Origin: Flagellimonas alvinocaridis
Lineage (GTDB): Bacteria; Bacteroidota; Bacteroidia; Flavobacteriales; Flavobacteriaceae
DNA: 64,000 bases
Direction of reading: 5' to 3'
Assembly (NCBI RefSeq): GCF_004916895.1
Contig: NZ_SNTZ01000001.1
Coordinates: 652,263-716,262 of the forward strand
Shown here piece by piece: positions 1 to 64,000 of this stretch. Within the stretch, counting starts at the first letter, position 1; every line of letters starts with the position of its first letter. Both the position numbers and the translations under genes were made by a program. The notes beneath the pieces were generated by a model. The model was not told the origin of the DNA and searched no databases. It saw only the letters and a list, made by a program, of their open reading frames with translations.

Positions 1-20
1 CAGTCCAAAAAAGATAGGAT

Positions 21-1013
21 TTGCCAAAAATTGGAAACATAGAACTACCTGATTTTCCGTTGCTTCTTGCCCCCATGGAAGATGTGAGCGACCCTCCATT
101 TCGTGCTTTATGCAAGGAACAAGGGGCCGATGTGGTGTACACCGAGTTCATTTCATCGGAAGGCTTGATCAGGGATGCCGCCAAAAGTGTCATCAAACTG
201 GACATTTATGAGAAGGAGCGCCCAGTGGGCATCCAGATATTTGGTGCAGAGCTGGATTCCATGTTGCAGGCAGTGGATATTGTTGAAAAATCCAACCCGG
301 ATATCATCGATATCAATTTTGGCTGTCCGGTAAAGAAAGTGGTCTGCAAGAATGCAGGGGCCGGCATTCTACGGGATATTCCCCTTATGGTAAAATTGAC
401 CGAGGAAATTGTAAAGCGCACAAAACTGCCGGTTACGGTAAAAACACGTTTGGGTTGGGACGCCAATTCCATAAAAATCGTTGAGGTTGCAGAGCGACTT
501 CAGGATGTGGGTACCCAGGCCATATCCATCCATGGGCGTACCCGGGTACAGATGTACAAAGGTGAGGCCGATTGGAAACCCATTGCCGAGGTCAAGAACA
601 ACCCCAGAATGCATATTCCCGTTTTTGGAAATGGCGATGTGGATACCCCCGAAGCTGCGGTTAAAATGCGGGATGAATATGGATTGGACGGCGCTATGAT
701 CGGTCGTGCCAGCATAGGCTATCCTTGGTTCTTTAAGGAAGTGAAGCACTATTTCAAGACGGGTACCCATCTACCACCCCCTACCATGGAAGAACGTGTG
801 GAAGCCGCCCGTAGACATCTTCAAATGTCCATTGATTGGAAGGGAGAAAAGTTGGGGGTTTTTGAAACCCGCAGGCATTATACCAATTACTTCAAAGGTA
901 TTCCCCATTTCAAGGAATATCGGATGAAGATGGTCACCAGTGACGAATCTGCTGATGTGTTTGCCGCTTTTGATGAAGTTTTGGAGAAGTTTGGCGACTT
1001 TCAGTTTGCCTAG
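21..1013 (+). CDS. dusB: tRNA-dihydrouridine synthase B (DusB)
   Basis: FMN-dependent enzyme that reduces uridine to dihydrouridine in the D-loop of tRNAs, using NADPH. The 330-residue product has the full TIM-barrel Dus architecture. Visible family motifs are LAPMEDVSDPPFR near residue 17, DINFGCPVKKVVCKNAGAG near residue 97 with the catalytic cysteine of the NCGCP-like loop, the KTRLGW segment and SIHGRTR. The start codon is TTG. An in-frame TAG stop lies at 15-17 with only one codon between, so no earlier start exists. The gene converges on the permease at 1010, and the two stop codons share one CTAG tetramer. The function is certain at family level; the B subtype is the usual one in Bacteroidota. 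Confidence 0.95.
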   Translation: MPKIGNIELPDFPLLLAPMEDVSDPPFRALCKEQGADVVYTEFISSEGLIRDAAKSVIKLDIYEKERPVGIQIFGAELDSMLQAVDIVEKSNPDIIDINFGCPVKKVVCKNAGAGILRDIPLMVKLTEEIVKRTKLPVTVKTRLGWDANSIKIVEVAERLQDVGTQAISIHGRTRVQMYKGEADWKPIAEVKNNPRMHIPVFGNGDVDTPEAAVKMRDEYGLDGAMIGRASIGYPWFFKEVKHYFKTGTHLPPPTMEERVEAARRHLQMSIDWKGEKLGVFETRRHYTNYFKGIPHFKEYRMKMVTSDESADVFAAFDEVLEKFGDFQFA

Positions 1014-2218
1014 GCCGTTATCAATTTCTTGGTAATCCGGCTGCTCGCAATTTTTGATGAGACGAACCCCAGAACCACGATCGTGGCCAGTACCAAGATC
1101 ACATTCATGATGTTGTATTCCACGGGATAGGCCAAGGAAGGGGTGATTTTTAGCCAACTGAAGGCCAATTGCGAGGCAATCAGCAAGGAACCAATCAACA
1201 CCCCGATAAATCCACCCAAGGAAGTCACCAATAACCCCTGTACAAAGTATATTTTACGGAGTTCCCTTATGGTGGTTCCCAAACTGAATAGTGTCTTGGA
1301 GTTTTGCTGTTTATCCAAAATCATCATGATGATGGCCCCTACTACATTGAAAAGGGCAATGATGAGGACCAAGGTAAAAATGAGGTACGTGGCCAGGTTT
1401 TCGGTATTGAGCATGCGGTGCAAGGTGCCGTTCTGCTCTTGTCGGGTTAGGATTAGCACGGTATCGCCCAAAACCGTTTTAATGGAGTTCTTCACTTCAT
1501 CTACTGGAACACTGGCATCCAATTTAAAATTGATTCCTGAGATTTCCGTACTGTCCTTTTCCAATAATTTTTGAACTAGGGGAAGTTGCGCAAAAACGTA
1601 CTTTTTGTCCAAATGTTCCTCAACGGCATATACCCCACTGAGCACCAAGGAAAGTTGATTGTAGGGTTTGGAGTTGAATCCTTGCTGTGAGAAAGAACCC
1701 TTGCCCGGTTTAGGGGCCAATACGGTCATGGGATTTCGGTAATTGTCTATGGGCACCCCAAGCTGATTGTAGATGCCAATGCCCATAACTGTGCTATATT
1801 CCATATCGCCCCAAGTGCCAAAATAGAGGGTGCTATCCACGCCTGTCACGGCCCTGTAATTGGCATCGATACCCTTGATGAAAGGAAAGAAACTTTTCTC
1901 CTTATATGTGATATAGACCTTTTCCTCCAATTCTTTGGAATAATTGACAACCCCTGGGAGCTTTGCCAAATCATTTTCTTGATCAGGGGTAAGGGAAAAA
2001 TGTTTTCCAATAGCGGCTGTGGCCTTTAGATCGGGATCGAATGTATTGGAAAAAGAAAGACTGAAGGTTTTGAGTCCTGCAAATGCCGAAAGCACCACAA
2101 AAAGCGCGGCAGAACCAATAACAATCACCAAAAATGTGATGAAATTGATGATGTTTACCGCATTTTGGCTGCTTTTAGATCGTAAGTAACGCTTTGCGAT
2201 ATAGAGGGGAAAGTTCAA
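1010..2218 (-). CDS. FtsX/LolC-LolE-type ABC transporter permease
   Basis: Inner-membrane permease of the MacB/LolE class, 402 residues. A membrane helix near residues 20-45 is followed by a large periplasmic domain, then three C-terminal helices (about residues 270-400) typical of the FtsX domain. Such proteins move lipoproteins or other cargo from the inner membrane by mechanotransmission, powered by a separate ATPase that is not adjacent here. The start is TTG, two bases after the rbfA stop. The following FPLYIAKRYLRSKS segment is the conserved amino end of this family, so a later start would remove needed sequence. It is probably co-transcribed with rbfA. LolC/E-like is an inference; the cargo is unknown. 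Confidence 0.85.
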   Translation of the reverse strand: MNFPLYIAKRYLRSKSSQNAVNIINFITFLVIVIGSAALFVVLSAFAGLKTFSLSFSNTFDPDLKATAAIGKHFSLTPDQENDLAKLPGVVNYSKELEEKVYITYKEKSFFPFIKGIDANYRAVTGVDSTLYFGTWGDMEYSTVMGIGIYNQLGVPIDNYRNPMTVLAPKPGKGSFSQQGFNSKPYNQLSLVLSGVYAVEEHLDKKYVFAQLPLVQKLLEKDSTEISGINFKLDASVPVDEVKNSIKTVLGDTVLILTRQEQNGTLHRMLNTENLATYLIFTLVLIIALFNVVGAIIMMILDKQQNSKTLFSLGTTIRELRKIYFVQGLLVTSLGGFIGVLIGSLLIASQLAFSWLKITPSLAYPVEYNIMNVILVLATIVVLGFVSSKIASSRITKKLITA

Positions 2219-2220
2219 AA

Positions 2221-2616
2221 TCAGGATTTCTTTCGTTTGTCGAGCAAGTCCCGATTTTCAATGGGATTTTCTTCGCCTTTGAGCGATTTTTCAATGTTAT
2301 CGATGTACTCCAAGGAATCATCAAGATAAAAATTAAGCTCTGGGACCTTCCTCAATTGGTTTTTGGTCCGTTGGGCCAGTTCGTAGCGGATGGCCACTTG
2401 GCTGGCCTTGATACCCTCCAATAGTTTTTGGGCATCCTTGTTGGGAAAAATGCTCACATATGCCTTTGCGATGGACAGGTCAGTGGTTACAGACACCTTG
2501 GAAACAGAGATCAAGGTTCCCTTTAAGCCACCATCAGTGGCCGCTCTTTGCAGGATATCGGCCAAGTCTTTTTGGATAATTCCCGCTATTTTCTTTTGCC
2601 TTTGTGTTTCCTCCAT
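2221..2616 (-). CDS. rbfA: Ribosome-binding factor A (RbfA)
   Basis: Small KH-fold protein that helps mature the 30S subunit by acting on 16S rRNA helix 1 and is needed at low temperature. The 131-residue length is normal. Recognisable parts are the amino-terminal RQKKIAGIIQKDLADIL helix, the SVSKVSVTTDLSIAKAYVSI strand-helix segment and the VPELNFYLDDSLEYIDNIEK ending. It stops two bases before the permease start, so the two are likely one transcript. It is divergent from the epimerase gene, with about 100 bp between the starts. Confidence 0.93.
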   Translation of the reverse strand: MEETQRQKKIAGIIQKDLADILQRAATDGGLKGTLISVSKVSVTTDLSIAKAYVSIFPNKDAQKLLEGIKASQVAIRYELAQRTKNQLRKVPELNFYLDDSLEYIDNIEKSLKGEENPIENRDLLDKRKKS

Positions 2617-2718
2617 GGTGCAAAAATAAACGAATTAATGACCAACAGCACGAAACGATAGGATAACAGTATGTATTTTTGGAAATTAGGACTGTTTTTT
2701 AACCAAAAAGAGGAACTT

Positions 2719-3126
2719 ATGGACAAGATTGAGCACATCGGCATTGTGGTAAAAAACTTGGAAGCTTCCAACGCTTTGTTCGAGAAACTTCTGGGTGTTT
2801 CACATTACAAAATTGAGGAAGTGGCCTCTGAAGGGGTAAAAACGTCTTTTTTTAAATCGGGACCCAACAAAGTGGAGTTGTTGGAAGCTATAACAACTGA
2901 CAGCCCCATTGCTAAGTTTTTGGAAAAGAGAGGAGAAGGTATTCACCATATTGCTTTTGCTGTTGACGATATTATTGCCGAAATAGAACGATTAAAAAAC
3001 GAAGGGTTCGTAATTATAAACGAAACCCCGAAGAAAGGTGCTGATAATAAACTGGTTGCATTTTTGCATCCAAAGGGGACCAATGGAGTGTTGGTAGAGC
3101 TGTGCCAAGAAATAAAACAAGGGTAG
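2719..3126 (+). CDS. mce: Methylmalonyl-CoA epimerase
   Basis: Glyoxalase/vicinal-oxygen-chelate protein of 135 residues that interconverts the 2R and 2S forms of methylmalonyl-CoA in propionate metabolism. It has two beta-alpha-beta-beta-beta modules. The metal ligands are visible as the H of KIEHIGIVV, the H of GIHHIAFAVDD and the E of VLVEL near the carboxyl end. The ATG at 2719 is chosen over the in-frame ATG at 2671, because the upstream residues do not match the family and the domain begins directly at MDKIEHIG. The CAU tRNA follows 59 bp downstream. Confidence 0.9.
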   Translation: MDKIEHIGIVVKNLEASNALFEKLLGVSHYKIEEVASEGVKTSFFKSGPNKVELLEAITTDSPIAKFLEKRGEGIHHIAFAVDDIIAEIERLKNEGFVIINETPKKGADNKLVAFLHPKGTNGVLVELCQEIKQG

Positions 3127-3138
3127 GGGCGTTAAAAC

Positions 3139-3170
3139 CTTGCGGTAAAGCAAAATAAACACTAATATTG
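3139..3170 (+). promoter_or_regulatory. Likely tRNA promoter (TTG / TAnnTTTG-like)
   Basis: TTG at 3140-3142 and TAATATTG at 3163-3170 are separated by 20 bp. This is close to the Bacteroidota consensus TTTG-N19-TAnnTTTG and lies just before the tRNA start at 3186. Assignment is by pattern only. Confidence 0.45.
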
Positions 3171-3185
3171 CATCCGCAAAATGCG

Positions 3186-3259
3186 GGTCCTATAGCTCAG
3201 TTGGTTAGAGCACCTGACTCATAATCAGGTGGTCCCTGGTTCGAGCCCAGGTGGGACCA
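3186..3259 (+). tRNA. tRNA with CAU anticodon (Ile2 or Met); integration site
   Basis: A complete 74-nt cloverleaf can be drawn. The acceptor stem is GGTCCTA with TGGGACC (one G-U pair). The D stem is GCTC/GAGC, the anticodon arm CCTGA-CTCATAA-TCAGG has anticodon CAT, the T arm is CCTGG-TTCGAGC-CCAGG, and the discriminator is A. CCA is not encoded. CAU can be elongator Met or lysidine-modified Ile2; sequence alone does not settle this. The last 13 bases are the left boundary of the mobile element, so the 3' end of this working tRNA was restored by the integrated copy or by conservation of the crossover. Confidence 0.93.
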
Positions 3260-3260
3260 C
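3247..3260 (+). repeat. attL: 14-bp direct repeat in tRNA 3' end
   Basis: CCAGGTGGGACCAC covers the last 13 bases of the CAU tRNA plus one base. The identical 14-mer occurs again at 27161-27174 beside the integrase end. The tRNA remains complete on this side. Confidence 0.88.
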
Positions 3261-3262
3261 GG

Positions 3263-3297
3263 AAAACCCTTCTAAACGATTGATTTAGAAGGGTTTT
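3263..3297 (+). terminator. Element-borne terminator hairpin after the tRNA
   Basis: AAAACCCTTCTAAA (3263-3276) and TTTAGAAGGGTTTT (3284-3297) are perfect 14-bp arms around a 7-nt loop, ending in a T run. The hairpin lies just inside the element and would end tRNA transcription. A similar hairpin outside the right end (27178-27212) is probably the original chromosomal one. Confidence 0.75.
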
Positions 3298-3307
3298 TAA
3301 ATTTATA

Positions 3308-3326
3308 GGGGGCATAATAGGGGGCA
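3308..3326 (+). repeat. Paired GGGGGCA motif near attL (candidate integrase arm sites)
   Basis: GGGGGCA occurs at 3308-3314 and 3320-3326, 12 bp apart. The same heptamer pair with the same 12-bp spacing and orientation is found at the other end of the element (27030-27048). Arm-type integrase sites are the simplest reading; this is inference. Confidence 0.5.
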
Positions 3327-3440
3327 AAATTTTATCGTTACCATAGTCGTCCTTAACTTTTCCTAGTTCAAAGGACTTCCCAGATTAAAAATGAATTATC
3401 AATGCCATTGATTTAAAAATCATTGTTGTTATTTGCCCTA

Positions 3441-3641
3441 TTAACGTTTATTTCTCACGTAGTTTACCGTATAAGAGAATAATGTTACTAATAGCGATAT
3501 TGTAGATAATCCAGATAGAATAACCCCAAACCAAAATAACGTCTTAAGGCAATAGTACTCGGCAGTACCTAAAGTCAGTAAGGACACAACCAAAGCCCAG
3601 AGATTTTGATTTAAGTTGATTTTAAATTGGTCGGCACTCAT
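3441..3641 (-). CDS. Small membrane protein downstream of OLD nuclease
   Basis: 66-residue protein that I do not recognise. A short polar amino end (MSADQFKINLNQN) is followed by two hydrophobic stretches at about residues 14-30 and 36-58, then a basic tail (NYVRNKR), so it is predicted to be a two-helix membrane hairpin. It starts 15 bp after the stop of the OLD-family gene on the same strand and is likely in the same transcript. A membrane partner could serve as an effector or anchor of a two-gene defence unit, but nothing in the sequence proves that. Hydrophobic pattern and spacing are the only support that it is expressed. Confidence 0.55.
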   Translation of the reverse strand: MSADQFKINLNQNLWALVVSLLTLGTAEYYCLKTLFWFGVILSGLSTISLLVTLFSYTVNYVRNKR

Positions 3642-3656
3642 TTCTTGATACGGTAA

Positions 3657-5783
3657 TTAAGATATTAGCTTATCAAATATTTCTTTCCATTTATCCTCCA
3701 TCTCCTTAGGGATGTTTTCCATTAACTTATCAAAGCGGTTTAGGTACATTCTTGCTACGTCAACTTTCCATCCATCCTCCAACTGTACCCCGTTCTTTTT
3801 CGCCCATGCCTCTATCTGGTCTACAATGGGCTCATCTTTGGTATAGAAATCTTCAAAATACTCGTCTGGTCTATATTGCCTGTCAATAATCTCGATTATT
3901 GCGTCAGCAGGCAGCAAGTCCTCAATTTCATATTCTTTGTCTCCTAAATAGTCTGCAACCTCTAAAACTCTTTCTTTCTCATCTAGATACCTGCCAGTTA
4001 AAAGTGATTTTTTGTAGCCCTTTCCAACATTATCGGAGTCCAGTAGCACATAAGGTAATTGGTCATCTCTAGAGGTAACAAGTTTAGTAACTGGCCCCAT
4101 CCCTTTGACACCTCCAGTAGGTATAAAGACAATTTCCTTTGAGTAGTTCAAAAATCCTTTACCGATAAGGTATCTTTTAATCACGCTCAAATATATCTGA
4201 TCACTTACTCCCTCAACCAATACAGGTAAACACCCTAATAATAGAGTATCTGATACGGTCAGTCCTAAAGCTGCATGAACTGGGAAAATAGACTTTTCAG
4301 CATCGACCTCATTGTACCTAAGGTTAGAGGATACCCTAGTCCTGCCATTATCGGAGTCTATATAGACGGCCTTAACGTTTGCCAGATTATCCATATCAAC
4401 CAAAAACGGAGAATGAGAAGTATAAATAAGTTGATTGTCCTCTGACAGTTTACGGAAAAATTTAGCTAAATCGTACTGGGCAATGGGATGCAATGACAGC
4501 CCAGGCTCGTCTAACAGGAGTATTGTATTTGTATGTCCCTCTTTTGTTTCGACAAGAAAAACAAGAAAGAAACTAAAAAACCATTGTAGCCCTCTACTGC
4601 GACCCTCTAGTTCAATTGGCTCAGGGCGTAAAGAGTCAGATACATTTATTCTAAAATGCCTACCGTCTGCTTGAAAGTCAAAAATATAATCCCCTTGCAG
4701 CCACCACTTTCTAAATCTTTGAGTTAGTTGAGTTGCGGCTGACCTTAACAAGATACCTCTTTCCCTTTTCTTGTCTGCCCAGTCCCTTATTTCTTCCTCC
4801 GACAACTCCTTTTCCTCAGTACTTACTACAGCCCCTTGATGATTGAGCTTTTTTATGATGGTCTTACTCTCGTTACCTAGCTCATAAATCTCTTTTGGGG
4901 ACAAGTTCACGTATTTAAACAAAACATCTAATGTTCTGGCTTTTGCCCTTGCGGACTCTGACAAGTCCTCTCTACCAAAATCCTCTATTACCCTAGGCAA
5001 ATAAATTTCACTATCCAGATTACCGTAATCAGAGTAATAAACAAATTTTGGTATTTCCTCCAAAATCATTTTATCTACCTCCTCGGTACTTTGGACTGGC
5101 TTACCATCAAAAGCATCTTTCATTTTAATAAGATGCTTTAATAGGTTTCTGGAAAAGAAATTTGGTAAATTCTGTTTCTTACCAAAATTCTTCTCTGCAA
5201 AGGCTATTGCTTCATCCTTAAGAGATACTACTAAATCTTTTGAAAATGTATCGGATGGAAACTTATTTACCTGTTCACTTAAAAAAGAGGTTATTTTATC
5301 TTGGAGCTCCTTAGGTTCTTTAGTGAAAACCTCATTACCTGTTAAGTCGGTTTGGAACTTTGAATATAAGTCCTGCAATACGCTTACGGGATATTCGTCT
5401 ATCTGGGAATATGGAAAAGATATGACGTGCTCCCCCTTATATTTTCTTTCTACAAGTACACACTTTACTTGCTCTTGGTCGCATTTCAATCTTTTGGCTA
5501 TTTCTTCGCTAAAGCTATCCTCTAAAATAAAGTCAGCAGAGATAAAAATATCCTCCTTATGATTGCCTGCTTTGTACTCACTATATAAATGCCTTGGAAA
5601 GTCATCTAAGGGGACAATAGGCTCTTTATTTGCAGGATTAAGCTTCCATAGGGCTATTAACAGATTTGTTTTACCTGCCTCATTTGTCCCTACAAGACAA
5701 GAATTATCAGCTGTTTCTATCCAATCACTTTCCTCAATAGACCTGAAATTGTATACTTTAAATCTGCTCAGTTTTGTAGCCAT
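3657..5783 (-). CDS. OLD-family ATPase/TOPRIM nuclease
   Basis: 708-residue protein with an ABC-like ATPase followed by a TOPRIM nuclease domain, the architecture of OLD (overcoming lysogenization defect) nucleases used in antiphage defence. Walker A is GTNEAGKT at residues 32-39, a signature-like region lies near 393-402 (EGRSRGLQWF), Walker B is ILLLDEP near 421-427, and an H-loop-like TSHSPF is at 455-460. The TOPRIM part shows the acidic VLVEGVSD motif (E524) and LLDSDN (D582, D584), so the nuclease site looks intact. No UvrD-like GajB partner is next to it. The downstream neighbour is a 66-residue membrane protein instead. Family assignment is firm; a defence role is inferred from family and island setting. 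Confidence 0.87.
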   Translation of the reverse strand: MATKLSRFKVYNFRSIEESDWIETADNSCLVGTNEAGKTNLLIALWKLNPANKEPIVPLDDFPRHLYSEYKAGNHKEDIFISADFILEDSFSEEIAKRLKCDQEQVKCVLVERKYKGEHVISFPYSQIDEYPVSVLQDLYSKFQTDLTGNEVFTKEPKELQDKITSFLSEQVNKFPSDTFSKDLVVSLKDEAIAFAEKNFGKKQNLPNFFSRNLLKHLIKMKDAFDGKPVQSTEEVDKMILEEIPKFVYYSDYGNLDSEIYLPRVIEDFGREDLSESARAKARTLDVLFKYVNLSPKEIYELGNESKTIIKKLNHQGAVVSTEEKELSEEEIRDWADKKRERGILLRSAATQLTQRFRKWWLQGDYIFDFQADGRHFRINVSDSLRPEPIELEGRSRGLQWFFSFFLVFLVETKEGHTNTILLLDEPGLSLHPIAQYDLAKFFRKLSEDNQLIYTSHSPFLVDMDNLANVKAVYIDSDNGRTRVSSNLRYNEVDAEKSIFPVHAALGLTVSDTLLLGCLPVLVEGVSDQIYLSVIKRYLIGKGFLNYSKEIVFIPTGGVKGMGPVTKLVTSRDDQLPYVLLDSDNVGKGYKKSLLTGRYLDEKERVLEVADYLGDKEYEIEDLLPADAIIEIIDRQYRPDEYFEDFYTKDEPIVDQIEAWAKKNGVQLEDGWKVDVARMYLNRFDKLMENIPKEMEDKWKEIFDKLIS

Positions 5784-6090
5784 AAAACAAAAGGATAATT
5801 TTCCTACAAGAAACGATAATCCTCGAAAATTACCTAATCTTTAATATGATAACTGCTTGTTTTGTTAGTAGTTATCATTTTCATTTTAAGTATCCTTTTC
5901 ATAAAGTTGATTTTAGGGACACCCCGCTTTTTTTCAGTGTTTTGTTCCCATTCTCTCTTTGAACCAAATAAGGGTTTCCTCACTAAAATCAATGAAAATA
6001 GGTCTTTTACAATGAACTAACTCTTTGGTGCTATTGGGTTTTTAAATTGGTTTTTGTAACGGAACCACATTGAGTTTAACATTCTTCCAT
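5784..6090. other. Intergenic region with a 9-bp inverted repeat
   Basis: No gene is visible in these 307 bp. ATGATAACT (5846-5854) and AGTTATCAT (5870-5878) form perfect 9-bp arms around 15 nt, about 65 bp upstream of the OLD gene start. This could be an operator of that gene. Alternatively, with the following T-rich bases, it could be a weak terminator. The rest is AT-rich without recognisable structure. Confidence 0.4.
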
Positions 6091-7797
6091 TCATTGCCCC
6101 GCTTGAACAAAGGCTCTACTATCTACCATAAATTCCCTTGAACGTTGCAGCAGTATATCCGCTTTGATTTCGTCTATTTCCACATCCCTATTTTGATAGC
6201 GCATTTTAGAGCTTGCATTTCTCAATAATTGGAACAGGTCCTTGTCAAGTTCTGTATGCATAGGGAAATAGTCATGGATTTTGGGATAAAGATGACCGCA
6301 CAACTTTATCAAGTGGGATAGTGAATGGTTTCTGGGCCTGTATTTCAAAACACCATAGATCAACCCAAGGCAAGCCTGTTCAACTGCCAAGGAGACAAAA
6401 TGAACGGCCATCAATGAATCCCCCATTGGGGATTCGGCCACCACCAAATAGTTTCTAGCCCTTCTGTACCTACTGCTGATCGTCTTCCTTGTCTTTTTGG
6501 TTCCCATTTTAGGTAAATCATCGTTGGTCCTCAAATCCATGGCACCCTCACCTTGAAACAAAAGCTTGCCACTCCTAACGACCTTCTTGTAAAAGGGATT
6601 CCCGTTATTTAGCTTTTTGGAGAATACTTTTGGTGCATCAGAACATATACAGAGGCTGACTTGTTGGAATTTTTGTTGGATGGTATCAACTACTGAATGG
6701 ATTGGATCAATGTTCGTCTTATCTGAAACAATGAACAACCAATAATGGACAGGACAGGTTTGAACATCCAAAGCTCTAAGAAAGTGGACTTTATCTTGTG
6801 TTTGAAGTGTCCTTTTTTGCATAAGATAGATATGTGTGGGATTTAGTTTCTTTTTGATCAACGAAACCGTTTCTTGTAAAACTATGTCAACCGGTTCATC
6901 CATGATGGTTACCTGCTCTTCAATATGGGTTTCAACCTCATTGAAAATTTGGGCAGGTTTATCGTCATCATCCCCGTGAATTCTTTGTCTGCAATCTTCC
7001 AGATGTCTATTGAAGATGGTTTCTACTTGTTCGGCAAAGGATTGGAATTCAGATTGAATCAATTGGACCTGACCTTTGTTGATCTCATATTCATTTCCGT
7101 ACCGTGCGGCACTATATGCATGTTCCAATAGGAGCAACAGTTCATTGTTGTCCATTTCAGCTGTTTTTGGAAACGGACGTAACGTTGGAAAGTAATCTTT
7201 GCAAAAGTTGATATGGCTGATGATGCTATGGGTTACTTTGCTATGGCCGATAAACATCTGTTCCATGAAACGGAATGCAAGTTCAAAGGCTTGGTGCAGG
7301 TTGAAAGCGGCAATGGCATGATCACCTTCCTTTAGCAATATTTCCGCAGTATTTACAAATGCCTTGATTTTTTTCATCTCCAAATCGAAATAACGTTCAG
7401 CTCTTTTAAGGATGTTCCCCATGGCCAGTTCAGGGTAATCCAAAAGGTTCGTCCCCTCTGGGTGCGCATAGACCATTTCCCCAAGGCAGCAATGCTCCAA
7501 GAAGTAGAGCGACCCGCGTAAGATTCCAATCTCGGATTGCTCCTCTGTATAGATTTTGATTCGGAAATCAGGGTGGTCCTTTGCTGTTTTTGTCCCAAAA
7601 CCCAATATTTCATTGGGAATGGGGTTGTTGTTGACATCGGCAAAGAATGTGAGGATATGATAAGGGGATTCTCCCTCCCTTTGTTCCATGGATAGAAATA
7701 TGGCATCAATGGTGATTACGTTCAGGATGTTGTCGATAAGATTGGAGAGTTCCTCCTTCTTATCAAAGTTTTTGGGTATGTTTAAGTAATGTTCCAT
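6091..7797 (-). CDS. Tandem nucleotidyltransferase-like/HEPN protein
   Basis: 568-residue protein built from two similar halves. Each half has an alpha/beta part resembling a degenerate nucleotidyltransferase (about residues 15-120 and 305-400), then a helical HEPN domain (about 145-290 and 440-565). The repeat is visible in HAIAAFNLHQAFELAFRFME versus DSLMAVHFVSLAVEQACLGL, in KDYFPTL versus HDYFPMH, and in EHAYSAARYGNEYEI versus RNASSKMRYQNRDVEI. HEPN proteins are often RNases or RNA-binding partners in toxin and defence systems. A clear catalytic R-x4-6-H is not obvious here, so it may be non-catalytic. It is divergent from the XRE regulator at 7942. The function is not known to me. Confidence 0.65.
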   Translation of the reverse strand: MEHYLNIPKNFDKKEELSNLIDNILNVITIDAIFLSMEQREGESPYHILTFFADVNNNPIPNEILGFGTKTAKDHPDFRIKIYTEEQSEIGILRGSLYFLEHCCLGEMVYAHPEGTNLLDYPELAMGNILKRAERYFDLEMKKIKAFVNTAEILLKEGDHAIAAFNLHQAFELAFRFMEQMFIGHSKVTHSIISHINFCKDYFPTLRPFPKTAEMDNNELLLLLEHAYSAARYGNEYEINKGQVQLIQSEFQSFAEQVETIFNRHLEDCRQRIHGDDDDKPAQIFNEVETHIEEQVTIMDEPVDIVLQETVSLIKKKLNPTHIYLMQKRTLQTQDKVHFLRALDVQTCPVHYWLFIVSDKTNIDPIHSVVDTIQQKFQQVSLCICSDAPKVFSKKLNNGNPFYKKVVRSGKLLFQGEGAMDLRTNDDLPKMGTKKTRKTISSRYRRARNYLVVAESPMGDSLMAVHFVSLAVEQACLGLIYGVLKYRPRNHSLSHLIKLCGHLYPKIHDYFPMHTELDKDLFQLLRNASSKMRYQNRDVEIDEIKADILLQRSREFMVDSRAFVQAGQ

Positions 7798-7929
7798 AGG
7801 TTTGTATTTTAAAGGGTCCGAGAATCACTAGCCATATTAAGGTCGCATTCCCAAGTACCCCACTATAGCCACTTGTATTTTATTGAACCTGTTTTGTATA
7901 TTACAATCGGATTATTGTGGGAAACACCC

Positions 7930-7937
7930 TATATTTG
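7930..7937 (+). promoter_or_regulatory. TAnnTTTG -7 box just before the XRE gene
   Basis: TATATTTG matches the Bacteroidota -7 consensus exactly and ends four bases before the ATG at 7942. No good TTTG is found 19 bp upstream. If used, transcription would start at or next to the ATG. Confidence 0.35.
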
Positions 7938-7941
7938 AGAT

Positions 7942-8340
7942 ATGCAGACAAAGACCAAGAACAACCATATAGGCAGAAAGATTAGTAGGATCAGGGAACT
8001 CCGTGGAATGAAACAGGAGACGTTGGCCGAAGAACTGGGCATTAGCCAGCAGGCCGTTTCCAATATTGAGAATAGCGAGAAAGTAGATGATGCAAAACTG
8101 GAAGAGGTTGCCAAAGCTCTTGGTGTGACCAAGGAAGGAATCCAACAATTCAACGAAGAGTCTATCTTCAATTATTTCAATAGTTTTCATGATAGTAGTG
8201 CCTTTAATACACACTGCACGTTTAATCCATTGGATAAATTAATGGATGCTCATGAAGAGAACAAGAAACTTTATGAGCGTCTTGTCCAAGCTGAAAAAGA
8301 TAAGGTGGCTTATCTGGAGCAGCTTCTGAAGAAGAAATAA
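7942..8340 (+). CDS. XRE-family transcriptional regulator
   Basis: 132-residue DNA-binding protein. A Cro/CI helix-turn-helix spans about residues 10-66 (KISRIRELRGMKQETLAEEL, then SQQAVSNIENSE). A low-complexity linker follows, and a charged helical tail (LDKLMDAHEENKKLYERLVQ to the end) is likely a dimerising coiled coil. It is the only plus-strand gene between the minus-strand HEPN gene and the minus-strand PIN gene, so it may control the HEPN gene divergently or be a regulator of the element. Its targets are unknown. Confidence 0.85.
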   Translation: MQTKTKNNHIGRKISRIRELRGMKQETLAEELGISQQAVSNIENSEKVDDAKLEEVAKALGVTKEGIQQFNEESIFNYFNSFHDSSAFNTHCTFNPLDKLMDAHEENKKLYERLVQAEKDKVAYLEQLLKKK

Positions 8341-8407
8341 ATTATTTTTATTTCTTTATTCTCCTTAGGCTGTAGATACCAGAAAAGATTATGCTGAAGA
8401 GGCCATT

Positions 8408-9010
8408 CTACTTTTTTAAATAAGCAATGTACTTATTTAATAGGGTCTCACTCATTGTTATAACTTTGACATTTTTGACCCAAAAATCCTTGTCATCAGT
8501 AACAAGAAAATAGTCTTTCTTTTTACAAAGATTATAATAGTAATAATCATTAAAATCTAGGCTTGTAGGCGGATTGCTTAAAACATGTTTGAATTTAAAT
8601 GACGAACCAAATTCGTCATTTATCAAATCAATTGAGACATTATAACTTTTTAAGTCATCACATATCATGTTGTAGGCAACACTATAGTCTAGTGAAGGCC
8701 TATATACATTTTTGTAATAAGATGAATCTGGGCTAAAGTCTGGCTGAGCCTTTCTTATCTTATTTATATGCTTTTGGTAATGGACTTCTCTAATTATCCG
8801 GTTGACGACTTCTGAAACCACAAGTGCAGGTACAACAATGCGAACTTTTGTGTTTTTGATTATTTTATCAAAAAGTTCTAGATAAGCCTTTTCTTTAAAG
8901 GATGGATTATTCTTAGGCGATAAAACCTTTAGCCAAATATTCGCATCTAAAAAATAATTCTCCTTGTCTTTAACTTGATGGGTATTTGCCTTAAAATAGG
9001 AATAAGACAT
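8408..9010 (-). CDS. PIN-domain protein (predicted ribonuclease)
   Basis: 200-residue protein with a PIN-like fold. Acidic residues occur in the right order: D22 in YFLDANIW, E67 in VVSEVVN, D152/D155 in LDFNDYYYY, and D172/D173 in LVTDDKDFW near the end. PIN domains are Mg-dependent RNases, often VapC-type toxins, but this one is longer than the usual ~130 residues and has no VapB-like antitoxin beside it. It is the last gene of a three-gene unit with a STAS-like protein (2-bp gap) and a GHKL ATPase. That pairing suggests regulation by partner switching rather than by a classical antitoxin. The family is fairly clear; the role is inferred. Confidence 0.72.
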   Translation of the reverse strand: MSYSYFKANTHQVKDKENYFLDANIWLKVLSPKNNPSFKEKAYLELFDKIIKNTKVRIVVPALVVSEVVNRIIREVHYQKHINKIRKAQPDFSPDSSYYKNVYRPSLDYSVAYNMICDDLKSYNVSIDLINDEFGSSFKFKHVLSNPPTSLDFNDYYYYNLCKKKDYFLVTDDKDFWVKNVKVITMSETLLNKYIAYLKK

Positions 9011-9012
9011 AT

Positions 9013-9336
9013 TTACATTGACAGAAGTGCGTTGTCAACAAGGCTATCGTAATCTTCGCCTAGTAGAGCGTTTTCAATTACGTCATCTATTTTGTGGGCG
9101 AATATTTCTTTTCCTTCCGGATATTCAAATTGAAGTTCTTGAATTGTTTTACTATTCATAGCCGCATAACGACCTATACTTTCATTTAAAAACAGTGTTG
9201 AGATAAGTTTAACACCCACAAACGAAATAGTAATTTCAGAAGGTTTTTTTGCTTTAATAACCTCAAATAGAGCAACACCATCCTCAAGATTAGTGGCTAA
9301 ATTTGATTTTACAATATCTAAAACATTGATAATCAT
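9013..9336 (-). CDS. STAS-like protein (DUF4325 type)
   Basis: 107-residue protein resembling the STAS-like DUF4325 family. It has an early beta strand, a GVALFEVIKAKKPSEITISF segment, FVGVKLISTLFLNESIGRYA as the central strand-helix, and an acidic helical tail. STAS proteins act as anti-anti-sigma-type switches bound by GHKL kinases. The upstream neighbour here is exactly such a GHKL ATPase, and the PIN nuclease follows two bases after this gene. No conserved phosphorylatable serine can be assigned with certainty; residues S42 and T47 near the core are candidates only. Confidence 0.65.
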   Translation of the reverse strand: MIINVLDIVKSNLATNLEDGVALFEVIKAKKPSEITISFVGVKLISTLFLNESIGRYAAMNSKTIQELQFEYPEGKEIFAHKIDDVIENALLGEDYDSLVDNALLSM

Positions 9337-9386
9337 AGGTTAATAAAATTAACGTTCTCCAAATAAGGATTTGCAAATATACCTCA

Positions 9387-10226
9387 TTAACGCTTGAAAA
9401 ACAAGTTTAATATAGACCCGGCGTAGGGATTTGGAAAACTAAATTTTTTCAATACCGTATTTTCCATGTCTAAACTCCAAAAAGTATCTCCAGTTATGAT
9501 TTGGAAATTACCTTTAGTTCTGTTAAAGTATGCATTTAAGTCAAATAAACCTAATCCGCCTGGGGCTCCTTGTCTAGTTGTATTTCTTTTTTCCAAGGCC
9601 CACTTTATCGCATCATAGCTATTATCAATTTCCCCTTTTGTTTTATTTTCAATGGCAGGGAGAAAGCCAACTCCCAAATCTACCATTGAAAAAGCTAAAA
9701 TTCCTTGTTTTGGGAAGTACTGCCCACAAACATAAAAAGGCTCTATTGATTTTGAATGCTCCTGTATATTACAATATACTTCTACTAGCGAGGACATTAT
9801 GTTATCCTTTTCTTCAATCTTGAGACTAGGCATCCCACGATGGGCCAATAGCTCATTTTCGACATAATCAATGAAACCTCCTTTATCGTTAAGGTCAAAG
9901 CTTCTAAATGAAACTGTTGATTCTTGCAGATCATTGTTAGTTCCTTCTGACCTTAGAAATCCATTTCTAAACAAAACATTGAAATGTTCCTCTAAAAACT
10001 TTAAGTCTGTTGAAAAATTTAGGTTGTTCTCCTTCTTTAATTTTGCTAAAATACTACCAAACAGAGCACTTAAATTTGCATCAAACCAATCTAAGTGGTA
10101 AAAGTCAATATAGATGGTTTCATTATAGTATTGCGATGCTTCTTTATGAAAGTCAAATAGCTTCTTAATACCTGAAAAATTGGTGCTAACATTGTGCTTA
10201 ATACTTAATACTATTTTATCGTCCAT
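9387..10226 (-). CDS. GHKL-type ATPase with N-terminal STAS-like region
   Basis: 279-residue protein. The first ~110 residues contain a STAS/MlaB-like pattern (TIYIDFYHLDWFDANLSALFG). Residues 140-255 hold a GHKL (HATPase_c) ATP-binding fold: N-box SSLVEVYCNIQEH (145-157), G1 box MVDLGVGF (181-188) and G2 box GGLGLF (223-228). Such ATPases act as anti-sigma kinases or conformational switches. It begins the trio with the STAS-like and PIN genes and lies 50 bp after hsdR on the same strand. There is no histidine-kinase dimerisation domain, sensor or receiver, so it is not a normal two-component kinase. Confidence 0.7.
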   Translation of the reverse strand: MDDKIVLSIKHNVSTNFSGIKKLFDFHKEASQYYNETIYIDFYHLDWFDANLSALFGSILAKLKKENNLNFSTDLKFLEEHFNVLFRNGFLRSEGTNNDLQESTVSFRSFDLNDKGGFIDYVENELLAHRGMPSLKIEEKDNIMSSLVEVYCNIQEHSKSIEPFYVCGQYFPKQGILAFSMVDLGVGFLPAIENKTKGEIDNSYDAIKWALEKRNTTRQGAPGGLGLFDLNAYFNRTKGNFQIITGDTFWSLDMENTVLKKFSFPNPYAGSILNLFFKR

Positions 10227-10276
10227 TATAATTCCTCCAAGGATAATCCTATTTAGTAATTCTTGTATCTAATCGT

Positions 10277-13129
10277 CTAATTATCCACTCCATTAATAAA
10301 GGTCTTGATAAAGTCCATAATTTTTGTAGTTACCCGATTGCTGATGGATTCACGCTGCAATACACTCGGTTGTATCTTCAATGTTTCTATCACTTCGTCC
10401 TCAGTGGCCATTCTACCTGTAAACAGATAGTCATTAATGATATCTTCCACTTTATCTTTTTGGAGGGCCTCAGTGTTGCTTAAATCCTCCAACGCCCTCT
10501 TGGTTTCTTCGGCCCAATATGATTTAAAAACATTCTCTACATCCTCGGCCTCGTTTATTTTTGGCAAATTATTTTGGATAAATTTTTCAATCAATTCCCG
10601 TTTACTTCTTAGTTCGGCTTCTCCTGCAATCAGATCAATAATCTGTTTTTTCTGTTTGGCCTGGTCCTGTGGTTTTGCTTCCTTTAATTTGGCCAATAGC
10701 CTCATGATATAGGCTACGTTTATTTCATCCCTATGGATGAGTTCCAATTCAAAATCGATTTCATTTAAGATAGAAACGGATTCTTTAAGATTGTCAGTTT
10801 TGATTTTATCGTACAGGTCCAAATATTTACTAGAATAGTCTGCAAATTCCTGCTCCTGCATATATGTGTCGTCAAAAGTAAATTCCGTGAACGTAGAAAG
10901 TATATTTTTAAGGCGCATGATTTCCCTGAAGGCCTTTGCAAAAGCAAGTTCATCCTCTTCTGTCTCTAAATCGTTGACACTGTCAACCGTGGGTGTGATT
11001 GCCATTAACTGTTTATAGGCCTTATTGAACTTTTTTACTTGTTCTTCATAGGGATCTATGGTAATAGTTTCTTTTGCATTCTTATCCGAGAATAGGGCAA
11101 TGGCATCATCCGTGTTTTGTTTAAGGTTACGGAAGGCCAAGATATTTCCCTGGGATTTCTTTTCGTTCAATATTCTATTGGTACGTGAATAGGCCTGAAT
11201 CAAACCATGATAGTTAAGGTTTTTATCTATATAAAGCGTATTCAGGGACTTGCTATCAAAACCAGTCAAAAACATATTTACAACCAAAAGAATATCTATC
11301 TGCTTGTTTTTTACCCGTTTGGAAATATCTTTCTTGTAATTCAAAAAGGTGTTTCCATCTTTTGCCGAGTGTTTTGTGCCATATTGTTGGTTATAATCTT
11401 CAATACATTCATCCAATTTATCTTTATGTGGAATGTTACCATAATGAGCCGATGGTTCGGCGGCCATCATCATATCCGGGAAATCTTCTTCGGGAATTTC
11501 CCCGTTGGCCAGTTTATCCTCTTGATTTGGGGCATAGGAAAATATAGTGGCAATATTCAAACTGTGGTTGCCAGTTCTCTTTTTCGACCTGAAAAGGTCA
11601 TAATACTTTATCAAAATGTCAACGCTGCTGACACATAAGATAGCGGTAAAGGTTCTATTGTGAGTCTTACGGTTATGGTTCGCAATAATATAATCAACAA
11701 TCGATTCTATGTAATCATCACTTTCATAAACCTCGGTTTTATCTATGTCCTCCACTTTAATGTCTTCTATCCCTATTTTAGATTTGAAAACGTTATAATA
11801 CTCTATGGAGAATTTCAAAACATTCTCGTCCCTTATGGCATCTGTAATTACGTATTGGTGCAAACAATCATCGAACAGATTTGCAGTGGTCTGCTTTACA
11901 CTTTTCTTACTTATGGCGTTTTTTACAAATATGGGAGTACCGGTAAAACCAAATAGCTGATGATTGGTAAAGAAATTTACAATACGCCTATGAGTGTCGC
12001 CAAACTGAGAACGATGGCATTCATCAAATATGAATACAATTTTTTCATCCTTTAGCTCCTCTATCTGCCTTCTAAACTTTGCTTTAGAAATAGCGCTGTT
12101 GAGTTTTTGGATGGTTGTTACAATTAATGGTCTGTTTGGGTCTAAAAATTGATTGACCAACATTTTGGTGTTTTCCGTCCCATCAATACTGTCTTTATCA
12201 AAAGCACGGAATTCTCGGACGGTTTGGTCATCTAGGTCCTGCCTGTCAACTACAAAAACAACTTTTTTAATCTTAGGATTGTTGGTGATAATCTGGCTTG
12301 CCTTAAAAGAGGTAAGTGTTTTTCCTGATCCCGTGGTATGCCAGATGTAGCCATTCTTTGAACTATTCTTTACCCTGTCGATGATTGCCTCTACCGCATG
12401 ATATTGATAGGGCCGTAATACCATTAATATCTTATCGCTTTCATGTAACACGATATATTTGGCAATCATCTTTGCAATATGGCACGGTTCTAGAAAAATA
12501 CCCGCAAACTTATCCAGTTGGGTAATTTTGGTGTTGTTCTCTTTGCTCCAATAACTGGTGAACTTGAAGCTCTGCTTTTGATTATTGGCGTAATATTTGG
12601 TATCTACTCCATTGCTAATGACAAAAATCTGCACATAATTGAACAGGGCGTTGTTGGACAGAAAGGACTCCTTTTGATAGCGTTGAATTTGATTGAAAGC
12701 CTCCTTAAGCTCAATGCCTCTGCGTTTTAGCTCTATCTGTACCAATGGAAAGCCATTTACTAGCAATGTGACATCGTAGCGATTTTCCCGTTTCCCATTT
12801 ATGGTAATTTGATTAGTGACCTGAAATTGGTTTTGACACCAAAAGTCTTGATTGAGGAATTCGATATACTTTTTATCGCCATTGTCCTTTATCAATACAA
12901 ATTTGTCCCGAAGCGTTTTAGCCTTATCAAAAATACTTCCCTTGGTTAGATGCATTAATATCCTATCGAATTCGCTGTCGGTAAATGTTGTTTTGTTATG
13001 TTTTTCCAGTTGTATCTTTAGATTTCGTAATAAGTCATCCTCGGTTTTTATCACAACCGATTTGTGGCCCAATCCGACCAGCTGGTTGACTAAATTAGTT
13101 TCTAATACTTGCTCTGGTTGTGTGGTCAT
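10277..13129 (-). CDS. hsdR: Type I restriction enzyme, R subunit (HsdR)
   Basis: 950-residue motor and nuclease subunit of a type I system, which cuts unmodified DNA after ATP-driven translocation. The amino-terminal PD-(D/E)xK site is visible as D119 with E133-x-K135 (QIELK). Walker A TTGSGKT is near 265-271, and the DEAD-like box FIFDECHRS is near 367-374, followed by FTGTPIF and later helicase motifs (VNMFLTGFDSKSLNTLYIDK, YSRTNR). A long helical tail binds the HsdM/S complex. All catalytic motifs look intact and the length is usual. The ATG directly follows the stop of the 171-residue gene. Confidence 0.94.
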   Translation of the reverse strand: MTTQPEQVLETNLVNQLVGLGHKSVVIKTEDDLLRNLKIQLEKHNKTTFTDSEFDRILMHLTKGSIFDKAKTLRDKFVLIKDNGDKKYIEFLNQDFWCQNQFQVTNQITINGKRENRYDVTLLVNGFPLVQIELKRRGIELKEAFNQIQRYQKESFLSNNALFNYVQIFVISNGVDTKYYANNQKQSFKFTSYWSKENNTKITQLDKFAGIFLEPCHIAKMIAKYIVLHESDKILMVLRPYQYHAVEAIIDRVKNSSKNGYIWHTTGSGKTLTSFKASQIITNNPKIKKVVFVVDRQDLDDQTVREFRAFDKDSIDGTENTKMLVNQFLDPNRPLIVTTIQKLNSAISKAKFRRQIEELKDEKIVFIFDECHRSQFGDTHRRIVNFFTNHQLFGFTGTPIFVKNAISKKSVKQTTANLFDDCLHQYVITDAIRDENVLKFSIEYYNVFKSKIGIEDIKVEDIDKTEVYESDDYIESIVDYIIANHNRKTHNRTFTAILCVSSVDILIKYYDLFRSKKRTGNHSLNIATIFSYAPNQEDKLANGEIPEEDFPDMMMAAEPSAHYGNIPHKDKLDECIEDYNQQYGTKHSAKDGNTFLNYKKDISKRVKNKQIDILLVVNMFLTGFDSKSLNTLYIDKNLNYHGLIQAYSRTNRILNEKKSQGNILAFRNLKQNTDDAIALFSDKNAKETITIDPYEEQVKKFNKAYKQLMAITPTVDSVNDLETEEDELAFAKAFREIMRLKNILSTFTEFTFDDTYMQEQEFADYSSKYLDLYDKIKTDNLKESVSILNEIDFELELIHRDEINVAYIMRLLAKLKEAKPQDQAKQKKQIIDLIAGEAELRSKRELIEKFIQNNLPKINEAEDVENVFKSYWAEETKRALEDLSNTEALQKDKVEDIINDYLFTGRMATEDEVIETLKIQPSVLQRESISNRVTTKIMDFIKTFINGVDN

Positions 13130-13645
13130 CTAGGTATTTCTTTCAAATAGCAAAAGTTCTAGTTCCGCAAGACTTGTACAATTGTGTTTTTTTAAACTCT
13201 TCTTTGCGCTTTCAATTATGCTCCGATAGTCAAGGTCGTCGGTCATTTTTGTCCAAGGAATTACTGTTAAATTCAGCTTTCTTTGAATGATGCTATCCAC
13301 TGGGAAATGAGGCGGTTCGGGTATCCAACCAGCACACCAATGATATTTTAAATAAAGGTTCAACAATTTTTGACTGACTCCAAAAATCAGTTTGCCATTT
13401 TTTAAAATTTCTCTATTGACCTCTGTATGATGACTAATTCTTTTGATGTTCCCAATGTGCTCCTCTTCGCCAACAGGGTTTTGATATATGGTATTAATCA
13501 TGTTGTCCAAATATTCTTTAAGCATTTTTCTAAAATAAACTTTTTCTATTTCCAGAATACTTGGGCGGTAAAGATTGGCACGCTGAAAAGCACCCATGAC
13601 GCTTAGCATCCAGAACTCATTAATTAGAAAAACATCTTTGCTCAT
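13130..13645 (-). CDS. Unknown 171-residue protein inside the hsd operon
   Basis: I cannot assign a function. The protein is soluble, mixed alpha/beta and rich in aromatic residues, with a conserved-looking LLNLYLKYHWCAGWIPEPPH segment near residues 90-110 and PVDSIIQRKL after it. It sits exactly between hsdS (2-bp gap) and hsdR (adjacent stop and start), so it is translated as part of the restriction operon. Proteins of this look occur near restriction and prophage loci, but I recall no defined role. Possibilities include an accessory or control subunit of the type I complex, or an unrelated passenger. Confidence 0.6.
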   Translation of the reverse strand: MSKDVFLINEFWMLSVMGAFQRANLYRPSILEIEKVYFRKMLKEYLDNMINTIYQNPVGEEEHIGNIKRISHHTEVNREILKNGKLIFGVSQKLLNLYLKYHWCAGWIPEPPHFPVDSIIQRKLNLTVIPWTKMTDDLDYRSIIESAKKSLKKHNCTSLAELELLLFERNT

Positions 13646-13647
13646 CT

Positions 13648-14784
13648 TTATACAAACATTTGCTGCAACAACCCTTTTTTATAGACGGTAGTTTTTTCTA
13701 TTTGGTAATCTACTTGTATAATTCTTTCATCTAAGGCAGAAAGAAAATTGGTGATCTTCGATTGTTCTTGGATACAGGGGATTTTTACAGAAATATTTTC
13801 AATAGTTTTTTTTGATAAACTTGGAACTCCAGATGCTTCATTATATCTATACCAATTAATTGTATTGAAAATGTAGTAGATAAATTTGGGTAACACCTTT
13901 CGAAACGAATGGGTAAAGAACAATGTATCAACAGTCCAGAATTTGCCTGTCAAAAAAATTGGTTTATCGATGGTTCCTTTTCTGCCAATCCCAACACTTT
14001 CTCCATCATAAATAAATTCATTCACCTTAGTCATTATTCCGCCTGAGCCAAATACTGGAATTGCACCATCACCAAGATGCTTGTAATCTCTACCACTGCC
14101 TATTTTCAAAACTTCTCCTAGGTGTTTTGATTGCCATTCCGGATAATCCTTCCCGTCATCATCTTTAAATCTTATTTCCTGACTAAAAAACTGCTGCATC
14201 ACCCCCTTTTTATATTGTTCCACCAATGCCTTCTTTTTGATGAGTTGAGTTATTTTGTCATCTACTGCGGATAGAAAGGAGGCGATTTTTTGTTGCTCTG
14301 GAAGTTTTGGGCAGGCAAATTTTAAGGTTTTGATATCTTTTGCCGTGAAGCCTTGGATAGATGTACCTTGACTTAATCTTCTAAACCGATTTGATCTTGC
14401 TTTAAAATAATAAGCAATAAAATAAGAATTTTCGGTACAATCAAGATTTGTAAAATCTTGACTGGTGCACAAATCTTCATCAGCTACTGCGAATTTGCCT
14501 ATTCCCACTCTTGAAACAATTAAAACACTTCCTTTGGGAATAATTTTTGTGGCGGATTCCTTAATAGCTTTCTCAGAGATGAATCGAGTTTTTTTTATTA
14601 AATGAATTGATTCTTCAAGAATATCTGAACTAGAAATCCAAGGTACTTCTCCATTCCAGAAATCCTTATTATTAGTAATTGGAGTTCCTCCACCGAGAAA
14701 TACTCCTAAAGAATTTATTTTTCTTTGTTCCCAATTATTTTGAAACTCAGGAAATCTTAATTTAGGTTTTAGCAGTTTTCCCAT
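13648..14784 (-). CDS. hsdS: Type I restriction-modification specificity subunit (HsdS)
   Basis: DNA-recognition subunit that sets the methylation and cleavage site. The 378-residue protein has two target-recognition domains (about residues 15-165 and 205-355), each followed by a long helical spacer. The spacers are marked by repeated phrases: LPEQQKIASFLSAVDDKITQ then LVEQYKKGVMQQFF, and QEQSKITNFLSALDERIIQV then VYKKGLLQQMF. The start is taken at the ATG at 14784, one base after the hsdM stop, rather than the upstream TTG inside hsdM. The two domains differ, as expected for a bipartite asymmetric site, which cannot be predicted from sequence alone. Confidence 0.93.
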   Translation of the reverse strand: MGKLLKPKLRFPEFQNNWEQRKINSLGVFLGGGTPITNNKDFWNGEVPWISSSDILEESIHLIKKTRFISEKAIKESATKIIPKGSVLIVSRVGIGKFAVADEDLCTSQDFTNLDCTENSYFIAYYFKARSNRFRRLSQGTSIQGFTAKDIKTLKFACPKLPEQQKIASFLSAVDDKITQLIKKKALVEQYKKGVMQQFFSQEIRFKDDDGKDYPEWQSKHLGEVLKIGSGRDYKHLGDGAIPVFGSGGIMTKVNEFIYDGESVGIGRKGTIDKPIFLTGKFWTVDTLFFTHSFRKVLPKFIYYIFNTINWYRYNEASGVPSLSKKTIENISVKIPCIQEQSKITNFLSALDERIIQVDYQIEKTTVYKKGLLQQMFV

Positions 14785-14785
14785 A

Positions 14786-16387
14786 TTAAAAAGGTGTTTC
14801 AATATTCAACTCATTACAAAAATCGGCTATCTCAGTATCGGTCTGTTGTATATAAGTGTCCAAGAGCTGTAGCTCCTTTGCCACGGCGGTAATGTCAATG
14901 GGGTCTTCCACCTCAAAGGTGTCCACATAACGAGGTATGTTCAAATTGTAATCATTATTGGCAATCTCTTGTAATGTAGCTCTATAACTATATTTTTCTA
15001 TGACCTCTCGGTTGGTATATGTATCGACAATATTATCGATATGTGCCGGTAAAAGTTTATTGTCCTTGCCTTGTTTTTCAAATTCATTACTGGCATCGAT
15101 AAATAATACGTCCTCATTTTCTTCCCTACATTTTTTAATTACCAAAATGCAAGTAGGGATACTTGTACCAAAAAATATATTTGCCGGTAGCCCAATAACC
15201 GCATCGATGTAATTTCTGTCCTCAATCAAGTACCTGCGTATATGGGCTTCAGCGCCCCCCCTAAACAGAACACCATGAGGTAGAACCGTTGCCATGATGC
15301 CGTTCTCATCCAGATGATGAATCATGTGTTGCACAAAGGCAAAGTCAGCTTTGCTTTTGGGGGCTAGCCTTCCGTACTGGCTGAAGCGATCGTCGGTATT
15401 AAAGATGTTTTTGGCACTCCATTTGGCCGAAAAAGGTGGGTTGGCAACAATGGCTTCGGCACTTAACTCCATATCCATATGCTGCGGCTCTTCCAAAGTA
15501 TCTTCCTGTTTAATATCGAACTTTGAATAATGCACATCGTGCAAAATCATGTTCATACGTGCTAGATTATAGGTTGTACGGTTTAATTCCTGTCCGTAAA
15601 AAAAACCCACATCATCTACTTCCCGTGCAACCCGCAACAGTAAGGAACCGCTACCACAAGTGGGGTCGTAAACCGACTTTATACGCTTTTTTCTAGTGGT
15701 GACAATGCGGGCCAAAATAGTGGATACTTCTTGAGGGGTATAAAATTCCCCAGCCTTTTTACCCGCCCTTGAAGCGAATTCCCCAATAAGATATTCATAG
15801 GCATCCCCCAACACATCACTTTCCGTATCTTCCAGATGAAAATCGATTGCATCCAACTTGGTGAGAATCTTCGCAATAACCTCGTTCTTGGCTTTTAATG
15901 AGTTTCCCAGTTTGGAAGATGTTAGGTCCAAATCTTCAAAAAGACTTATAAAATCATCTTCCGATTCCGTTCCCATGGTACTCTGTTCAATATTGATTAG
16001 AATACGTTCTAGGTCTTCAATAATGAAATATTGTGTGGCCTCATCATTGTCATTCGTTTCTACATTGGTAAGGTTGCTTCCTTTTTTGGCAATAGAAGTG
16101 AATAATTCTGACGGTTTAAGAAAGTAGCCCAATTCTTTGACACACGATTTCTGGACGGCTTCAAGGTATTTCTTCCCTTCTTCCGTCTCTTCATCGATTT
16201 CGACAAAATTATAGGGATCATTTTCCAGAATTCGGTTGGCATAAATATGTAGTTTTTCAGACAGGTATTTAAAAAAGATGAACCCCAAGATGTAGTTTCT
16301 ATAGTCATCTGCATCCATTTTGCCCCTTAGAAGGTTGGCTATGGCCCATAATTGTTTTTGAAGCTGTTTTTTCTGTTCTTCCGACAT
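14786..16387 (-). CDS. hsdM: Type I DNA methyltransferase subunit (HsdM)
   Basis: 533-residue N6-adenine methyltransferase subunit. An amino-terminal helical HsdM_N domain (about residues 5-150) precedes the SAM-binding domain. Motif I is DPTCGSGSLLLRVA, the catalytic motif IV is NPPF in AIVANPPFSAKW, and the GEFYTPQEVSTIL segment is typical of type I and related enzymes. It stops one base before the hsdS start and begins 8 bp after the abiEii stop, so the toxin-antitoxin genes and the restriction system appear co-transcribed. Confidence 0.95.
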   Translation of the reverse strand: MSEEQKKQLQKQLWAIANLLRGKMDADDYRNYILGFIFFKYLSEKLHIYANRILENDPYNFVEIDEETEEGKKYLEAVQKSCVKELGYFLKPSELFTSIAKKGSNLTNVETNDNDEATQYFIIEDLERILINIEQSTMGTESEDDFISLFEDLDLTSSKLGNSLKAKNEVIAKILTKLDAIDFHLEDTESDVLGDAYEYLIGEFASRAGKKAGEFYTPQEVSTILARIVTTRKKRIKSVYDPTCGSGSLLLRVAREVDDVGFFYGQELNRTTYNLARMNMILHDVHYSKFDIKQEDTLEEPQHMDMELSAEAIVANPPFSAKWSAKNIFNTDDRFSQYGRLAPKSKADFAFVQHMIHHLDENGIMATVLPHGVLFRGGAEAHIRRYLIEDRNYIDAVIGLPANIFFGTSIPTCILVIKKCREENEDVLFIDASNEFEKQGKDNKLLPAHIDNIVDTYTNREVIEKYSYRATLQEIANNDYNLNIPRYVDTFEVEDPIDITAVAKELQLLDTYIQQTDTEIADFCNELNIETPF

Positions 16388-16395
16388 TCGTAGTT

Positions 16396-17187
16396 CTATA
16401 CTTTTGAGATTAGTTGGTCTTTGATGATTTCGTAAGCGTTTCTTTGATCGTATTCAATGCCAGGTCTTAACAGCGCATAGATGTCCCCGCCGAAATCAGA
16501 ATCTTCTACTTTTTCATCCATATTCAACAAGAACTGTTTTTGTGTTGGTGATTGCCCTCTTGAGAAATCCATATAGTGTTTGTATATAAATATTAATTTA
16601 TCTGTGTCAACATCCAGTAGGCTTGTAGCATGGTACAAGTCAAACAGATCCCGTCCTTTTCTACGTTGATACAATGCCCGCAGTTTCGTGGCCAACAACT
16701 CCTCAATAGAAAAGGAATTCATGGCACAATTTCCGGAAAACCATCCGTTCTCCATACTATGTTCCAACTCGGTATAGCCCATGACTGTAAAATGTTCACG
16801 AGTGTTGATTTCAATCTTCAACCGCATGTTGACAACTGGGGGGATTTCAGATTCAAAGCGATAGGTTGCCGTATTCATGTTGACATTCTGCTTAATGTTT
16901 CTTTTGGTTCCCAAAAAGTCAAGCTGCTTTCCAATAGCTTGTAAAATTGGCTTAATTGGGCCGTCTTTTATCTGTACTAAATCAATATCCTCGGAATAAC
17001 GGGCCTGGGGTTTCAAATAGATTTTATGTAAGGCCGTACCACCACGAAACGCTACATGCTCCTTTAAAAAAGGGTCCGAAAACAAAGCTACCAAAGCGCG
17101 TTCTATGACTAAGTCCTGTTCCACTTGTGCATCTGTTGGCCATGGGGCATTTGCTTTCCATTCCGTAATATATCTCCTTGGTATCAT
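16396..17187 (-). CDS. AbiEii-type nucleotidyltransferase toxin
   Basis: 263-residue nucleotidyltransferase of the AbiEii/MenT family, toxins that block translation by modifying tRNA ends. The core motif FRGGTALHKIYL (GG at 49-50, K55) is followed by RYSEDIDLV with the metal-binding D67 and D69. The later ATKLRALYQRRKGRDLFDLY is also family-typical. Its start overlaps the AbiEi stop by four bases (ATGA), the standard arrangement for this toxin-antitoxin pair. The next gene downstream is hsdM, only 8 bp away. Toxicity is inferred from the family. Confidence 0.88.
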   Translation of the reverse strand: MIPRRYITEWKANAPWPTDAQVEQDLVIERALVALFSDPFLKEHVAFRGGTALHKIYLKPQARYSEDIDLVQIKDGPIKPILQAIGKQLDFLGTKRNIKQNVNMNTATYRFESEIPPVVNMRLKIEINTREHFTVMGYTELEHSMENGWFSGNCAMNSFSIEELLATKLRALYQRRKGRDLFDLYHATSLLDVDTDKLIFIYKHYMDFSRGQSPTQKQFLLNMDEKVEDSDFGGDIYALLRPGIEYDQRNAYEIIKDQLISKV

Positions 17188-17975
17188 GAAAAATCCATTT
17201 CAGTATTAATGATCAAGTTCCATTTATCATCCGTAAAACCACTTTTGTTCTTGTGGGATAATGATAATGGAGCCGTATTGGTTTTATTTGCCCTCAAAAA
17301 AGTGGACAGATTATCTACAAGTTTAGTTTCTGACAACTGCTCCAATAGATAGCCCAATCGCTGTATGGTGGGTAGGGATGATTCCTTGGCAATAGCTAAA
17401 ATTCTTGACGACTTAAAATTCTCGCTTAGTTCTTCTAGAACCGGAATCACTCTGTTTAACCCTCCTATTTGCTTATGATAATGCACTAAATCAACAGCAG
17501 TCAATTCAGGGGTTGAGACTAAGACGTATCCGGCATCGGTTTTCTTTTGCTCCAACCAATCACTCTTCCAAGAACCTTTGGTAAAAAATTCTAGATGTTG
17601 ATTTTTGGCTTTTATGTCCCTTAGGGCGGGTTTTTTAATTATAATCTGCGATTGCATCGGCTGTTGGTGTCCTGCGCCATGAAGTGCAGCAGCGGAGTAT
17701 AAACCAAGATAGTATTCCCTATTTAGGAAATTCATCATATCATCCAAATAATAAGTAGTGGGCAATATTCCCTGATGGGAATATTGAGGAGGGACGATTA
17801 CATAAAATTCTTTACGAATCTGGGCAAGTTCGTTCTCCTTTTTTAAACGATGTAGTTTTTGGGCAATCGCCTTTTCGTTGGGACCAAAGCGTTCCCTAAG
17901 TTCTTGCAGACTAACAGCATACCTGCCTTGAGCTTGGATTTCATATAAATAGTCTGAAATATCGTGGCCTATCAC
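17184..17975 (-). CDS. AbiEi-type antitoxin/transcriptional repressor
   Basis: 263-residue antitoxin partner of AbiEii. It has an amino-terminal winged-helix part (about residues 1-65, with SLQELRERFGPNEKAIAQKL) and the AbiEi carboxyl domain, which includes YYLGLYSAAALHGAGHQQPM near residue 90. AbiEi proteins neutralise the toxin and repress their own operon by binding inverted repeats. A fitting inverted repeat around the predicted promoter is present at 17984-18024. The start is GTG at 17975. It is the first gene of a nine-gene minus-strand run ending with the PIN gene, so it may also control the restriction genes. Confidence 0.83.
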   Translation of the reverse strand: MIGHDISDYLYEIQAQGRYAVSLQELRERFGPNEKAIAQKLHRLKKENELAQIRKEFYVIVPPQYSHQGILPTTYYLDDMMNFLNREYYLGLYSAAALHGAGHQQPMQSQIIIKKPALRDIKAKNQHLEFFTKGSWKSDWLEQKKTDAGYVLVSTPELTAVDLVHYHKQIGGLNRVIPVLEELSENFKSSRILAIAKESSLPTIQRLGYLLEQLSETKLVDNLSTFLRANKTNTAPLSLSHKNKSGFTDDKWNLIINTEMDFS

Positions 17976-17983
17976 CTCAAATC

Positions 17984-18024
17984 TGTTTGCGTAAATTTAT
18001 GATAAATGTAGTTAATTGCAAACA
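17984..18024 (-). promoter_or_regulatory. Promoter and candidate operator of abiEi-hsd operon
   Basis: On the minus strand TTTG is followed by 19 bp and TAAATTTA, close to TTTG-N19-TAnnTTTG. The inverted repeat TGTTTGC (17984-17990) / GCAAACA (18018-18024) brackets this promoter: one arm contains the -33 TTTG and the other lies directly after the -7 box. The repeat starts nine bases upstream of the GTG start of abiEi. Autorepression by AbiEi is the expected use. Confidence 0.5.
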
Positions 18025-18108
18025 AATATATGCTAAGTCTATTCAGAATTAGAGTTTCAGCTTAGATAAAACCCAAATCTTACCTCCAACTTCAGCGCAT
18101 GGATCCTG

Positions 18109-18156
18109 TCCTATTTTTGTAGCGTTCGGGAAGAAAAGCGTTTATCAAAAATAGGA
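18109..18156. repeat. 11-bp inverted repeat between mobilization and abiE operons
   Basis: TCCTATTTTTG (18109-18119) and CAAAAATAGGA (18146-18156) are perfect 11-bp arms separated by 26 nt. A near copy TGTCCTACTTTTTG follows at 18165-18178 and overlaps the end of the next gene. It lies downstream of the 18169-18624 gene and upstream of abiEi. A terminator is possible, and so is a nick region. Confidence 0.5.
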
Positions 18157-18168
18157 TAGGGCGCTGTC

Positions 18169-18624
18169 CTACTTTTTGCCTTTTTCTTCCAACCATTTTT
18201 GGTAGAGTTCCTTTGCCTGTGGGCTCCCATCAAGGAATGCATTATAATGTCCCAGCGCACTGTCCCGCCCTTTGATATATGCAGCCTCTTCTTTCTTTGA
18301 TATCCTTGATACCTGATAGATTGAAAACCCTAGCACCAAAAGGATACACACCAACAAACCCCAGGACAGTTTTATGGCCCAACTTGGCAATTGAATTGAT
18401 TTCTCCACCTTGTGAAGGATCCTTTGCATCAGTCTTTGCTGTTCCTCAATGGTCTTCTTTTGATCGTTACTGTATTCTTTTAGAAGTGCGCTGATCTCAG
18501 TGGTGTCAGGCCTTAACGGAAGGTTCTGTAAATTTTCACGTACCCTTTCCAAACGGCCGATGCTCTTCTCAAACCCGTTGATCTCCTCGGTCAACAGTTC
18601 CGCTATTTCATCCAGTTTTGCCAT
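18169..18624 (-). CDS. Coiled-coil protein with one membrane helix, mobilization operon
   Basis: 151-residue protein of unknown function. Residues 1-75 are a charged helix-rich region predicted as coiled coil. Residues 80-105 form a single strong hydrophobic helix (LSWGLLVCILLVLGFSIYQV), and the tail is charged. It begins 10 bp after the relaxase gene and ends the mobC-relaxase run. Small membrane-anchored coiled-coil proteins are common after relaxase genes in Bacteroidota mobilizable elements. It may link the relaxosome to the membrane or to the helper's coupling protein, but this is inferred from position. Confidence 0.6.
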   Translation of the reverse strand: MAKLDEIAELLTEEINGFEKSIGRLERVRENLQNLPLRPDTTEISALLKEYSNDQKKTIEEQQRLMQRILHKVEKSIQLPSWAIKLSWGLLVCILLVLGFSIYQVSRISKKEEAAYIKGRDSALGHYNAFLDGSPQAKELYQKWLEEKGKK

Positions 18625-18634
18625 GATGTTCTGT

Positions 18635-19504
18635 TTAGATTCCTATTCCAGTGTCCCTGACCACTTTTATGGCCAGCTTGATGGTTTTCTTTATGATGGT
18701 CTTGGTGAAACTCATTGGGACATTCACTGTCCTACCCAAAAGTTCCATGCTCTTGTCCTTGGCAATTCTTTGTGCCCTTTCTTTCTCAAAGTTCATTTGG
18801 CCCGCTATCCTTCCCATGGACATGGAACGGTGGACCTCACTTCCCTTGAGGTTGGTTCCCTTGTACTCAAAACGGAAGCCCTGCAATTGGTTCTGTCTGT
18901 TGATGCTCGGGATGACCTTTACGCGGTTCTGTTCCATGGATTTGATGTACTGGTCAAAATCCCTTGGCCGTTCCTGGGCCATGACCTTTTCATGGATCCG
19001 CTGTATTTCAGATCGGAGCTCCTGCATCCGGTACAGTTTTTCCTGCTGTGCCTCCCTTACCGTGGTAAGTTCCATCTGTCTGGCCACCCGCTCGGCTATC
19101 TGTTGGCTTCGCTTTCCGATGAAACTGTCATTGTAGGCCTTTCCCTCAAAGCTTATACGGTTCGCATACAGGTGGACGTGCACATGTTCCTTGTCCCTAT
19201 GGACAAATGCCACGGCCTGATGCTCCCTCAGCCTCATTTCCTTAAGGAACCGTTCGGTCATTTCCTTAAGTTGCTCTTTTTCCAATTTTTTGCCGTCCTC
19301 AATGGTAGGGCTCAGCACAAAACTGAGTGTATTCTTCCTGCACAGTTCGTTCTGCTCTTGGATGATCCTGAACTCCTCGGTAATCTCCCTTGGGGTCTCC
19401 CCGGCTAGATATTGGCTGTGGATGATTTCGGCTTCTTTCTCCTGGTTCATCCCATAGCTCATGGAGGCTGCCGTATGCGATATGGATTTTCCCATGCCTA
19501 TCAT
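18635..19504 (-). CDS. mobA: Relaxase/mobilization nuclease
   Basis: 289-residue MobA/VirD2-like relaxase that would nick oriT and pilot the strand to a recipient. The three-histidine metal site is seen as HVHVH at residues 107-111 in a VHRDKEHVHVHLYANR context, which is the usual relaxase motif III. A catalytic tyrosine is probably Y17 near the amino end (SMSYGMN). The carboxyl half is helical. The start ATG overlaps the MobC-like stop by four bases, showing translational coupling. The protein is of the short class found in helper-dependent elements. Confidence 0.87.
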   Translation of the reverse strand: MIGMGKSISHTAASMSYGMNQEKEAEIIHSQYLAGETPREITEEFRIIQEQNELCRKNTLSFVLSPTIEDGKKLEKEQLKEMTERFLKEMRLREHQAVAFVHRDKEHVHVHLYANRISFEGKAYNDSFIGKRSQQIAERVARQMELTTVREAQQEKLYRMQELRSEIQRIHEKVMAQERPRDFDQYIKSMEQNRVKVIPSINRQNQLQGFRFEYKGTNLKGSEVHRSMSMGRIAGQMNFEKERAQRIAKDKSMELLGRTVNVPMSFTKTIIKKTIKLAIKVVRDTGIGI

Positions 19505-19797
19505 TTCTTGAAGTTTAAAAGGTGTTGTCGTATTTCTTTGGCCAATTGGGCCGTTTCCTCTGCCAACTTGGGGTTCCGCTTACGGAACATGTTGGTAATC
19601 AGTCTGAAGTTCCGTTGGTATTTGACCAAAAGCTTATAGGCCTCTATCTGTTCGTCCGTCATCCGCTCCACGATACGGTCTTCGAAGGCCGCACGTCGGC
19701 AGTACTCACTGATGGAAAGTCCGCTCTTCCGGGCCTTGACCCTCAGCAGTTTTTTCTCGTAGACCGAGCACCGGAACTGGACGAACTCTTTCTTCAT
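19501..19797 (-). CDS. mobC: MobC-like relaxosome accessory protein
   Basis: 98-residue basic protein with a ribbon-helix-helix start (EFVQFRCSVYEKKLLRVKAR then SGLSISEYCRRAAF) and a helical tail. This is the pattern of plasmid mobilization MobC/MbpA-type oriT-binding proteins. The ATG at 19797 is preferred over an upstream TTG because the domain begins there. It is coupled to the relaxase by a four-base overlap and lies downstream of the primase gene. Confidence 0.8.
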   Translation of the reverse strand: MKKEFVQFRCSVYEKKLLRVKARKSGLSISEYCRRAAFEDRIVERMTDEQIEAYKLLVKYQRNFRLITNMFRKRNPKLAEETAQLAKEIRQHLLNFKK

Positions 19798-19842
19798 TTT
19801 CACATCATCTTTTGCGACCTTCGGGAGCAAAAGCAAGATTTG

Positions 19843-20745
19843 TCATGACAATGACACATCTTGAATTCGTTGCCGAATTTCATCCTTAGCGCTTTTTACC
19901 ATCCATTCGTTCATATCCTTGAAACCTTCATAGAGGAAGGACAAATCCCTACTGTTCGTACACTTTTCCAATAAAAGTTCTGTCATCCCAAGTCCCGTTT
20001 TGTCCCTATCAAGAAACAGCTCCACACTATCATATCCCCCTATTTCAGTGATCATCCTTTTTACAAAGGCCGTGGTGTTCAATATCAAAAGGTCATGGCT
20101 GTTTCTGATTTCTGGCCTCAGTTCCATTAGGGTAAGCATATCGAACATCCCCTCGACCAAAGCCAACTTTTTGGAAGCATTCTGCATAAATGAAACATCC
20201 TTTGGCGAAGTGGAGCCTTTCCAATATCTGTTCCGCAGTTCCCAGCCCCCGGACCTGTTTTGGAGCCCGATGGCAAAATATTTCCGACCACTTATTTTAT
20301 AGTGGATTTCCTTGCAGAATTTCTTTACAGTTCCGGCCGATATCTTTCTGGACCGCAGATAGTTTTGCAGCGCCCTGTGTTCGATCTCCATTTCCTGGAT
20401 GATTTGAATCGGGTTGCCTCTATGTTCCGTTTCGGTTGGATTCGGCTGCTGATGAAAAGAATAATGGTCCATAGGACCCGATAATCTTTCCAATGCCTCC
20501 TTTACGGAACAGTTCTCCATTTTCATGACCAGGTCTATGGTGCTGCCCCCCTCGAAGGTCCCGAAGTCTATCCAGTAATTCTTCTTCAACGACACCTTGA
20601 AAGAGGCTTGGGTCTCGATCCGGAACGGGCTGAGGAACCAAGCTTCTTTTTCCGTTTTCCGGACTGGAAAGTGCCCCGACTTGGCCAGCGTGGAAACGAG
20701 GTCAATGTTGCGGGCTTTTTCGCAGTCCAATCTCTTTTCTTTCAT
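19843..20745 (-). CDS. Primase-like TOPRIM protein of the element
   Basis: 300-residue protein with a CHC2-type amino-terminal region and a TOPRIM domain. The first domain keeps the fold-typical FLSPFRIETQASFKVSLKKN and WIDFGTFEGGSTIDLVM, but the cysteine expected before PFR is serine, so zinc binding looks lost. TOPRIM residues are E198 (LALVEGMFD) and D246-x-D248 (LFLDRDKTG). With the adjacent SF3 helicase it likely primes replication of the excised or transferred single strand, as in NBU-type elements. It reads toward mobC after a 45-bp gap. Confidence 0.8.
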   Translation of the reverse strand: MKEKRLDCEKARNIDLVSTLAKSGHFPVRKTEKEAWFLSPFRIETQASFKVSLKKNYWIDFGTFEGGSTIDLVMKMENCSVKEALERLSGPMDHYSFHQQPNPTETEHRGNPIQIIQEMEIEHRALQNYLRSRKISAGTVKKFCKEIHYKISGRKYFAIGLQNRSGGWELRNRYWKGSTSPKDVSFMQNASKKLALVEGMFDMLTLMELRPEIRNSHDLLILNTTAFVKRMITEIGGYDSVELFLDRDKTGLGMTELLLEKCTNSRDLSFLYEGFKDMNEWMVKSAKDEIRQRIQDVSLS

Positions 20746-20775
20746 GGTTCAGTTTTTAATCGATTTTTGATGATT

Positions 20776-20964
20776 TGATGACAGACCTTTGGAAGGTCCT
20801 ATAAATACTGGTGGTTGCCCCGTCATCATCTTGTCATCGTTTCATCACTTTTGTTTTTTTCTTCAATGTCCCTGTCATCATTTTTTATTTTGATGACAGA
20901 ATGATGACAAAGTGATGACAGCCTGAACCCTTATAAACACTGGGCTTCTATCAATCTGTCATCA
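20776..20964. repeat. TGATGACA iteron-like cluster (candidate origin)
   Basis: Six exact copies of TGATGACA or its complement lie at 20776, 20873, 20891, 20902, 20913 and 20957, plus a near copy at 20832. Three direct copies are spaced exactly 11 bp (20891, 20902, 20913), about one helix turn. The copies at 20872-20880 and 20891-20899 form 9-bp inverted arms. A 12-bp direct repeat TATAAAYACTGG occurs at 20800 and 20932, and a short palindrome GACCTTTGGAAGGTC at 20784-20798. The cluster lies between helicase and primase genes, fitting a replication origin, oriT or shared regulator site. Confidence 0.6.
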
Positions 20965-22159
20965 AATCATCAAAATTTTTGACCAAAAAATTCTTTTTTA
21001 TGGTAAAGTACCTGCCCTTGGCGTCCTCGGTGTTGATCTCACCGTTGTTCCAGATGGTAATCTTTTGGTACTTGTTGGAATTGGGCTGGTTCTCCAGTTT
21101 CCAATCGTTTTTCAGCAACCGCCTCAGTTGGGTCAGGTCGGTCTTGACCCGTGTTCGGTTGAGCATGTGAAGCGCATCGATGGGACAAAGGTCCACCGAG
21201 TCCATCTCGAACTTTTCCATGGCGCTGAGCAGTAGACTGGCCAGTTCCTTCTCCACCCGGTTCCGGTTGTTGTTCACCAACTTCTTTAATGCAGGTGTGT
21301 AAACCTGTTTAGCTGTGAACCACATTCGAGTTCTTTGATTTGAATTGTATTCCTTTTTTGAAAGGAAATGCAAAAAAGCGGGCACTTCCTGGGCCAACTG
21401 GTCCAAGAAATCGGTGTCCTCTTTTTTAAGGGATGGGATTTTCCGCACCCAGAACCTGGTCTCATGGGCATCGATCTTGATAAAACTGTCCTCGTTGTTA
21501 CTACAAAGGATGAACTTGCCGAAAAACTCCACTTCCCGTTTGTCCTTGCCCTTTGCCTCCAGTTTGTTCCGGTTGGTGGTACTCAGATATTTGATGCGCT
21601 CAGTGAGCTCCTCCTTGTTGAACAGTACCTCGTCAATGCATATCAGCAGTTTGTTGGCCCAGTCTGCATTGAACTGGCTTGCAAAGCTGTCATTGGTCAG
21701 GTAGGTCAGGTTGTTTCCGAAGATTTCCTTGAGCCATTTGAGAAATGTGCTTTTCCCAGTGTTCCTTTCGGTGGAAACCAGACAAAGGATGGGGAGCACC
21801 TGCACTGGTCTTTGGTAAAGAAGCTTCAAATAGTCCAGTCCCAATTCCAGCTGGTTTCCGAAGATATGCTTCAAAAAGGTCTGTGTCCTTTTAATACTTC
21901 CCTCTTTCGGTTTGTGCGTTAAAGGGGAATAGGTATTGTAGAAACCATGGTGCTCCTTTTTGAAGTCAACATGACAGGGAATACAGGCGAACCCGTCATA
22001 TTTTGAGACCTTTCCCAAATAGTCCTTGCCATGGTCCTGCTTGATGATGTGCTCGTTCCATGGCACCAACTGCTCGTTGAAATGTCCGGATATGGTGGGA
22101 TACTTCACGATTTTATAGAAAGACGTGCCAATGCGGACATATGGAATATTTTTCGACAT
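20951..22159 (-). CDS. SF3-type primase-helicase (DUF5906-like replication protein)
   Basis: 402-residue replication helicase. The amino part (GTSFYKIVKYPTISG, WNEHIIKQDHG) precedes a superfamily-3 ATPase core with Walker A STERNTGKST near 129-138, Walker B LLICIDEVLF near 171-180, and a sensor-type FILCSNNEDSF. The start ATG at 22159 is chosen: the upstream TTG and ATG would overlap the excisionase gene, while this one leaves a 7-bp gap and begins where the family pattern starts (SKNIPYVRIG). The last codons overlap a copy of the TGATGACA repeat. Together with the primase it forms the element's replication module. Confidence 0.8.
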   Translation of the reverse strand: MSKNIPYVRIGTSFYKIVKYPTISGHFNEQLVPWNEHIIKQDHGKDYLGKVSKYDGFACIPCHVDFKKEHHGFYNTYSPLTHKPKEGSIKRTQTFLKHIFGNQLELGLDYLKLLYQRPVQVLPILCLVSTERNTGKSTFLKWLKEIFGNNLTYLTNDSFASQFNADWANKLLICIDEVLFNKEELTERIKYLSTTNRNKLEAKGKDKREVEFFGKFILCSNNEDSFIKIDAHETRFWVRKIPSLKKEDTDFLDQLAQEVPAFLHFLSKKEYNSNQRTRMWFTAKQVYTPALKKLVNNNRNRVEKELASLLLSAMEKFEMDSVDLCPIDALHMLNRTRVKTDLTQLRRLLKNDWKLENQPNSNKYQKITIWNNGEINTEDAKGRYFTIKKNFLVKNFDDLMTD

Positions 22160-22166
22160 ATCACTC

Positions 22167-22469
22167 TCATTTTGTTGATACACGACGGAACTTTCCATTT
22201 TTTCTCGCGCATTCCAATAGTTCCTTTTTGGAATAGAAAATTGAATTCCCAATTTGGTAATAGGGAATCAAATTCTTTTTCTTCCATTTGATAAGGCACT
22301 GTTCAGATCGCCCCAAGAATTTAGCAGCTTCCTTTTGGGTTAGACGGTCCTCCTCTGAATGGATCACCGATTCATTGGCGAGGTTTGTTCTTTGGAGCCT
22401 TTTGATTACCAATTCGATGGTGTTTTCAAGGTCTTTTTTTGTAAAGCCGTATAGAATGGGATTTGACAT
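22167..22469 (-). CDS. Excisionase-like helix-turn-helix protein
   Basis: 100-residue protein with a MerR/excisionase-type helix-turn-helix near residues 43-90. TQKEAAKFLGRSEQCLIKWK is followed by the wing-like IPYYQIGNSIFYSKKELLE. These proteins bind and bend att or promoter DNA and often control excision or the replication genes. It directly precedes the helicase gene (7-bp gap) and heads the minus-strand replication/mobilization run. Xis-like or regulatory function cannot be separated from sequence. Confidence 0.75.
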   Translation of the reverse strand: MSNPILYGFTKKDLENTIELVIKRLQRTNLANESVIHSEEDRLTQKEAAKFLGRSEQCLIKWKKKNLIPYYQIGNSIFYSKKELLECARKNGKFRRVSTK

Positions 22470-22897
22470 AGTTTAGAAGATTTTAATGAAACAATCAATT
22501 CATCGGCTAAACTAGGTGTAACATTAGGCTAAATCAGATTGCCTGATGAACTGGGTAAGCGGTTTTTGTGTATTGAAAATCAGCCATATAAGTTTTGATT
22601 TACGTTTGTAGGGGAGAGTGGGGACTATTGATGGAAGAGTTGACCACTATTTGAACATTTTTGGGTAATGTTCTTTTAAATTGACGCCCTACCGTAAAAA
22701 TTACCTCCTGGTTTCCTGAGAAAATCCATTAGCTTCGGTGAAAATTTCCAAATATTCTTGTCAATTTGGACTGAACCATACTGTGGAGATTTTGACGGTC
22801 ATTTTCATCATGATACATTGATTATTTGAAGGGCTAGGGAGCTTTAATTGGCATAACGCAACAAAATTATTTTATACCTTAATTGATTGATAGACAA
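22470..22897. other. Intergenic region between excisionase-like and TPR genes
   Basis: This 428-bp stretch has no intact gene. Its centre (22622-22768) is a decayed copy of the 3' end of the membrane-protein gene at 24544. The remaining sequence should hold the divergent promoters of the excisionase-like gene and the TPR gene, but I see no convincing consensus. Confidence 0.6.
22622..22768 (-). pseudogene. Decayed copy of the 3' end of the 24544-25722 gene
   Basis: About 147 bp align base by base with 24566-24712 at a constant offset of 1944 bp. Shared runs include CTATTGATGGAAGAGTTGAC and ATGTTCTTTTAAATTGA. Read on the minus strand it would encode LTRI, then NGFSQET with frameshifts and a stop, matching LTRILEIFTESNGFSRQTWR of the intact gene. 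The TPR gene lies between the two copies. This is a remnant of a duplicated or replaced gene, not a functional one. Confidence 0.7.
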
Positions 22898-24451
22898 ATG
22901 GAAGTTCCAAGGGTGGAAAAAATACTGAATCAAATACTGGCCGAGGCAGATATAGCTATAAACAAGGGAGATTTGGAAACCTACTTGTTTAATATACGCT
23001 TACTTTTTAAGAAAATATCTTGTGACTGTTTTATAGAAGGACACCAGGAAACTCTAGAAAAACATCTAAAAATAATTAATTCTCTATTTTTTGACGGGAA
23101 TAGTTTCGAATACAATCTTGCTTGTGGATTTTTAAAATTGTATTCGGACATATATGAACCTGCTCCAAAGATTGTTTTGTTTAGAGCGAACGAGGATAAA
23201 ACTTCAGCTATTTATCATTTAAAAAAGGCAATAGATTTAAAGGATAATGATGATTTGTGTTATTCTTTAGCATCTAAAGCAGAGTTCAAAAGCAAATCTA
23301 AATTGAACAAGCACTCTTGTTTAGAGTACGCTCATAAGGCAGTGAATATGAACCCAAGCGCTAATAATTATTTTGCTTTGGGGCAAGCACAAGGCAATTG
23401 CAATAAATTTAATGAGGCAATTCATAGCTTTTTAGCAGCAATTGATTTAAACAATAATTTTCCCCATGCCTATAGGTACATTTATAGAACATATTTATGG
23501 ACCAGGGAGTATGAACGAGCAAAAGAATATGCCCAACTTGCGATTTCAAGATTTAATGATAAGTGGTCATATTATTATTATTCTAAAATACTGATAGGTC
23601 TCCAGGATTATAAAGCAGCCTTAAAATACTCAAAAAAAGGGTTAAATCTCTTTCCTTCAGAAAGGTTGTTTAATCTTTTGATAGCTGAAATCCTAGAGCA
23701 TATGGGAGAAATTAAAGAATCGATACACATGTATGAAATTGTTTCTTCTTCTAAGATTGAGGAGTCAGAATATGCCAGAAATCAAATAAAAAGAATAAAT
23801 AAAATAGAAATAGCGAGAAAACTCCAAAAGGCCAGCGATTTTTATGATTTAAAGGATTATAAAAAATCAATAGAATGGTATGAACAAGTGATTTCTGAAA
23901 TTGAGAAATCTCATATCAGAAAATACCTGTCTGCTAAAGTTAAATTAAAGCATGGAGAAATTCAGATTGACACAATACATCCTATTTATAAGAGATTAGA
24001 GGAGCTTATGGAATTGGCGTCATCTACTAAATACGACCCTAAACTTTCTTTTTACACCCAAGAATATAGAAGTGTAAAAAATATTAAAGAGTACTATGAA
24101 GATGATTTAATAAAATTCGGGAAATATAAAGGAGAAATATTAGAGGAAATAATATACAAGGATGCTGAATATATCCTCTGGTGTATTATCAATTTGGACC
24201 ATTTTTTCCTGTATAATAAAACCTTGATACGATTGTTTGCAAGCATTAATGAAAACAATCCTTTACTCGAAGAAGCAGTTTTGAACAATTTATTAAAGTC
24301 CCAGTTTTACTATAATCGGAAACCTGATAATTATTGGGAGGAACACAATGTTGACCATGACGGTGATTTTAACATTAACAACACAAGTGATTTCTACAAT
24401 GATTCTTTAGACATGGATCAACAATCACCAGAATTTTGGGACAGAGTCTAG
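22898..24451 (+). CDS. TPR-repeat protein with ExoX-like C-terminal segment
   Basis: 517-residue protein. Residues ~100-330 are rows of helix pairs of TPR type (for example SANNYFALGQAQGNCNKFNE, KWSYYYYSKILIGLQDYKAA, RLFNLLIAEILEHMGEIKES). After another helical stretch, residues ~405-440 read LIKFGKYKGEILEEIIYKDA then EYILWCI, the short module also found at the end of exodeoxyribonuclease X-like proteins. No 3'-5' exonuclease domain is present. The tail is acidic. The ATG at 22898 is preferred to a TTG five codons earlier. It is AT-rich, the only plus-strand gene of the right half, and lies between an intact gene end and its decayed copy, which suggests late insertion as cargo. Its function is unknown; a sensor or defence role is a guess. 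Confidence 0.6.
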   Translation: MEVPRVEKILNQILAEADIAINKGDLETYLFNIRLLFKKISCDCFIEGHQETLEKHLKIINSLFFDGNSFEYNLACGFLKLYSDIYEPAPKIVLFRANEDKTSAIYHLKKAIDLKDNDDLCYSLASKAEFKSKSKLNKHSCLEYAHKAVNMNPSANNYFALGQAQGNCNKFNEAIHSFLAAIDLNNNFPHAYRYIYRTYLWTREYERAKEYAQLAISRFNDKWSYYYYSKILIGLQDYKAALKYSKKGLNLFPSERLFNLLIAEILEHMGEIKESIHMYEIVSSSKIEESEYARNQIKRINKIEIARKLQKASDFYDLKDYKKSIEWYEQVISEIEKSHIRKYLSAKVKLKHGEIQIDTIHPIYKRLEELMELASSTKYDPKLSFYTQEYRSVKNIKEYYEDDLIKFGKYKGEILEEIIYKDAEYILWCIINLDHFFLYNKTLIRLFASINENNPLLEEAVLNNLLKSQFYYNRKPDNYWEEHNVDHDGDFNINNTSDFYNDSLDMDQQSPEFWDRV

Positions 24452-24543
24452 TTTTATTAAGAGGTGGGGGTTGACCGTTTTATCAAGCATCAGGCGTTGA
24501 ATGATGCTGAAATTAAAACTGAAAACATCACACAAGTTTTTAT

Positions 24544-25722
24544 TTAACTTTTTAAGGGAGGGAGGAGCCTATTGATGGAAGAGTTGACCTCAATTTGCAC
24601 ATTTTTGGGCAATGTTCTTTTAAATTGATACTCTTCCGAAAAGTTCTTTCTCCATGTTTGCCGGGAAAATCCATTACTTTCAGTGAATATTTCCAAGATT
24701 CTAGTCAATTTGTGGTGTGAATTCTCTGTTGTAGAACTTATGATAACGCCTTTGATAATCAAGTACCTTAGTAAGGCAATGAAGGTTAAAACTTCATCTT
24801 GGGACAATTCGGTATAGTAAGGATGAAAGATATTCCTCAAATTATATTTGTCAGGGGCGTAATCTGAAAATCCAGTGTAACAGGCCGTAAATTTTTTGGC
24901 GTTTAAATTTAGTAAGTATCTTTTACAATAAGAATCAAGAACAAGGGCAAACTGCTTTTGGGTGATTCTACCGTTCAGGATAATCCTATTTTCCAGATTA
25001 ACAGAAGTGACATTTTGATTTATATCGATTAACATTGCCTTCAAACCTTTGGCATCCAAGATTACACCATTGCTGCCAATATTGATGTTTATTGCCAACG
25101 CTTTGTGTATCTCATTCATGGAATTTAGAACCGAAGCATCGCTCGCATTCTCCATCGTTATGGCCAATGCTCTTTCCACGGCAATCTTATAACTGAAAAA
25201 TGAACGGATCCATTGTGATTTATTTTTTTGATTTTTGATTTCACTGTTTAGTCTTTCAAAAGTGAGTTCCGATAACAACCGGATTTTGAACTTTTTGGAG
25301 GAAAGATTTTGGATGAGTGTTCTTGTGATTTTTGGGTAAGTTTCAAATGCGCACATATAGCTATCAAAGCCCATATCGTTCTCCCTTATGGATTTGATCA
25401 GGTATTTGTGAAACATCCTTTTTTCTGTTTCGTCCAAAGCTTGATAAAGGGACATTGAACAATTGGAGTATTTGACGACATTAAAATCTTTTGGAGCTTT
25501 AAGGATACCGCTGAAATAAATAAAAAGAACCCAACCAAAGCTTATGAAAAGGAAGGCCACTATGAATTTTTCCAGATTGGCCCCGGGGAAAGTTACCAAT
25601 TCCCAGAGTGAAATGCCCAAATAGAGCAATAGGGCTATAAAAACTATCGGCAGGGTCAAGAACAAGGTATACTTGTTCTTGGCAAGTATTTTATGGGCAA
25701 TATAGTCATAGGAAGATGTCAT
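24544..25722 (-). CDS. Membrane protein of unknown function next to integrase
   Basis: 392-residue protein. Two hydrophobic segments near residues 18-38 and 52-72 (LFLTLPIVFIALLLYLGISL, and FIVAFLFISFGWVLFIYFSG) anchor a long soluble helical region of about 310 residues. No motif is recognised. The carboxyl end LTRILEIFTESNGFSRQTWR to LPPLKS is also present as a decayed copy at 22622-22768. The ATG at 25722 is used, 16 bp after the integrase stop, so the two are likely co-transcribed. Constant association with the integrase would suggest a role in element maintenance or regulation; that is inference. Confidence 0.6.
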   Translation of the reverse strand: MTSSYDYIAHKILAKNKYTLFLTLPIVFIALLLYLGISLWELVTFPGANLEKFIVAFLFISFGWVLFIYFSGILKAPKDFNVVKYSNCSMSLYQALDETEKRMFHKYLIKSIRENDMGFDSYMCAFETYPKITRTLIQNLSSKKFKIRLLSELTFERLNSEIKNQKNKSQWIRSFFSYKIAVERALAITMENASDASVLNSMNEIHKALAININIGSNGVILDAKGLKAMLIDINQNVTSVNLENRIILNGRITQKQFALVLDSYCKRYLLNLNAKKFTACYTGFSDYAPDKYNLRNIFHPYYTELSQDEVLTFIALLRYLIIKGVIISSTTENSHHKLTRILEIFTESNGFSRQTWRKNFSEEYQFKRTLPKNVQIEVNSSINRLLPPLKS

Positions 25723-25738
25723 ATCATTTAATGTTTTC

Positions 25739-26977
25739 TTATTGCACAAGATTCCAGGTGTTGTCCATTTCCTTCTGTTTAAAGTCTTCGGCTATATCGA
25801 CATAGCGTTTAAAGGAAGCTTCATCCTTGTGTCCAGTAATGTTTCTGACCACCATTTCCTTCATGCCAAGGACCAAACTATTGGTAACAAATGTCTTTCT
25901 GGCCGTGTGGCTGGTAATCAGGTCATGTTTGGCCATGGTTTTATCGATTCGTTTCTGCCCTATGTATCTAGTAATAGTGATTTGGGTATTTATTTTGGCT
26001 TTTGAACAACACTCTTTTATATACTCATTGAATTTCTGATTTGAAATAGTGGGAAGAGGCTCATATATTGTTCCCTTGTAGCGTTCCAAAATTTCTAAGG
26101 CATATTTGTTCAAGGGGATTTTTTGGTCAATGGTCTTCGTTTTTACAATAGTGATTTTCAAATGATCTGAAAAGACATTTGAAGATTTAAGGTTCATGAT
26201 GTCACTAAAGCGTAAGCCTGTAAAGCACCCAAAGCAATATATGTCCCTTATCTGGGAATATCTTTTGGATTTAAAATCGAATCGGTACAAAGCCATCAAT
26301 TCATCCATCGTCAGATAGATTACCTCAATGTTGTCCTCAGTTCTTCGGAATTTTTTAAATTCCAGATTATCGTGATATCCTCGCTCATATGCCCAGTTCA
26401 TAAAGGTTTTAAGTATAGACACCAGTTTTCCGAAGTAATTGTTCAAGGTTTTACGATCCTTGAAACAATAGTCCCTGAATTTCTCATAGAAGTCCATATT
26501 TATATTATCGAAGCGTAATTGGTAGGAAACTTCGTTTTGAAAATCCTTTAAGAATCCTGTCACGGTGTTGTATTTTTTTATGGTGCCATGAGCTTTTATG
26601 GTTCGGCTGGTTTCAATGAACTCATCGAAGCTTTCAAAAAATTTTGGAGCCAGTGAATTTGACCCGAATGACCCATCATCCAGTTTCTCTTCTACCAATT
26701 CGGCACTAAAAGGGATATTGTTCAAATGGAGGTACCGAAATACGGTAAACACTTTTTCCCTAAACTCATCGAGTTTTTGGTTGAATTCGATATGGTTGTT
26801 ATAGTCTTCTTTTTGTGTATTGGATTTTATCCGTTGGTTTTTCCAATGTCTAGGCAATACTTTTACTCCTGCAATATTTTTTCTGATTCTTATCCCTTTA
26901 AAGGTGATTGTTGCCCTGACGGGTAAGGTTCCATCTTTGTTTCGCTTATCGTTTCGTGTGGAGAAGGTTAATTGCAT
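25739..26977 (-). CDS. int: Tyrosine-type integrase of the element
   Basis: 412-residue site-specific recombinase with an arm-binding amino domain (about 1-105), a SAM-like core-binding domain (110-205) and the catalytic domain (220-405). Catalytic residues are visible: R256 in FTGLRFSD, K near 280 in IVKTKT, H357-x-x-R360 in HTARKTF, H383 in ITGHKD, and nucleophile Y392 in KRYVDIA. It is complete and close to attR, with its start 184 bp from the repeat. This is the Bacteroidota type that uses tRNA 3' ends. It likely catalyses integration and, with the Xis-like protein, excision. Confidence 0.93.
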   Translation of the reverse strand: MQLTFSTRNDKRNKDGTLPVRATITFKGIRIRKNIAGVKVLPRHWKNQRIKSNTQKEDYNNHIEFNQKLDEFREKVFTVFRYLHLNNIPFSAELVEEKLDDGSFGSNSLAPKFFESFDEFIETSRTIKAHGTIKKYNTVTGFLKDFQNEVSYQLRFDNINMDFYEKFRDYCFKDRKTLNNYFGKLVSILKTFMNWAYERGYHDNLEFKKFRRTEDNIEVIYLTMDELMALYRFDFKSKRYSQIRDIYCFGCFTGLRFSDIMNLKSSNVFSDHLKITIVKTKTIDQKIPLNKYALEILERYKGTIYEPLPTISNQKFNEYIKECCSKAKINTQITITRYIGQKRIDKTMAKHDLITSHTARKTFVTNSLVLGMKEMVVRNITGHKDEASFKRYVDIAEDFKQKEMDNTWNLVQ

Positions 26978-27029
26978 TTAATGGAGATTAGTGTTGTTTG
27001 TATTTGCATGGATTAAATTGATTAAAAAG

Positions 27030-27048
27030 GGGGGCAAAACAGGGGGCA
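27030..27048 (+). repeat. Paired GGGGGCA motif near attR (candidate integrase arm sites)
   Basis: GGGGGCA at 27030-27036 and 27042-27048 repeats the spacing (12 bp) and orientation of the pair near attL. It lies upstream of the integrase start. Confidence 0.5.
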
Positions 27049-27160
27049 AACAAGCACAAATAAAATGCTAAATTTGATTCACCTTCATTCTTCTCAGCCC
27101 TTATATAGCATAAGATACGGAATGTTAGGCGATTATAAAACGGGGAAGAAAAAAAATACT

Positions 27161-27174
27161 CCAGGTGGGACCAC
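27161..27174 (+). repeat. attR: 14-bp direct repeat
   Basis: This is an exact copy of CCAGGTGGGACCAC from the tRNA 3' end at 3247-3260, not part of any tRNA here. It marks the right end of the element, 13,500 bp from the nearest cargo restriction gene and 184 bp from the integrase start. Confidence 0.88.
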
Positions 27175-27177
27175 ATA

Positions 27178-27212
27178 AAAACCCTTTCAGGTCATTGATT
27201 TGGAAGGGTTTT
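27178..27212. terminator. Displaced original tRNA terminator
   Basis: AAACCCTT and AAGGGTTT arms enclose about 15 nt and end in a T run, directly outside attR and touching the stop of the PIG-L gene. It is similar but not identical to the hairpin at 3263-3297. It can serve the PIG-L operon from the minus strand as well. Confidence 0.6.
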
Positions 27213-28178
27213 TTAATAGGCATGTTTTTGAATATAGTCATCCAAATTTGAATGTTCGGGACCGCGATAATGGAAAGCTTCGGCATATTCGCAATTAAAT
27301 TGACTGCCCAATTCTTTGTCCGAAGGGGTTCCCCTCAGTCGTTTGGAGTCAATATCCAGCACAAAATGTTTGATGTAGTTTCGGTTGGCTGTTTCCGCAT
27401 CATTTCCAAGAATATCCAGCTTCTTTCCTTCCTTGAGAAGGCGCTCCCTTAATCTTGAACCGTTTTCCCCGGCGGGCCCTTGTGTAATGTTTACCCTATT
27501 GGCGTCCACCTTGGTATCTATATGATCGGAAATATCCACAATCCGGTTTACGAGTTGGGGACCGCGGGCAAAATAATAGAGTTCCTTGACCAAATGCGGT
27601 TGGATTCCCGCATCCAAGTGTTCGGGATAATCCCTTCCCCCTCCTGCCATCCACCTCGCGGCCTCGACAGCCCTGGCCGTAACATAATGGTCCGGGTTTT
27701 CTTCATAGTGGCCCCATGGGTCATAGGTGATGATGGTATCAATTTTCAACATTCTGATCAAAAAAACCAACCTTGCCCTGAGTTCAACGGGGCTAATATT
27801 ATCCATTCTATGGTTGCGATAATGAAGATCATACGTTTTTTTCAGGCCCAAAGCCTTGGCAACGGCCTCATTATCGCGTTCATTATTGCCAATAAGCTCG
27901 CCAAAAGTATCTCCCTTTCCCGCATGATCATCATTTGTGGTTCGGATGAGATAACCCGTATAGCCTTCATTGATGAGTTTTGCCACTGTGCCTCCGGCAA
28001 ACAAAGGAACGTCATCGGAATGGGGTTGGATTGCGGCCAGTACCTTGCCCTCATGGGGGCGTCCTTTTTGGGACTTTTCAATGACCATGGTCTCTTCGTC
28101 CACAAAAGTCCTACCGCCTAAGCCCACATGAAGAAAGGGTAAGGCCATGCTACTGTTAAGAAAAGATCTTCGTTTCAT
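27213..28178 (-). CDS. PIG-L family deacetylase, exported
   Basis: 321-residue zinc hydrolase of the PIG-L/LmbE family, which removes acetyl groups from amino sugars. The metal motif is a variant of HPDD: AIQPHSDDVPLFAGGTVAKL. The second conserved region is TYDPWGHYEENPDHYVTARA. The start ATG at 28178 gives MKRRSFLNSSMALPF, a Tat-like twin-arginine start, so the protein is likely folded before export. It is the last gene of the long sugar-catabolism run, but a 142-bp gap separates it from the oxidoreductase gene, so it may have its own promoter. Confidence 0.83.
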   Translation of the reverse strand: MKRRSFLNSSMALPFLHVGLGGRTFVDEETMVIEKSQKGRPHEGKVLAAIQPHSDDVPLFAGGTVAKLINEGYTGYLIRTTNDDHAGKGDTFGELIGNNERDNEAVAKALGLKKTYDLHYRNHRMDNISPVELRARLVFLIRMLKIDTIITYDPWGHYEENPDHYVTARAVEAARWMAGGGRDYPEHLDAGIQPHLVKELYYFARGPQLVNRIVDISDHIDTKVDANRVNITQGPAGENGSRLRERLLKEGKKLDILGNDAETANRNYIKHFVLDIDSKRLRGTPSDKELGSQFNCEYAEAFHYRGPEHSNLDDYIQKHAY

Positions 28179-28188
28179 AATTTTGGTT

Positions 28189-28219
28189 TGGTTATTACCT
28201 AAAAATAAGGAAATAACCA
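28189..28219. promoter_or_regulatory. 8-bp inverted repeat upstream of PIG-L gene
   Basis: TGGTTATT (28189-28196) and AATAACCA (28212-28219) are perfect arms separated by 15 nt, starting ten bases upstream of the PIG-L ATG. This may be an operator or a 5' leader hairpin. No regulator can be assigned. Confidence 0.35.
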
Positions 28220-28320
28220 GTTCAGGCCAATACACGCCTCACGCAATTTGTAACGTTATTGGCTTTGCTGGAAACAAAGAAATTATAACCAACCTTTTCT
28301 AAGTCATAGGCTTTTTAAAC

Positions 28321-29502
28321 CTATGGGAGAATATTTGAATTCCATGGGATGATTTCCTTTTTATGTAAAGCATCCAATCCCATTTGGACGCATATGGCTG
28401 CTTTGGCTCCACTGATTACATTTGATTTTGGTATTGTGTTGTCCAAAATATTGTTTTTGAAATCCAACAATGCCTGTTTGCTGGGGTCCAAATGTTCCAC
28501 TTCAATGGGAATGCCCTTGCTTTGATCCCATTTGATAGTGGCCCCGGAAACCCCATCAACTTCCCCAACTTCTCGGTATTGCTCCTTTTTTTCAGGATAA
28601 AACCAAGCTTTGGTGTAGTCAATGGTGATGGTGCCTTTATCACCCATTACTTTGATGAGGTAATCGTCCTTGGAGTTGCTGGTAAGGCATGTATACTTGG
28701 CCCGGACTCCATTGGGGTAGGTGTAGATCATATGGACATTGTCATAAGTCTCACGACCATCTTTCCAGTAGTCTATACCCCCATCTCCCATAACCTTTAT
28801 GGGTTCGGCCTCGAGTAACCAGTTGGCAAAATCGAGTTGATGGGAACACAATTCGGCCAATAATCCTCCAGAGAACTCTTGGTACATGCGCCAATTTATG
28901 GCTCTTTCGTACTCAGGTCTTGGCACGGGTCTTCGCCAATTGCCATTTCGATTCCATTGGCATTCAATGGCGGCAATTTTCCCAATTTTCCCGTTTTTTA
29001 TCAAGTCCACCACATGGGTATATAGCCGGGAGCTGTGGTATTGGTGACCGGTCTGAAAAACCGTCCTTGATTCCGATGCTTTTTTGACCACATTTTGTAT
29101 GGCGGTATATCCTTTTACCATGGTCTTTTCACAATACACGTGTTTTCCTGCATCAAGTGCATCAATGGCAATATGGGCATGTTCACTCAAGGGGGTAGCG
29201 ATCAAGACGGCATCAATGGCAGAATTGTCCAAAAGGGCCCTGTAGTCGGAATATGGGGTTGCTTTGCCTTCAACTTTGGCCAATCCCTTTTCCAGTCTAA
29301 AGGGCAACACATCGCAACACGCCGCCACTTCAAGGCCTTGAATACTGTTGATATGGGGAATAAGGCCTCCACCCCTAGAGCCCGTTCCAATAACACCAAT
29401 ACGGACCACATCATTTTTTGAAGTATATAAGGGAGACGCTTGTATTGCGGATATTCCCGCTACGGCCATTCCCGTCTTTGCAACAAAATCTCTTCGTTTC
29501 AT
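28321..29502 (-). CDS. Gfo/Idh/MocA oxidoreductase, Tat-exported
   Basis: 393-residue NAD(P)-dependent sugar oxidoreductase. A twin-arginine signal (MKRRDFVAKTGMAVAGISAI) precedes the Rossmann motif VIGTGSRGGGLIPHI. ATPLSEHAHIAIDALDAGKH and YCEKTMVKG are the family EKP-like region, with T in place of P. The carboxyl alpha/beta domain follows. Exported members of this family act on periplasmic sugars with a bound cofactor, including glycoside-cleaving redox reactions. It is three bases upstream of the next oxidoreductase stop and is surely co-transcribed with it. Confidence 0.88.
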   Translation of the reverse strand: MKRRDFVAKTGMAVAGISAIQASPLYTSKNDVVRIGVIGTGSRGGGLIPHINSIQGLEVAACCDVLPFRLEKGLAKVEGKATPYSDYRALLDNSAIDAVLIATPLSEHAHIAIDALDAGKHVYCEKTMVKGYTAIQNVVKKASESRTVFQTGHQYHSSRLYTHVVDLIKNGKIGKIAAIECQWNRNGNWRRPVPRPEYERAINWRMYQEFSGGLLAELCSHQLDFANWLLEAEPIKVMGDGGIDYWKDGRETYDNVHMIYTYPNGVRAKYTCLTSNSKDDYLIKVMGDKGTITIDYTKAWFYPEKKEQYREVGEVDGVSGATIKWDQSKGIPIEVEHLDPSKQALLDFKNNILDNTIPKSNVISGAKAAICVQMGLDALHKKEIIPWNSNILP

Positions 29503-29505
29503 AGG

Positions 29506-30837
29506 TTACAATTTAGGTTCCCATCCTTTTGCGTATTCCCGTTTCCAGCTTTTCTCCATAATAGCATTGTCATTGAGCACTTTTCCGGTTTTGATGTCGA
29601 CCTCCAAGGTATGCCCTGCATCTTGCGCCATATTGCCTAAATGGCAAAGCATCGTGGAGACACTGGCATCATTGATGTCAGAGTTCAATGATTCATCTTT
29701 TCTGATGGCATTGAAAAAATTGGCCACATGATCTACATCCAATCCCCCAATCCCCTGAGTATTGGTGGTGGCACTTTGTGAACGCTCGTACTCAAGTTTT
29801 ACGGGATTTCCTGCCAAATCGAACAGCTTATAGAAATTTCTGTCGAGTTGGATGGTTCCCTTGCTTCCATAAATGGTGGCGCCTCTCCCCGGGCGTTCCG
29901 GTTTCATAATGCCTCGACTGTGTCCTGTCCAAGTGATGAACTTATCTCCGGGAAATGCATAGGTCACTTGTTGGTTGTCCACAAACTCCCAATCATCATC
30001 ATAGGTATATTTTCCTCCAAAAGAGGTTACGGTCGAGGGTAGATCCACTCCCAAAGCCCAGCGGCAAATATCAATTTCATGGGTGCCATTGTTGTGTATT
30101 TCACCCGTTCCCCAAGTCCTGAACCAGTGCCAATTGTATGGATGTACATTGTCCCGGTAGTCCTCTTTTGGGGCTGGCCCCTGCCACAGTCCCCAATCCA
30201 ACGTATTGGGAACGCTTATTTTGTTTCCTTTTCCAATGGAACCCCTATTGTTGGAATAATAGGCTTCTCCTTTATAGACCTCTCCAATGACCCCATTGCG
30301 GATATCGGTAATTGCTGATGCCGAAGTTTTGGCAGAACGCTGCTGGTTGCCCATCTGCACTTTCTTCCCGTACTTTTTCTGGGCAGCCACCAAAAGGTCG
30401 TTTTCGTAAGGATTGTGGCTACAGGGTTTTTCCACATAAACGTGTTTTCCAGCTTGTAGGGCCATGATGGCCATAGGGGCATGCCAGTGTTCCGGCGTGG
30501 CAATGAACACGGCATCCACATCCTTGTCCTCCAATATTTTTCTGAAATCCTTTTCCACTTTGGGGATATAGCCGATATTCTTCTGGCACCACGCATTGTG
30601 CTCCTCGATAATAGTGTCGTCCACATCACAGTTGTACAGAATCCTTGCATTGGCATCTTGGTGGATGGCAATGACATGGGCCTTGGCTCTACTGCGAACC
30701 CCGATTACAGCTACGCCCAAGCGATCATTCGCGCCTAGAATACTGGAAAATCCCATGTTGGGCATCAAAACCCCTGCAAAGGCCAAACCTGTTGTGCCTG
30801 CTGTTGTTTTTTTGATAAAATTTCTTCTCGTTCCCAT
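29506..30837 (-). CDS. Gfo/Idh/MocA oxidoreductase, Tat-exported
   Basis: 443-residue paralog of the preceding gene. It has a Tat signal (MGTRRNFIKKTTAGTTGLAF), a Rossmann region AVIGVRSRAKAHVIAI, FIATPEHWHAPMAIMALQAG and the family YVEKPCSHNPYE motif. The carboxyl part has HEIDICRWALGVDLP, typical of the bacteroidal branch. Its substrate is not evident. Its place after the DUF1080 gene (10-bp gap) suggests joint action on a glycoside or modified sugar in the periplasm. Confidence 0.88.
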   Translation of the reverse strand: MGTRRNFIKKTTAGTTGLAFAGVLMPNMGFSSILGANDRLGVAVIGVRSRAKAHVIAIHQDANARILYNCDVDDTIIEEHNAWCQKNIGYIPKVEKDFRKILEDKDVDAVFIATPEHWHAPMAIMALQAGKHVYVEKPCSHNPYENDLLVAAQKKYGKKVQMGNQQRSAKTSASAITDIRNGVIGEVYKGEAYYSNNRGSIGKGNKISVPNTLDWGLWQGPAPKEDYRDNVHPYNWHWFRTWGTGEIHNNGTHEIDICRWALGVDLPSTVTSFGGKYTYDDDWEFVDNQQVTYAFPGDKFITWTGHSRGIMKPERPGRGATIYGSKGTIQLDRNFYKLFDLAGNPVKLEYERSQSATTNTQGIGGLDVDHVANFFNAIRKDESLNSDINDASVSTMLCHLGNMAQDAGHTLEVDIKTGKVLNDNAIMEKSWKREYAKGWEPKL

Positions 30838-30847
30838 ACTGTTATGT

Positions 30848-32248
30848 TTAGAGTTGTTTGATTTTTATGTTTCTGAACGAGACCCGGTCCCCATGGTCTT
30901 GCAGTAAGATATTTCCTTTGTCTGCCTCCCCAAATTGAGGCCAAGTAACATATTTGCTTTCCGAGACCAATTTTCTATAGGCATCGCTTTTGCGCTCATA
31001 CTCCAAAACCTTCATTCCGTTGAGCCAATGCTCCACATGGTTGTTATTGGATTTGATATGCGCCGTGTTCCACTCCCCAATGGGTTTTACATATTTGTTG
31101 GGGTCGGCTTGGATCAGATCATATAGTGAGGCCAAGGTTCTGCTGCCTTCGTGGTTTCCAAGTTTGGCATCGGGATGGCGGGCATCGTCCAAAATTTGGA
31201 ATTCCAATCCAATGGAGGAACCTTCTCCCTTGTTCAAGTCCGTGTTCACATAATATTTGATGCCGCTATTGGCTCCTTCAGTTATCTTGAATTCCAGTTT
31301 TAGCTCAAAATTGTCATACTGTTTATCTGTGACGATGTCCCCACCGGCTTCGGATTCACCACCGCCTGTGGAAAGCACGGTCAACTCACCGTTTTCAATG
31401 ACCCATCCCTTCTCGGGAAAATGATCCAATTTGGCTCCACGCCATCCATTCGTGGTCTCTCCGTCCCAAAGCATTTCCCAATTGCTTTTCTTGTCCTCTG
31501 CAATAAGTTGATTTTTGGTAGTGATGGGCGGTATGGGCGATTCCGTTGCGTATTTTTCAGGGTTTTCGGTTACGATCCGGATGTTTTTCCATTGAATCTC
31601 CGTGCCCGCTTTTTGGTTTTCACCAATACTGTGTACTTGAAGGGCAATAAATCCTGTAGCGGTGGCATCATCAACAAGATGGGCTGCAGGAACCCCATTG
31701 ATCCATGTTTTTATGGTATCACCTATGGCTTCAATACGATAGTGGTTCCATTCATTCTGTTTGAAAGCTTTCTGTGCAGCCTCGTTTTCCGTAAGGGGGT
31801 TTAACCATCCTCTTCGGCCCTCATCATAGATGCCTGCGCTCCAAGCTCGGTCCGAAGGATCAATCTCAATTTGATAGCCATGGACACGTCCGTTCTGATA
31901 CTCTGGAATGCTGTTACTGCGTATCTGGATGCCAGAGTTCATGGTAGAATCCACCAAATAGTCCAACTCCAAGATAAAGTCACCATATAAGGCATCCGTG
32001 GTGAGGAAGGTGTTTGGTGTGTTGTGTTTGGTCGTGCCCACAACGGCACCATTTTCCACCGAATACTCGGCAGTTCCTCCCTTTACGGTCCACCCTTCGA
32101 GGTTTTCTCCATCAAACAGGGGTACCCAAGGGGTATCATCCTTGGGTTTTTGGTCGCAACTGGCTATTAAAGCCAAGGTCAGCAGTACGGTTATCCTACT
32201 CAGGATTTTTTGGTTATTCTTCACTTTTCTAGAGTTTAAATGATTCAT
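30848..32248 (-). CDS. Lipoprotein with two DUF1080 (3-keto-disaccharide hydrolase) domains
   Basis: 466-residue predicted lipoprotein. The lipobox LIASC follows a hydrophobic stretch near residue 30, so the mature protein starts at that cysteine. Two jelly-roll DUF1080 domains are seen. The first (about 40-230) is marked by [18 protein letters not shown] and the second (about 255-460) by [18 protein letters not shown], each ending in IQWKNIRI or RNIKIKQL strands. Members of this family cleave 3-keto-glycosides made by Gfo/Idh/MocA-like dehydrogenases, which are the next two genes. The ATG at 32248 avoids overlap with dctM; the ATG at 32266 is the alternative. Confidence 0.84.
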
Positions 32249-32258
32249 TTTTTCTTTT

Positions 32259-33563
32259 TTATACATCGAATAGGCTAGGTAACCACAAAGTCAGTTGAGA
32301 GACATAGGTAATCAACAACAATGCAGCGATCATGGCCAAAAACAAGGGTAAAAGGGGCTTTATGACTTTTTGTATCGAGGTTTTGGCCACACCTACGCCC
32401 ACAAAGAGGACGGAACCTACGGGCGGAGTGCACAGACCAATACATAGATTGAATATCATGATGATACCAAAATGGATGGGATCAATGCCCAATTTGGTGA
32501 CAACAGGCAAGAAGATAGGGGTGAAAATGAGGACGGCCGGGGTAATATCCATAAAGATGCCCACAAACAATAAAATGGCATTGATGATCAGCAGGACCAC
32601 GATCACATTGTCACTGATTCCCAAGAGGACATCACTAGTGGCCTGGGGGATATTTTCATAGGAAATGGCCCATGACATGCCAATGGAAGCCGCTATCAAC
32701 AACAACACCATAGCCGTGGTCACGGATGAATCCAATAAAATATTGGGTAGGGTTTTAAAGGAGATTTCCTTGTAAACAAACCCTAGAATCAAAGAGTAGA
32801 GCACCGCAATGGCTGACGCTTCCGTAGCGGTGAATATGCCTGCCACAATACCTCCGATAACGATGACCAATAACAATAGACTTGGGAAAGCGTCCACAAA
32901 GGTCTTTACGATTGCCAGAATACCAGAATCGCCTTTTTTGGCGTGTCCGGTATATCCTTTCTTTTTGGCCCATATCATGGCCACGATCATCAAAAACACT
33001 CCGGCGAGAATGCCGGGGATATAGCCTGCCAAAAACAAGGCAGCAATGGAAACGCCTCCACTGGCCAGGGAATACACAATCAGGATATTACTGGGGGGGA
33101 TGATCAGGCCCGTAGTGGCCGAAGTAATGTTCACTGCGGCTCCAAATTCCTTGGAGTAGCCCTCTTTTTCCATCTCAGGACCCAAAATACTGCCCATGGC
33201 AGAGGCTGATGCCATGGCCGAACCTGCTATGGCTCCCATAAGCATGGCGGCCGTTATATTGATCAAGGCAAGTCCGCCGGGAAGCGCACCCACCAAGGTC
33301 TTGGCAAAAGCAATCAAACGATGGGCCATACCCCCTTTGTTCATTAAGTTTCCGGCAAGGATAAAGAAAGGAATGGCCAAAAGGGCAAAACTATCCAAGC
33401 CCACGCCCATACGTTGGGCCAAGGTGGTCGTTGCCGGTAAAAAAGGAATGCTGACCAACATAGTCAATAAAGCGGAAATGGAAATGCTCCAAGCCACAGG
33501 AACGCCTATGGCCAAAAGACCAATAAAGCTAATCAGCAACACCAAAACGGGGAAATATTCCAT
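32259..33563 (-). CDS. dctM: TRAP transporter large permease (DctM)
   Basis: 434-residue inner-membrane subunit with 11-12 hydrophobic helices. It carries the ion- and substrate-translocating part of a Na-dependent TRAP importer. Family motifs include [20 protein letters not shown] and [20 protein letters not shown] near residues 62-130. Its ATG overlaps the dctQ stop by one base. With dctQ and dctP it forms a complete TRAP system inside a uronate operon, so a hexuronate or related sugar acid is the likely substrate. Confidence 0.93.
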
Positions 33564-34027
33564 TATTCGCTTTTATTTAAAATGTCCGTAATTTTATAGT
33601 AGACGATGAGTAGTCCGCTTATGGGGATGACCAAATACACATAGGCCAATGGTATTTGAAGGGCGGGCGACAACTGTTCCAATACAAAAGTTATGTAGAC
33701 CAAACGGATACCTCCAATGACCATAACCGATATCGCAAAAAGGATTACTGCAATTTTAACTGCGGCCGATAGTCTTTTTTGGGTGGCTTTATTGAACCTT
33801 TGGGGCAGTACGTCAATGGCAACATGCATATCTTTCCCAGCCACATAGGCCGCTCCCAATATTCCGGCCCAGATCATGAGGTATCGGGCCAATTCATCCG
33901 TAAACGAGCTTGGGGTTCCCATCACAAAACGGGTAAAAACTTGCCAAAGCACATTGAGGACCATGGCAGACATGATGATGACCAATGCACCGCCCAATAC
34001 GTTATCTATGGTCTTTTTGGAACCCAT
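33563..34027 (-). CDS. dctQ: TRAP transporter small permease (DctQ)
   Basis: 154-residue protein with four hydrophobic helices (near 15-35, 45-65, 90-112, 130-150), the normal DctQ topology. Family features are VFTRFVMGTPSSFTDELARY and AYVAGKDMHVAIDVLPQRF. The ATG at 34027 is used; the TTG three codons upstream would overlap dctP. DctQ pairs with DctM to form the membrane complex. Confidence 0.9.
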   Translation of the reverse strand: MGSKKTIDNVLGGALVIIMSAMVLNVLWQVFTRFVMGTPSSFTDELARYLMIWAGILGAAYVAGKDMHVAIDVLPQRFNKATQKRLSAAVKIAVILFAISVMVIGGIRLVYITFVLEQLSPALQIPLAYVYLVIPISGLLIVYYKITDILNKSE

Positions 34028-34028
34028 A

Positions 34029-35009
34029 TCATTCAACTGCTTTTATTTGTTGTATCAATTTAGATAGTGTTTCGTCTGCCTTATATTTTTCATATACCCT
34101 TTCTGTCTCCTTTGAAAAGAGGGACTTGTCTGGTCTACTGATTTTTACCCCTGCCTTTTGAACAGCTTCCAAGGATTCTGCTTCTGCCTTGGCCCATAGT
34201 TGTCTTTGATATACTACGGATGCATCCACAGCCTGTTGCAGCCAGCTTTGTTCCTCTTCCGAAAGCTTATCCCAGAAATGGGTGGCCACCAAAATGATAT
34301 CTGGGGAAAAGGTGTGTTCATTCAAGGAGTAGTATTTGCATATTTCGTAGTGCTTGGAGAGGTAAAAACTAGGCGGATTGTTTTCCGCTCCGTCTACAAC
34401 GCCCTGCTGCAAGGAGGTGTACAATTCTCCCCAAGAAATAGGAGTGGGCGAGCCCCCAAATCCACGGACCATCTCCATGGCAGTGACACTGGGCATTACC
34501 CTGATTTTTTGCCCTTTTAGGTCACCGGGACTTTCAATTGCTTTTTCCTTGGTGTAGAAACTACGACTGCCTGCATCGTAAAACCCAAGGCCCTTTAACC
34601 AGTATTTTTTGCCATCGTTCAGTAATTCCTCGCCAATGGGGCCGTCAAACACTTTAAAAGAATGCTCCCGATCTCTAAAGAGATAGGGTAGTCCCAAAAC
34701 CCGGGTCTTTGGAGCAAAGTTTTCTAGCGTGGCGGCAGAGACCTTGGTCATATCCAAACTTCCAATCTGCAATAATTCAACAATTTGACGCTCCGTGCCC
34801 AATTGCTGGTTGGGATAGATTTCAACCGTCATTTTACCCTTGGAAATCTCTTCAAGGTCCTCTCCCATCTTTACCAAGGCTTTGTGAACGGAATGGTTGA
34901 CATCCAAGCCATGGGCGAGCTTTATGGTCTTGACCTCATTGTCTGCCTGACACCCCATCAGAAAGAGTATAAGACCAGCCCAAAGTACTATGGAAGTATA
35001 CGATTTCAT
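34029..35009 (-). CDS. dctP: TRAP transporter solute-binding lipoprotein (DctP)
   Basis: 326-residue binding protein. The ATG at 35009 gives MKSYTSIVLWAGLILFLMGC, a lipoprotein signal with lipobox LMGC, and removes a spurious 55-residue extension inside the uxaC spacer. Family landmarks are IKLAHGLDVNHSVHKALVKM, GQKIRVMPSVTAMEMVRGFG with the substrate-binding arginine, and VDGAENNPPSFYLSKHYE. Being lipid-anchored rather than freely periplasmic is unusual for TRAP binding proteins but known in Bacteroidota. It likely binds a uronate, judged by its neighbours. Confidence 0.92.
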   Translation of the reverse strand: MKSYTSIVLWAGLILFLMGCQADNEVKTIKLAHGLDVNHSVHKALVKMGEDLEEISKGKMTVEIYPNQQLGTERQIVELLQIGSLDMTKVSAATLENFAPKTRVLGLPYLFRDREHSFKVFDGPIGEELLNDGKKYWLKGLGFYDAGSRSFYTKEKAIESPGDLKGQKIRVMPSVTAMEMVRGFGGSPTPISWGELYTSLQQGVVDGAENNPPSFYLSKHYEICKYYSLNEHTFSPDIILVATHFWDKLSEEEQSWLQQAVDASVVYQRQLWAKAEAESLEAVQKAGVKISRPDKSLFSKETERVYEKYKADETLSKLIQQIKAVE

Positions 35010-35025
35010 TATTTTTTCAATCCTT

Positions 35026-36432
35026 TTATATGGTATCAAAGTTGAAATAGTCCTTGGCGTTGTTATAACAGATATCCTGCACGATACTGCCCAAATGTGG
35101 TAGGTCTGCAGGCAATAATCCTTTTTGGATGTCATTCCCCAAAATATTGCAGAGCAACCGCCTAAAATATTCATGTCTTGGGAAGGACAGCAAGCTTCGC
35201 GAATCGGTGAGCATACCTATAAAGGTACTGAGGACCCCTAAATTGGATAGGGTGTTGATTTGTTTTTCCATCCCATCCAATTGGTCCAAATACCACCAAC
35301 CTGAACCGTACTGAATCTTTCCCTTGATTCCACCCCTGTTGAAGTTTCCAGCCATGGTGGCAAAAACCTCATTCTGTGATGGATTTAAGTTATATAAAAT
35401 AGTCTTTGCCAGTTGATCTGTGCTCTCCAAAAGGTTCAAAAACTTACCTAAGGGATACGCCTGTTCCTTATCGCCAATGGAATCAAAGCCCGTGTCCGGG
35501 CCCAATTTGTCCAGCATGCTTTGGTTGACATTGCGCAAAGGGCCCAAATGAAACTGTTGTGCCCAGCCCAGGGACTGATATTCCCTACACAGAAAAACCA
35601 AAGTTTGAAACTTATAATAATGGATTTCTCCTGTTTCCAAGCGTTGCCCTGAATCCATTTTTTTGAAAATGGCCTCAATATCATACGTTCCTTCCTCAAA
35701 GAAATACAACTGCTCCAAACCATGGTCTGCCAATCGGCATCCGTTTTCATGGAAGTAGTCAATCCGATTTTTTAGGGCCTCCAGCACATCGGAATAAGAA
35801 GATATGGTAATGCCGGAAGCATCTGATAGTTGCTCCAAATAGCTTTTATACGCGGTAAGGTTCTCAATGGCATAAGCCTTATCCGGACGAAAGGCTGGCA
35901 ACATTTTTGGGTGATGACCTGCTTTTCTGGATTTTTGGTGAAATCGCAAATCATCTATGGGGTCATCGGTGGTACAGACCACCTCAACATTCATTTGTTG
36001 TAGCATTCCCAATGCTGAACACGTCTTCTCCTGTAGCTTGGCAGAAGTGGCTTGATAGATTTCAAGGGCGTTGTCCTTGGACAGTAGATCTGTGATTCCA
36101 AAAAAGCGTTGCAGCTCCAAATGGGTCCAATGGTAGAGAGGGTTCCGAACCAAATAGGGTACGGCCTCGGCCCATTTTAAAAACTTGTCTTGATCGGATG
36201 CATTGCCGGTGATGTATTTCTCATCGATTCCCAAGGCACGCATGGCTCGCCATTTGTAATGATCTCCGTCCAACCACGCCCGGGCCATATTATTATAGTG
36301 TCCATCATTGGCCAACAACTCCGGGGTCAGATGGTTGTGATAATCAATAATGGGCATGTTTTTGGCATAGCCGTGATACAGCTCTTCGGCATATGGGGTC
36401 TGTAGCAGAAAGTTTTCTTGGATAAAACTCAT
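35026..36432 (-). CDS. uxaC: Glucuronate isomerase (UxaC)
   Basis: 468-residue amidohydrolase-fold enzyme that converts D-glucuronate to D-fructuronate and D-galacturonate to D-tagaturonate. Visible motifs are [20 protein letters not shown] near residue 30, [15 protein letters not shown] near 150, and [20 protein letters not shown] with [17 protein letters not shown] near the end. The length is typical. Its start overlaps the uxuA stop by four bases. It is the first step of the uronate path, followed by UxuA and the reductase in the same transcript. Confidence 0.96.
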
Positions 36433-37613
36433 ATTCCCGATTTTTCAATGCCCAACATTAACCCCCGTAATTCTGCCAATCCCCGTAAACGACCTATGGC
36501 AGAATACCCAGGATTGGTTTTTTTGCCCAAATCGTCCAACATCTGGTGCCCATGATCGGGCCGCATGGGCATACGCCGGTCGGGTCGGTTGGTCTGTGTT
36601 CTTTTGCCCTGTTCCGACAAGAGTTCCTTAAGCACACCGTACATGTCCACGTCACCATCCAAATGGTCTGCTTCGTAAAAATTGCCTTGGTCATCCCGTT
36701 TGGTGCTTCTTAGGTGGATAAAGTTGATTCGATCAGCCAATTGGTTGGCCATATCAACCAAATCATTGTCTTCACGAACCCCGAACGAACCCGTGCAGAA
36801 GCAAATCCCATTGTGCGGACTGTTGTGGGCGTTGATGAGGTCCTTGGCATCTTGTAAAGTACTCATGACCCTTGGCAGTCCCAAAATCGGGAAAGGAGGA
36901 TCATCGGGATGAATGGTCAAGAATACCCCGGCCTCTTCAGCAGTTGGGGCTATGGCTTTGACAAAAGCGTGCAGGTTTTCCCGTAATTGTTTTGGTCCGA
37001 TGTCCTTGTAGGCGTCCAACACATTTTGAAATTGCTCCAATGTATAGCCCTCTTCCGCACCGGGCAGTCCGGCAATGATATTACGGATGAGTTTCTCCTT
37101 GGAGGCTCCGTCCATTTTTCTGTAGGCTTCTTGTGCCAGTTTAATTTCCTCTTGGGTATAGTCTTCTTCGGCACCTGGTCTTTTAAGCAGAAATAGTTCA
37201 AATGCGGCAAAAGCAGCTTTGTCAAACCGAAGGGCCAATGATCCATCAGGCATTTCATGGGCCAGGTCGGTACGGGTCCAGTCCAGTACGGGCATAAAAT
37301 TGTAACAAACGGTGTCCACTCCACATTGCCCCAGATTTTTGATGCTCTCTTTATAATTTTCAATGTAGTGTTCAAAGTTTCCGGTGTGCTTTTTAATATC
37401 CTCGTGTACAGGGATGCTTTCCACCACGGACCACGTAAACCCATGCGCTTGGAGCTGCTTCTTGCGTTCCTCTATTTCTGAAACGGGCCACACCTCCCCA
37501 TTGGGAATATGGTGCAATGCCGTGACAATTCCTGTGGCACCTGCCATTTTTATATCTGCGAGGGCAACCGGGTCATTGGGCCCGTACCACCTCCATGTCT
37601 GTTCCAATCCCAT
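36429..37613 (-). CDS. uxuA: Mannonate dehydratase (UxuA)
   Basis: 394-residue TIM-barrel enzyme that dehydrates D-mannonate to 2-keto-3-deoxygluconate. Conserved parts are [20 protein letters not shown] at the start, [18 protein letters not shown] near 105, [17 protein letters not shown] near 235, and [20 protein letters not shown] near 300. These contain the metal ligands. It overlaps uxaC by four bases and is three bases after the reductase gene. Confidence 0.96.
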
Positions 37614-37616
37614 ATC

Positions 37617-38468
37617 TTATACGCCGCTATATGCACTGAAGCCCCCATCAATAGGTACTACAATTCCTGTTACAAATTTTGATCCATTGCCCATCAACCA
37701 AAGTACGGTTCCCACAAGATCGTCGGGTTCCCCAAACCGGTTCATGGGAGTATGTTCCAAGATGGTGTTTCCACGAGGGGTAAGCGACCCATCTTTTTGG
37801 GTCAGTAAACTCCTATTTTGATCGGTTAAAAAGAAACCGGGGGCTATGGCGTTTACCCGCACTCCAACGGGAGCCAAATGCACGGCCAACCACTGGGTGA
37901 AATTGCTGACGGCGGCTTTGGCCGCACTGTAGGCCGGTATCTTGGTCAAGGGCCTAAAGGCATTCATGGAAGAGATGTTCAAAACCACTGTGTCTTCTTT
38001 TCCAACCATATCCTCTGCGAACACCTGAGTAGGCAAAAGGGTCCCAATAAAGTTAAGGTCAAATACAAACTGGATGCCTTTGGGATCCAAGGTAAAGAAG
38101 GTGGTCAAATCTTCAGGTGGATTTAGATCCTCCTCGAAAAATTGGGTTTTTGTGGTAGTGCCCTTGGGGTGGTTGCCACCTGCACCATTAATGAGGATAT
38201 CACAACTCCCCCATTGCTCTTTTATGATGTTCCTTGCTTTGATGAGGGATTCCTTTTCGAGCACATTGGCACCAACACCGATTGCCGAACCGCCATTGGC
38301 GTTTATTTTTTTTGCGATTTCCTGAGCAGCCTCTTCCTTTAGGTCAAGGATGGCCACCTTGGTTCCCTGATTTGCAATGGATAGGGCCAAAGCACTGCCG
38401 AGGACACCTCCTCCTCCAGTGATGACCACCACTTTGTCTTTTAATTCGTTATAATGAGGTTGATTCAT
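37617..38468 (-). CDS. D-mannonate oxidoreductase, SDR type (UxuB role)
   Basis: 283-residue short-chain dehydrogenase. The cofactor motif VVVITGGGGVLGSALALSIA is at residues 13-32, the NNAG-like ILINGAGGNHPKGT near 95, and the catalytic S/Y-x-x-x-K set at ISSMNAF and PAYSAAKAAVSN. In this operon it should reduce fructuronate to mannonate, replacing the unrelated classical UxuB. The ATG at 38468 starts the family sequence (NQPHYNELKDKVVVIT). It is the first gene of the minus-strand operon, 98 bp from the divergent regulator. Confidence 0.88.
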   Translation of the reverse strand: MNQPHYNELKDKVVVITGGGGVLGSALALSIANQGTKVAILDLKEEAAQEIAKKINANGGSAIGVGANVLEKESLIKARNIIKEQWGSCDILINGAGGNHPKGTTTKTQFFEEDLNPPEDLTTFFTLDPKGIQFVFDLNFIGTLLPTQVFAEDMVGKEDTVVLNISSMNAFRPLTKIPAYSAAKAAVSNFTQWLAVHLAPVGVRVNAIAPGFFLTDQNRSLLTQKDGSLTPRGNTILEHTPMNRFGEPDDLVGTVLWLMGNGSKFVTGIVVPIDGGFSAYSGV

Positions 38469-38514
38469 AGGCCTTTTCTGTATTTTTAGGGCTTGATTGA
38501 AAGATACGATTTTT

Positions 38515-38533
38515 CTGTGTCCCTGATACACAG
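38515..38533. promoter_or_regulatory. Candidate operator between uxu operon and Nudix regulator
   Basis: CTGTGT (38515-38520) and ACACAG (38528-38533) are perfect 6-bp arms with a 7-bp centre, placed midway in the 98-bp divergent spacer. The position suits control of both directions by the adjacent regulator. Confidence 0.5.
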
Positions 38534-38566
38534 TTACGAAGTTAAATTTTTTTCTGGAATAAAAAA

Positions 38567-39262
38567 ATGAAAAGGGATTTACCTAAAAACCAACCCAATA
38601 GTCTAAACGATTATCAAGTTAAAGAAGATTCCTATGAGTGTTCCATTACCACAGACATTGCAGTTTTTGGTTATGTGGACAACCAATTGAAAATTTTGTT
38701 GACTAAAAGGACGGTAGGTAATTTCACGGATCATTGGATGTTACCCGGTGGTGCTCTTCAGGCAGAAGAAACGCTAAAAGATTGCGCCCAAAAGATATTG
38801 TTTGCCCTTACAGGATTTGAAAGCATTCATTTTGAACAGGTAAAAGCCTATTCCGAAGTGGACCGGCATCCTACAAAACGGGTGATCACCATATCGTTTT
38901 ACGCCTTGGTAAAACCCGAGAACCATCCCTTGACCTTAAAGAGCGGTGTGGAACAAATTGATTGGTTTGATCTGGACAATATTCCCACCAATCTTGGGTT
39001 TGATCACAACCGAATTATCCGGGATGCACATCAATTTTTTAAAAAGAATCTAAAGGATACCCTTGTAGTTGGTGAATTGCTTCCACAGAAATTTACGCTG
39101 CCCGAACTACAGAATCTTTATGAGAACATTTTGGGCCTGGAATTGGACAAACGCAATTTTAGAAAGCGAATCTTCCAAATGGATATTCTAAAGAATACAG
39201 GCGAAAAAAAACCTGGAGTAAAGGGGGGACCCATGTTGTATTCGTATAAAGATGAAGCGTAA
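38567..39262 (+). CDS. Nudix-fold transcriptional regulator (NrtR-like)
   Basis: 231-residue regulator with a Nudix domain (about 25-150) and a carboxyl winged-helix domain (about 160-225, LPQKFTLPELQNLYENIL then LDKRNFRKRIFQM). The Nudix box keeps PGGALQAEETL but the REUxEE part reads QKILFAL, so hydrolase activity is lost and the domain is probably a ligand sensor. In Bacteroidota such proteins regulate sugar pathways. Being divergent from the uronate operon, it is the likely regulator, sensing a pathway intermediate. The effector is unknown. Confidence 0.85.
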   Translation: MKRDLPKNQPNSLNDYQVKEDSYECSITTDIAVFGYVDNQLKILLTKRTVGNFTDHWMLPGGALQAEETLKDCAQKILFALTGFESIHFEQVKAYSEVDRHPTKRVITISFYALVKPENHPLTLKSGVEQIDWFDLDNIPTNLGFDHNRIIRDAHQFFKKNLKDTLVVGELLPQKFTLPELQNLYENILGLELDKRNFRKRIFQMDILKNTGEKKPGVKGGPMLYSYKDEA

Positions 39263-39438
39263 GACCATTTCTTGCCCAATTCAATAACAAAATCAACATT
39301 ATATGTGATTTTCCATCGAATTGAAAAAATGACAAAAATTCGAAGATGGGGAGGAAAAAGTACGGTTATGGATGCTGTCAGTATCCGTATCTTTAGACGA
39401 AATTGTAATGTTTCAATTCAATTAATACACTAAAACCC

Positions 39439-39978
39439 ATGAGAAAACTAAAATCTTCGGTCCGTTGGGCCAGTCTTTTTACAATGACCGTTCTATTTAG
39501 TATGTGTAGCCTTGCACAAAAAAGCCCATACAAAAGCGTTGAGGGAAAAGCAGCCAATGCATCTATCGAGATTACCTATAACAGTCCTTCCATGCGGGGA
39601 CGTGAAATTTTTGGAGGCCTAGTTGCCTATGATAAGGTTTGGAGAGCAGGAGCCAATATGGCCACAACCTTTACCACTGACAAGGATATTACTGTTGGCG
39701 GGGAAAAACTTTCTGCAGGCACCTATGCCTTGTTCTTTGTGCCCAGCAAAGGAGATTGGATCGTAATTTTTAATTCTAATCATGGACGCAGCGGCTCTTC
39801 TGTTGAAGGACTGACTTTGACCGAATATGATAAGGAAAACAAGTCGACTGACGTGCTTAGGGTTAAAGCATCGCCAAAAAAAGCTTCCCAAGCCAAGGAG
39901 CAGTTGACCTATACCGTTACCAATGATGGATTTACAATGGAGTGGGCCAATGTGGTACTTCCCGTTGCCATTGACTAG
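39439..39978 (+). CDS. DUF2911 secreted protein
   Basis: 179-residue protein with a signal peptide (about 1-27, WASLFTMTVLFSMCSLAQ) and a beta-rich DUF2911 domain. Recognisable parts are IEITYNSPSMRGREIFGGLV, YDKVWRAGANMATTFTTDKD and LSAGTYALFFVPSKGDWIVI. The family is common in Bacteroidota and its role is unknown. It is monocistronic, with a hairpin terminator after it. The 176 bp upstream hold no gene. Confidence 0.86.
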   Translation: MRKLKSSVRWASLFTMTVLFSMCSLAQKSPYKSVEGKAANASIEITYNSPSMRGREIFGGLVAYDKVWRAGANMATTFTTDKDITVGGEKLSAGTYALFFVPSKGDWIVIFNSNHGRSGSSVEGLTLTEYDKENKSTDVLRVKASPKKASQAKEQLTYTVTNDGFTMEWANVVLPVAID

Positions 39979-40003
39979 GCATAGTAAAACTTTAAAATTG
40001 AAG

Positions 40004-40036
40004 ACCCATTTTCTTGAATTGGAAGATGGGTTTTTT
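40004..40036 (+). terminator. Terminator after DUF2911 gene
   Basis: ACCCAT and ATGGGT form the outer arms with CTT/AAG pairing inside, followed by a T run. It lies between the convergent DUF2911 and TauE-like genes. Confidence 0.65.
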
Positions 40037-40044
40037 GTTGGAAT

Positions 40045-40809
40045 TTACCGGAACAGAAGTAGAAGAGCACCTAAGGCGGTAAGCACAAGAATCATTTTCC
40101 TGAAAAACCCCTCGCGAATAATTTTTACCAGTCGGATACCCACATAAATCCCTGCTAAAATGGCTGGTATCAGTTTTATATCCACCCATAAAGTCTCTAG
40201 TGTAACGGTCTTCCACACAAAAATGTGAAAGGGAAGCTTAAAAAGGTTGGTAATGAAAAAGAGCCATGCCGCGGTTCCCACAAATTGGTTTTTGGGTAAT
40301 CTCATCGCTAGAAAGAAAATGTTGGTAAACGCCCCTGCCAAGTTTCCGATCATGGTGCATATTCCGGCCATAATCCCCATGGAACCAGCAAACAGCCAAT
40401 GGGTGGGAACATGGGTGGATTTTCTTCGGTCCCACCAATACAGTAGGCCCAAGCTGATAAAAATAACGGTGACCATACCCCATTTGAACTCCACTTCCGG
40501 CAAGTCTTTTCCAACAAGAACACCAATAAGGATACCCAACACCATCCACGGAATAAACTTGAGAATATACTTCCACTGCGTATGTCTGTTATAATAGATG
40601 ACGGCGATAATGTCCCCTACAATCAACAGAGGCATAAAAATTCCTGTAGATGCCTTGGAACCAAAGGCCAAGGCCATGAGGGTAACATTCAATATAGACA
40701 TGCCCTTGAGGCCAGCTTTGGAGGCTCCCATTAAAAAAACTGCCGTGGCGGCCATGGCCCATGCCATTATAGAGATTTCGGAGGGAAGGGAAAGAAACAT
40801 CCAAAACAT
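40045..40809 (-). CDS. TauE/SafE-family membrane permease
   Basis: 254-residue protein with about eight hydrophobic helices, the normal size for the TauE/SafE (sulfite exporter-like) family. Motifs include VFLMGASKAGLKGMSILNVT near residue 25, the family glycine/proline turn, and GIMAGICTMIGNLAGAFTNI near 150. Substrates of this family are anions such as sulfite or sulfoacetate; the real one here is unknown. It is divergent from the symporter gene with 60 bp between starts. Confidence 0.87.
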   Translation of the reverse strand: MFWMFLSLPSEISIMAWAMAATAVFLMGASKAGLKGMSILNVTLMALAFGSKASTGIFMPLLIVGDIIAVIYYNRHTQWKYILKFIPWMVLGILIGVLVGKDLPEVEFKWGMVTVIFISLGLLYWWDRRKSTHVPTHWLFAGSMGIMAGICTMIGNLAGAFTNIFFLAMRLPKNQFVGTAAWLFFITNLFKLPFHIFVWKTVTLETLWVDIKLIPAILAGIYVGIRLVKIIREGFFRKMILVLTALGALLLLFR

Positions 40810-40840
40810 TTGGTGGAGTACAAAAGTAACCTAAAAAAAC

Positions 40841-40848
40841 TATCTTTG
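40841..40848 (+). promoter_or_regulatory. TATCTTTG -7 box before the symporter gene
   Basis: An exact TAnnTTTG match lies 21 bases before the ATG at 40870. A TTTG at 40809-40812 is too far for the usual 19-bp spacing, so the call rests on the -7 element alone. Confidence 0.4.
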
Positions 40849-40869
40849 GTTCTTACCAAAACCAAACCA

Positions 40870-42681
40870 ATGGATATACAAACCTTAGATTATGCCATAA
40901 TCTTTACATTTTTCGCTATTGTCCTTTTCATAGGAATTTATGTTTCCAAGAAATCAGGAAAAAGCTCATCAGAATACTTTTTATCGGGAAGGACCATGCC
41001 ATGGTGGTTGTTGGGACTTTCCATGGTGGCAACGACATTTTCCACGGATACGCCCAATTTGGTGACCGATTTGGTTCGTTCCAATGGTGTTTCCGGAAAC
41101 TGGGGATGGTGGTGTTTCCTATTGACGGGAATGCTCACGGTTTTTGTATATGCCAAGTTATGGCGGAAATCCAACGTAAATACGGATTTGGAGTTTTATG
41201 AAATTAGGTATGGTGGTAAGGCTGCAAGCTTTTTAAGGAAGTTCCGGGCCATTTACTTAGGGGTGTTTTTCAATGTGATCACCATGGCCTCGGTTACCTT
41301 GGCCGCCATTAAGATAGGTGGTGTTATGTTGGGGTTGGACCCTTGGGTAACTGTAGTCAGTGCCGGCCTTATAACGGTTATTTTTAGCGCCCTTGGAGGA
41401 TTTAAGGGAGTGGTTTACAGTGATTTTCTTCTCTTTTTTGTGGCCATGGGCGGTGCTATAGGGGCTGCGGTCTATCTGGTCAATCTTCCTGAGGTTGGTG
41501 GAATTCAGTCCATTTTGGAAAATGAAAATGTACAAGGAAAGCTAAGTATCCTTCCCGATTTTAGTGATAAGAAAGCGTTGATAACGGCCTTGATCATTCC
41601 ATTGGCTGTACAATGGTGGAGTTCGTGGTACCCCGGAGGGGAACCCGGTGGTGGTGGCTATATCGCACAACGGATGTTGGCGGCAAAAGATGAGAACCAT
41701 GCCATTGGAGCCACATTCTTCTTCAATATCATGCACTATGCCTTGCGTCCTTGGCCATGGATTTTGGTAGCACTGGCCTCTTTGGTGGTATATCCGGATA
41801 TTGCCAGTATCCATGAAGCTTTTCCTAATGTAACAGAAGATAAATTGGGACACGATTTGGCTTATTCTGCCATGATGACCAAATTGCCCACGGGTCTTTT
41901 GGGAATTGTTTTGGCGTCTTTGGTAGCAGCGTATATGAGTACCATCTCAACACAATTGAACTGGGGCTCTTCCTATATTGTATATGACTTTTACAAACAA
42001 CAGATAAATCCAAATGCCACTGAAAAGCAGATGGTGAATGTGGGAAGACTGTCCACTGTAGTATTGATGGTCTTAAGTGCATTTTTGGCTTTGGCGCTAC
42101 AAGATGCCATGGGTGTGTTCAACCTATTGCTGTCTTTTGGAGCGGGAACGGGACTTATCTTTATTCTACGTTGGTTTTGGTGGCGTATCAATGCTTGGAG
42201 TGAAATCACGGCGATGTTTTCCTCAGGGATCTTGGCCGTTCTTTTGGAGACCACTTCATTAAGGGAAATCCTTTTTGCTCCTGAAACCGGGGTGTTCCCA
42301 GAATGGGCAGACTTACCATTTATTATGGTGGTCACATCAATCATTTGGTTAACGGCTACGTTTGTGACACAACCGGAAAGCAAAGAAGTTTTGCGTAGTT
42401 TCTACCTCAAGATTCAGCCGGGAGGACCAGGTTGGAAAAAGATTGTGGATGAAGCAGACGCAGAGAATGTAGAAATTGTCAAAAGCAATGAAAAATGGAG
42501 TGTTCCTGCGGGCATCACGGCCATGTTGTTGGGTGTGGTATTGATTTACTCCATCATGTTTGCAACGGGCTATTGGATCTATCAAGAAACCCAATTGGCT
42601 CTCATTTTGACCGGTGTTGCCCTTGTTTCAGGATTTTTCCTGATCAAGGCTTGGGGTAGGATCAAGGATAACATCTTATAA
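40870..42681 (+). CDS. Sodium:solute symporter (SSS family)
   Basis: 603-residue membrane protein with about 14 helices, coupling sodium influx to uptake of a sugar or other solute. Visible family parts are SSEYFLSGRTMPWWLLGLSM near residue 35, LLGIVLASLVAAYMSTISTQ with the sodium-site TM8 pattern near 355, and GGFKGVVYSDFLLFFVAMGG near 195. The ATG at 40870 is chosen over the upstream ATG at 40810, which falls before the -7 box. It is followed by the acyltransferase-like gene after 7 bp, suggesting joint expression. The substrate cannot be read; an amino sugar would fit the partner. Confidence 0.87.
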   Translation: MDIQTLDYAIIFTFFAIVLFIGIYVSKKSGKSSSEYFLSGRTMPWWLLGLSMVATTFSTDTPNLVTDLVRSNGVSGNWGWWCFLLTGMLTVFVYAKLWRKSNVNTDLEFYEIRYGGKAASFLRKFRAIYLGVFFNVITMASVTLAAIKIGGVMLGLDPWVTVVSAGLITVIFSALGGFKGVVYSDFLLFFVAMGGAIGAAVYLVNLPEVGGIQSILENENVQGKLSILPDFSDKKALITALIIPLAVQWWSSWYPGGEPGGGGYIAQRMLAAKDENHAIGATFFFNIMHYALRPWPWILVALASLVVYPDIASIHEAFPNVTEDKLGHDLAYSAMMTKLPTGLLGIVLASLVAAYMSTISTQLNWGSSYIVYDFYKQQINPNATEKQMVNVGRLSTVVLMVLSAFLALALQDAMGVFNLLLSFGAGTGLIFILRWFWWRINAWSEITAMFSSGILAVLLETTSLREILFAPETGVFPEWADLPFIMVVTSIIWLTATFVTQPESKEVLRSFYLKIQPGGPGWKKIVDEADAENVEIVKSNEKWSVPAGITAMLLGVVLIYSIMFATGYWIYQETQLALILTGVALVSGFFLIKAWGRIKDNIL

Positions 42682-42688
42682 CAGCACC

Positions 42689-43777
42689 ATGAAAAATAGA
42701 GTTTTATCCGTAGATATTTTTAGGGGGATGACCATTGTATTGATGATACTGGTGAACACCCCGGGTACTTGGGGCCATGTGTATGCTCCGTTATTGCACG
42801 CACAATGGCATGGGTACACACCAACAGACTTGGTGTTTCCATTTTTCCTTTTTATTGTGGGGACTTCCATTGCGCTGGCCTATCAAAATAAAAAGACAGA
42901 TTCTAGCACTTACAAGAAAATCACGATTCGAAGCTTAAAATTGATCGGGCTGGGTATATTCTTGGGGGCCTTCACCCTAAGCTTTCCTTTCTTCAAGGAT
43001 TTTGAAAACATAAGGTTCCCCGGGGTTTTGCAACGGATTGGGGTAGTGTTTTTCTTTGCCTCCATCCTGTTTATCAATTTGGACTGGAAAAAGCTTATTG
43101 CCATTTCAGGTATTTTATTGATTGGGTATTGGTTGCTCATGGTATTTGTGCCCGTTGAAGGAGTGGCTTCCACTTTGGAAAGAGCACCGAACAACTTGGC
43201 AAACTATCTTGATGTAAAGGTGTTTGGCACACATAATTATAGACCTGATTATGACCCCGAAGGACTTTTAAGCACCATTCCGGCCATAGTAAGTTCATTG
43301 CTGGGCATTTTCACTGGACTGATATTGACGTCAAAACAAGAGAAGAAGACCACAATTTTGTTCGGCTTGGGAGGTGCGTTTTTGATTTTGGGCCACGTTT
43401 GGGATGTGGTATTTCCTATCAACAAGGCATTATGGACCAGTAGCTTCGTTTTGGTAACAGCGGGATGGGCCAATATTGTATTGGCGATTATTTATCACCT
43501 CACCGACGTTAAAGGAATAAAATTCGGCAGTATCTTTAAATACGCCGGTGCCAATGCCATTGTGGTGTATTTCTTATCCAGTTTCATCAGTAAACTGTTC
43601 GGGTTGATCAAGGTGGATGGTGAAAACTCCTTGCACGGATGGTTGTTCCAGACCATTTATGTGCACGATTTTATGCCCATGAAACTCTCATCCCTGCTGT
43701 ATGGTTTAACGGTAGTGTCATTTTACTGCCTTTTGGCCTACGTATTGTACAAGCGGAAGATTTTTATAAAAGTATAA
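42689..43777 (+). CDS. NagX-like acyltransferase family membrane protein
   Basis: 362-residue membrane protein of the heparan-alpha-glucosaminide N-acetyltransferase/DUF5009 type, with about ten helices. The start SVDIFRGMTIVLMILVNTPG and TPTDLVFPFFLFIVGTSIAL near residue 48 are hallmark sequences; the family histidine near HAQWHG fits. Related NagX proteins occur in amino-sugar utilisation loci. With the upstream symporter it may handle N-acetylated sugars, but no catabolic enzyme for these is next to it. Confidence 0.85.
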   Translation: MKNRVLSVDIFRGMTIVLMILVNTPGTWGHVYAPLLHAQWHGYTPTDLVFPFFLFIVGTSIALAYQNKKTDSSTYKKITIRSLKLIGLGIFLGAFTLSFPFFKDFENIRFPGVLQRIGVVFFFASILFINLDWKKLIAISGILLIGYWLLMVFVPVEGVASTLERAPNNLANYLDVKVFGTHNYRPDYDPEGLLSTIPAIVSSLLGIFTGLILTSKQEKKTTILFGLGGAFLILGHVWDVVFPINKALWTSSFVLVTAGWANIVLAIIYHLTDVKGIKFGSIFKYAGANAIVVYFLSSFISKLFGLIKVDGENSLHGWLFQTIYVHDFMPMKLSSLLYGLTVVSFYCLLAYVLYKRKIFIKV

Positions 43778-43795
43778 GGCGAAGATTTTTCAACA

Positions 43796-44386
43796 TTATT
43801 GTCGAAGGCCCATTAAACGGGCCACATATTTTCCAACCACATCGAACTCTAGGTTCACCGATGTACCCATTATATAGGTATTGAAACGGGTATGTTCAAA
43901 AGTATATGGAATGATGGCTACGCTAAAGCTGTCTTTTTTGGAATCAACCACGGTCAAACTTACACCGTCCACGGTTATGGAACCTTTTTCAATGGTTACA
44001 TTGTTCAAGCTGGAATCGTATTGAAAACGAAAAACCCAACTACCATCTTTTTGTTCCATGGAAATGCATTGGGCGGTTTGGTCCACATGTCCCTGCACAA
44101 TATGACCATCCAACCGAGCACCCAAGACCATGGCGCGTTCCAAATTCACCACATCACCAGTCTTTAAGTCGCCTATATTGCTCTTGATCAAGGTCTCTTC
44201 AATAGCGGTCACGGTGTATAAGTCATCTTTTATGGCCACCACGGTAAGGCATACCCCATTGTGCGAAACACTTTGGTCTATCTTCAGTTCCGATGTAATA
44301 TTGGATGATAGGGTAATGTGCAAATTACCTCCCTCTTTTTCAAGCTTTTCAACTTTCCCTAAAGTCTCTATGATACCTGTGAACAT
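43796..44386 (-). CDS. ribE: Riboflavin synthase alpha chain
   Basis: 196-residue enzyme that dismutates two 6,7-dimethyl-8-ribityllumazines to riboflavin. It has two lumazine-binding repeats: MFTGIIETLGKVEKLEKEGG with HNGVCLTVVAIKDDLYTVTA, and LDGHIVQGHVDQTAQCISME with VDGVSLTVVDSKKDSFSVAI. The true start is the ATG at 44386 since all members begin MFTGI. It is divergent from pdxA; TACTTTTG on the minus strand (44417-44424) is a likely -7 box. Confidence 0.96.
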   Translation of the reverse strand: MFTGIIETLGKVEKLEKEGGNLHITLSSNITSELKIDQSVSHNGVCLTVVAIKDDLYTVTAIEETLIKSNIGDLKTGDVVNLERAMVLGARLDGHIVQGHVDQTAQCISMEQKDGSWVFRFQYDSSLNNVTIEKGSITVDGVSLTVVDSKKDSFSVAIIPYTFEHTRFNTYIMGTSVNLEFDVVGKYVARLMGLRQ

Positions 44387-44444
44387 GTGTCTTATTAATT
44401 GACTAGTTTTGTAATGCAAAAGTAGCCATAACGGCAGTCATTAT

Positions 44445-45497
44445 ATGAAGGAAAATCAAAAAATAAACCTGGGGATTTCCATTGGGGACCTAAATGGAAT
44501 TGGGTGTGAAGTTGCCCTAAAAACATTTGAAGACCCACGGATGTTGGACTTCTGTACCCCAATTATTTTTGCATCAAACAAAACGGTTTCCCACCAAAAG
44601 TCGGATTTGGGAATCGAGATGACGTTCAATGGGGTAAGGGATGCGTCCCAAGCTGTTGAAGGAAAGATCAATATTGTAAATGTTTGGAAAGAAGTCCCAA
44701 AGATTGAATATGGGCAGGCCACACAAGAAGGAGGGTCTTATGCCATTAAATCGCTTCGGGCCGCGGTTTCCGCTTTAAAGGATGGAAGTATTGACGTTCT
44801 GGTAACAGCACCCATCAACAAGAACAACATACAATCGGAAGATTTTAAATTTCCCGGCCATACCGATTATCTGGCCCAGGAGTTGAACGGGGAAAGCCTA
44901 ATGTTTATGGTGGCCGACACCCTTCGGGTGGGGTTGCTCACAGACCACATTGCCGTTAAGGATGTGGCCCAGGCCATAACCCCCAGTTTGGTGAGGCATA
45001 AGATAGCCACCATGGAAAAATCCTTGAAAATGGATTTTGGCATCCGCAGACCCAGAATAGCATTATTGGGCATAAATCCGCATAGTGGTGATAACGGTAC
45101 CATTGGGGAAGAAGACGATAAAATTTTGAAGCCGATAATCACAGAATTGTTCCATAAGGGAACGTTGGTGTACGGGCCATATTCGGCAGACAGTTTTTTT
45201 GGCTCGGACAACCACAAGAATTTTGATGCCATTTTAGCGGCCTATCACGATCAGGGTCTTATTCCCTTTAAAACCCTTTCCTTTGGAAAAGGGGTAAACT
45301 ATACCGCTGGACTTGATAAGGTTAGGACATCACCGGACCATGGCACGGCCTATGAAATTGCCGGAAAAGGACAAGCGGACAACAGTTCTTTTAAAGAAGC
45401 GGTTTTTATGGCCATTGAAGTATTTAAGAACCGTACGGAGTATATGGAATTGAGCAAAAACCCACTGAAAAAACAAAAGACCAAGCGTGCGAGCTAA
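44445..45497 (+). CDS. pdxA: 4-hydroxythreonine-4-phosphate dehydrogenase (PdxA)
   Basis: 350-residue NAD-dependent enzyme of pyridoxal phosphate synthesis. Motifs are GISIGDLNGIGCEVALKTFE at the start, VLVTAPINKNNIQSEDFKFP with the substrate lysine, FPGHTDYLAQEL, the metal-binding ALLGINPHSGDNGTIGEED, and AYHDQGLIPFKTLSFGKGVN near the end. It is complete. A TAGTTTTG match at 44404-44411 could be its -7 box. Confidence 0.96.
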   Translation: MKENQKINLGISIGDLNGIGCEVALKTFEDPRMLDFCTPIIFASNKTVSHQKSDLGIEMTFNGVRDASQAVEGKINIVNVWKEVPKIEYGQATQEGGSYAIKSLRAAVSALKDGSIDVLVTAPINKNNIQSEDFKFPGHTDYLAQELNGESLMFMVADTLRVGLLTDHIAVKDVAQAITPSLVRHKIATMEKSLKMDFGIRRPRIALLGINPHSGDNGTIGEEDDKILKPIITELFHKGTLVYGPYSADSFFGSDNHKNFDAILAAYHDQGLIPFKTLSFGKGVNYTAGLDKVRTSPDHGTAYEIAGKGQADNSSFKEAVFMAIEVFKNRTEYMELSKNPLKKQKTKRAS

Positions 45498-45535
45498 AAA
45501 AGTTCCACAAAGATGGATATTTGTTGGTGTTGGAA

Positions 45536-45565
45536 TTGCAGTTTTGTAAATAAGTAGTATCTTTG
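45536..45565 (+). promoter_or_regulatory. Promoter of the yceD-rpmF unit (TTG-N19-TAnnTTTG)
   Basis: TTG at 45536-45538 and TATCTTTG at 45558-45565 have the exact 19-bp spacing of the Bacteroidota primary sigma consensus. The predicted start near 45571 is 40 bp before the ATG at 45611 and excludes the longer reading frame starting at 45563. Confidence 0.7.
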
Positions 45566-45610
45566 CACCCGCCTTTAGAGGCTGGTACACAAACCTTAAG
45601 TGTAGAAACA

Positions 45611-46141
45611 ATGAAGCTGAAGGAGTTTTTTATCCCATTTTCAGGCTTGAAGTTGGGAAAACACGAATTTGTGTACGAGATTGACAATGCGTTCTTTGAA
45701 TCTTTTGAATACCAAGAATTTAACGGAGCTTCCGTAAAGGTGACCGCCATATTGGAAAAGATGAGCAATATGATGGAATTGGAAATCGAGGCCGAGGGAA
45801 CGGTGAATGTGGATTGCGACATGACCGGCGAACCTTTTGACCAACCCATCCATTCAGATTTGCACTTGGTCATCAAGTTTGGGGAAGAGTACAATGATGA
45901 AGATGATGAAATTTTGATCATTCCCCATGGCGAGTACCAAATCAACATTGCACAGTACATCTATGAGATGTTGGTGCTGGCCGTCCCTCAAAAAAGAGTA
46001 CACCCCGGTGTATTGGACGGAACGTTGAAATCGGAAATCTTGGACAAGCTGGAAGAATTGCAGCCAAAAGAAGAAAAGAAACCATCAGAAAAAACAGATC
46101 CCAGATGGGATGATTTAAAAAAGTTACTAACGGACAAATAG
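45611..46141 (+). CDS. YceD/DUF177 family protein
   Basis: 176-residue protein of the YceD family, which is linked to ribosome assembly, especially of 23S rRNA, and almost always precedes rpmF. It contains the acidic beta-rich core and the [20 protein letters not shown] segment where many members have a CxxC-type motif (one cysteine here). The charged tail [20 protein letters not shown] is typical. It lies 7 bp upstream of rpmF and is driven by the promoter at 45536. Confidence 0.88.
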
Positions 46142-46148
46142 GTTTATA

Positions 46149-46349
46149 ATGGCACATCCTAAAAGAAAGACATCAAAGACCAGAAGGGACAAAAGAAGAA
46201 CCCACTACAAAGCGGTAGCCCCTACAATTGCCAAGGATTCCGTAACAGGAGAAATGCACTTGTACCACAGAGCACACTGGCATGAAGGTAAATTGTACTA
46301 CAGAGGTCAAGTATTGATAGACAAAACAGAGGAAGAAACTGCTGCCTAA
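46149..46349 (+). CDS. rpmF: 50S ribosomal protein L32
   Basis: 66-residue zinc-less type L32. It begins [20 protein letters not shown] and continues to [20 protein letters not shown]-like sequence, with the first two cysteines of the zinc form replaced ([20 protein letters not shown]). It is on the same transcript as yceD and is followed by a strong terminator. Confidence 0.96.
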
Positions 46350-46372
46350 TGGCAAATCCCTCAAAATAAACC

Positions 46373-46404
46373 AACTCCCGTTCCAAACTAGCGGGAGTTT
46401 TTTT
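46373..46404 (+). terminator. Rho-independent terminator after rpmF
   Basis: AACTCCCG (46373-46380) pairs with CGGGAGTT (46392-46399) around an 11-nt loop, followed by a run of seven T. It separates yceD-rpmF from fabH. Confidence 0.88.
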
Positions 46405-46424
46405 ATGGACTGAAGTTAATTTCA

Positions 46425-46465
46425 AAAACGGCCCCGTTTTGATAAAAAAGTCATATAAAATGACT
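46425..46465. promoter_or_regulatory. Two palindromes upstream of fabH
   Basis: AAAACGG-CC-CCGTTTT (46425-46440) and AGTCAT-ATAAA-ATGACT (46449-46465) stand side by side between the rpmF terminator and fabH. Operators for a fatty-acid regulator are possible; none is identified. Confidence 0.4.
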
Positions 46466-46521
46466 AATTTTCACCTCTTCTGGGTCAAATTTCAATGTTT
46501 TTGACAAAAAGAGACGCTAAA

Positions 46522-47517
46522 ATGAATAAAACAACAGCAGCGATAACAGCTGTGGGAGGATATGTTCCCGATTTCGTACTATCCAACAAAGTGTTGGAAA
46601 CCATGGTAGATACCAATGATGAATGGATAACCTCGAGGACCGGAATCAAAGAGCGGAGAATATTAAAGGAAGAGAACGCCGGAACTTCGTATATGGCCAT
46701 AAGGGCGGCCCAAGATCTTATTAAAAAAGGAAATGTAGACCCTTCGGAAATTGATTTTGTATTGGTGGCCACGGCCACTCCAGATCTTCCCGTTGCGTCG
46801 ACTGCGGCATATGTGGCTTCAGAAATAGGGGCCGTAAATGCCTTTGCGTATGACCTACAGGCTGCATGCTCCAGTTTTTTGTACGGAATGTCTACCGCGG
46901 CCAGTTATATTGAATCAGGAAAATACAAGAAAGTTTTGGTAATCGGGGCCGATAAGATGTCATCGATCATTGATTATACGGATCGTACTACTTGCATTAT
47001 CTTTGGTGATGGTGCCGGGGCCGTACTCTTTGAACCCAATGAAGAAGGGCTTGGGGTACAGGACGAGTATTTGAGATCGGATGGAATTGGACGCCAGTTT
47101 TTGAAAATTGATGCTGGAGGTTCTATCTTGCCTGCGTCTGAAGAAACGGTGAAGAACAAACAACATTATGTATATCAAGATGGGAAATCCGTTTTTAAAT
47201 TTGCGGTTTCCAACATGGCGGAGGTATCCGCGCTGATTATGGAGCGGAACAACCTTACCCATGAAGACGTGCAATGGTTGGTACCCCATCAGGCCAATAA
47301 ACGTATCATAGATGCCACGGCCAATAGAATGGGAGTGGATTCCGAAAAGGTGATGATCAATATCCACCGCTACGGAAACACAACATCGGCAACCTTGCCA
47401 TTGTTGTTGTTCGATTATGAAAAACAATTGAAAAAAGGAGACAATTTAATTTTTGCCGCCTTTGGAGGAGGCTTCACATGGGGCTCCATTTATTTAAAAT
47501 GGGCCTATAATTCTTAA
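46522..47517 (+). CDS. fabH: 3-oxoacyl-ACP synthase III (FabH)
   Basis: 331-residue condensing enzyme that starts fatty acid synthesis from acetyl-CoA and malonyl-ACP. The catalytic triad is visible: C in DLQAACSSFLYGMSTAASY, H in WLVPHQANKRIIDATANRMG, and N in MINIHRYGNTTSATLPLLL. The ATG at 46522 starts the family sequence (NKTTAAITAVGGYVPDFVLS); the upstream ATG at 46495 would add nine unmatched residues. It is followed 27 bp later by accB. Confidence 0.96.
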   Translation: MNKTTAAITAVGGYVPDFVLSNKVLETMVDTNDEWITSRTGIKERRILKEENAGTSYMAIRAAQDLIKKGNVDPSEIDFVLVATATPDLPVASTAAYVASEIGAVNAFAYDLQAACSSFLYGMSTAASYIESGKYKKVLVIGADKMSSIIDYTDRTTCIIFGDGAGAVLFEPNEEGLGVQDEYLRSDGIGRQFLKIDAGGSILPASEETVKNKQHYVYQDGKSVFKFAVSNMAEVSALIMERNNLTHEDVQWLVPHQANKRIIDATANRMGVDSEKVMINIHRYGNTTSATLPLLLFDYEKQLKKGDNLIFAAFGGGFTWGSIYLKWAYNS

Positions 47518-47544
47518 ATAGCACAACTAACAAAATCATATTCC

Positions 47545-48036
47545 ATGGACATTAAGGAAATTCAAAGTTTAATCAAGTTTGTGGCCAAATCGGGTGCCAG
47601 CGAGGTGAAGTTGGAGATGGAAGACATTAAGATCACCATCCGAACCGGTAGTACAAGCTCAAGTATCCCCGAGACAACCATTGTACAGCAAATTCCAATG
47701 ACCCAAGCACCTGCCGGACCTGTGGCTGCGGTTCCAGCTACTCAAGAAACCGCAGCACCTGCAGCGGAACCCGCCTCAAAATCCGATGACTCCAAATACA
47801 TCACCATTAAATCACCTATCATAGGAACGTTCTATAGAAAACCTTCTCCTGACAAACCCGCTTTTGTTGAGGTGGGTAGCACCATTAGCCAAGGTGATGT
47901 GCTTTGTGTGATCGAAGCCATGAAATTGTTCAACGATATAGAATCCGAAGTTTCCGGAAAAATCGTCAAGGTATTGGTTGATGACTCTTCTCCAGTGGAA
48001 TTTGATCAGCCATTGTTCTTGGTAGATCCATCGTAG
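47545..48036 (+). CDS. accB: Biotin carboxyl carrier protein (AccB)
   Basis: 163-residue subunit of acetyl-CoA carboxylase. The amino helix region (IKEIQSLIKFVAKSGASEVK) is joined by an alanine/proline-rich linker to the biotinyl domain. The modified lysine lies in CVIEAMKLFNDIESEVSGKI. It is in the classic accB-accC order with an 87-bp spacer. Confidence 0.97.
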   Translation: MDIKEIQSLIKFVAKSGASEVKLEMEDIKITIRTGSTSSSIPETTIVQQIPMTQAPAGPVAAVPATQETAAPAAEPASKSDDSKYITIKSPIIGTFYRKPSPDKPAFVEVGSTISQGDVLCVIEAMKLFNDIESEVSGKIVKVLVDDSSPVEFDQPLFLVDPS

Positions 48037-48123
48037 TGAATTTTAAATGATAAATTTTAAGCAGCGATTCGTGTTGTTTAAAACCATTTAAGATTTAGAA
48101 TTCAGAATTTAAGATTGTGTTCT

Positions 48124-49476
48124 ATGTTTAAAAAAATACTGATTGCAAATAGGGGAGAAATTGCACTGCGAATTATTCGTACCTGCAAGGAAATGGGGAT
48201 AAAGACCGTTGCCGTATACTCCAAGGCGGACGAGGAAAGTCTCCATGTGCGTTTTGCAGATGAAGCCGTTTGTATTGGTCCGGCCCCCAGCCACGAATCC
48301 TATTTAAAGATTCCGAACATCATTGCTGCTGCGGAGATTACCAATGCCGATGCCATTCACCCAGGATATGGGTTTCTTTCCGAAAACGCCAAGTTCTCGA
48401 AAATCTGTGCTGAGCACGATATTAAGTTCATTGGTGCTTCCGGGGAACAGATTGAAAAAATGGGGGACAAGGCTACGGCCAAGGAAACCATGAAAAAAGC
48501 TGGGGTTCCCACAGTTCCGGGATCAGATGGGCTACTGAAGGATGTGGACCATGCTAGAAAGGAAGCCAAAAAAATGGGGTATCCCGTTATGATCAAAGCT
48601 ACTGCCGGTGGTGGAGGAAAGGGAATGCGCGCCATTTGGTCCGAGGACGAAATGGAAAAGAATTTCGAAAGCGCCGTGAAAGAAGCCACAGCTGCTTTTG
48701 GCAATGGCGGAATGTACATGGAAAAGCTCATTGAGGAGCCACGACATATTGAAATTCAAGTTGTGGGCGACCAATATGGAAAGGCATGTCACCTTTCAGA
48801 AAGGGATTGTTCGGTACAACGTAGACACCAAAAACTGACCGAGGAGACGCCGTCACCTTTTATGACGGATTCCCTAAGGGAAGATATGGGTAAAGCTGCA
48901 GTGAAAGCTGCTGAATATATTAAATACGAAGGAGCGGGAACTGTGGAGTTTTTGGTGGACAAGCACCGAAACTTCTACTTCATGGAAATGAACACCCGTA
49001 TCCAGGTGGAGCACCCCATCACAGAACAGGTGGTGGATTATGATTTGATTCGGGAGCAGATTTTGGTTGCCGGAGGTGTACCCATCTCAGGGAAGAACTA
49101 TTACCCAAAGTTGCATTCCATTGAATGTAGGATCAATGCGGAAGATCCGTACAATGATTTTAGACCTTCCCCAGGAAAAATCACAACCCTTCATACGCCC
49201 GGTGGGCATGGGGTCCGATTAGACACCCATGTATACAGTGGTTACATGATTCCACCCAACTACGACTCCATGATTGCCAAGTTGATTACCACGGCCCAGA
49301 CCCGGGAAGAGGCCATCAACAAAATGCGCAGGGCGTTGGATGAGTTTGTGATCGAAGGTGTAAAAACCACGATTCCGTTCCACAGACAATTGATGGATCA
49401 CCCAGATTATTTGGCCGGGAACTATACCACTAAATTCATGGAGGGGTTCAAAATGGATTCCAAATATCAAGACTAA
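48124..49476 (+). CDS. accC: Biotin carboxylase (AccC)
   Basis: 450-residue ATP-grasp enzyme that carboxylates biotin on AccB. Motifs include [20 protein letters not shown] at the start, the glycine-rich [15 protein letters not shown] loop, [20 protein letters not shown], and the active-site [17 protein letters not shown]. The ATG at 48124 is used since the ATG is the family start; a TTG three codons before is ignored. A strong terminator follows. Confidence 0.97.
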
Positions 49477-49482
49477 ATACAG

Positions 49483-49505
49483 CCCCGATTTTTATCGGGG
49501 TTTTT
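49483..49505 (+). terminator. Terminator after accC
   Basis: CCCCGAT (49483-49489) and ATCGGGG (49494-49500) are perfect arms with a TTTT loop and a following T run. The next gene starts only six bases after the run. Confidence 0.88.
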
Positions 49506-49510
49506 GTTTT

Positions 49511-50626
49511 ATGGAGCTAAGCTATTGGGAATATAAGACCTGGTTGTCCCATGTGGATTTTACCATCATTGGTAGCGGTATTGTAGGGCTTAACTGTGCA
49601 CTCCGATTAAGGGAAAAATATCCCAGCAGCAGGATTTTGGTCTTGGAAAGGGGCAGTCTCCCTCAAGGGGCCAGCACCAAGAATGCCGGCTTTGCCTGTT
49701 TTGGGAGCGTTTCAGAAATTTTGGCTGATGCAAAGGCACATACCGAGGAAGAAGTGGTGCAGTTGGTCCAAAAACGATATAATGGCATTCAGGTATTGCG
49801 CACGCTTTTGGGGGATAAGGCCATCGGGTTTGAACAGCATGGTGGCCATGAACTTTTTTTAGAGGATAATTCAGAACTGTTTGGATCCTGTTCGGATAGC
49901 ATGGAACATCTGAATAAACTACTTCTCCCTGTTTTTGGAGCCCCACCTTTTGCAAAGACCAAGAACAAATTCGGGTTTTCCGGGATTTATGACACCTACA
50001 TTACCCATCAATTTGAAGGTCAATTGGATACCGGAAAAATGATGCAGGCCCTACTTCAAAAATGCCATGACAACCAAATTCCCATTTTAAATGGGATAGA
50101 GGTCACGGACATGGAAGATTCTGGCAGCAAAGTGACCATCCACGCGGAAGGTTTTGGATTTGATTCCAAAAAGGTGTTTGTGGCGACCAACGGTTTTGCC
50201 TCAAAACTGTTACAGTCCGAAATGGTAAAGTCTGCTAGGGCACAGGTACTGATCACAAAGCCCATCAAAAACCTAAAAATAAAGGGAACGTTCCATCTGG
50301 ATGAGGGCTACTACTATTTTCGGAACATAGATAACCGAATCCTGCTTGGAGGTGGCCGCAATCTTGATTTTCAAACCGAAGAGACCATGGAATTTGGGGA
50401 GACCCTGACCATTCAGAATGCCTTGGAAAAATTACTCAAGAACGTAATCCTTCCCGACCAAGACTTCGAAATTGACCAAAGATGGAGCGGGATTATGGGT
50501 GTGGGTACCCAAAAAACCCCCATCGTAAAACAAATTTCCAATTCCGTTTACTGTGGTGTGCGACTTGGCGGAATGGGCGTTGCCTTGGGCAGTTTGGTGG
50601 GAACGGAGCTTGCGGATTTGATTTAG
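49511..50626 (+). CDS. FAD-dependent amino-acid oxidase-like protein (DAO family)
   Basis: 371-residue flavoprotein. FAD binding is shown by FTIIGSGIVGLNCALRLREK near residue 17 with the GxGxxG core. The substrate domain follows, and near the carboxyl end RWSGIMGVGTQKTPIVKQIS and GVRLGGMGVALGSLVGTELA form the second FAD-contact region. The family includes glycine, sarcosine and D-amino acid oxidases; the substrate here is unknown. It starts six bases after the accC terminator, so either that terminator is leaky or a promoter lies inside accC. Confidence 0.85.
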   Translation: MELSYWEYKTWLSHVDFTIIGSGIVGLNCALRLREKYPSSRILVLERGSLPQGASTKNAGFACFGSVSEILADAKAHTEEEVVQLVQKRYNGIQVLRTLLGDKAIGFEQHGGHELFLEDNSELFGSCSDSMEHLNKLLLPVFGAPPFAKTKNKFGFSGIYDTYITHQFEGQLDTGKMMQALLQKCHDNQIPILNGIEVTDMEDSGSKVTIHAEGFGFDSKKVFVATNGFASKLLQSEMVKSARAQVLITKPIKNLKIKGTFHLDEGYYYFRNIDNRILLGGGRNLDFQTEETMEFGETLTIQNALEKLLKNVILPDQDFEIDQRWSGIMGVGTQKTPIVKQISNSVYCGVRLGGMGVALGSLVGTELADLI

Positions 50627-50711
50627 AAAGCTCAAGTGCAAGCTCAAATACCAATGACCACTATGGTATTGGTTTCTTGAATACTTTTTTGCACTTGATG
50701 CTTGGACTTAA

Positions 50712-51374
50712 TCAAATCATTCGTCCATCCAAAAGGTTGATGATTCGGGAACCATAAGCTGCATTTTTCTCCGAGTGTGTCACTTGGATAATGGTAACCC
50801 CTTCGTCATTCAACTGCTTAAAAAGTTGCATGATTTCCTCCCCTTGCTTGGAGTTGAGGTTTCCCGTGGGCTCATCGGCCAAAATCAGTTTTGGATTTGA
50901 GATTAAGGCTCTGGCGATGCCCACCAATTGCTGTTGCCCACCGCTGAGTTGGGCCGGGAAAAGGTCTTTTTTGCCCACAATATTGAATCGGTCCAGCATA
51001 TCGGCCACCATAGCCTTGCGTTCGGCGCCTTTATATTTTTTATAGAGCAGGGGCATTTCCAGATTTTCCTTTACCGTGAGCTCGTCCAGCAAATGATAGG
51101 ATTGGAACACAAAACCAATGTATTCCTTATATAGATTGGCCCGGTGTTTTTCTTTGATGGAGTGTACAGGTTCGTCCAAAAATTGGTATTCCCCTTCATC
51201 AAACCCGTCCAACATTCCAATAACGTTCAGCAGGGTGGATTTTCCGGAACCCGAAGGCCCCATAATGGAAATAAACTCACCTTCCCGTACTTCAAAATTG
51301 ATGTCCTTTAATAAAAAAATACGCTGGCCTCCAGAGTTGACCCATTTAAAAATGTTGTGTAATTGTAAAAGCAT
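50712..51374 (-). CDS. ABC transporter ATP-binding protein (MacB/LolD type)
   Basis: 220-residue ATPase. Walker A GPSGSGKST is near 39-47, the Q-loop is in GFVFQSYHLLDELTVKENLE, the signature is LSGGQQQLVGIARAL and Walker B LILADEPTGNL, with the H-loop in VTHSEKNAAYGSRIINLLDG. It is the last gene of the permease array, nine bases after the 51384 permease. In contrast to the ATPase at 63551, the signature has L where most have R (LSGGQQQRVAIA). It powers one or more of the neighbouring permeases. Confidence 0.93.
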   Translation of the reverse strand: MLLQLHNIFKWVNSGGQRIFLLKDINFEVREGEFISIMGPSGSGKSTLLNVIGMLDGFDEGEYQFLDEPVHSIKEKHRANLYKEYIGFVFQSYHLLDELTVKENLEMPLLYKKYKGAERKAMVADMLDRFNIVGKKDLFPAQLSGGQQQLVGIARALISNPKLILADEPTGNLNSKQGEEIMQLFKQLNDEGVTIIQVTHSEKNAAYGSRIINLLDGRMI

Positions 51375-51383
51375 AGTGTTGAT

Positions 51384-53792
51384 TTATTCCGTTCGTAAAC
51401 TTTTTACGGGATTGGCCGATGCAGCCCTTATGGTTCTTGCCCCCACAGTCAAGAATGCGATCAGCATAGCTAAAAAACCGGCCATGGCAAAATACAAAGG
51501 GCTCAAGGTGATTCGAAAGGGGTAAGACTCCAGCCAATTGTTCAAAAAATACCAAGCCAAGGGTGCGGCTATTAGAAAAGCGAAGCCTACCAATTTTAGG
51601 AAATCCTTGGTTAATAATAGGGTAATGGAAGATACGCTTGCCCCAATTACCTTTCTAACGCCAATTTCCTTAGTACGTTGGGTCACTACTAGCATGGACA
51701 TGGCAAACAATCCAATACAGCTCAAGAGAATCCCTAAGACGCTGCCACTTGTGATAATGGTGGCCATTGTTTTTTCGCGTCTAAACGTACGGTCAACATT
51801 TTCATCCAAAAAAGAACCCAAAAATTCGGCTTGGGGCTCTACTTTTCCCCAAGCGGCGTTGATGGCATCATAAGATTTGGCTATGGCCGCGGGACTCACT
51901 TTTACGTAAGCATAGTAGAGGTCCCAATCTGTATTCATGAAAAGGGTCAGCGGTTCAATTTCCCTGTTTATATTCTGAAAATGATAATCTTTCAATACTC
52001 CAATGATGGTATAAGTGGCTTCGTCTTCCTGGATTTTAACGGATAGGGGGTCTTTCTCATTCAATTCCTTTGCCATGGTCTCATTGATTACTATACTAAG
52101 ACTGTCTGCACCGTATTCTTTGCTGAAAGACCTACCCGAAACCAAGGGAATGTCCAAGGTTTTTAAATAATCATGGTCAACAGTAAGTACATTGGTGCCT
52201 ATACTACGTTCTTTATAATCAAACCGCCATTTACTTGTGGACAAACTGCCGTCCCTTCCCCGTCCCAAATTATTATCGGCACCGCTCACACTAAGGATGT
52301 TTGGGTTATTTTTAAGTTCTTCCCGTAGGAGTTGTACCACCCGGTAACTATCCATTTTGCCATTGAGTGGAATGGAAACCACTTGTTCCTTGTTATAGCC
52401 CAAGTCCTTATTTCTCATATACTGGATTTGTCCATGAAGAACTATGGTTCCGCTTATGAGAACAATGGCAATGACAAATTGAAGCACTATAAGACCGTTT
52501 CGCAATCGGTTCTTGCCCATTTCCCACTTTCCTTTAAGAGCCCTAATCGCATTGAGTTTACTCAATATGAGGGCCGGATATCCACCAGCAATTAGTGTAA
52601 TCAACAATAGGGAAAGAAAAAAACCTACCAATATGACTGGCTTGGATAGGTTGGAAAGGGTTGCCTGTGTGTTAAAAAGTGTTTTGAAAGGGTCCAATAG
52701 CAAATGAGCTGCTATCAATCCCAACACAATGGAGACCACAAAAATTAAGATACTCTCCAACCAAAATTGTCCGAAAAGTTGCCGTTTGACCGCTCCAAGG
52801 GTTTTTCGCATGCCTATTTCCTTAAGCCGTTTTTCTCCCAAAGCAATGTTCATATTGATAAAATTGGCACAAGCAATGAAAATGATGAGCAAGGCAATCC
52901 CTAAAATTAAATAGGGAAAGGTACGGTTGACTATAGCGATACCGGTTGCGTAGGAGACAAAGGCAACATCGGAATAAGGTAGAAGATGAAATTGTTTGTA
53001 TTGTCCGTTGGTATCAGGCAATGCTCCATCTCGGACCATACTTTCAATCTGATTTTCATAGTGTTGGTTGGTGAAAGAGCGGGTATTTTTTTCAAACTGG
53101 GATAGGGAAACGCCCTCTTCCAACTCTAGGTAAACCAAGTGGTTGTAAGAATCCCATATGTCGATGTTGGGAAGATACTCCCTGTGGCTCTCGAACGGAA
53201 TTACAATATCAAAATCCACACTAGTGTTCACTGGAGTGTCTTTTAGTATAGAGGCAACAGTGAATGGAACTTGTTCTCTTCCTTGTTGTAGAAAGATGGT
53301 TTCTCCAATGGCATTCCCATCTCCAAATATCTTTTTGGCAGTACTTTCACTAAGGGCAATGGAATTTTTGTTCGGAATAGGTTCTTGGGTATTGCCAATG
53401 ATCACAGGATAACTGAAAAGAGTGAAAAAATCGTTGTCTACATATTCGGCATCCAAGTCAAAGTCTTTGTTTTGGTATGTGATCAAAGCATCTTGGCTAA
53501 GAGATCGGGCGATATGTTTTATTCCGGGAACCTCCTCTTTTAAAGCTGGGGCCAATGGAATAGGATTTACAACACTGATAGTTGTTCCCTTTGGAGTTTG
53601 ATTGGACAGATACAGTTGATAAACCGTATCCTTTTTTTTGTGGAATTGGTCAAAAGATAAATCAAACATGGCTGTCATACCCAAAAGAATTGCTATTGCA
53701 AAAGCAGTGGACAATCCAATTAAATTGGCCGTTGTGAAGACTTTGTTTTTGAGAAGGTTTCTCCAGGCTATTTTAAGATAGTTCTTGAACAT
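51384..53792 (-). CDS. MacB-like ABC permease (array member 5)
   Basis: 802-residue permease with two FtsX units. A first helix at ~20-43 precedes the periplasmic MacB core domain. A three-helix FtsX block lies near 290-420 and another helix near 435. A second periplasmic domain follows, and a final three-helix block is near 680-790. It begins MFKNYLKIAWRNLLKNKVFT and ends AASANPVKSLRTE, sequences shared by all five paralogs. It is 23 bp downstream of the 53816 gene and next to the 50712 ATPase. Such proteins export peptides or lipids or act as stress-response mechanotransducers; the cargo is unknown. Confidence 0.9.
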   Translation of the reverse strand: MFKNYLKIAWRNLLKNKVFTTANLIGLSTAFAIAILLGMTAMFDLSFDQFHKKKDTVYQLYLSNQTPKGTTISVVNPIPLAPALKEEVPGIKHIARSLSQDALITYQNKDFDLDAEYVDNDFFTLFSYPVIIGNTQEPIPNKNSIALSESTAKKIFGDGNAIGETIFLQQGREQVPFTVASILKDTPVNTSVDFDIVIPFESHREYLPNIDIWDSYNHLVYLELEEGVSLSQFEKNTRSFTNQHYENQIESMVRDGALPDTNGQYKQFHLLPYSDVAFVSYATGIAIVNRTFPYLILGIALLIIFIACANFINMNIALGEKRLKEIGMRKTLGAVKRQLFGQFWLESILIFVVSIVLGLIAAHLLLDPFKTLFNTQATLSNLSKPVILVGFFLSLLLITLIAGGYPALILSKLNAIRALKGKWEMGKNRLRNGLIVLQFVIAIVLISGTIVLHGQIQYMRNKDLGYNKEQVVSIPLNGKMDSYRVVQLLREELKNNPNILSVSGADNNLGRGRDGSLSTSKWRFDYKERSIGTNVLTVDHDYLKTLDIPLVSGRSFSKEYGADSLSIVINETMAKELNEKDPLSVKIQEDEATYTIIGVLKDYHFQNINREIEPLTLFMNTDWDLYYAYVKVSPAAIAKSYDAINAAWGKVEPQAEFLGSFLDENVDRTFRREKTMATIITSGSVLGILLSCIGLFAMSMLVVTQRTKEIGVRKVIGASVSSITLLLTKDFLKLVGFAFLIAAPLAWYFLNNWLESYPFRITLSPLYFAMAGFLAMLIAFLTVGARTIRAASANPVKSLRTE

Positions 53793-53815
53793 GGCTTTAC
53801 TGGATTACTGATGAA

Positions 53816-56215
53816 TTACTCTGTCCGCAAACTTTTTACGGGATTTGCCTTTGCAGCCCTAATGGCTTGGAAGCTTACGGTGACCACGGTCACGAACAGG
53901 GCCCCAAGCATCGCCAAGGCAAAGATCCACCACTTAAGGATTACGCGATATGGATATTCCTGCAACCATCCGTTCATAACGTAATAGGCTATGGGCACAG
54001 CTATAAAACAGGAAATGATGACCAGTTTTAAAAAGTCTTTGGACAACATGTTCCAGACATTGAAAACCGTGGCTCCCAACACTTTGCGGACCCCAATTTC
54101 CTTGGTACGCTGTTCTGCAACAAAGGAAGTCAACCCAAAGAGGCCTAAACAGCTGATAAGGATGGCCAAGGCAGTAAAGATTCCTGATAAACGACCTATT
54201 CGCTCCTCGGCGGCAAATTTTTCGCCGTATTCCTCATCTACAAAGTCGTACTGGAACGGAATATTGGGAAAATGCTCCTTGAAGACCCGCTCAATAACAG
54301 CCAGATTTTGTCCGGCACTTTGTTTGGGGTTCAACCGTAGGTTGTAGAAGGAAGCATTGCCATATTTATCAAAGGTGTACATACCTTGTTTTACAGGTTC
54401 ATATGGGGATTGGGCAATCATATCCTGAACCACGCCAATAATTTTTAGAGGTTCACTCGGATTTTCAGTGTCCTCATCCTTTAAAAGTTTACCAACAGGG
54501 TCTTTAAGTCCCATATATTTTACAGCAGTTTCGTTGAGTAGAACAGCATTGGAATCCGAAGGAAATTCCCTTGAAAAATCCCTTCCAGCCACAATCTTAA
54601 GGTTGAGCGATTTGGCATATTCGGGGGAAACTTCCGTATAGGCCAAATCTTCCTGAAATCCTTCTGGCTTACCTTCCCAAGTCCATCCACTTCGGTTGGA
54701 CCAAATGTTGGTGGTTGGGCTACTGGAGGATGACATTTCAACAACCGCCCCGGAAGCAATGAATTCATTGCGCATTAATTCGTACTTCCCAGTAAAGTCT
54801 TGGCTCATGACCGGAATTTGTACCAAGCCTTCGCGATCGTACCCAATAGGTCGGTTTTTAGCGTGGTTGATTTGTTGCATTACGATAACAGTTCCGATGA
54901 TGAAGGCAACTGAAACGGTAAATTGGAGCACAACCAAAATTTTTCTAGGCAAACCGGAATGCTTTCCTGCCTTGAAGGTGCCCTTGAGCACATCAACAGG
55001 TCTGAAGGAGGAAAGGTATAGGGCTGGATAGCTTCCCGCGAGCAAGGCAGTAGCTATAATAAAAAGGATGGAGATTGACCAAAAGCTTGGAAGTGTCCAA
55101 GGGAAATCTATTTCCTTTCTGGCCAGTTCATTAAATCCGCCCAAGGATATCACTACAATAAGAACGGCAATGAGAAAGGCAAACAGGACCACTAAAAAGG
55201 ATTCTCCCAAGAACTGGTTGATCAATTGCCCACGTTGGGATCCAATGGACTTTCGTATACCAACTTCCTTGGCTCTTTTTTCGGAACGGGCGGTACTAAG
55301 GTTCATAAAGTTGATACAGGCTAAAAGCAACACGAATACCCCAATGATGCCAAACAACCAAACGTATTTGATACGTCCGCCCACTTGCTTCCCATTTTCA
55401 AAAAAATTACGGAGGTGCCAGTCGTCCATAGGCAGCAACATCAGTTGCGGGTTAAACTGTGCGGTATCTTCGTTTAAATCTTTTTTTACATCTTTAATGA
55501 CCGATGTAACCCTTTCCATTGTAGTATTATCGGCTATTTGAACAAACATCTGGAAGGAATTGTTCCCCCATTGGTCCTCGGCATTTTTGAGCCATTCAGC
55601 CGTGGTCAGATATTTATCCCAAGGCATGAGATAGTGCATGTCATTAAAAGAGGCATTAAAAGGTATGTCTTCATAGATTGCAGTGACCATCATATCATAC
55701 TGACTGTTGACCTTGATGACTTTTCCAATGGGCTCCTCATTGCCAAAAAGGGCATTGGCCGTGGAAGCGGAGAGCATAATGGAATTGATTTCCCTAAGAC
55801 CATCTTTTTCACCTTTTATGATGTTTAGGTCGAGCATTTCAGGAGCTTCCCGTTGCATAAAGTTTCCGGTCCTTGAAATACTGGTCTCCTTGTACTTCAG
55901 ATATTGGGAATTGTTCCATGAGGCCATTACTAAGTGCTCGAAGTTGTCCATATACCCATCTCGGAATGCTTTTTCCAAGGGACGGGGAATGGCAGGACCT
56001 GTACCGGTTTCCCCATTAAAGGTCTGCGATTGGAATATCTGGGCGATAGTATCTTTATTGGAGAAGTAATCGTTGTGGGTGAGCTCATCCTGCATCCAAA
56101 GGCCAATGATAAGTGCAACCGCCATACCCAAGGCCAATCCACCCACATTTATGATGGTATACGCCTTGTGCTTGGTTAGGTTTCTCCAGGCAATTTTTAA
56201 ATAGTTTTTTAACAT
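53816..56215 (-). CDS. MacB-like ABC permease (array member 4)
   Basis: 799-residue paralog with the same two-unit layout. It starts MLKNYLKIAWRNLTKHKAYT and ends AAKANPVKSLRTE. The FtsX signature RSEKRAKEVGIRKSIGSQRG is near 315 and EQRTKEIGVRKVLGATVFNV near 695. All ten predicted helices are retained, so it looks functional. It differs clearly from its neighbours in periplasmic parts, which are where substrate or partner specificity would lie. Confidence 0.9.
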   Translation of the reverse strand: MLKNYLKIAWRNLTKHKAYTIINVGGLALGMAVALIIGLWMQDELTHNDYFSNKDTIAQIFQSQTFNGETGTGPAIPRPLEKAFRDGYMDNFEHLVMASWNNSQYLKYKETSISRTGNFMQREAPEMLDLNIIKGEKDGLREINSIMLSASTANALFGNEEPIGKVIKVNSQYDMMVTAIYEDIPFNASFNDMHYLMPWDKYLTTAEWLKNAEDQWGNNSFQMFVQIADNTTMERVTSVIKDVKKDLNEDTAQFNPQLMLLPMDDWHLRNFFENGKQVGGRIKYVWLFGIIGVFVLLLACINFMNLSTARSEKRAKEVGIRKSIGSQRGQLINQFLGESFLVVLFAFLIAVLIVVISLGGFNELARKEIDFPWTLPSFWSISILFIIATALLAGSYPALYLSSFRPVDVLKGTFKAGKHSGLPRKILVVLQFTVSVAFIIGTVIVMQQINHAKNRPIGYDREGLVQIPVMSQDFTGKYELMRNEFIASGAVVEMSSSSSPTTNIWSNRSGWTWEGKPEGFQEDLAYTEVSPEYAKSLNLKIVAGRDFSREFPSDSNAVLLNETAVKYMGLKDPVGKLLKDEDTENPSEPLKIIGVVQDMIAQSPYEPVKQGMYTFDKYGNASFYNLRLNPKQSAGQNLAVIERVFKEHFPNIPFQYDFVDEEYGEKFAAEERIGRLSGIFTALAILISCLGLFGLTSFVAEQRTKEIGVRKVLGATVFNVWNMLSKDFLKLVIISCFIAVPIAYYVMNGWLQEYPYRVILKWWIFALAMLGALFVTVVTVSFQAIRAAKANPVKSLRTE

Positions 56216-56239
56216 GATGGTTTTGTTTTTTGATGTGAT

Positions 56240-58654
56240 TTATTCGGCGCGCAAACTTTTTGCCGGGTTGACCAAACCTGCTTTAATGGCTTGGTAGCTG
56301 ACCGTTAAAAATGCTACTGCCAATGCCAAAAGACCAGATAAGACAAAGACCCACCAAGAAATATTGATCCTGTAGGCGAAATCTTCCAACCACCGGTTCA
56401 TTAAGTACCAGCCAATAGGGGTTGCAATGAGTATTGATATTAATATCAGCTTTACAAAATCAAAAGTGAGTAATTGATAGATGCTTTTGAAAGGAGCCCC
56501 AAGAACCATACGGATGCTAATTTCCTTTTTACGCTGTTCCACCAAAAAAGCGGAAAGGGCAAATAGACCCAAACAAGCGACAAGGATGGCAAATAGGGCA
56601 AAGCTGTTGAATATCTTTCCCATGCGTTGTACGTCGTCATGCATTTGCGCAAACTCTTGATCCAAAAAAGTATACTCAAATGCTTGTTGAGGCACATAGT
56701 CTTGCCAAATGGCTTCTATGGCATGGATTGCCCTTGTGGTTTCCCCTTTATTCAGTTTTACCGATACCATGCTTGGGCTATTACCAATGACCAATGAGAC
56801 CGGGGCAATTTCTTCTTTGAGATTCTTATAGTGAAAATCCTCAAGAACTCCAATTATGGTCCAATCTTCCCCATTATTGATGCGCTTTCCTATGGGATCA
56901 TCAAATCCTAGTTCCTTGGCCATGGACGAATTGATGACTATGGCAGATGAATCACTGGCAAATTCCTTGGAAAATGACCTTCCGTTTTTAAGCTGAAGCC
57001 CAAGGGTTTGTATATAATCATAATCTACTCGCCAAATTTGTGCAGGGACCGAGATTTCTTGTCTTCCATCACGTAGTAGACCAAATGTGTTTCCATTCCG
57101 CTTTGTGCCTTCAATGGGAAGGTAATCACTTATGGTAGCTGTTTTTACATTGGATAACCCAAGAAGCCGTTCTTTAAAGGACTCCGTGTTGTTTCTTAGT
57201 AAATTGGTTCCCTTGATGACCAATACTTGCTCCTTGTTGAACCCCAGTTTCTTGTCCAAAATAAAATTCATTTGCTTATAGATAATCAAAGTGCCAATGA
57301 TTAAAACCACTGAAGTGGTAAACTGAAAAACAACGAGTCCACTGCGGAGTTTTCCACTTTTGCTTCCCGTACTCAGGGACCCCTTGAGCACGTTAACTGG
57401 TTTAAAAGCGGATAGATAAAATGCAGGGTATAGGCCTGCAATAATCCCTATGATTAAGGCCGCTATTCCTATTATGGGAAGGAACCACCATGTTTCCCAA
57501 GGCATACCTATGTTTTTGGCCGCAATGGAATTGAAAGTAGGGAGCAGTCCCCAGGCCAATAAGACCCCAATAACAAAGGAAATTATGCTAAAAAGGATGG
57601 ACTCGGTTAAAAATTGGCTTACCAAATCGCCCCGAAAAGCTCCCACCGTCTTTTTTAATCCAACCTCTTTGGCCCTATTGGCAGACTTGGCGGTGGACAA
57701 GTTGATGAAGTTTATTACCGCCAACAACAAAACAAACCCGGCAATGGCAGCGAACAGCCAGACAAATCGAATATCGCCATGGTTTAACCCATCACCCATC
57801 TTTAAATCTGATTTTAAGTGGATGTCGCCAATAGGCTGCAATTTATACTCCAATGTTTTTAAAACCTCCATGAACTTCTCTCCCCTCATCCTTTCGCGGT
57901 AGGCAGGAATGACAAAATTTTCTAGAATTGAGCCCATCTTTTTCTCCAAAGAGGCAACATCAACATTGTCATCAAGCAATACATAGGTAAAGTAATTGTT
58001 GTTGGACCAACTCATGTTGGTGTCCTCGATGGCCAAAAGAAAGTCAAAATCCATATGCGATTTTTCCGAAAGATCTTCCTTAATGATTCCTGTTATCGTA
58101 TAGGGTCTAGTGGAATTATCGTCAAGAAAAACCGTTTTTCCCACAGCATTGCCATCGGGGAAATATTTGGCCGCCTTTGAGGCCGTCATTACAACACTAC
58201 CTGGATTTACAAGTAGATTTTCAGGATTGCCCTGTTCCAACTCCCATTCCAATAGGTCAAAAACGGATTGGTCTGCATATACGAAGCCCTCTTCAAAGTT
58301 GTTTTGGGTTGTTCCTTCAGGACGTAACGCCCTTCTTCCGGCACCAAAAAGTTCACTTGTATTTATTTTGCCTGCTTTTTGGATTTCTGGAAAAGTGGAG
58401 GCCAATGTTTCTGCAAAAGGAAGTTGAAAATGAACGCTTTTAAGTTGCTCCCCATCCATCATACCTTGCATGACCACACGGTAGATTCGATCTTTGTTCT
58501 TGTAATGGGTATCATAGCCTAGTTCATTTTTTATGAAAAGGGCTATCAAAAGACAAGCAGCAATGCCCATGGCAAATCCGCCGATCTTAATGCCAGTGAA
58601 TAATTTATCTTTTTTAATGTTGCGCCAGGCAATCTTTATATAGTTTTTGAACAT
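56240..58654 (-). CDS. MacB-like ABC permease (array member 3)
   Basis: 804-residue paralog, starting MFKNYIKIAWRNIKKDKLFT and ending LVNPAKSLRAE. Conserved cytoplasmic loops are KSANRAKEVGLKKTVGAFRG near 330 and EQRKKEISIRMVLGAPFKSI near 705. The carboxyl tail deviates slightly from the array consensus (A for V, A for T). Spacing to both neighbours is 22-24 bp, suggesting one transcript with translational reinitiation. Confidence 0.9.
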   Translation of the reverse strand: MFKNYIKIAWRNIKKDKLFTGIKIGGFAMGIAACLLIALFIKNELGYDTHYKNKDRIYRVVMQGMMDGEQLKSVHFQLPFAETLASTFPEIQKAGKINTSELFGAGRRALRPEGTTQNNFEEGFVYADQSVFDLLEWELEQGNPENLLVNPGSVVMTASKAAKYFPDGNAVGKTVFLDDNSTRPYTITGIIKEDLSEKSHMDFDFLLAIEDTNMSWSNNNYFTYVLLDDNVDVASLEKKMGSILENFVIPAYRERMRGEKFMEVLKTLEYKLQPIGDIHLKSDLKMGDGLNHGDIRFVWLFAAIAGFVLLLAVINFINLSTAKSANRAKEVGLKKTVGAFRGDLVSQFLTESILFSIISFVIGVLLAWGLLPTFNSIAAKNIGMPWETWWFLPIIGIAALIIGIIAGLYPAFYLSAFKPVNVLKGSLSTGSKSGKLRSGLVVFQFTTSVVLIIGTLIIYKQMNFILDKKLGFNKEQVLVIKGTNLLRNNTESFKERLLGLSNVKTATISDYLPIEGTKRNGNTFGLLRDGRQEISVPAQIWRVDYDYIQTLGLQLKNGRSFSKEFASDSSAIVINSSMAKELGFDDPIGKRINNGEDWTIIGVLEDFHYKNLKEEIAPVSLVIGNSPSMVSVKLNKGETTRAIHAIEAIWQDYVPQQAFEYTFLDQEFAQMHDDVQRMGKIFNSFALFAILVACLGLFALSAFLVEQRKKEISIRMVLGAPFKSIYQLLTFDFVKLILISILIATPIGWYLMNRWLEDFAYRINISWWVFVLSGLLALAVAFLTVSYQAIKAGLVNPAKSLRAE

Positions 58655-58676
58655 GGCTTTTCGTTTTTGATGATGG

Positions 58677-61112
58677 TTATTCTGTTCTAAGGCTTTTTAT
58701 GGGATTCACTACGGCAGCCTTTATACTCTGATAGCCTACGGTGAGTACGGCCACCCCTATGGCCAAAAGTGCTGCTAGGGCAAATACCCACCATCCTATT
58801 TCTATGCGATAGGAAAAATCTTCAAGCCATTTGTTCATGGCAAACCAACCAATAGGCAGGGAGATAAGGATGGAGATTCCGACCATTTTTAGGAAGTCGG
58901 TGGTCAATCGATAGGTAATCTGCTGGACGCTGGCCCCCAAAACCTTGCGGATTCCAATTTCTTTGGTACGCTTTTGGGCATTGAAAGCAGCAAGTCCGAA
59001 CAAGCCTAAGCAGGCAATCAAAATGGAAAGGACCGTAAAGACCATGAATATTTTGCCCAAACGTTGCTCCGCATCGTAGGTGGTATTGAAAGAATCGTCC
59101 ATAAAGCGATAGCTAAAAGGTTGCCCGGGCGCAAACCTGTTCCAGATTCCCTCGATTTTGGCAATGGTAGAGGAAAAGTCTCCCGCATTCAATCTTACCG
59201 CCAGTATCCCAGAAGGTTGTCTGTCCAAGAAGAGACCCAAGGCCCCAATATTTTCCCGCAACGATTCATAATGGAAATTTTTAACTACGCCGATGATTGT
59301 GCTAAATTGGAGTTCTTCCACTCCGAGGTCGTCCGTCATTTTTAGACCCAACGCCTCTTCTGGGCCAACACCAAGAATTTTTAGAGTGGCTTCATTGACG
59401 ATTACAGCGGTGGAGTCGGTGCTGAATTCCTTACTGAAATTACGCCCGGCAATGAGCTCCATGTCCATCGTACCTATATAATCGTGATCAACAGTCCAAG
59501 TTTGCATTTGGATGGCATTTTCTTGGTCCACTGATCCTTCTTTAAAAAAGGAGCCGTTGGAGCGGGAAGATGGTGTTGGAAAATAAAAACTCAAGGTGGC
59601 ATTTTTGGTCTGACTCAATTTGAGGACTTCTTCTTTCAAGGCCCCAACTTGAGACCCGGCGGAGAAAACATCATCGATCAGAACCACTTGATCTTTGGTA
59701 AAACCCAAATCTTTGCTTTGTATGAACCTTAGCTGTTGAAAAACAACGATGGTGCTAACGATCAAGAAGACCGAAATGGCAAACTGGAACACAACCAACG
59801 CGTTTCGGACATTACCTCCGCCCACATCACTTTGCCCTCCACCCTTGAGTGTTTTCACGGGCATAAACCGTGACATGAAGAAGGCCGGGTAGCTTCCTGA
59901 GAAAATCCCTAGGACAACAGTGGCGAATAGCACTATTCCCCAAAAAATAGGATTTGAAAAGGGAATGGCAATTGCCTTTCCTGCAAGGTCATTGAAAAAG
60001 GGCAGTATTATTATGGCAATAATCAACGCTACCAAAAGTGAAATGAAGGAGATAAGCCCCGATTCGATCAAGAACTGCCGTACCAAATCTATTTTGTTGG
60101 ACCCCAATGTTCTTCTAATACCTACCTCTTTGGCCCTTTTCAGGGAATACGCCGTAGAGAGGTTCATGAAGTTCACACAGGCGAGAACAATCAGAAACAA
60201 GCTTATAAAGGAAAGAATGTATACATTTTGCATGGTACTGTTTGGGCTCATTTCAGACTGCCGGCTCGAGTGAAGATGGATATCGGTCAAAGGCATTGTA
60301 TGATAGTTGACATAATTGCCTGAAGCGAGAAAGGATTCCTTGGTTATCCCCGGGAAAAAATTTTGTGCCCAGGGCAACAGATAGGTGTCGAAGAGGGTGT
60401 TCAAAGGAGCTTGAAAATCTGCGACATTGGCCGAGGGAATCAGTTTTATGAACGTAAAGTAATTGTGACTGCCCCAATCGGGGGATTGCGAATCGGCAAA
60501 ACCGCTCATGGCCATAAAAACAGAATGGTCCCTTAAAAACGAATTTCTGGGGAGGTCATCTATGACCCCTGTAACCGTATAGGTGTCCGTATTGTTCAGT
60601 AATAAACGTTGTCCCAAGGCGTCCTTGACACCAAAATGCTTTTCGGCAGCGGTTTTGGTCAAGACCAAAGTGTTGGGTTGGGTCAGGGCCGTTTTGGAAT
60701 CACCCACCAGTAGATTTATTCCAAAGAAATCGAAGAAGGTGGAATCGACAAAAGTGACCTGGAGTTCTTTTGTGTTGGTTTCAGTGCCACTTTTACGCAA
60801 TAATAGACTTCCCCTGTCCCGGAAGCGAATAGCAGATTCTACCTGCGGAAAATCTCTTTGCAAAGCCTCCGCCATTGGAGCTGCAGCTTCAGAGGCTTTT
60901 ATTTCGGCCCCGCCAAATTTAATATCGCTGTCAACCCGATAGATGCGTTCGGCATCAACAAACATCTTGTCATAACTTAATTCGTCATAGATGAAGAGGC
61001 AGATAAGCAATGCACCAGCCATTCCAATGGCAAGGCCAAAAGTGTTGAGAAACGTGAAAAAGGGTTGCTTTTTGAGATTCCTCCATGCAATTTTTATGTT
61101 GTTCTTAAACAT
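58677..61112 (-). CDS. MacB-like ABC permease (array member 2)
   Basis: 811-residue paralog, the longest of the five. It begins MFKNNIKIAWRNLKKQPFFT and ends AAVVNPIKSLRTE. Loops SLKRAKEVGIRRTLGSNKID and AQKRTKEIGIRKVLGASVQQ mark the two FtsX units. Helix positions match the other members. No frameshift or lost domain is seen. Confidence 0.9.
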   Translation of the reverse strand: MFKNNIKIAWRNLKKQPFFTFLNTFGLAIGMAGALLICLFIYDELSYDKMFVDAERIYRVDSDIKFGGAEIKASEAAAPMAEALQRDFPQVESAIRFRDRGSLLLRKSGTETNTKELQVTFVDSTFFDFFGINLLVGDSKTALTQPNTLVLTKTAAEKHFGVKDALGQRLLLNNTDTYTVTGVIDDLPRNSFLRDHSVFMAMSGFADSQSPDWGSHNYFTFIKLIPSANVADFQAPLNTLFDTYLLPWAQNFFPGITKESFLASGNYVNYHTMPLTDIHLHSSRQSEMSPNSTMQNVYILSFISLFLIVLACVNFMNLSTAYSLKRAKEVGIRRTLGSNKIDLVRQFLIESGLISFISLLVALIIAIIILPFFNDLAGKAIAIPFSNPIFWGIVLFATVVLGIFSGSYPAFFMSRFMPVKTLKGGGQSDVGGGNVRNALVVFQFAISVFLIVSTIVVFQQLRFIQSKDLGFTKDQVVLIDDVFSAGSQVGALKEEVLKLSQTKNATLSFYFPTPSSRSNGSFFKEGSVDQENAIQMQTWTVDHDYIGTMDMELIAGRNFSKEFSTDSTAVIVNEATLKILGVGPEEALGLKMTDDLGVEELQFSTIIGVVKNFHYESLRENIGALGLFLDRQPSGILAVRLNAGDFSSTIAKIEGIWNRFAPGQPFSYRFMDDSFNTTYDAEQRLGKIFMVFTVLSILIACLGLFGLAAFNAQKRTKEIGIRKVLGASVQQITYRLTTDFLKMVGISILISLPIGWFAMNKWLEDFSYRIEIGWWVFALAALLAIGVAVLTVGYQSIKAAVVNPIKSLRTE

Positions 61113-61135
61113 GACGTGTCGTTTTGAAAATTAGT

Positions 61136-63514
61136 TTATTCGGTTCGCAGGCTTTTAACAGGGCTGGCCAAGGCCACTTTTAGGGTCTGATAGCTTATGG
61201 TAATCAATGTGATGACCATGATGGATACAATGGCCAGGGCAAAAACCCACCAGTGTATTTGGGTTCTATAGGCGTAACCTTGAAGCCACTGTTCCATGAG
61301 ATACCAAGCAATGGGGGTAGCCAAAACGCCGGCTATGAGGATGAGCTTAAAGAAATCCATGGAAAAAAGCGTCAAGATGTTGGTGACATTGCTGCCCAAC
61401 ACTTTTCTAATGCCAATTTCCTTGGTTCTTTGGCCCACAAAAAAGAGAATAAGACCGTAGAGGCCAAGGCAGCCAATCAATATGGCCAAGCCTGAGAAAA
61501 CTTTGGAAAGGGATAAATACCGTTGTTCCGCTTCGTATTGCTCTGCAACACGTTCATCCATAAAATGCGGTTCAAAAATATAGCCTTCAAATGTATTGGA
61601 CCATTTTTCCCCGATTTGATCTAAAATGGATTTAGTGTTTTGGGCGCTTATTTTTATTGCTATTTGACTGAACCAGTGGGGTTTGTACGCTATAAAAACT
61701 GGACTAATGTCTTCCGTAAAATCGCTGTCGTGAAAATTGGCAATAACTCCAACAATGGTTGTTCTTTCACTATTTACTTCGATTTTCTTGCCCAACAGGT
61801 CATTGGATGAGGCCAACCCCAATTTTTCTCCCAGTTTTTCATTGACAAGGACTTCAGTGATAGAGTCGTGCTCAAAAAAGTTTCTTCCAGCCACTAATGG
61901 AATGTCAAAAGTTTTTAGATAGTCTTTATCGGCAAGCTTGGCTTGAATGCTGAATTCCTCATCTTCTGGCCTATTGTGGAACTTTATGCTGGTTCCCCAA
62001 TTACTGTGCGAAGCTCCAGGACTATCCAAGCATGCGGAAACCTCATTGACTCCCCCAATTTGGGACAATTGATCTTTAAGGGATTTTAGCTTTACGGGTT
62101 CAATGTCCGTGGGGATGTCCACCATGACAATGGATTCCCTATCAAAACCTAAATTGGTGTTTACGGCATAATCTATCTGTCTGGAAATAATCAGTGTTGC
62201 TGCTATTAGGACAATCGATATGGCAAACTGTGCTACGACCAAAACTTTCCGAGTTGTAGAGCCTCCCGTGTCGTTATGGTTCAATTTGCCCTTTAGGGCA
62301 AGCACAGGAACAATACGGGACATTAAAATGCCAGGGTAGCTACCAGATAGGAACGATACCAAGACCAGCACAGCACTTAAAAAAGCAAAAAACTGCACAT
62401 TCCACAGATTGTTCATGGAGAGCTCCAGTTCAAACAAATTGTTGAACGAAGGGAGAAACAAAACAGCTAAAAGAATGCCCAATCCAATGGCAAAAAGGCT
62501 AATTACAAAAGTTTCGGACAAAAATTGCCAGAACAGATGATGCCTAAAGCTCCCCAATACTTTTCTGACCCCAATTTCTTTGGACCTGTAGAAGGCCTGA
62601 GCTGTTGAAATGTTGATGAAATTGATACAGGCAATGAGTATCAAAAAAAGTCCAATGACACCAAAAACCCACATTAAAGCAGGGTCTACACCACCATATT
62701 TTGAATTAAAATGAATATCAGCCAGTGGTTGTAGCTTGTAAACGTGTTTGTTTTTGCTTTTGGGGCGATGCTTTTTAGGAAGTTCCAATAGCATATTTTC
62801 TATGTCGGCTATGTTCTGGTTGGGGTGCAATAGGGCAAAGCATTGTAAATCTGACGAAATGCCGCCCCACGTTTCCTCTGAAACAAATTCATTGAATTTT
62901 TCCAAGGTCTTGAACGAGATGAACAGCCCTTCAGTTACCAAAGAAGTTTTGGGAACATTTTGAAGAATTCCAATAACTTCAATGGTTTCTTTGTTGTCAT
63001 AAAGAAAGGTTTTCCCAAGAGCATTGACTGTTCCGAATAATTTCACGGCCATTTTTTCGGTGATATATGCCGTATTGGGTTCTTCCAAAGACCTATTGCC
63101 GGCAGCGTCCATTAGAGGAAAGGTCATGATGTCAAAAAAATCCGGCTCAACAAAGGCAACGCCTAGTTTATAGGGTTGGTTTTGTCCTTGGGCTTCCACC
63201 TTAACGAGCACCTCATCCCAATTGACCATTTTGGCGACTTTTTCGGCGTAATGGTATTCTTCACGGAACACTTTTGCAAAGGCAGGGGGCACCGAGGCAT
63301 TGTAACCTATCTGATCTTGATGACTTTCGGTGACCATTCTATAGATTCTGTCCGAATTCTCATGAAACTTATCAAAGGACAAATGGTGTGTCAAAAACAG
63401 ATATATCAAAATACTGCTGCCAAAGCCTATGGCCAAGCCTAGGATGTTTATAGTGGTGAACACCTTTCTTTTGATAAGGTTCCTCCAAGCGATTCGGATA
63501 TAGTTTTTGAACAT
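61136..63514 (-). CDS. MacB-like ABC permease (array member 1)
   Basis: 792-residue paralog, first permease of the array as transcribed. It begins MFKNYIRIAWRNLIKRKVFT and ends VALASPVKSLRTE. FtsX loops are FYRSKEIGVRKVLGSFRHHL near 310 and GQRTKEIGIRKVLGSNVTNI near 685. It follows the 63551 ATPase after a 36-bp gap, somewhat longer than the 22-24 bp between the permeases. Confidence 0.9.
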   Translation of the reverse strand: MFKNYIRIAWRNLIKRKVFTTINILGLAIGFGSSILIYLFLTHHLSFDKFHENSDRIYRMVTESHQDQIGYNASVPPAFAKVFREEYHYAEKVAKMVNWDEVLVKVEAQGQNQPYKLGVAFVEPDFFDIMTFPLMDAAGNRSLEEPNTAYITEKMAVKLFGTVNALGKTFLYDNKETIEVIGILQNVPKTSLVTEGLFISFKTLEKFNEFVSEETWGGISSDLQCFALLHPNQNIADIENMLLELPKKHRPKSKNKHVYKLQPLADIHFNSKYGGVDPALMWVFGVIGLFLILIACINFINISTAQAFYRSKEIGVRKVLGSFRHHLFWQFLSETFVISLFAIGLGILLAVLFLPSFNNLFELELSMNNLWNVQFFAFLSAVLVLVSFLSGSYPGILMSRIVPVLALKGKLNHNDTGGSTTRKVLVVAQFAISIVLIAATLIISRQIDYAVNTNLGFDRESIVMVDIPTDIEPVKLKSLKDQLSQIGGVNEVSACLDSPGASHSNWGTSIKFHNRPEDEEFSIQAKLADKDYLKTFDIPLVAGRNFFEHDSITEVLVNEKLGEKLGLASSNDLLGKKIEVNSERTTIVGVIANFHDSDFTEDISPVFIAYKPHWFSQIAIKISAQNTKSILDQIGEKWSNTFEGYIFEPHFMDERVAEQYEAEQRYLSLSKVFSGLAILIGCLGLYGLILFFVGQRTKEIGIRKVLGSNVTNILTLFSMDFFKLILIAGVLATPIAWYLMEQWLQGYAYRTQIHWWVFALAIVSIMVITLITISYQTLKVALASPVKSLRTE

Positions 63515-63550
63515 GATGGTTGTTTTTGATGATGATTGATGAATAAACTC

Positions 63551-64000
63551 TTATACCATTGCTCCCATGGGTTTATTTTGACTTTCAGTGACAATTTGCC
63601 CATCGAACAGGTTGATGACCCTGTGCGCATAATGCGAATCACGGTCGGAGTGGGTCACCATGACAATAGTGGTGCCTTCTTGGTTCAATTCGGTCAACAG
63701 GTTCATGACCTCTATACCATTTTTGGAATCCAAGTTACCCGTAGGCTCATCCGCCAAAATCAGTTTGGGGTTGGTAACCACGGCACGGGCAATGGCCACC
63801 CTTTGCTGCTGACCACCGGATAATTGCTGTGGAAAGTGTTTTTCCCGATGCGCAATTTTCATACGCTCCAAGACCGTCTTTACCTTTTCACGGCGTTCAG
63901 ATTTGTTCATTTTTAGGTAAATGAGAGGCAGCTCCACATTTTCAAAAACGGTAAGCTCATCAATAAGGTTAAAACTTTGGAATACAAAACCAAGATTCCC
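63551..64000 (-). CDS. ABC transporter ATP-binding protein, partial (cut by window edge)
   Basis: Carboxyl ~150 residues of a MacB/LolD-type ATPase; the gene continues past the right edge. Present are the Q-loop GFVFQSFNLIDELTVFENVE, signature LSGGQQQRVAIARAV, Walker B LILADEPTGNLD and the H-loop TIVMVTHSDRDSHYAHRVIN. Walker A would be just outside. The frame is open to the last base, so an internal ATG at 63937 is not the start. It heads the array and is the likely main motor of the five permeases. Confidence 0.92.
   Translation of the reverse strand, partial: GNLGFVFQSFNLIDELTVFENVELPLIYLKMNKSERREKVKTVLERMKIAHREKHFPQQLSGGQQQRVAIARAVVTNPKLILADEPTGNLDSKNGIEVMNLLTELNQEGTTIVMVTHSDRDSHYAHRVINLFDGQIVTESQNKPMGAMV

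Follow-up and report, generated by a model that had tools for sequence, protein, structure and literature searches.

A probable VapKSC kinase-antitoxin-toxin operon directly behind a type I restriction gene in Flagellimonas alvinocaridis

Three adjacent genes of Flagellimonas alvinocaridis (Flavobacteriaceae) raise the question of whether a GHKL ATPase, a STAS-like protein and a PIN-domain nuclease act together as one defence unit, and whether such a unit is new. The genes lie in a 64,000-nucleotide stretch of contig NZ_SNTZ01000001.1 (assembly GCF_004916895.1, positions 652,263 to 716,262 of the forward strand), here called the window, the features of which are collected in the Table. The original prediction, made from the sequence, knew of no described system with this exact trio; however, the VapKSC system described by Chambers et al. 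(EMBO J, June 2026; PMC13373217) is the same trio with the same composition. With a probability of about 0.9 the window genes are a vapKSC operon encoding a kinase VapK, a STAS antitoxin VapS and a PIN toxin VapC. The type of system is thus already in print; what is new is this member, its restriction-linked setting on an integrated element, and a number of natural variants. Within the open-access library searched, supplements excluded, the name VapKSC occurs in that paper alone, and searches by the domain names of the trio turned up no paper describing such a unit; an earlier mention elsewhere is possible.

Table. Features of the window, and restriction genes directly upstream of vapK at related loci
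Feature	Coordinates	Strand	Description
tRNA-Met	3186-3260		14-bp copy of its 3' end at 27161-27174
Element at tRNA-Met	3247..27174	.	23.9 kb, carries vapKSC; 14-bp direct repeats 3247-3260 and 27161-27174
Xre-type HTH gene	7942-8340		best family HTH_3 (50.2 bits); minor Sigma70_r4 match (27.5 bits over 27 best-matching residues)
vapC	8408..9010	(-)	200 aa; PIN-domain nuclease toxin; D22, E67, D152/D155, D173/D175; Pfam PIN_12/PIN
vapS	9013..9336	(-)	107 aa; STAS-like antitoxin (DUF4325, PF14213), predicted C-terminal helix, putative phosphosite T47
vapK	9387..10226	(-)	279 aa; GHKL kinase, probably serine/threonine, with putative N-terminal STAS-like region; AF2 model, conserved N/G1/G2 boxes
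hsdR	10277..13129	(-)	directly upstream of vapK (50 bp), co-directional; Pfam/TIGR00348
hsdS	13648-14802	(-)	type I R-M, same system as hsdR; Pfam
hsdM	14786-16387	(-)	type I R-M, same system as hsdR; Pfam
Tyrosine recombinase	25739-26977		adjoins the 27161-27174 repeat
Upstream restriction gene, type I			L079, L080, L093, L143
Upstream restriction gene, type III (Mod/Res-like)			L082, L101
Upstream restriction gene, McrBC (McrC)			L083
Upstream restriction gene, MmeI-like			L084

The three genes follow one another on the minus strand in the order kinase, STAS, PIN, and the adjacency, sizes and gaps of 50 and 2 bp that had been read from the sequence are as first given. Pfam assigns VapS to DUF4325 (E 1e-5) and VapC to PIN_12 (9.6e-8) and PIN (1.1e-6); the same scan gave nothing below E 0.1 for VapK, and PADLOC and NCBIfam scans of the trio yielded no informative match. 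The N, G1 and G2 boxes of the GHKL domain, predicted to be intact, were located in VapK as E149xxxN153xxxH157, D183xG185 and G224xG226, and are conserved across 81 aligned sequences (E149 and N153 in 81/81, G224 in 79/81 with two gaps, G226 in 75/81). The PIN acids originally proposed require one correction: D22, E67 and D155 stand, but position 172 is variable in an alignment of 71 sequences (mostly D, N or H) and the conserved acids are D173 and D175, near-invariant at 70/71 each; the conserved VapC acids are present in 69-70 of the 71. Positions counted by hand align D22 with Escherichia VapC D28, and T47 of VapS with Escherichia VapS S48. The S48-equivalent position is Ser or Thr in 76 of 77 aligned VapS sequences, the exception being a distant phage-contig locus (L078). 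The W47 position of VapK is W, F or Y in 74 of 76 ungapped sequences, and on the basis of the alignment W47 is the likely counterpart of Escherichia VapK F54 and of CapK W68.

In PMC13373217, vapKSC is made up of a STAS-GHKL kinase (VapK), a STAS protein with a C-terminal helix (VapS) and a PIN protein (VapC), and 289 instances are reported, 36% of them at most 10 kb from another immune gene. Escherichia VapC is toxic and is neutralised by VapS, whose C-terminal tail extends to the active site of VapC and is needed to block it, and the VapS2VapC2 crystal structure is PDB 9Z7O (PMC13373217). Ser or Thr at S48 is reported there to be absolutely conserved in VapS, and the phosphomimetic S48E loses both neutralisation and VapC binding, the binding test having been done once. 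The Escherichia operon confers ~2 logs of protection against one phage, Bas42, and this protection is abolished by VapC D28A, VapS S48A or VapK F54A (PMC13373217). The proposal, made from the window alone, that a GHKL/STAS pair controls a PIN RNase and that stress or infection could release it is the published model for the Escherichia relative, with the experiments done on that relative (PMC13373217).

Under the mechanism proposed for the window trio, VapS, by its STAS fold and C-terminal helix, would keep the VapC nuclease inactive at rest. DNA damage, whether from phage, restriction or stress, would yield single-stranded DNA that activates VapK; active VapK would phosphorylate VapS at T47; phosphorylated VapS would release VapC; and free VapC would cut RNA and stop growth, such that the phage cycle is not completed. 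We infer phosphorylation of VapS by VapK, ssDNA as the VapK signal and RNA as the VapC target, as do the authors of PMC13373217; in that paper, phosphorylation and ssDNA activation are shown for CapK/CapS and not directly for VapK. Support at the window locus consists of homology, conserved residues, gene order and architecture.

The assignment to VapKSC is supported by profile matches to the solved Escherichia proteins. Mixed-family profiles matched the 9Z7O VapS and VapC chains in the PDB at 8.3e-32 and 3.9e-35, respectively. Profiles built from 18 sequences nearer the window, so as to avoid leaning on Escherichia-like members, had the same Escherichia chains as their best PDB matches (9z7o_A VapS, E 1.5e-12; 9z7o_C VapC, E 8e-13). 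With single sequences, phmmer placed 9Z7O VapS first for window VapS (E 0.0012) and found nothing in the PDB for window VapC. This last result counts against the assignment, as does the low identity (about 15-45%) to most of the family beyond the closest clade.

The AF2 model of VapK (pLDDT 91) has a strand/helix N-terminal domain from residue 5 followed by the GHKL domain, with no separate HTH region seen. The best structural neighbours of residues 101-279 are SpoIIAB chains (Z 12.2-12.5), the rows that follow lying at 9.8 and below and the best histidine kinase at Z 9.4. Foldseek also found SpoIIAB (E 3.6e-4), with STAS chains as weak rows only for the whole model (4qtp, E 0.19; 3lkl, E 0.52). 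These comparisons of the model favour a serine/threonine kinase over a histidine kinase or an ATPase of the chaperone type. The VapS model (pLDDT 90) has a long C-terminal helix (residues 78-106), and its tail is short and ends at low confidence, the last 10-residue blocks having pLDDT 64 and 56, as might be expected of a segment that becomes ordered only on its partner. Foldseek of the VapS model gave no significant match, in VIA-align the STAS chains scored Z 4-5.8, level with unrelated folds, and 9Z7O was absent among the best 50 rows of either list. No HTH family in VapS or VapK was matched by Pfam, VapS being a STAS-like fold plus one helix. Identity with CapKS is rejected, there being no HTH in the VapK model and no wHTH in VapS.

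A kinase domain closest to SpoIIAB together with a STAS-like protein would also suit a plain partner-switching pair that controls a sigma factor, the PIN gene being a chance neighbour, and the Xre-type HTH gene does have a minor Sigma70_r4 match. The conservation of the PIN gene argues otherwise. A search of a separate genome collection, started with the GHKL gene alone, gave 77 loci, and in 68 of them the complete trio occurs in the same order and strand (in seven, L099, L103, L120, L121, L137, L150 and L154, one member is fragmentary or split). The trio first proposed from the window is therefore conserved in other genomes and is not due to chance. Furthermore, the VapK, VapS and VapC distances correlate at r 0.81-0.87 (65 loci including the window, species phylogeny uncorrected), and 0 of 2000 permutations reach the observed value. 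The PIN gene thus varies in step with the pair; relatives of VapS and VapC have been solved as one complex (PDB 9Z7O; PMC13373217); and no relative of the HTH gene, which fits HTH_3 best, turned up in the 80 neighbourhoods searched. Sigma-factor partner switching usually also involves a PP2C phosphatase, and no phosphatase was matched among those island genes that were scanned. On the conservation and co-variation of the PIN gene and the 9Z7O complex, a sigma-factor regulator is scarcely credible and is rejected.

The remaining nine of the 77 loci comprise five at a contig edge (L106, L113, L116, L125, L128), two without a VapC trace (L117, L132) and two with a GHKL fragment only (L144, L155); in L116 and L128 the VapC frame runs off the contig end (E 4e-44 and 3e-38). 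The record of L128 is titled Alphaproteobacteria bacterium MAG11, and its name looks wrong, the surrounding phylum draw being Bacteroidota. A draw meant for Pseudomonadota returned Bacteroidota again, many of its matches at the same contig coordinates, and was not counted as independent.

Sampling by phylum and class shows how the trio stands among GHKL relatives generally. Of 296 genomes sampled in the phylum, the GHKL search matched 24 at E 1e-3, the window's own included. The trio is present in 13 others (G076, G146, G202, G248, G268, G017, G149, G212, G284, G117, G228, G283, G259), in the last five or six of which the PIN protein is too diverged for single-sequence search and was recognised by alignment; one genome (G217) is cut by the contig, and in 9 of the 24 no PIN gene of the VapC kind was seen beside the GHKL gene. 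In the class sample (395 genomes) 38 have a GHKL match, and only 7 of these have a VapC match alongside; the 7 strongest VapK matches all adjoin VapC. Some of the weaker matches are GHKL-STAS pairs that lack a PIN gene, and many of the more remote GHKL proteins do not belong to VapKSC, which counts against the assignment. Pairs with no PIN gene of the VapC family in the unit occur at L208, L209, L211, L213-L216, L222, L041 and others, and in many of them the STAS protein bears an 'SSFLNSS'-like motif; two integrase-like genes, identified by eye, lie just upstream of the pair in L208 and L219, and L210 (G509, 5959-9700) has vapKSC and a PIN-less pair in divergent orientation about 700 bp apart.

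The kinase might also be thought to lie outside a two-gene system of PIN toxin and STAS-like antitoxin. Finding VapK in the 77 loci does not speak against this, because the search began from VapK; of the 8 class-sample genomes with a VapC match, however, 7 have VapK adjacent. In favour of two genes is G347, where VapC is followed by a VapS-like gene (L232/L240; L232:1333-2430) from which the phosphosite S/T is absent by eye, and where no VapK was matched in the genome at the threshold used or in the examined part of the 9.8-kb contig. L232 is possibly a kinase-free derivative, and a two-gene system is very improbable as an account of the window trio.

The G347 locus, with neither VapK nor the phosphosite seen, fits the published logic by which the phosphosite serves VapK, this being one case. 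The converse loss is seen in L117 (Mesoflavibacter) and L132 (Tenacibaculum), where no vapC trace was found within 700 bp downstream, VapK is kept, and VapS is 104 aa without the C-terminal tail of its relatives. Loss of vapC together with the tail again fits the published logic, the tail being for VapC; these are one or two cases, as L117 and L132 are alike and may reflect one event. Both kinds of natural variant thus agree with the published mechanism for VapKSC.

The window operon lies within an integrated, probably mobilizable element at tRNA-Met. Its cargo includes NikA-like, relaxase and primase-like genes, AbiEi/AbiEii, the type I system, vapKSC, a HEPN protein and an OLD-like ATPase. 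The HEPN protein (568 aa, 6091-7797) has two HEPN stretches, lies between the OLD-like ATPase and HTH genes, and is a possible further defence gene. An unoccupied site was found in the congener G1086 (L235): the left flank and tRNA (88% over 709 bp) are followed by a match to the right flank of the window (94% over 53 bp), then by about 0.8 kb absent from the window, and then by the right-flank gene onward (90.6% over 2.5 kb). The first 50 bp past the tRNA in G1086 also resemble, less well, the left inner edge of the element; a similar stem-like stretch lies at both element edges, and the exact junction therefore rests on the repeat. A search for window vapK across the 71 genomes sampled in its genus (E 1e-20) was positive in one, as expected for an acquired unit.

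Is the position of vapK directly behind hsdR of functional significance? The two are possibly in one operon: hsdR ends 50 bp before vapK, and no terminator-like site was found in 8000-10600, although with 1.4 expected in shuffles a count of zero says little. In 22 complete loci a gene of 250 aa or more, in the same orientation, lies no further than 150 bp upstream of vapK, and in 8 of these it is a restriction gene (Table). Counting the window together with the five relatives nearest to it (VapK 67-90% identical), five of six copies lie behind restriction genes, of three types, the exception being L081. Of the other 14 of the 22 loci, L097 has a Prok-E2/ThiF protein upstream, and L087, L108, L115, L119, L126, L127 and L138 have RNR, PGI, an LRR protein, a glycosidase, a tRNA synthetase, DUF6088 and Ppx/GppA. 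The one-by-one scan covered these 8 of the 14, with L088, L091, L110, L122, L123 and L141 outside it (L088 and L091 in a pooled scan). A 171-aa ORF at 13130-13645, between hsdS and hsdR, has a best Pfam E of 0.2, not above chance.

In a comparison of 120 of 255 flank genes (68 loci) with 120 of 219 genes taken from 20 regions chosen by hand in 10 genomes, type I R-M families came first among the best 25 flank families listed (Methylase_S 4, N6_Mtase 3, HSDR_N 2) and were absent from the control's best 25, the genomes being unmatched and the numbers small. Overall, 8 of the 68 complete loci have a restriction gene directly upstream, and restriction linkage as a general feature of the vapKSC family finds no support in that count.

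The window could contain a restriction-coupled variant of VapKSC, in which the operon would be part of the restriction transcript, ssDNA at cuts or loss of restriction would be the trigger, and the two would make a two-layer defence. The close spacing of hsdR and vapK, the 8 of 22 loci and the five of six copies in the window clade favour this variant, and coordination of this kind is proposed in PMC13373217 for the related CapKS; against it, most complete loci have no upstream restriction gene, and defence genes cluster anyway. The variant is a tentative reading, somewhat less likely than not. Since the upstream gene of close relatives can be type III or McrC, restriction-coupled activation is plausible without being family-wide. 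The further proposal that vapKSC in the window clade is a built-in second stage of unrelated restriction operons (I, III, McrBC), with VapK activated by enzyme cuts or by ssDNA from their processing, is the boldest reading and on the whole unlikely. If true, failed or heavily worked restriction would lead to growth arrest, and the two-stage unit would be mobile on an integrative element with mobilization genes. A connection of restriction with programmed growth arrest can be put to the test at this locus.

The probable VapKSC described here adds one on an integrative element in a Flavobacteriaceae genome to other mobile settings. The Streptococcus phage Javan172 prophage (L186:3501-5293) has a complete vapKSC beside an integrase and an HTH regulator/HEXXH-type protein, and the PIN gene there, which starts with TTG and encodes 176 aa, is unannotated in the record; Deinococcus gobiensis plasmid P5 (L233:3977-5823) has vapKSC behind an HTH gene; and two IMG/VR contigs classed as viral (L076, L077) have complete vapKSC. 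Scans of viral contigs confirmed nothing with Escherichia-like VapK relatives and, with the prophage VapK, returned only the same Javan172 prophage. The trio also occurs in records whose titles name a spirochaete, Fibrimonas, a planctomycete and an archaeon; since the majority are MAGs, binning errors are possible.

Comparison with known systems places the window trio as follows. VapBC also has a PIN-domain toxin held by an antitoxin; the VapB antitoxin is a DNA-binding protein whose release of the toxin is usually by proteolysis, whereas the window antitoxin is STAS-like (DUF4325) and its release is proposed to be by phosphorylation. SpoIIAB/SpoIIAA and RsbW/RsbV share the kinase fold and the STAS position that is phosphorylated (aligned in PMC13373217, and by eye here), but their output is a sigma factor where that of the window would be a nuclease, and VapK has an extra, putatively STAS-like N-terminal region. 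CapK and CapS, as described in PMC13373217, share the probable STAS-GHKL kinase, the STAS substrate and a link to restriction and immune genes; unlike them, with an N-terminal HTH in CapK and a wHTH DNA-binding domain in CapS, the window proteins show neither and are accompanied by a nuclease gene instead. VapKSC of Escherichia sp. E4736 (PDB 9Z7O) has the same gene order, probable STAS-GHKL kinase, STAS protein with predicted C-terminal helix, PIN protein, phosphosite Ser/Thr and PIN acids, with significant profile matches to both solved proteins. The window copy differs from it in belonging to a Bacteroidota branch, in having Thr47 in place of Ser48 and Trp47 as the probable ssDNA-contact residue in place of Phe54, and in its position directly behind hsdR on an integrated element.
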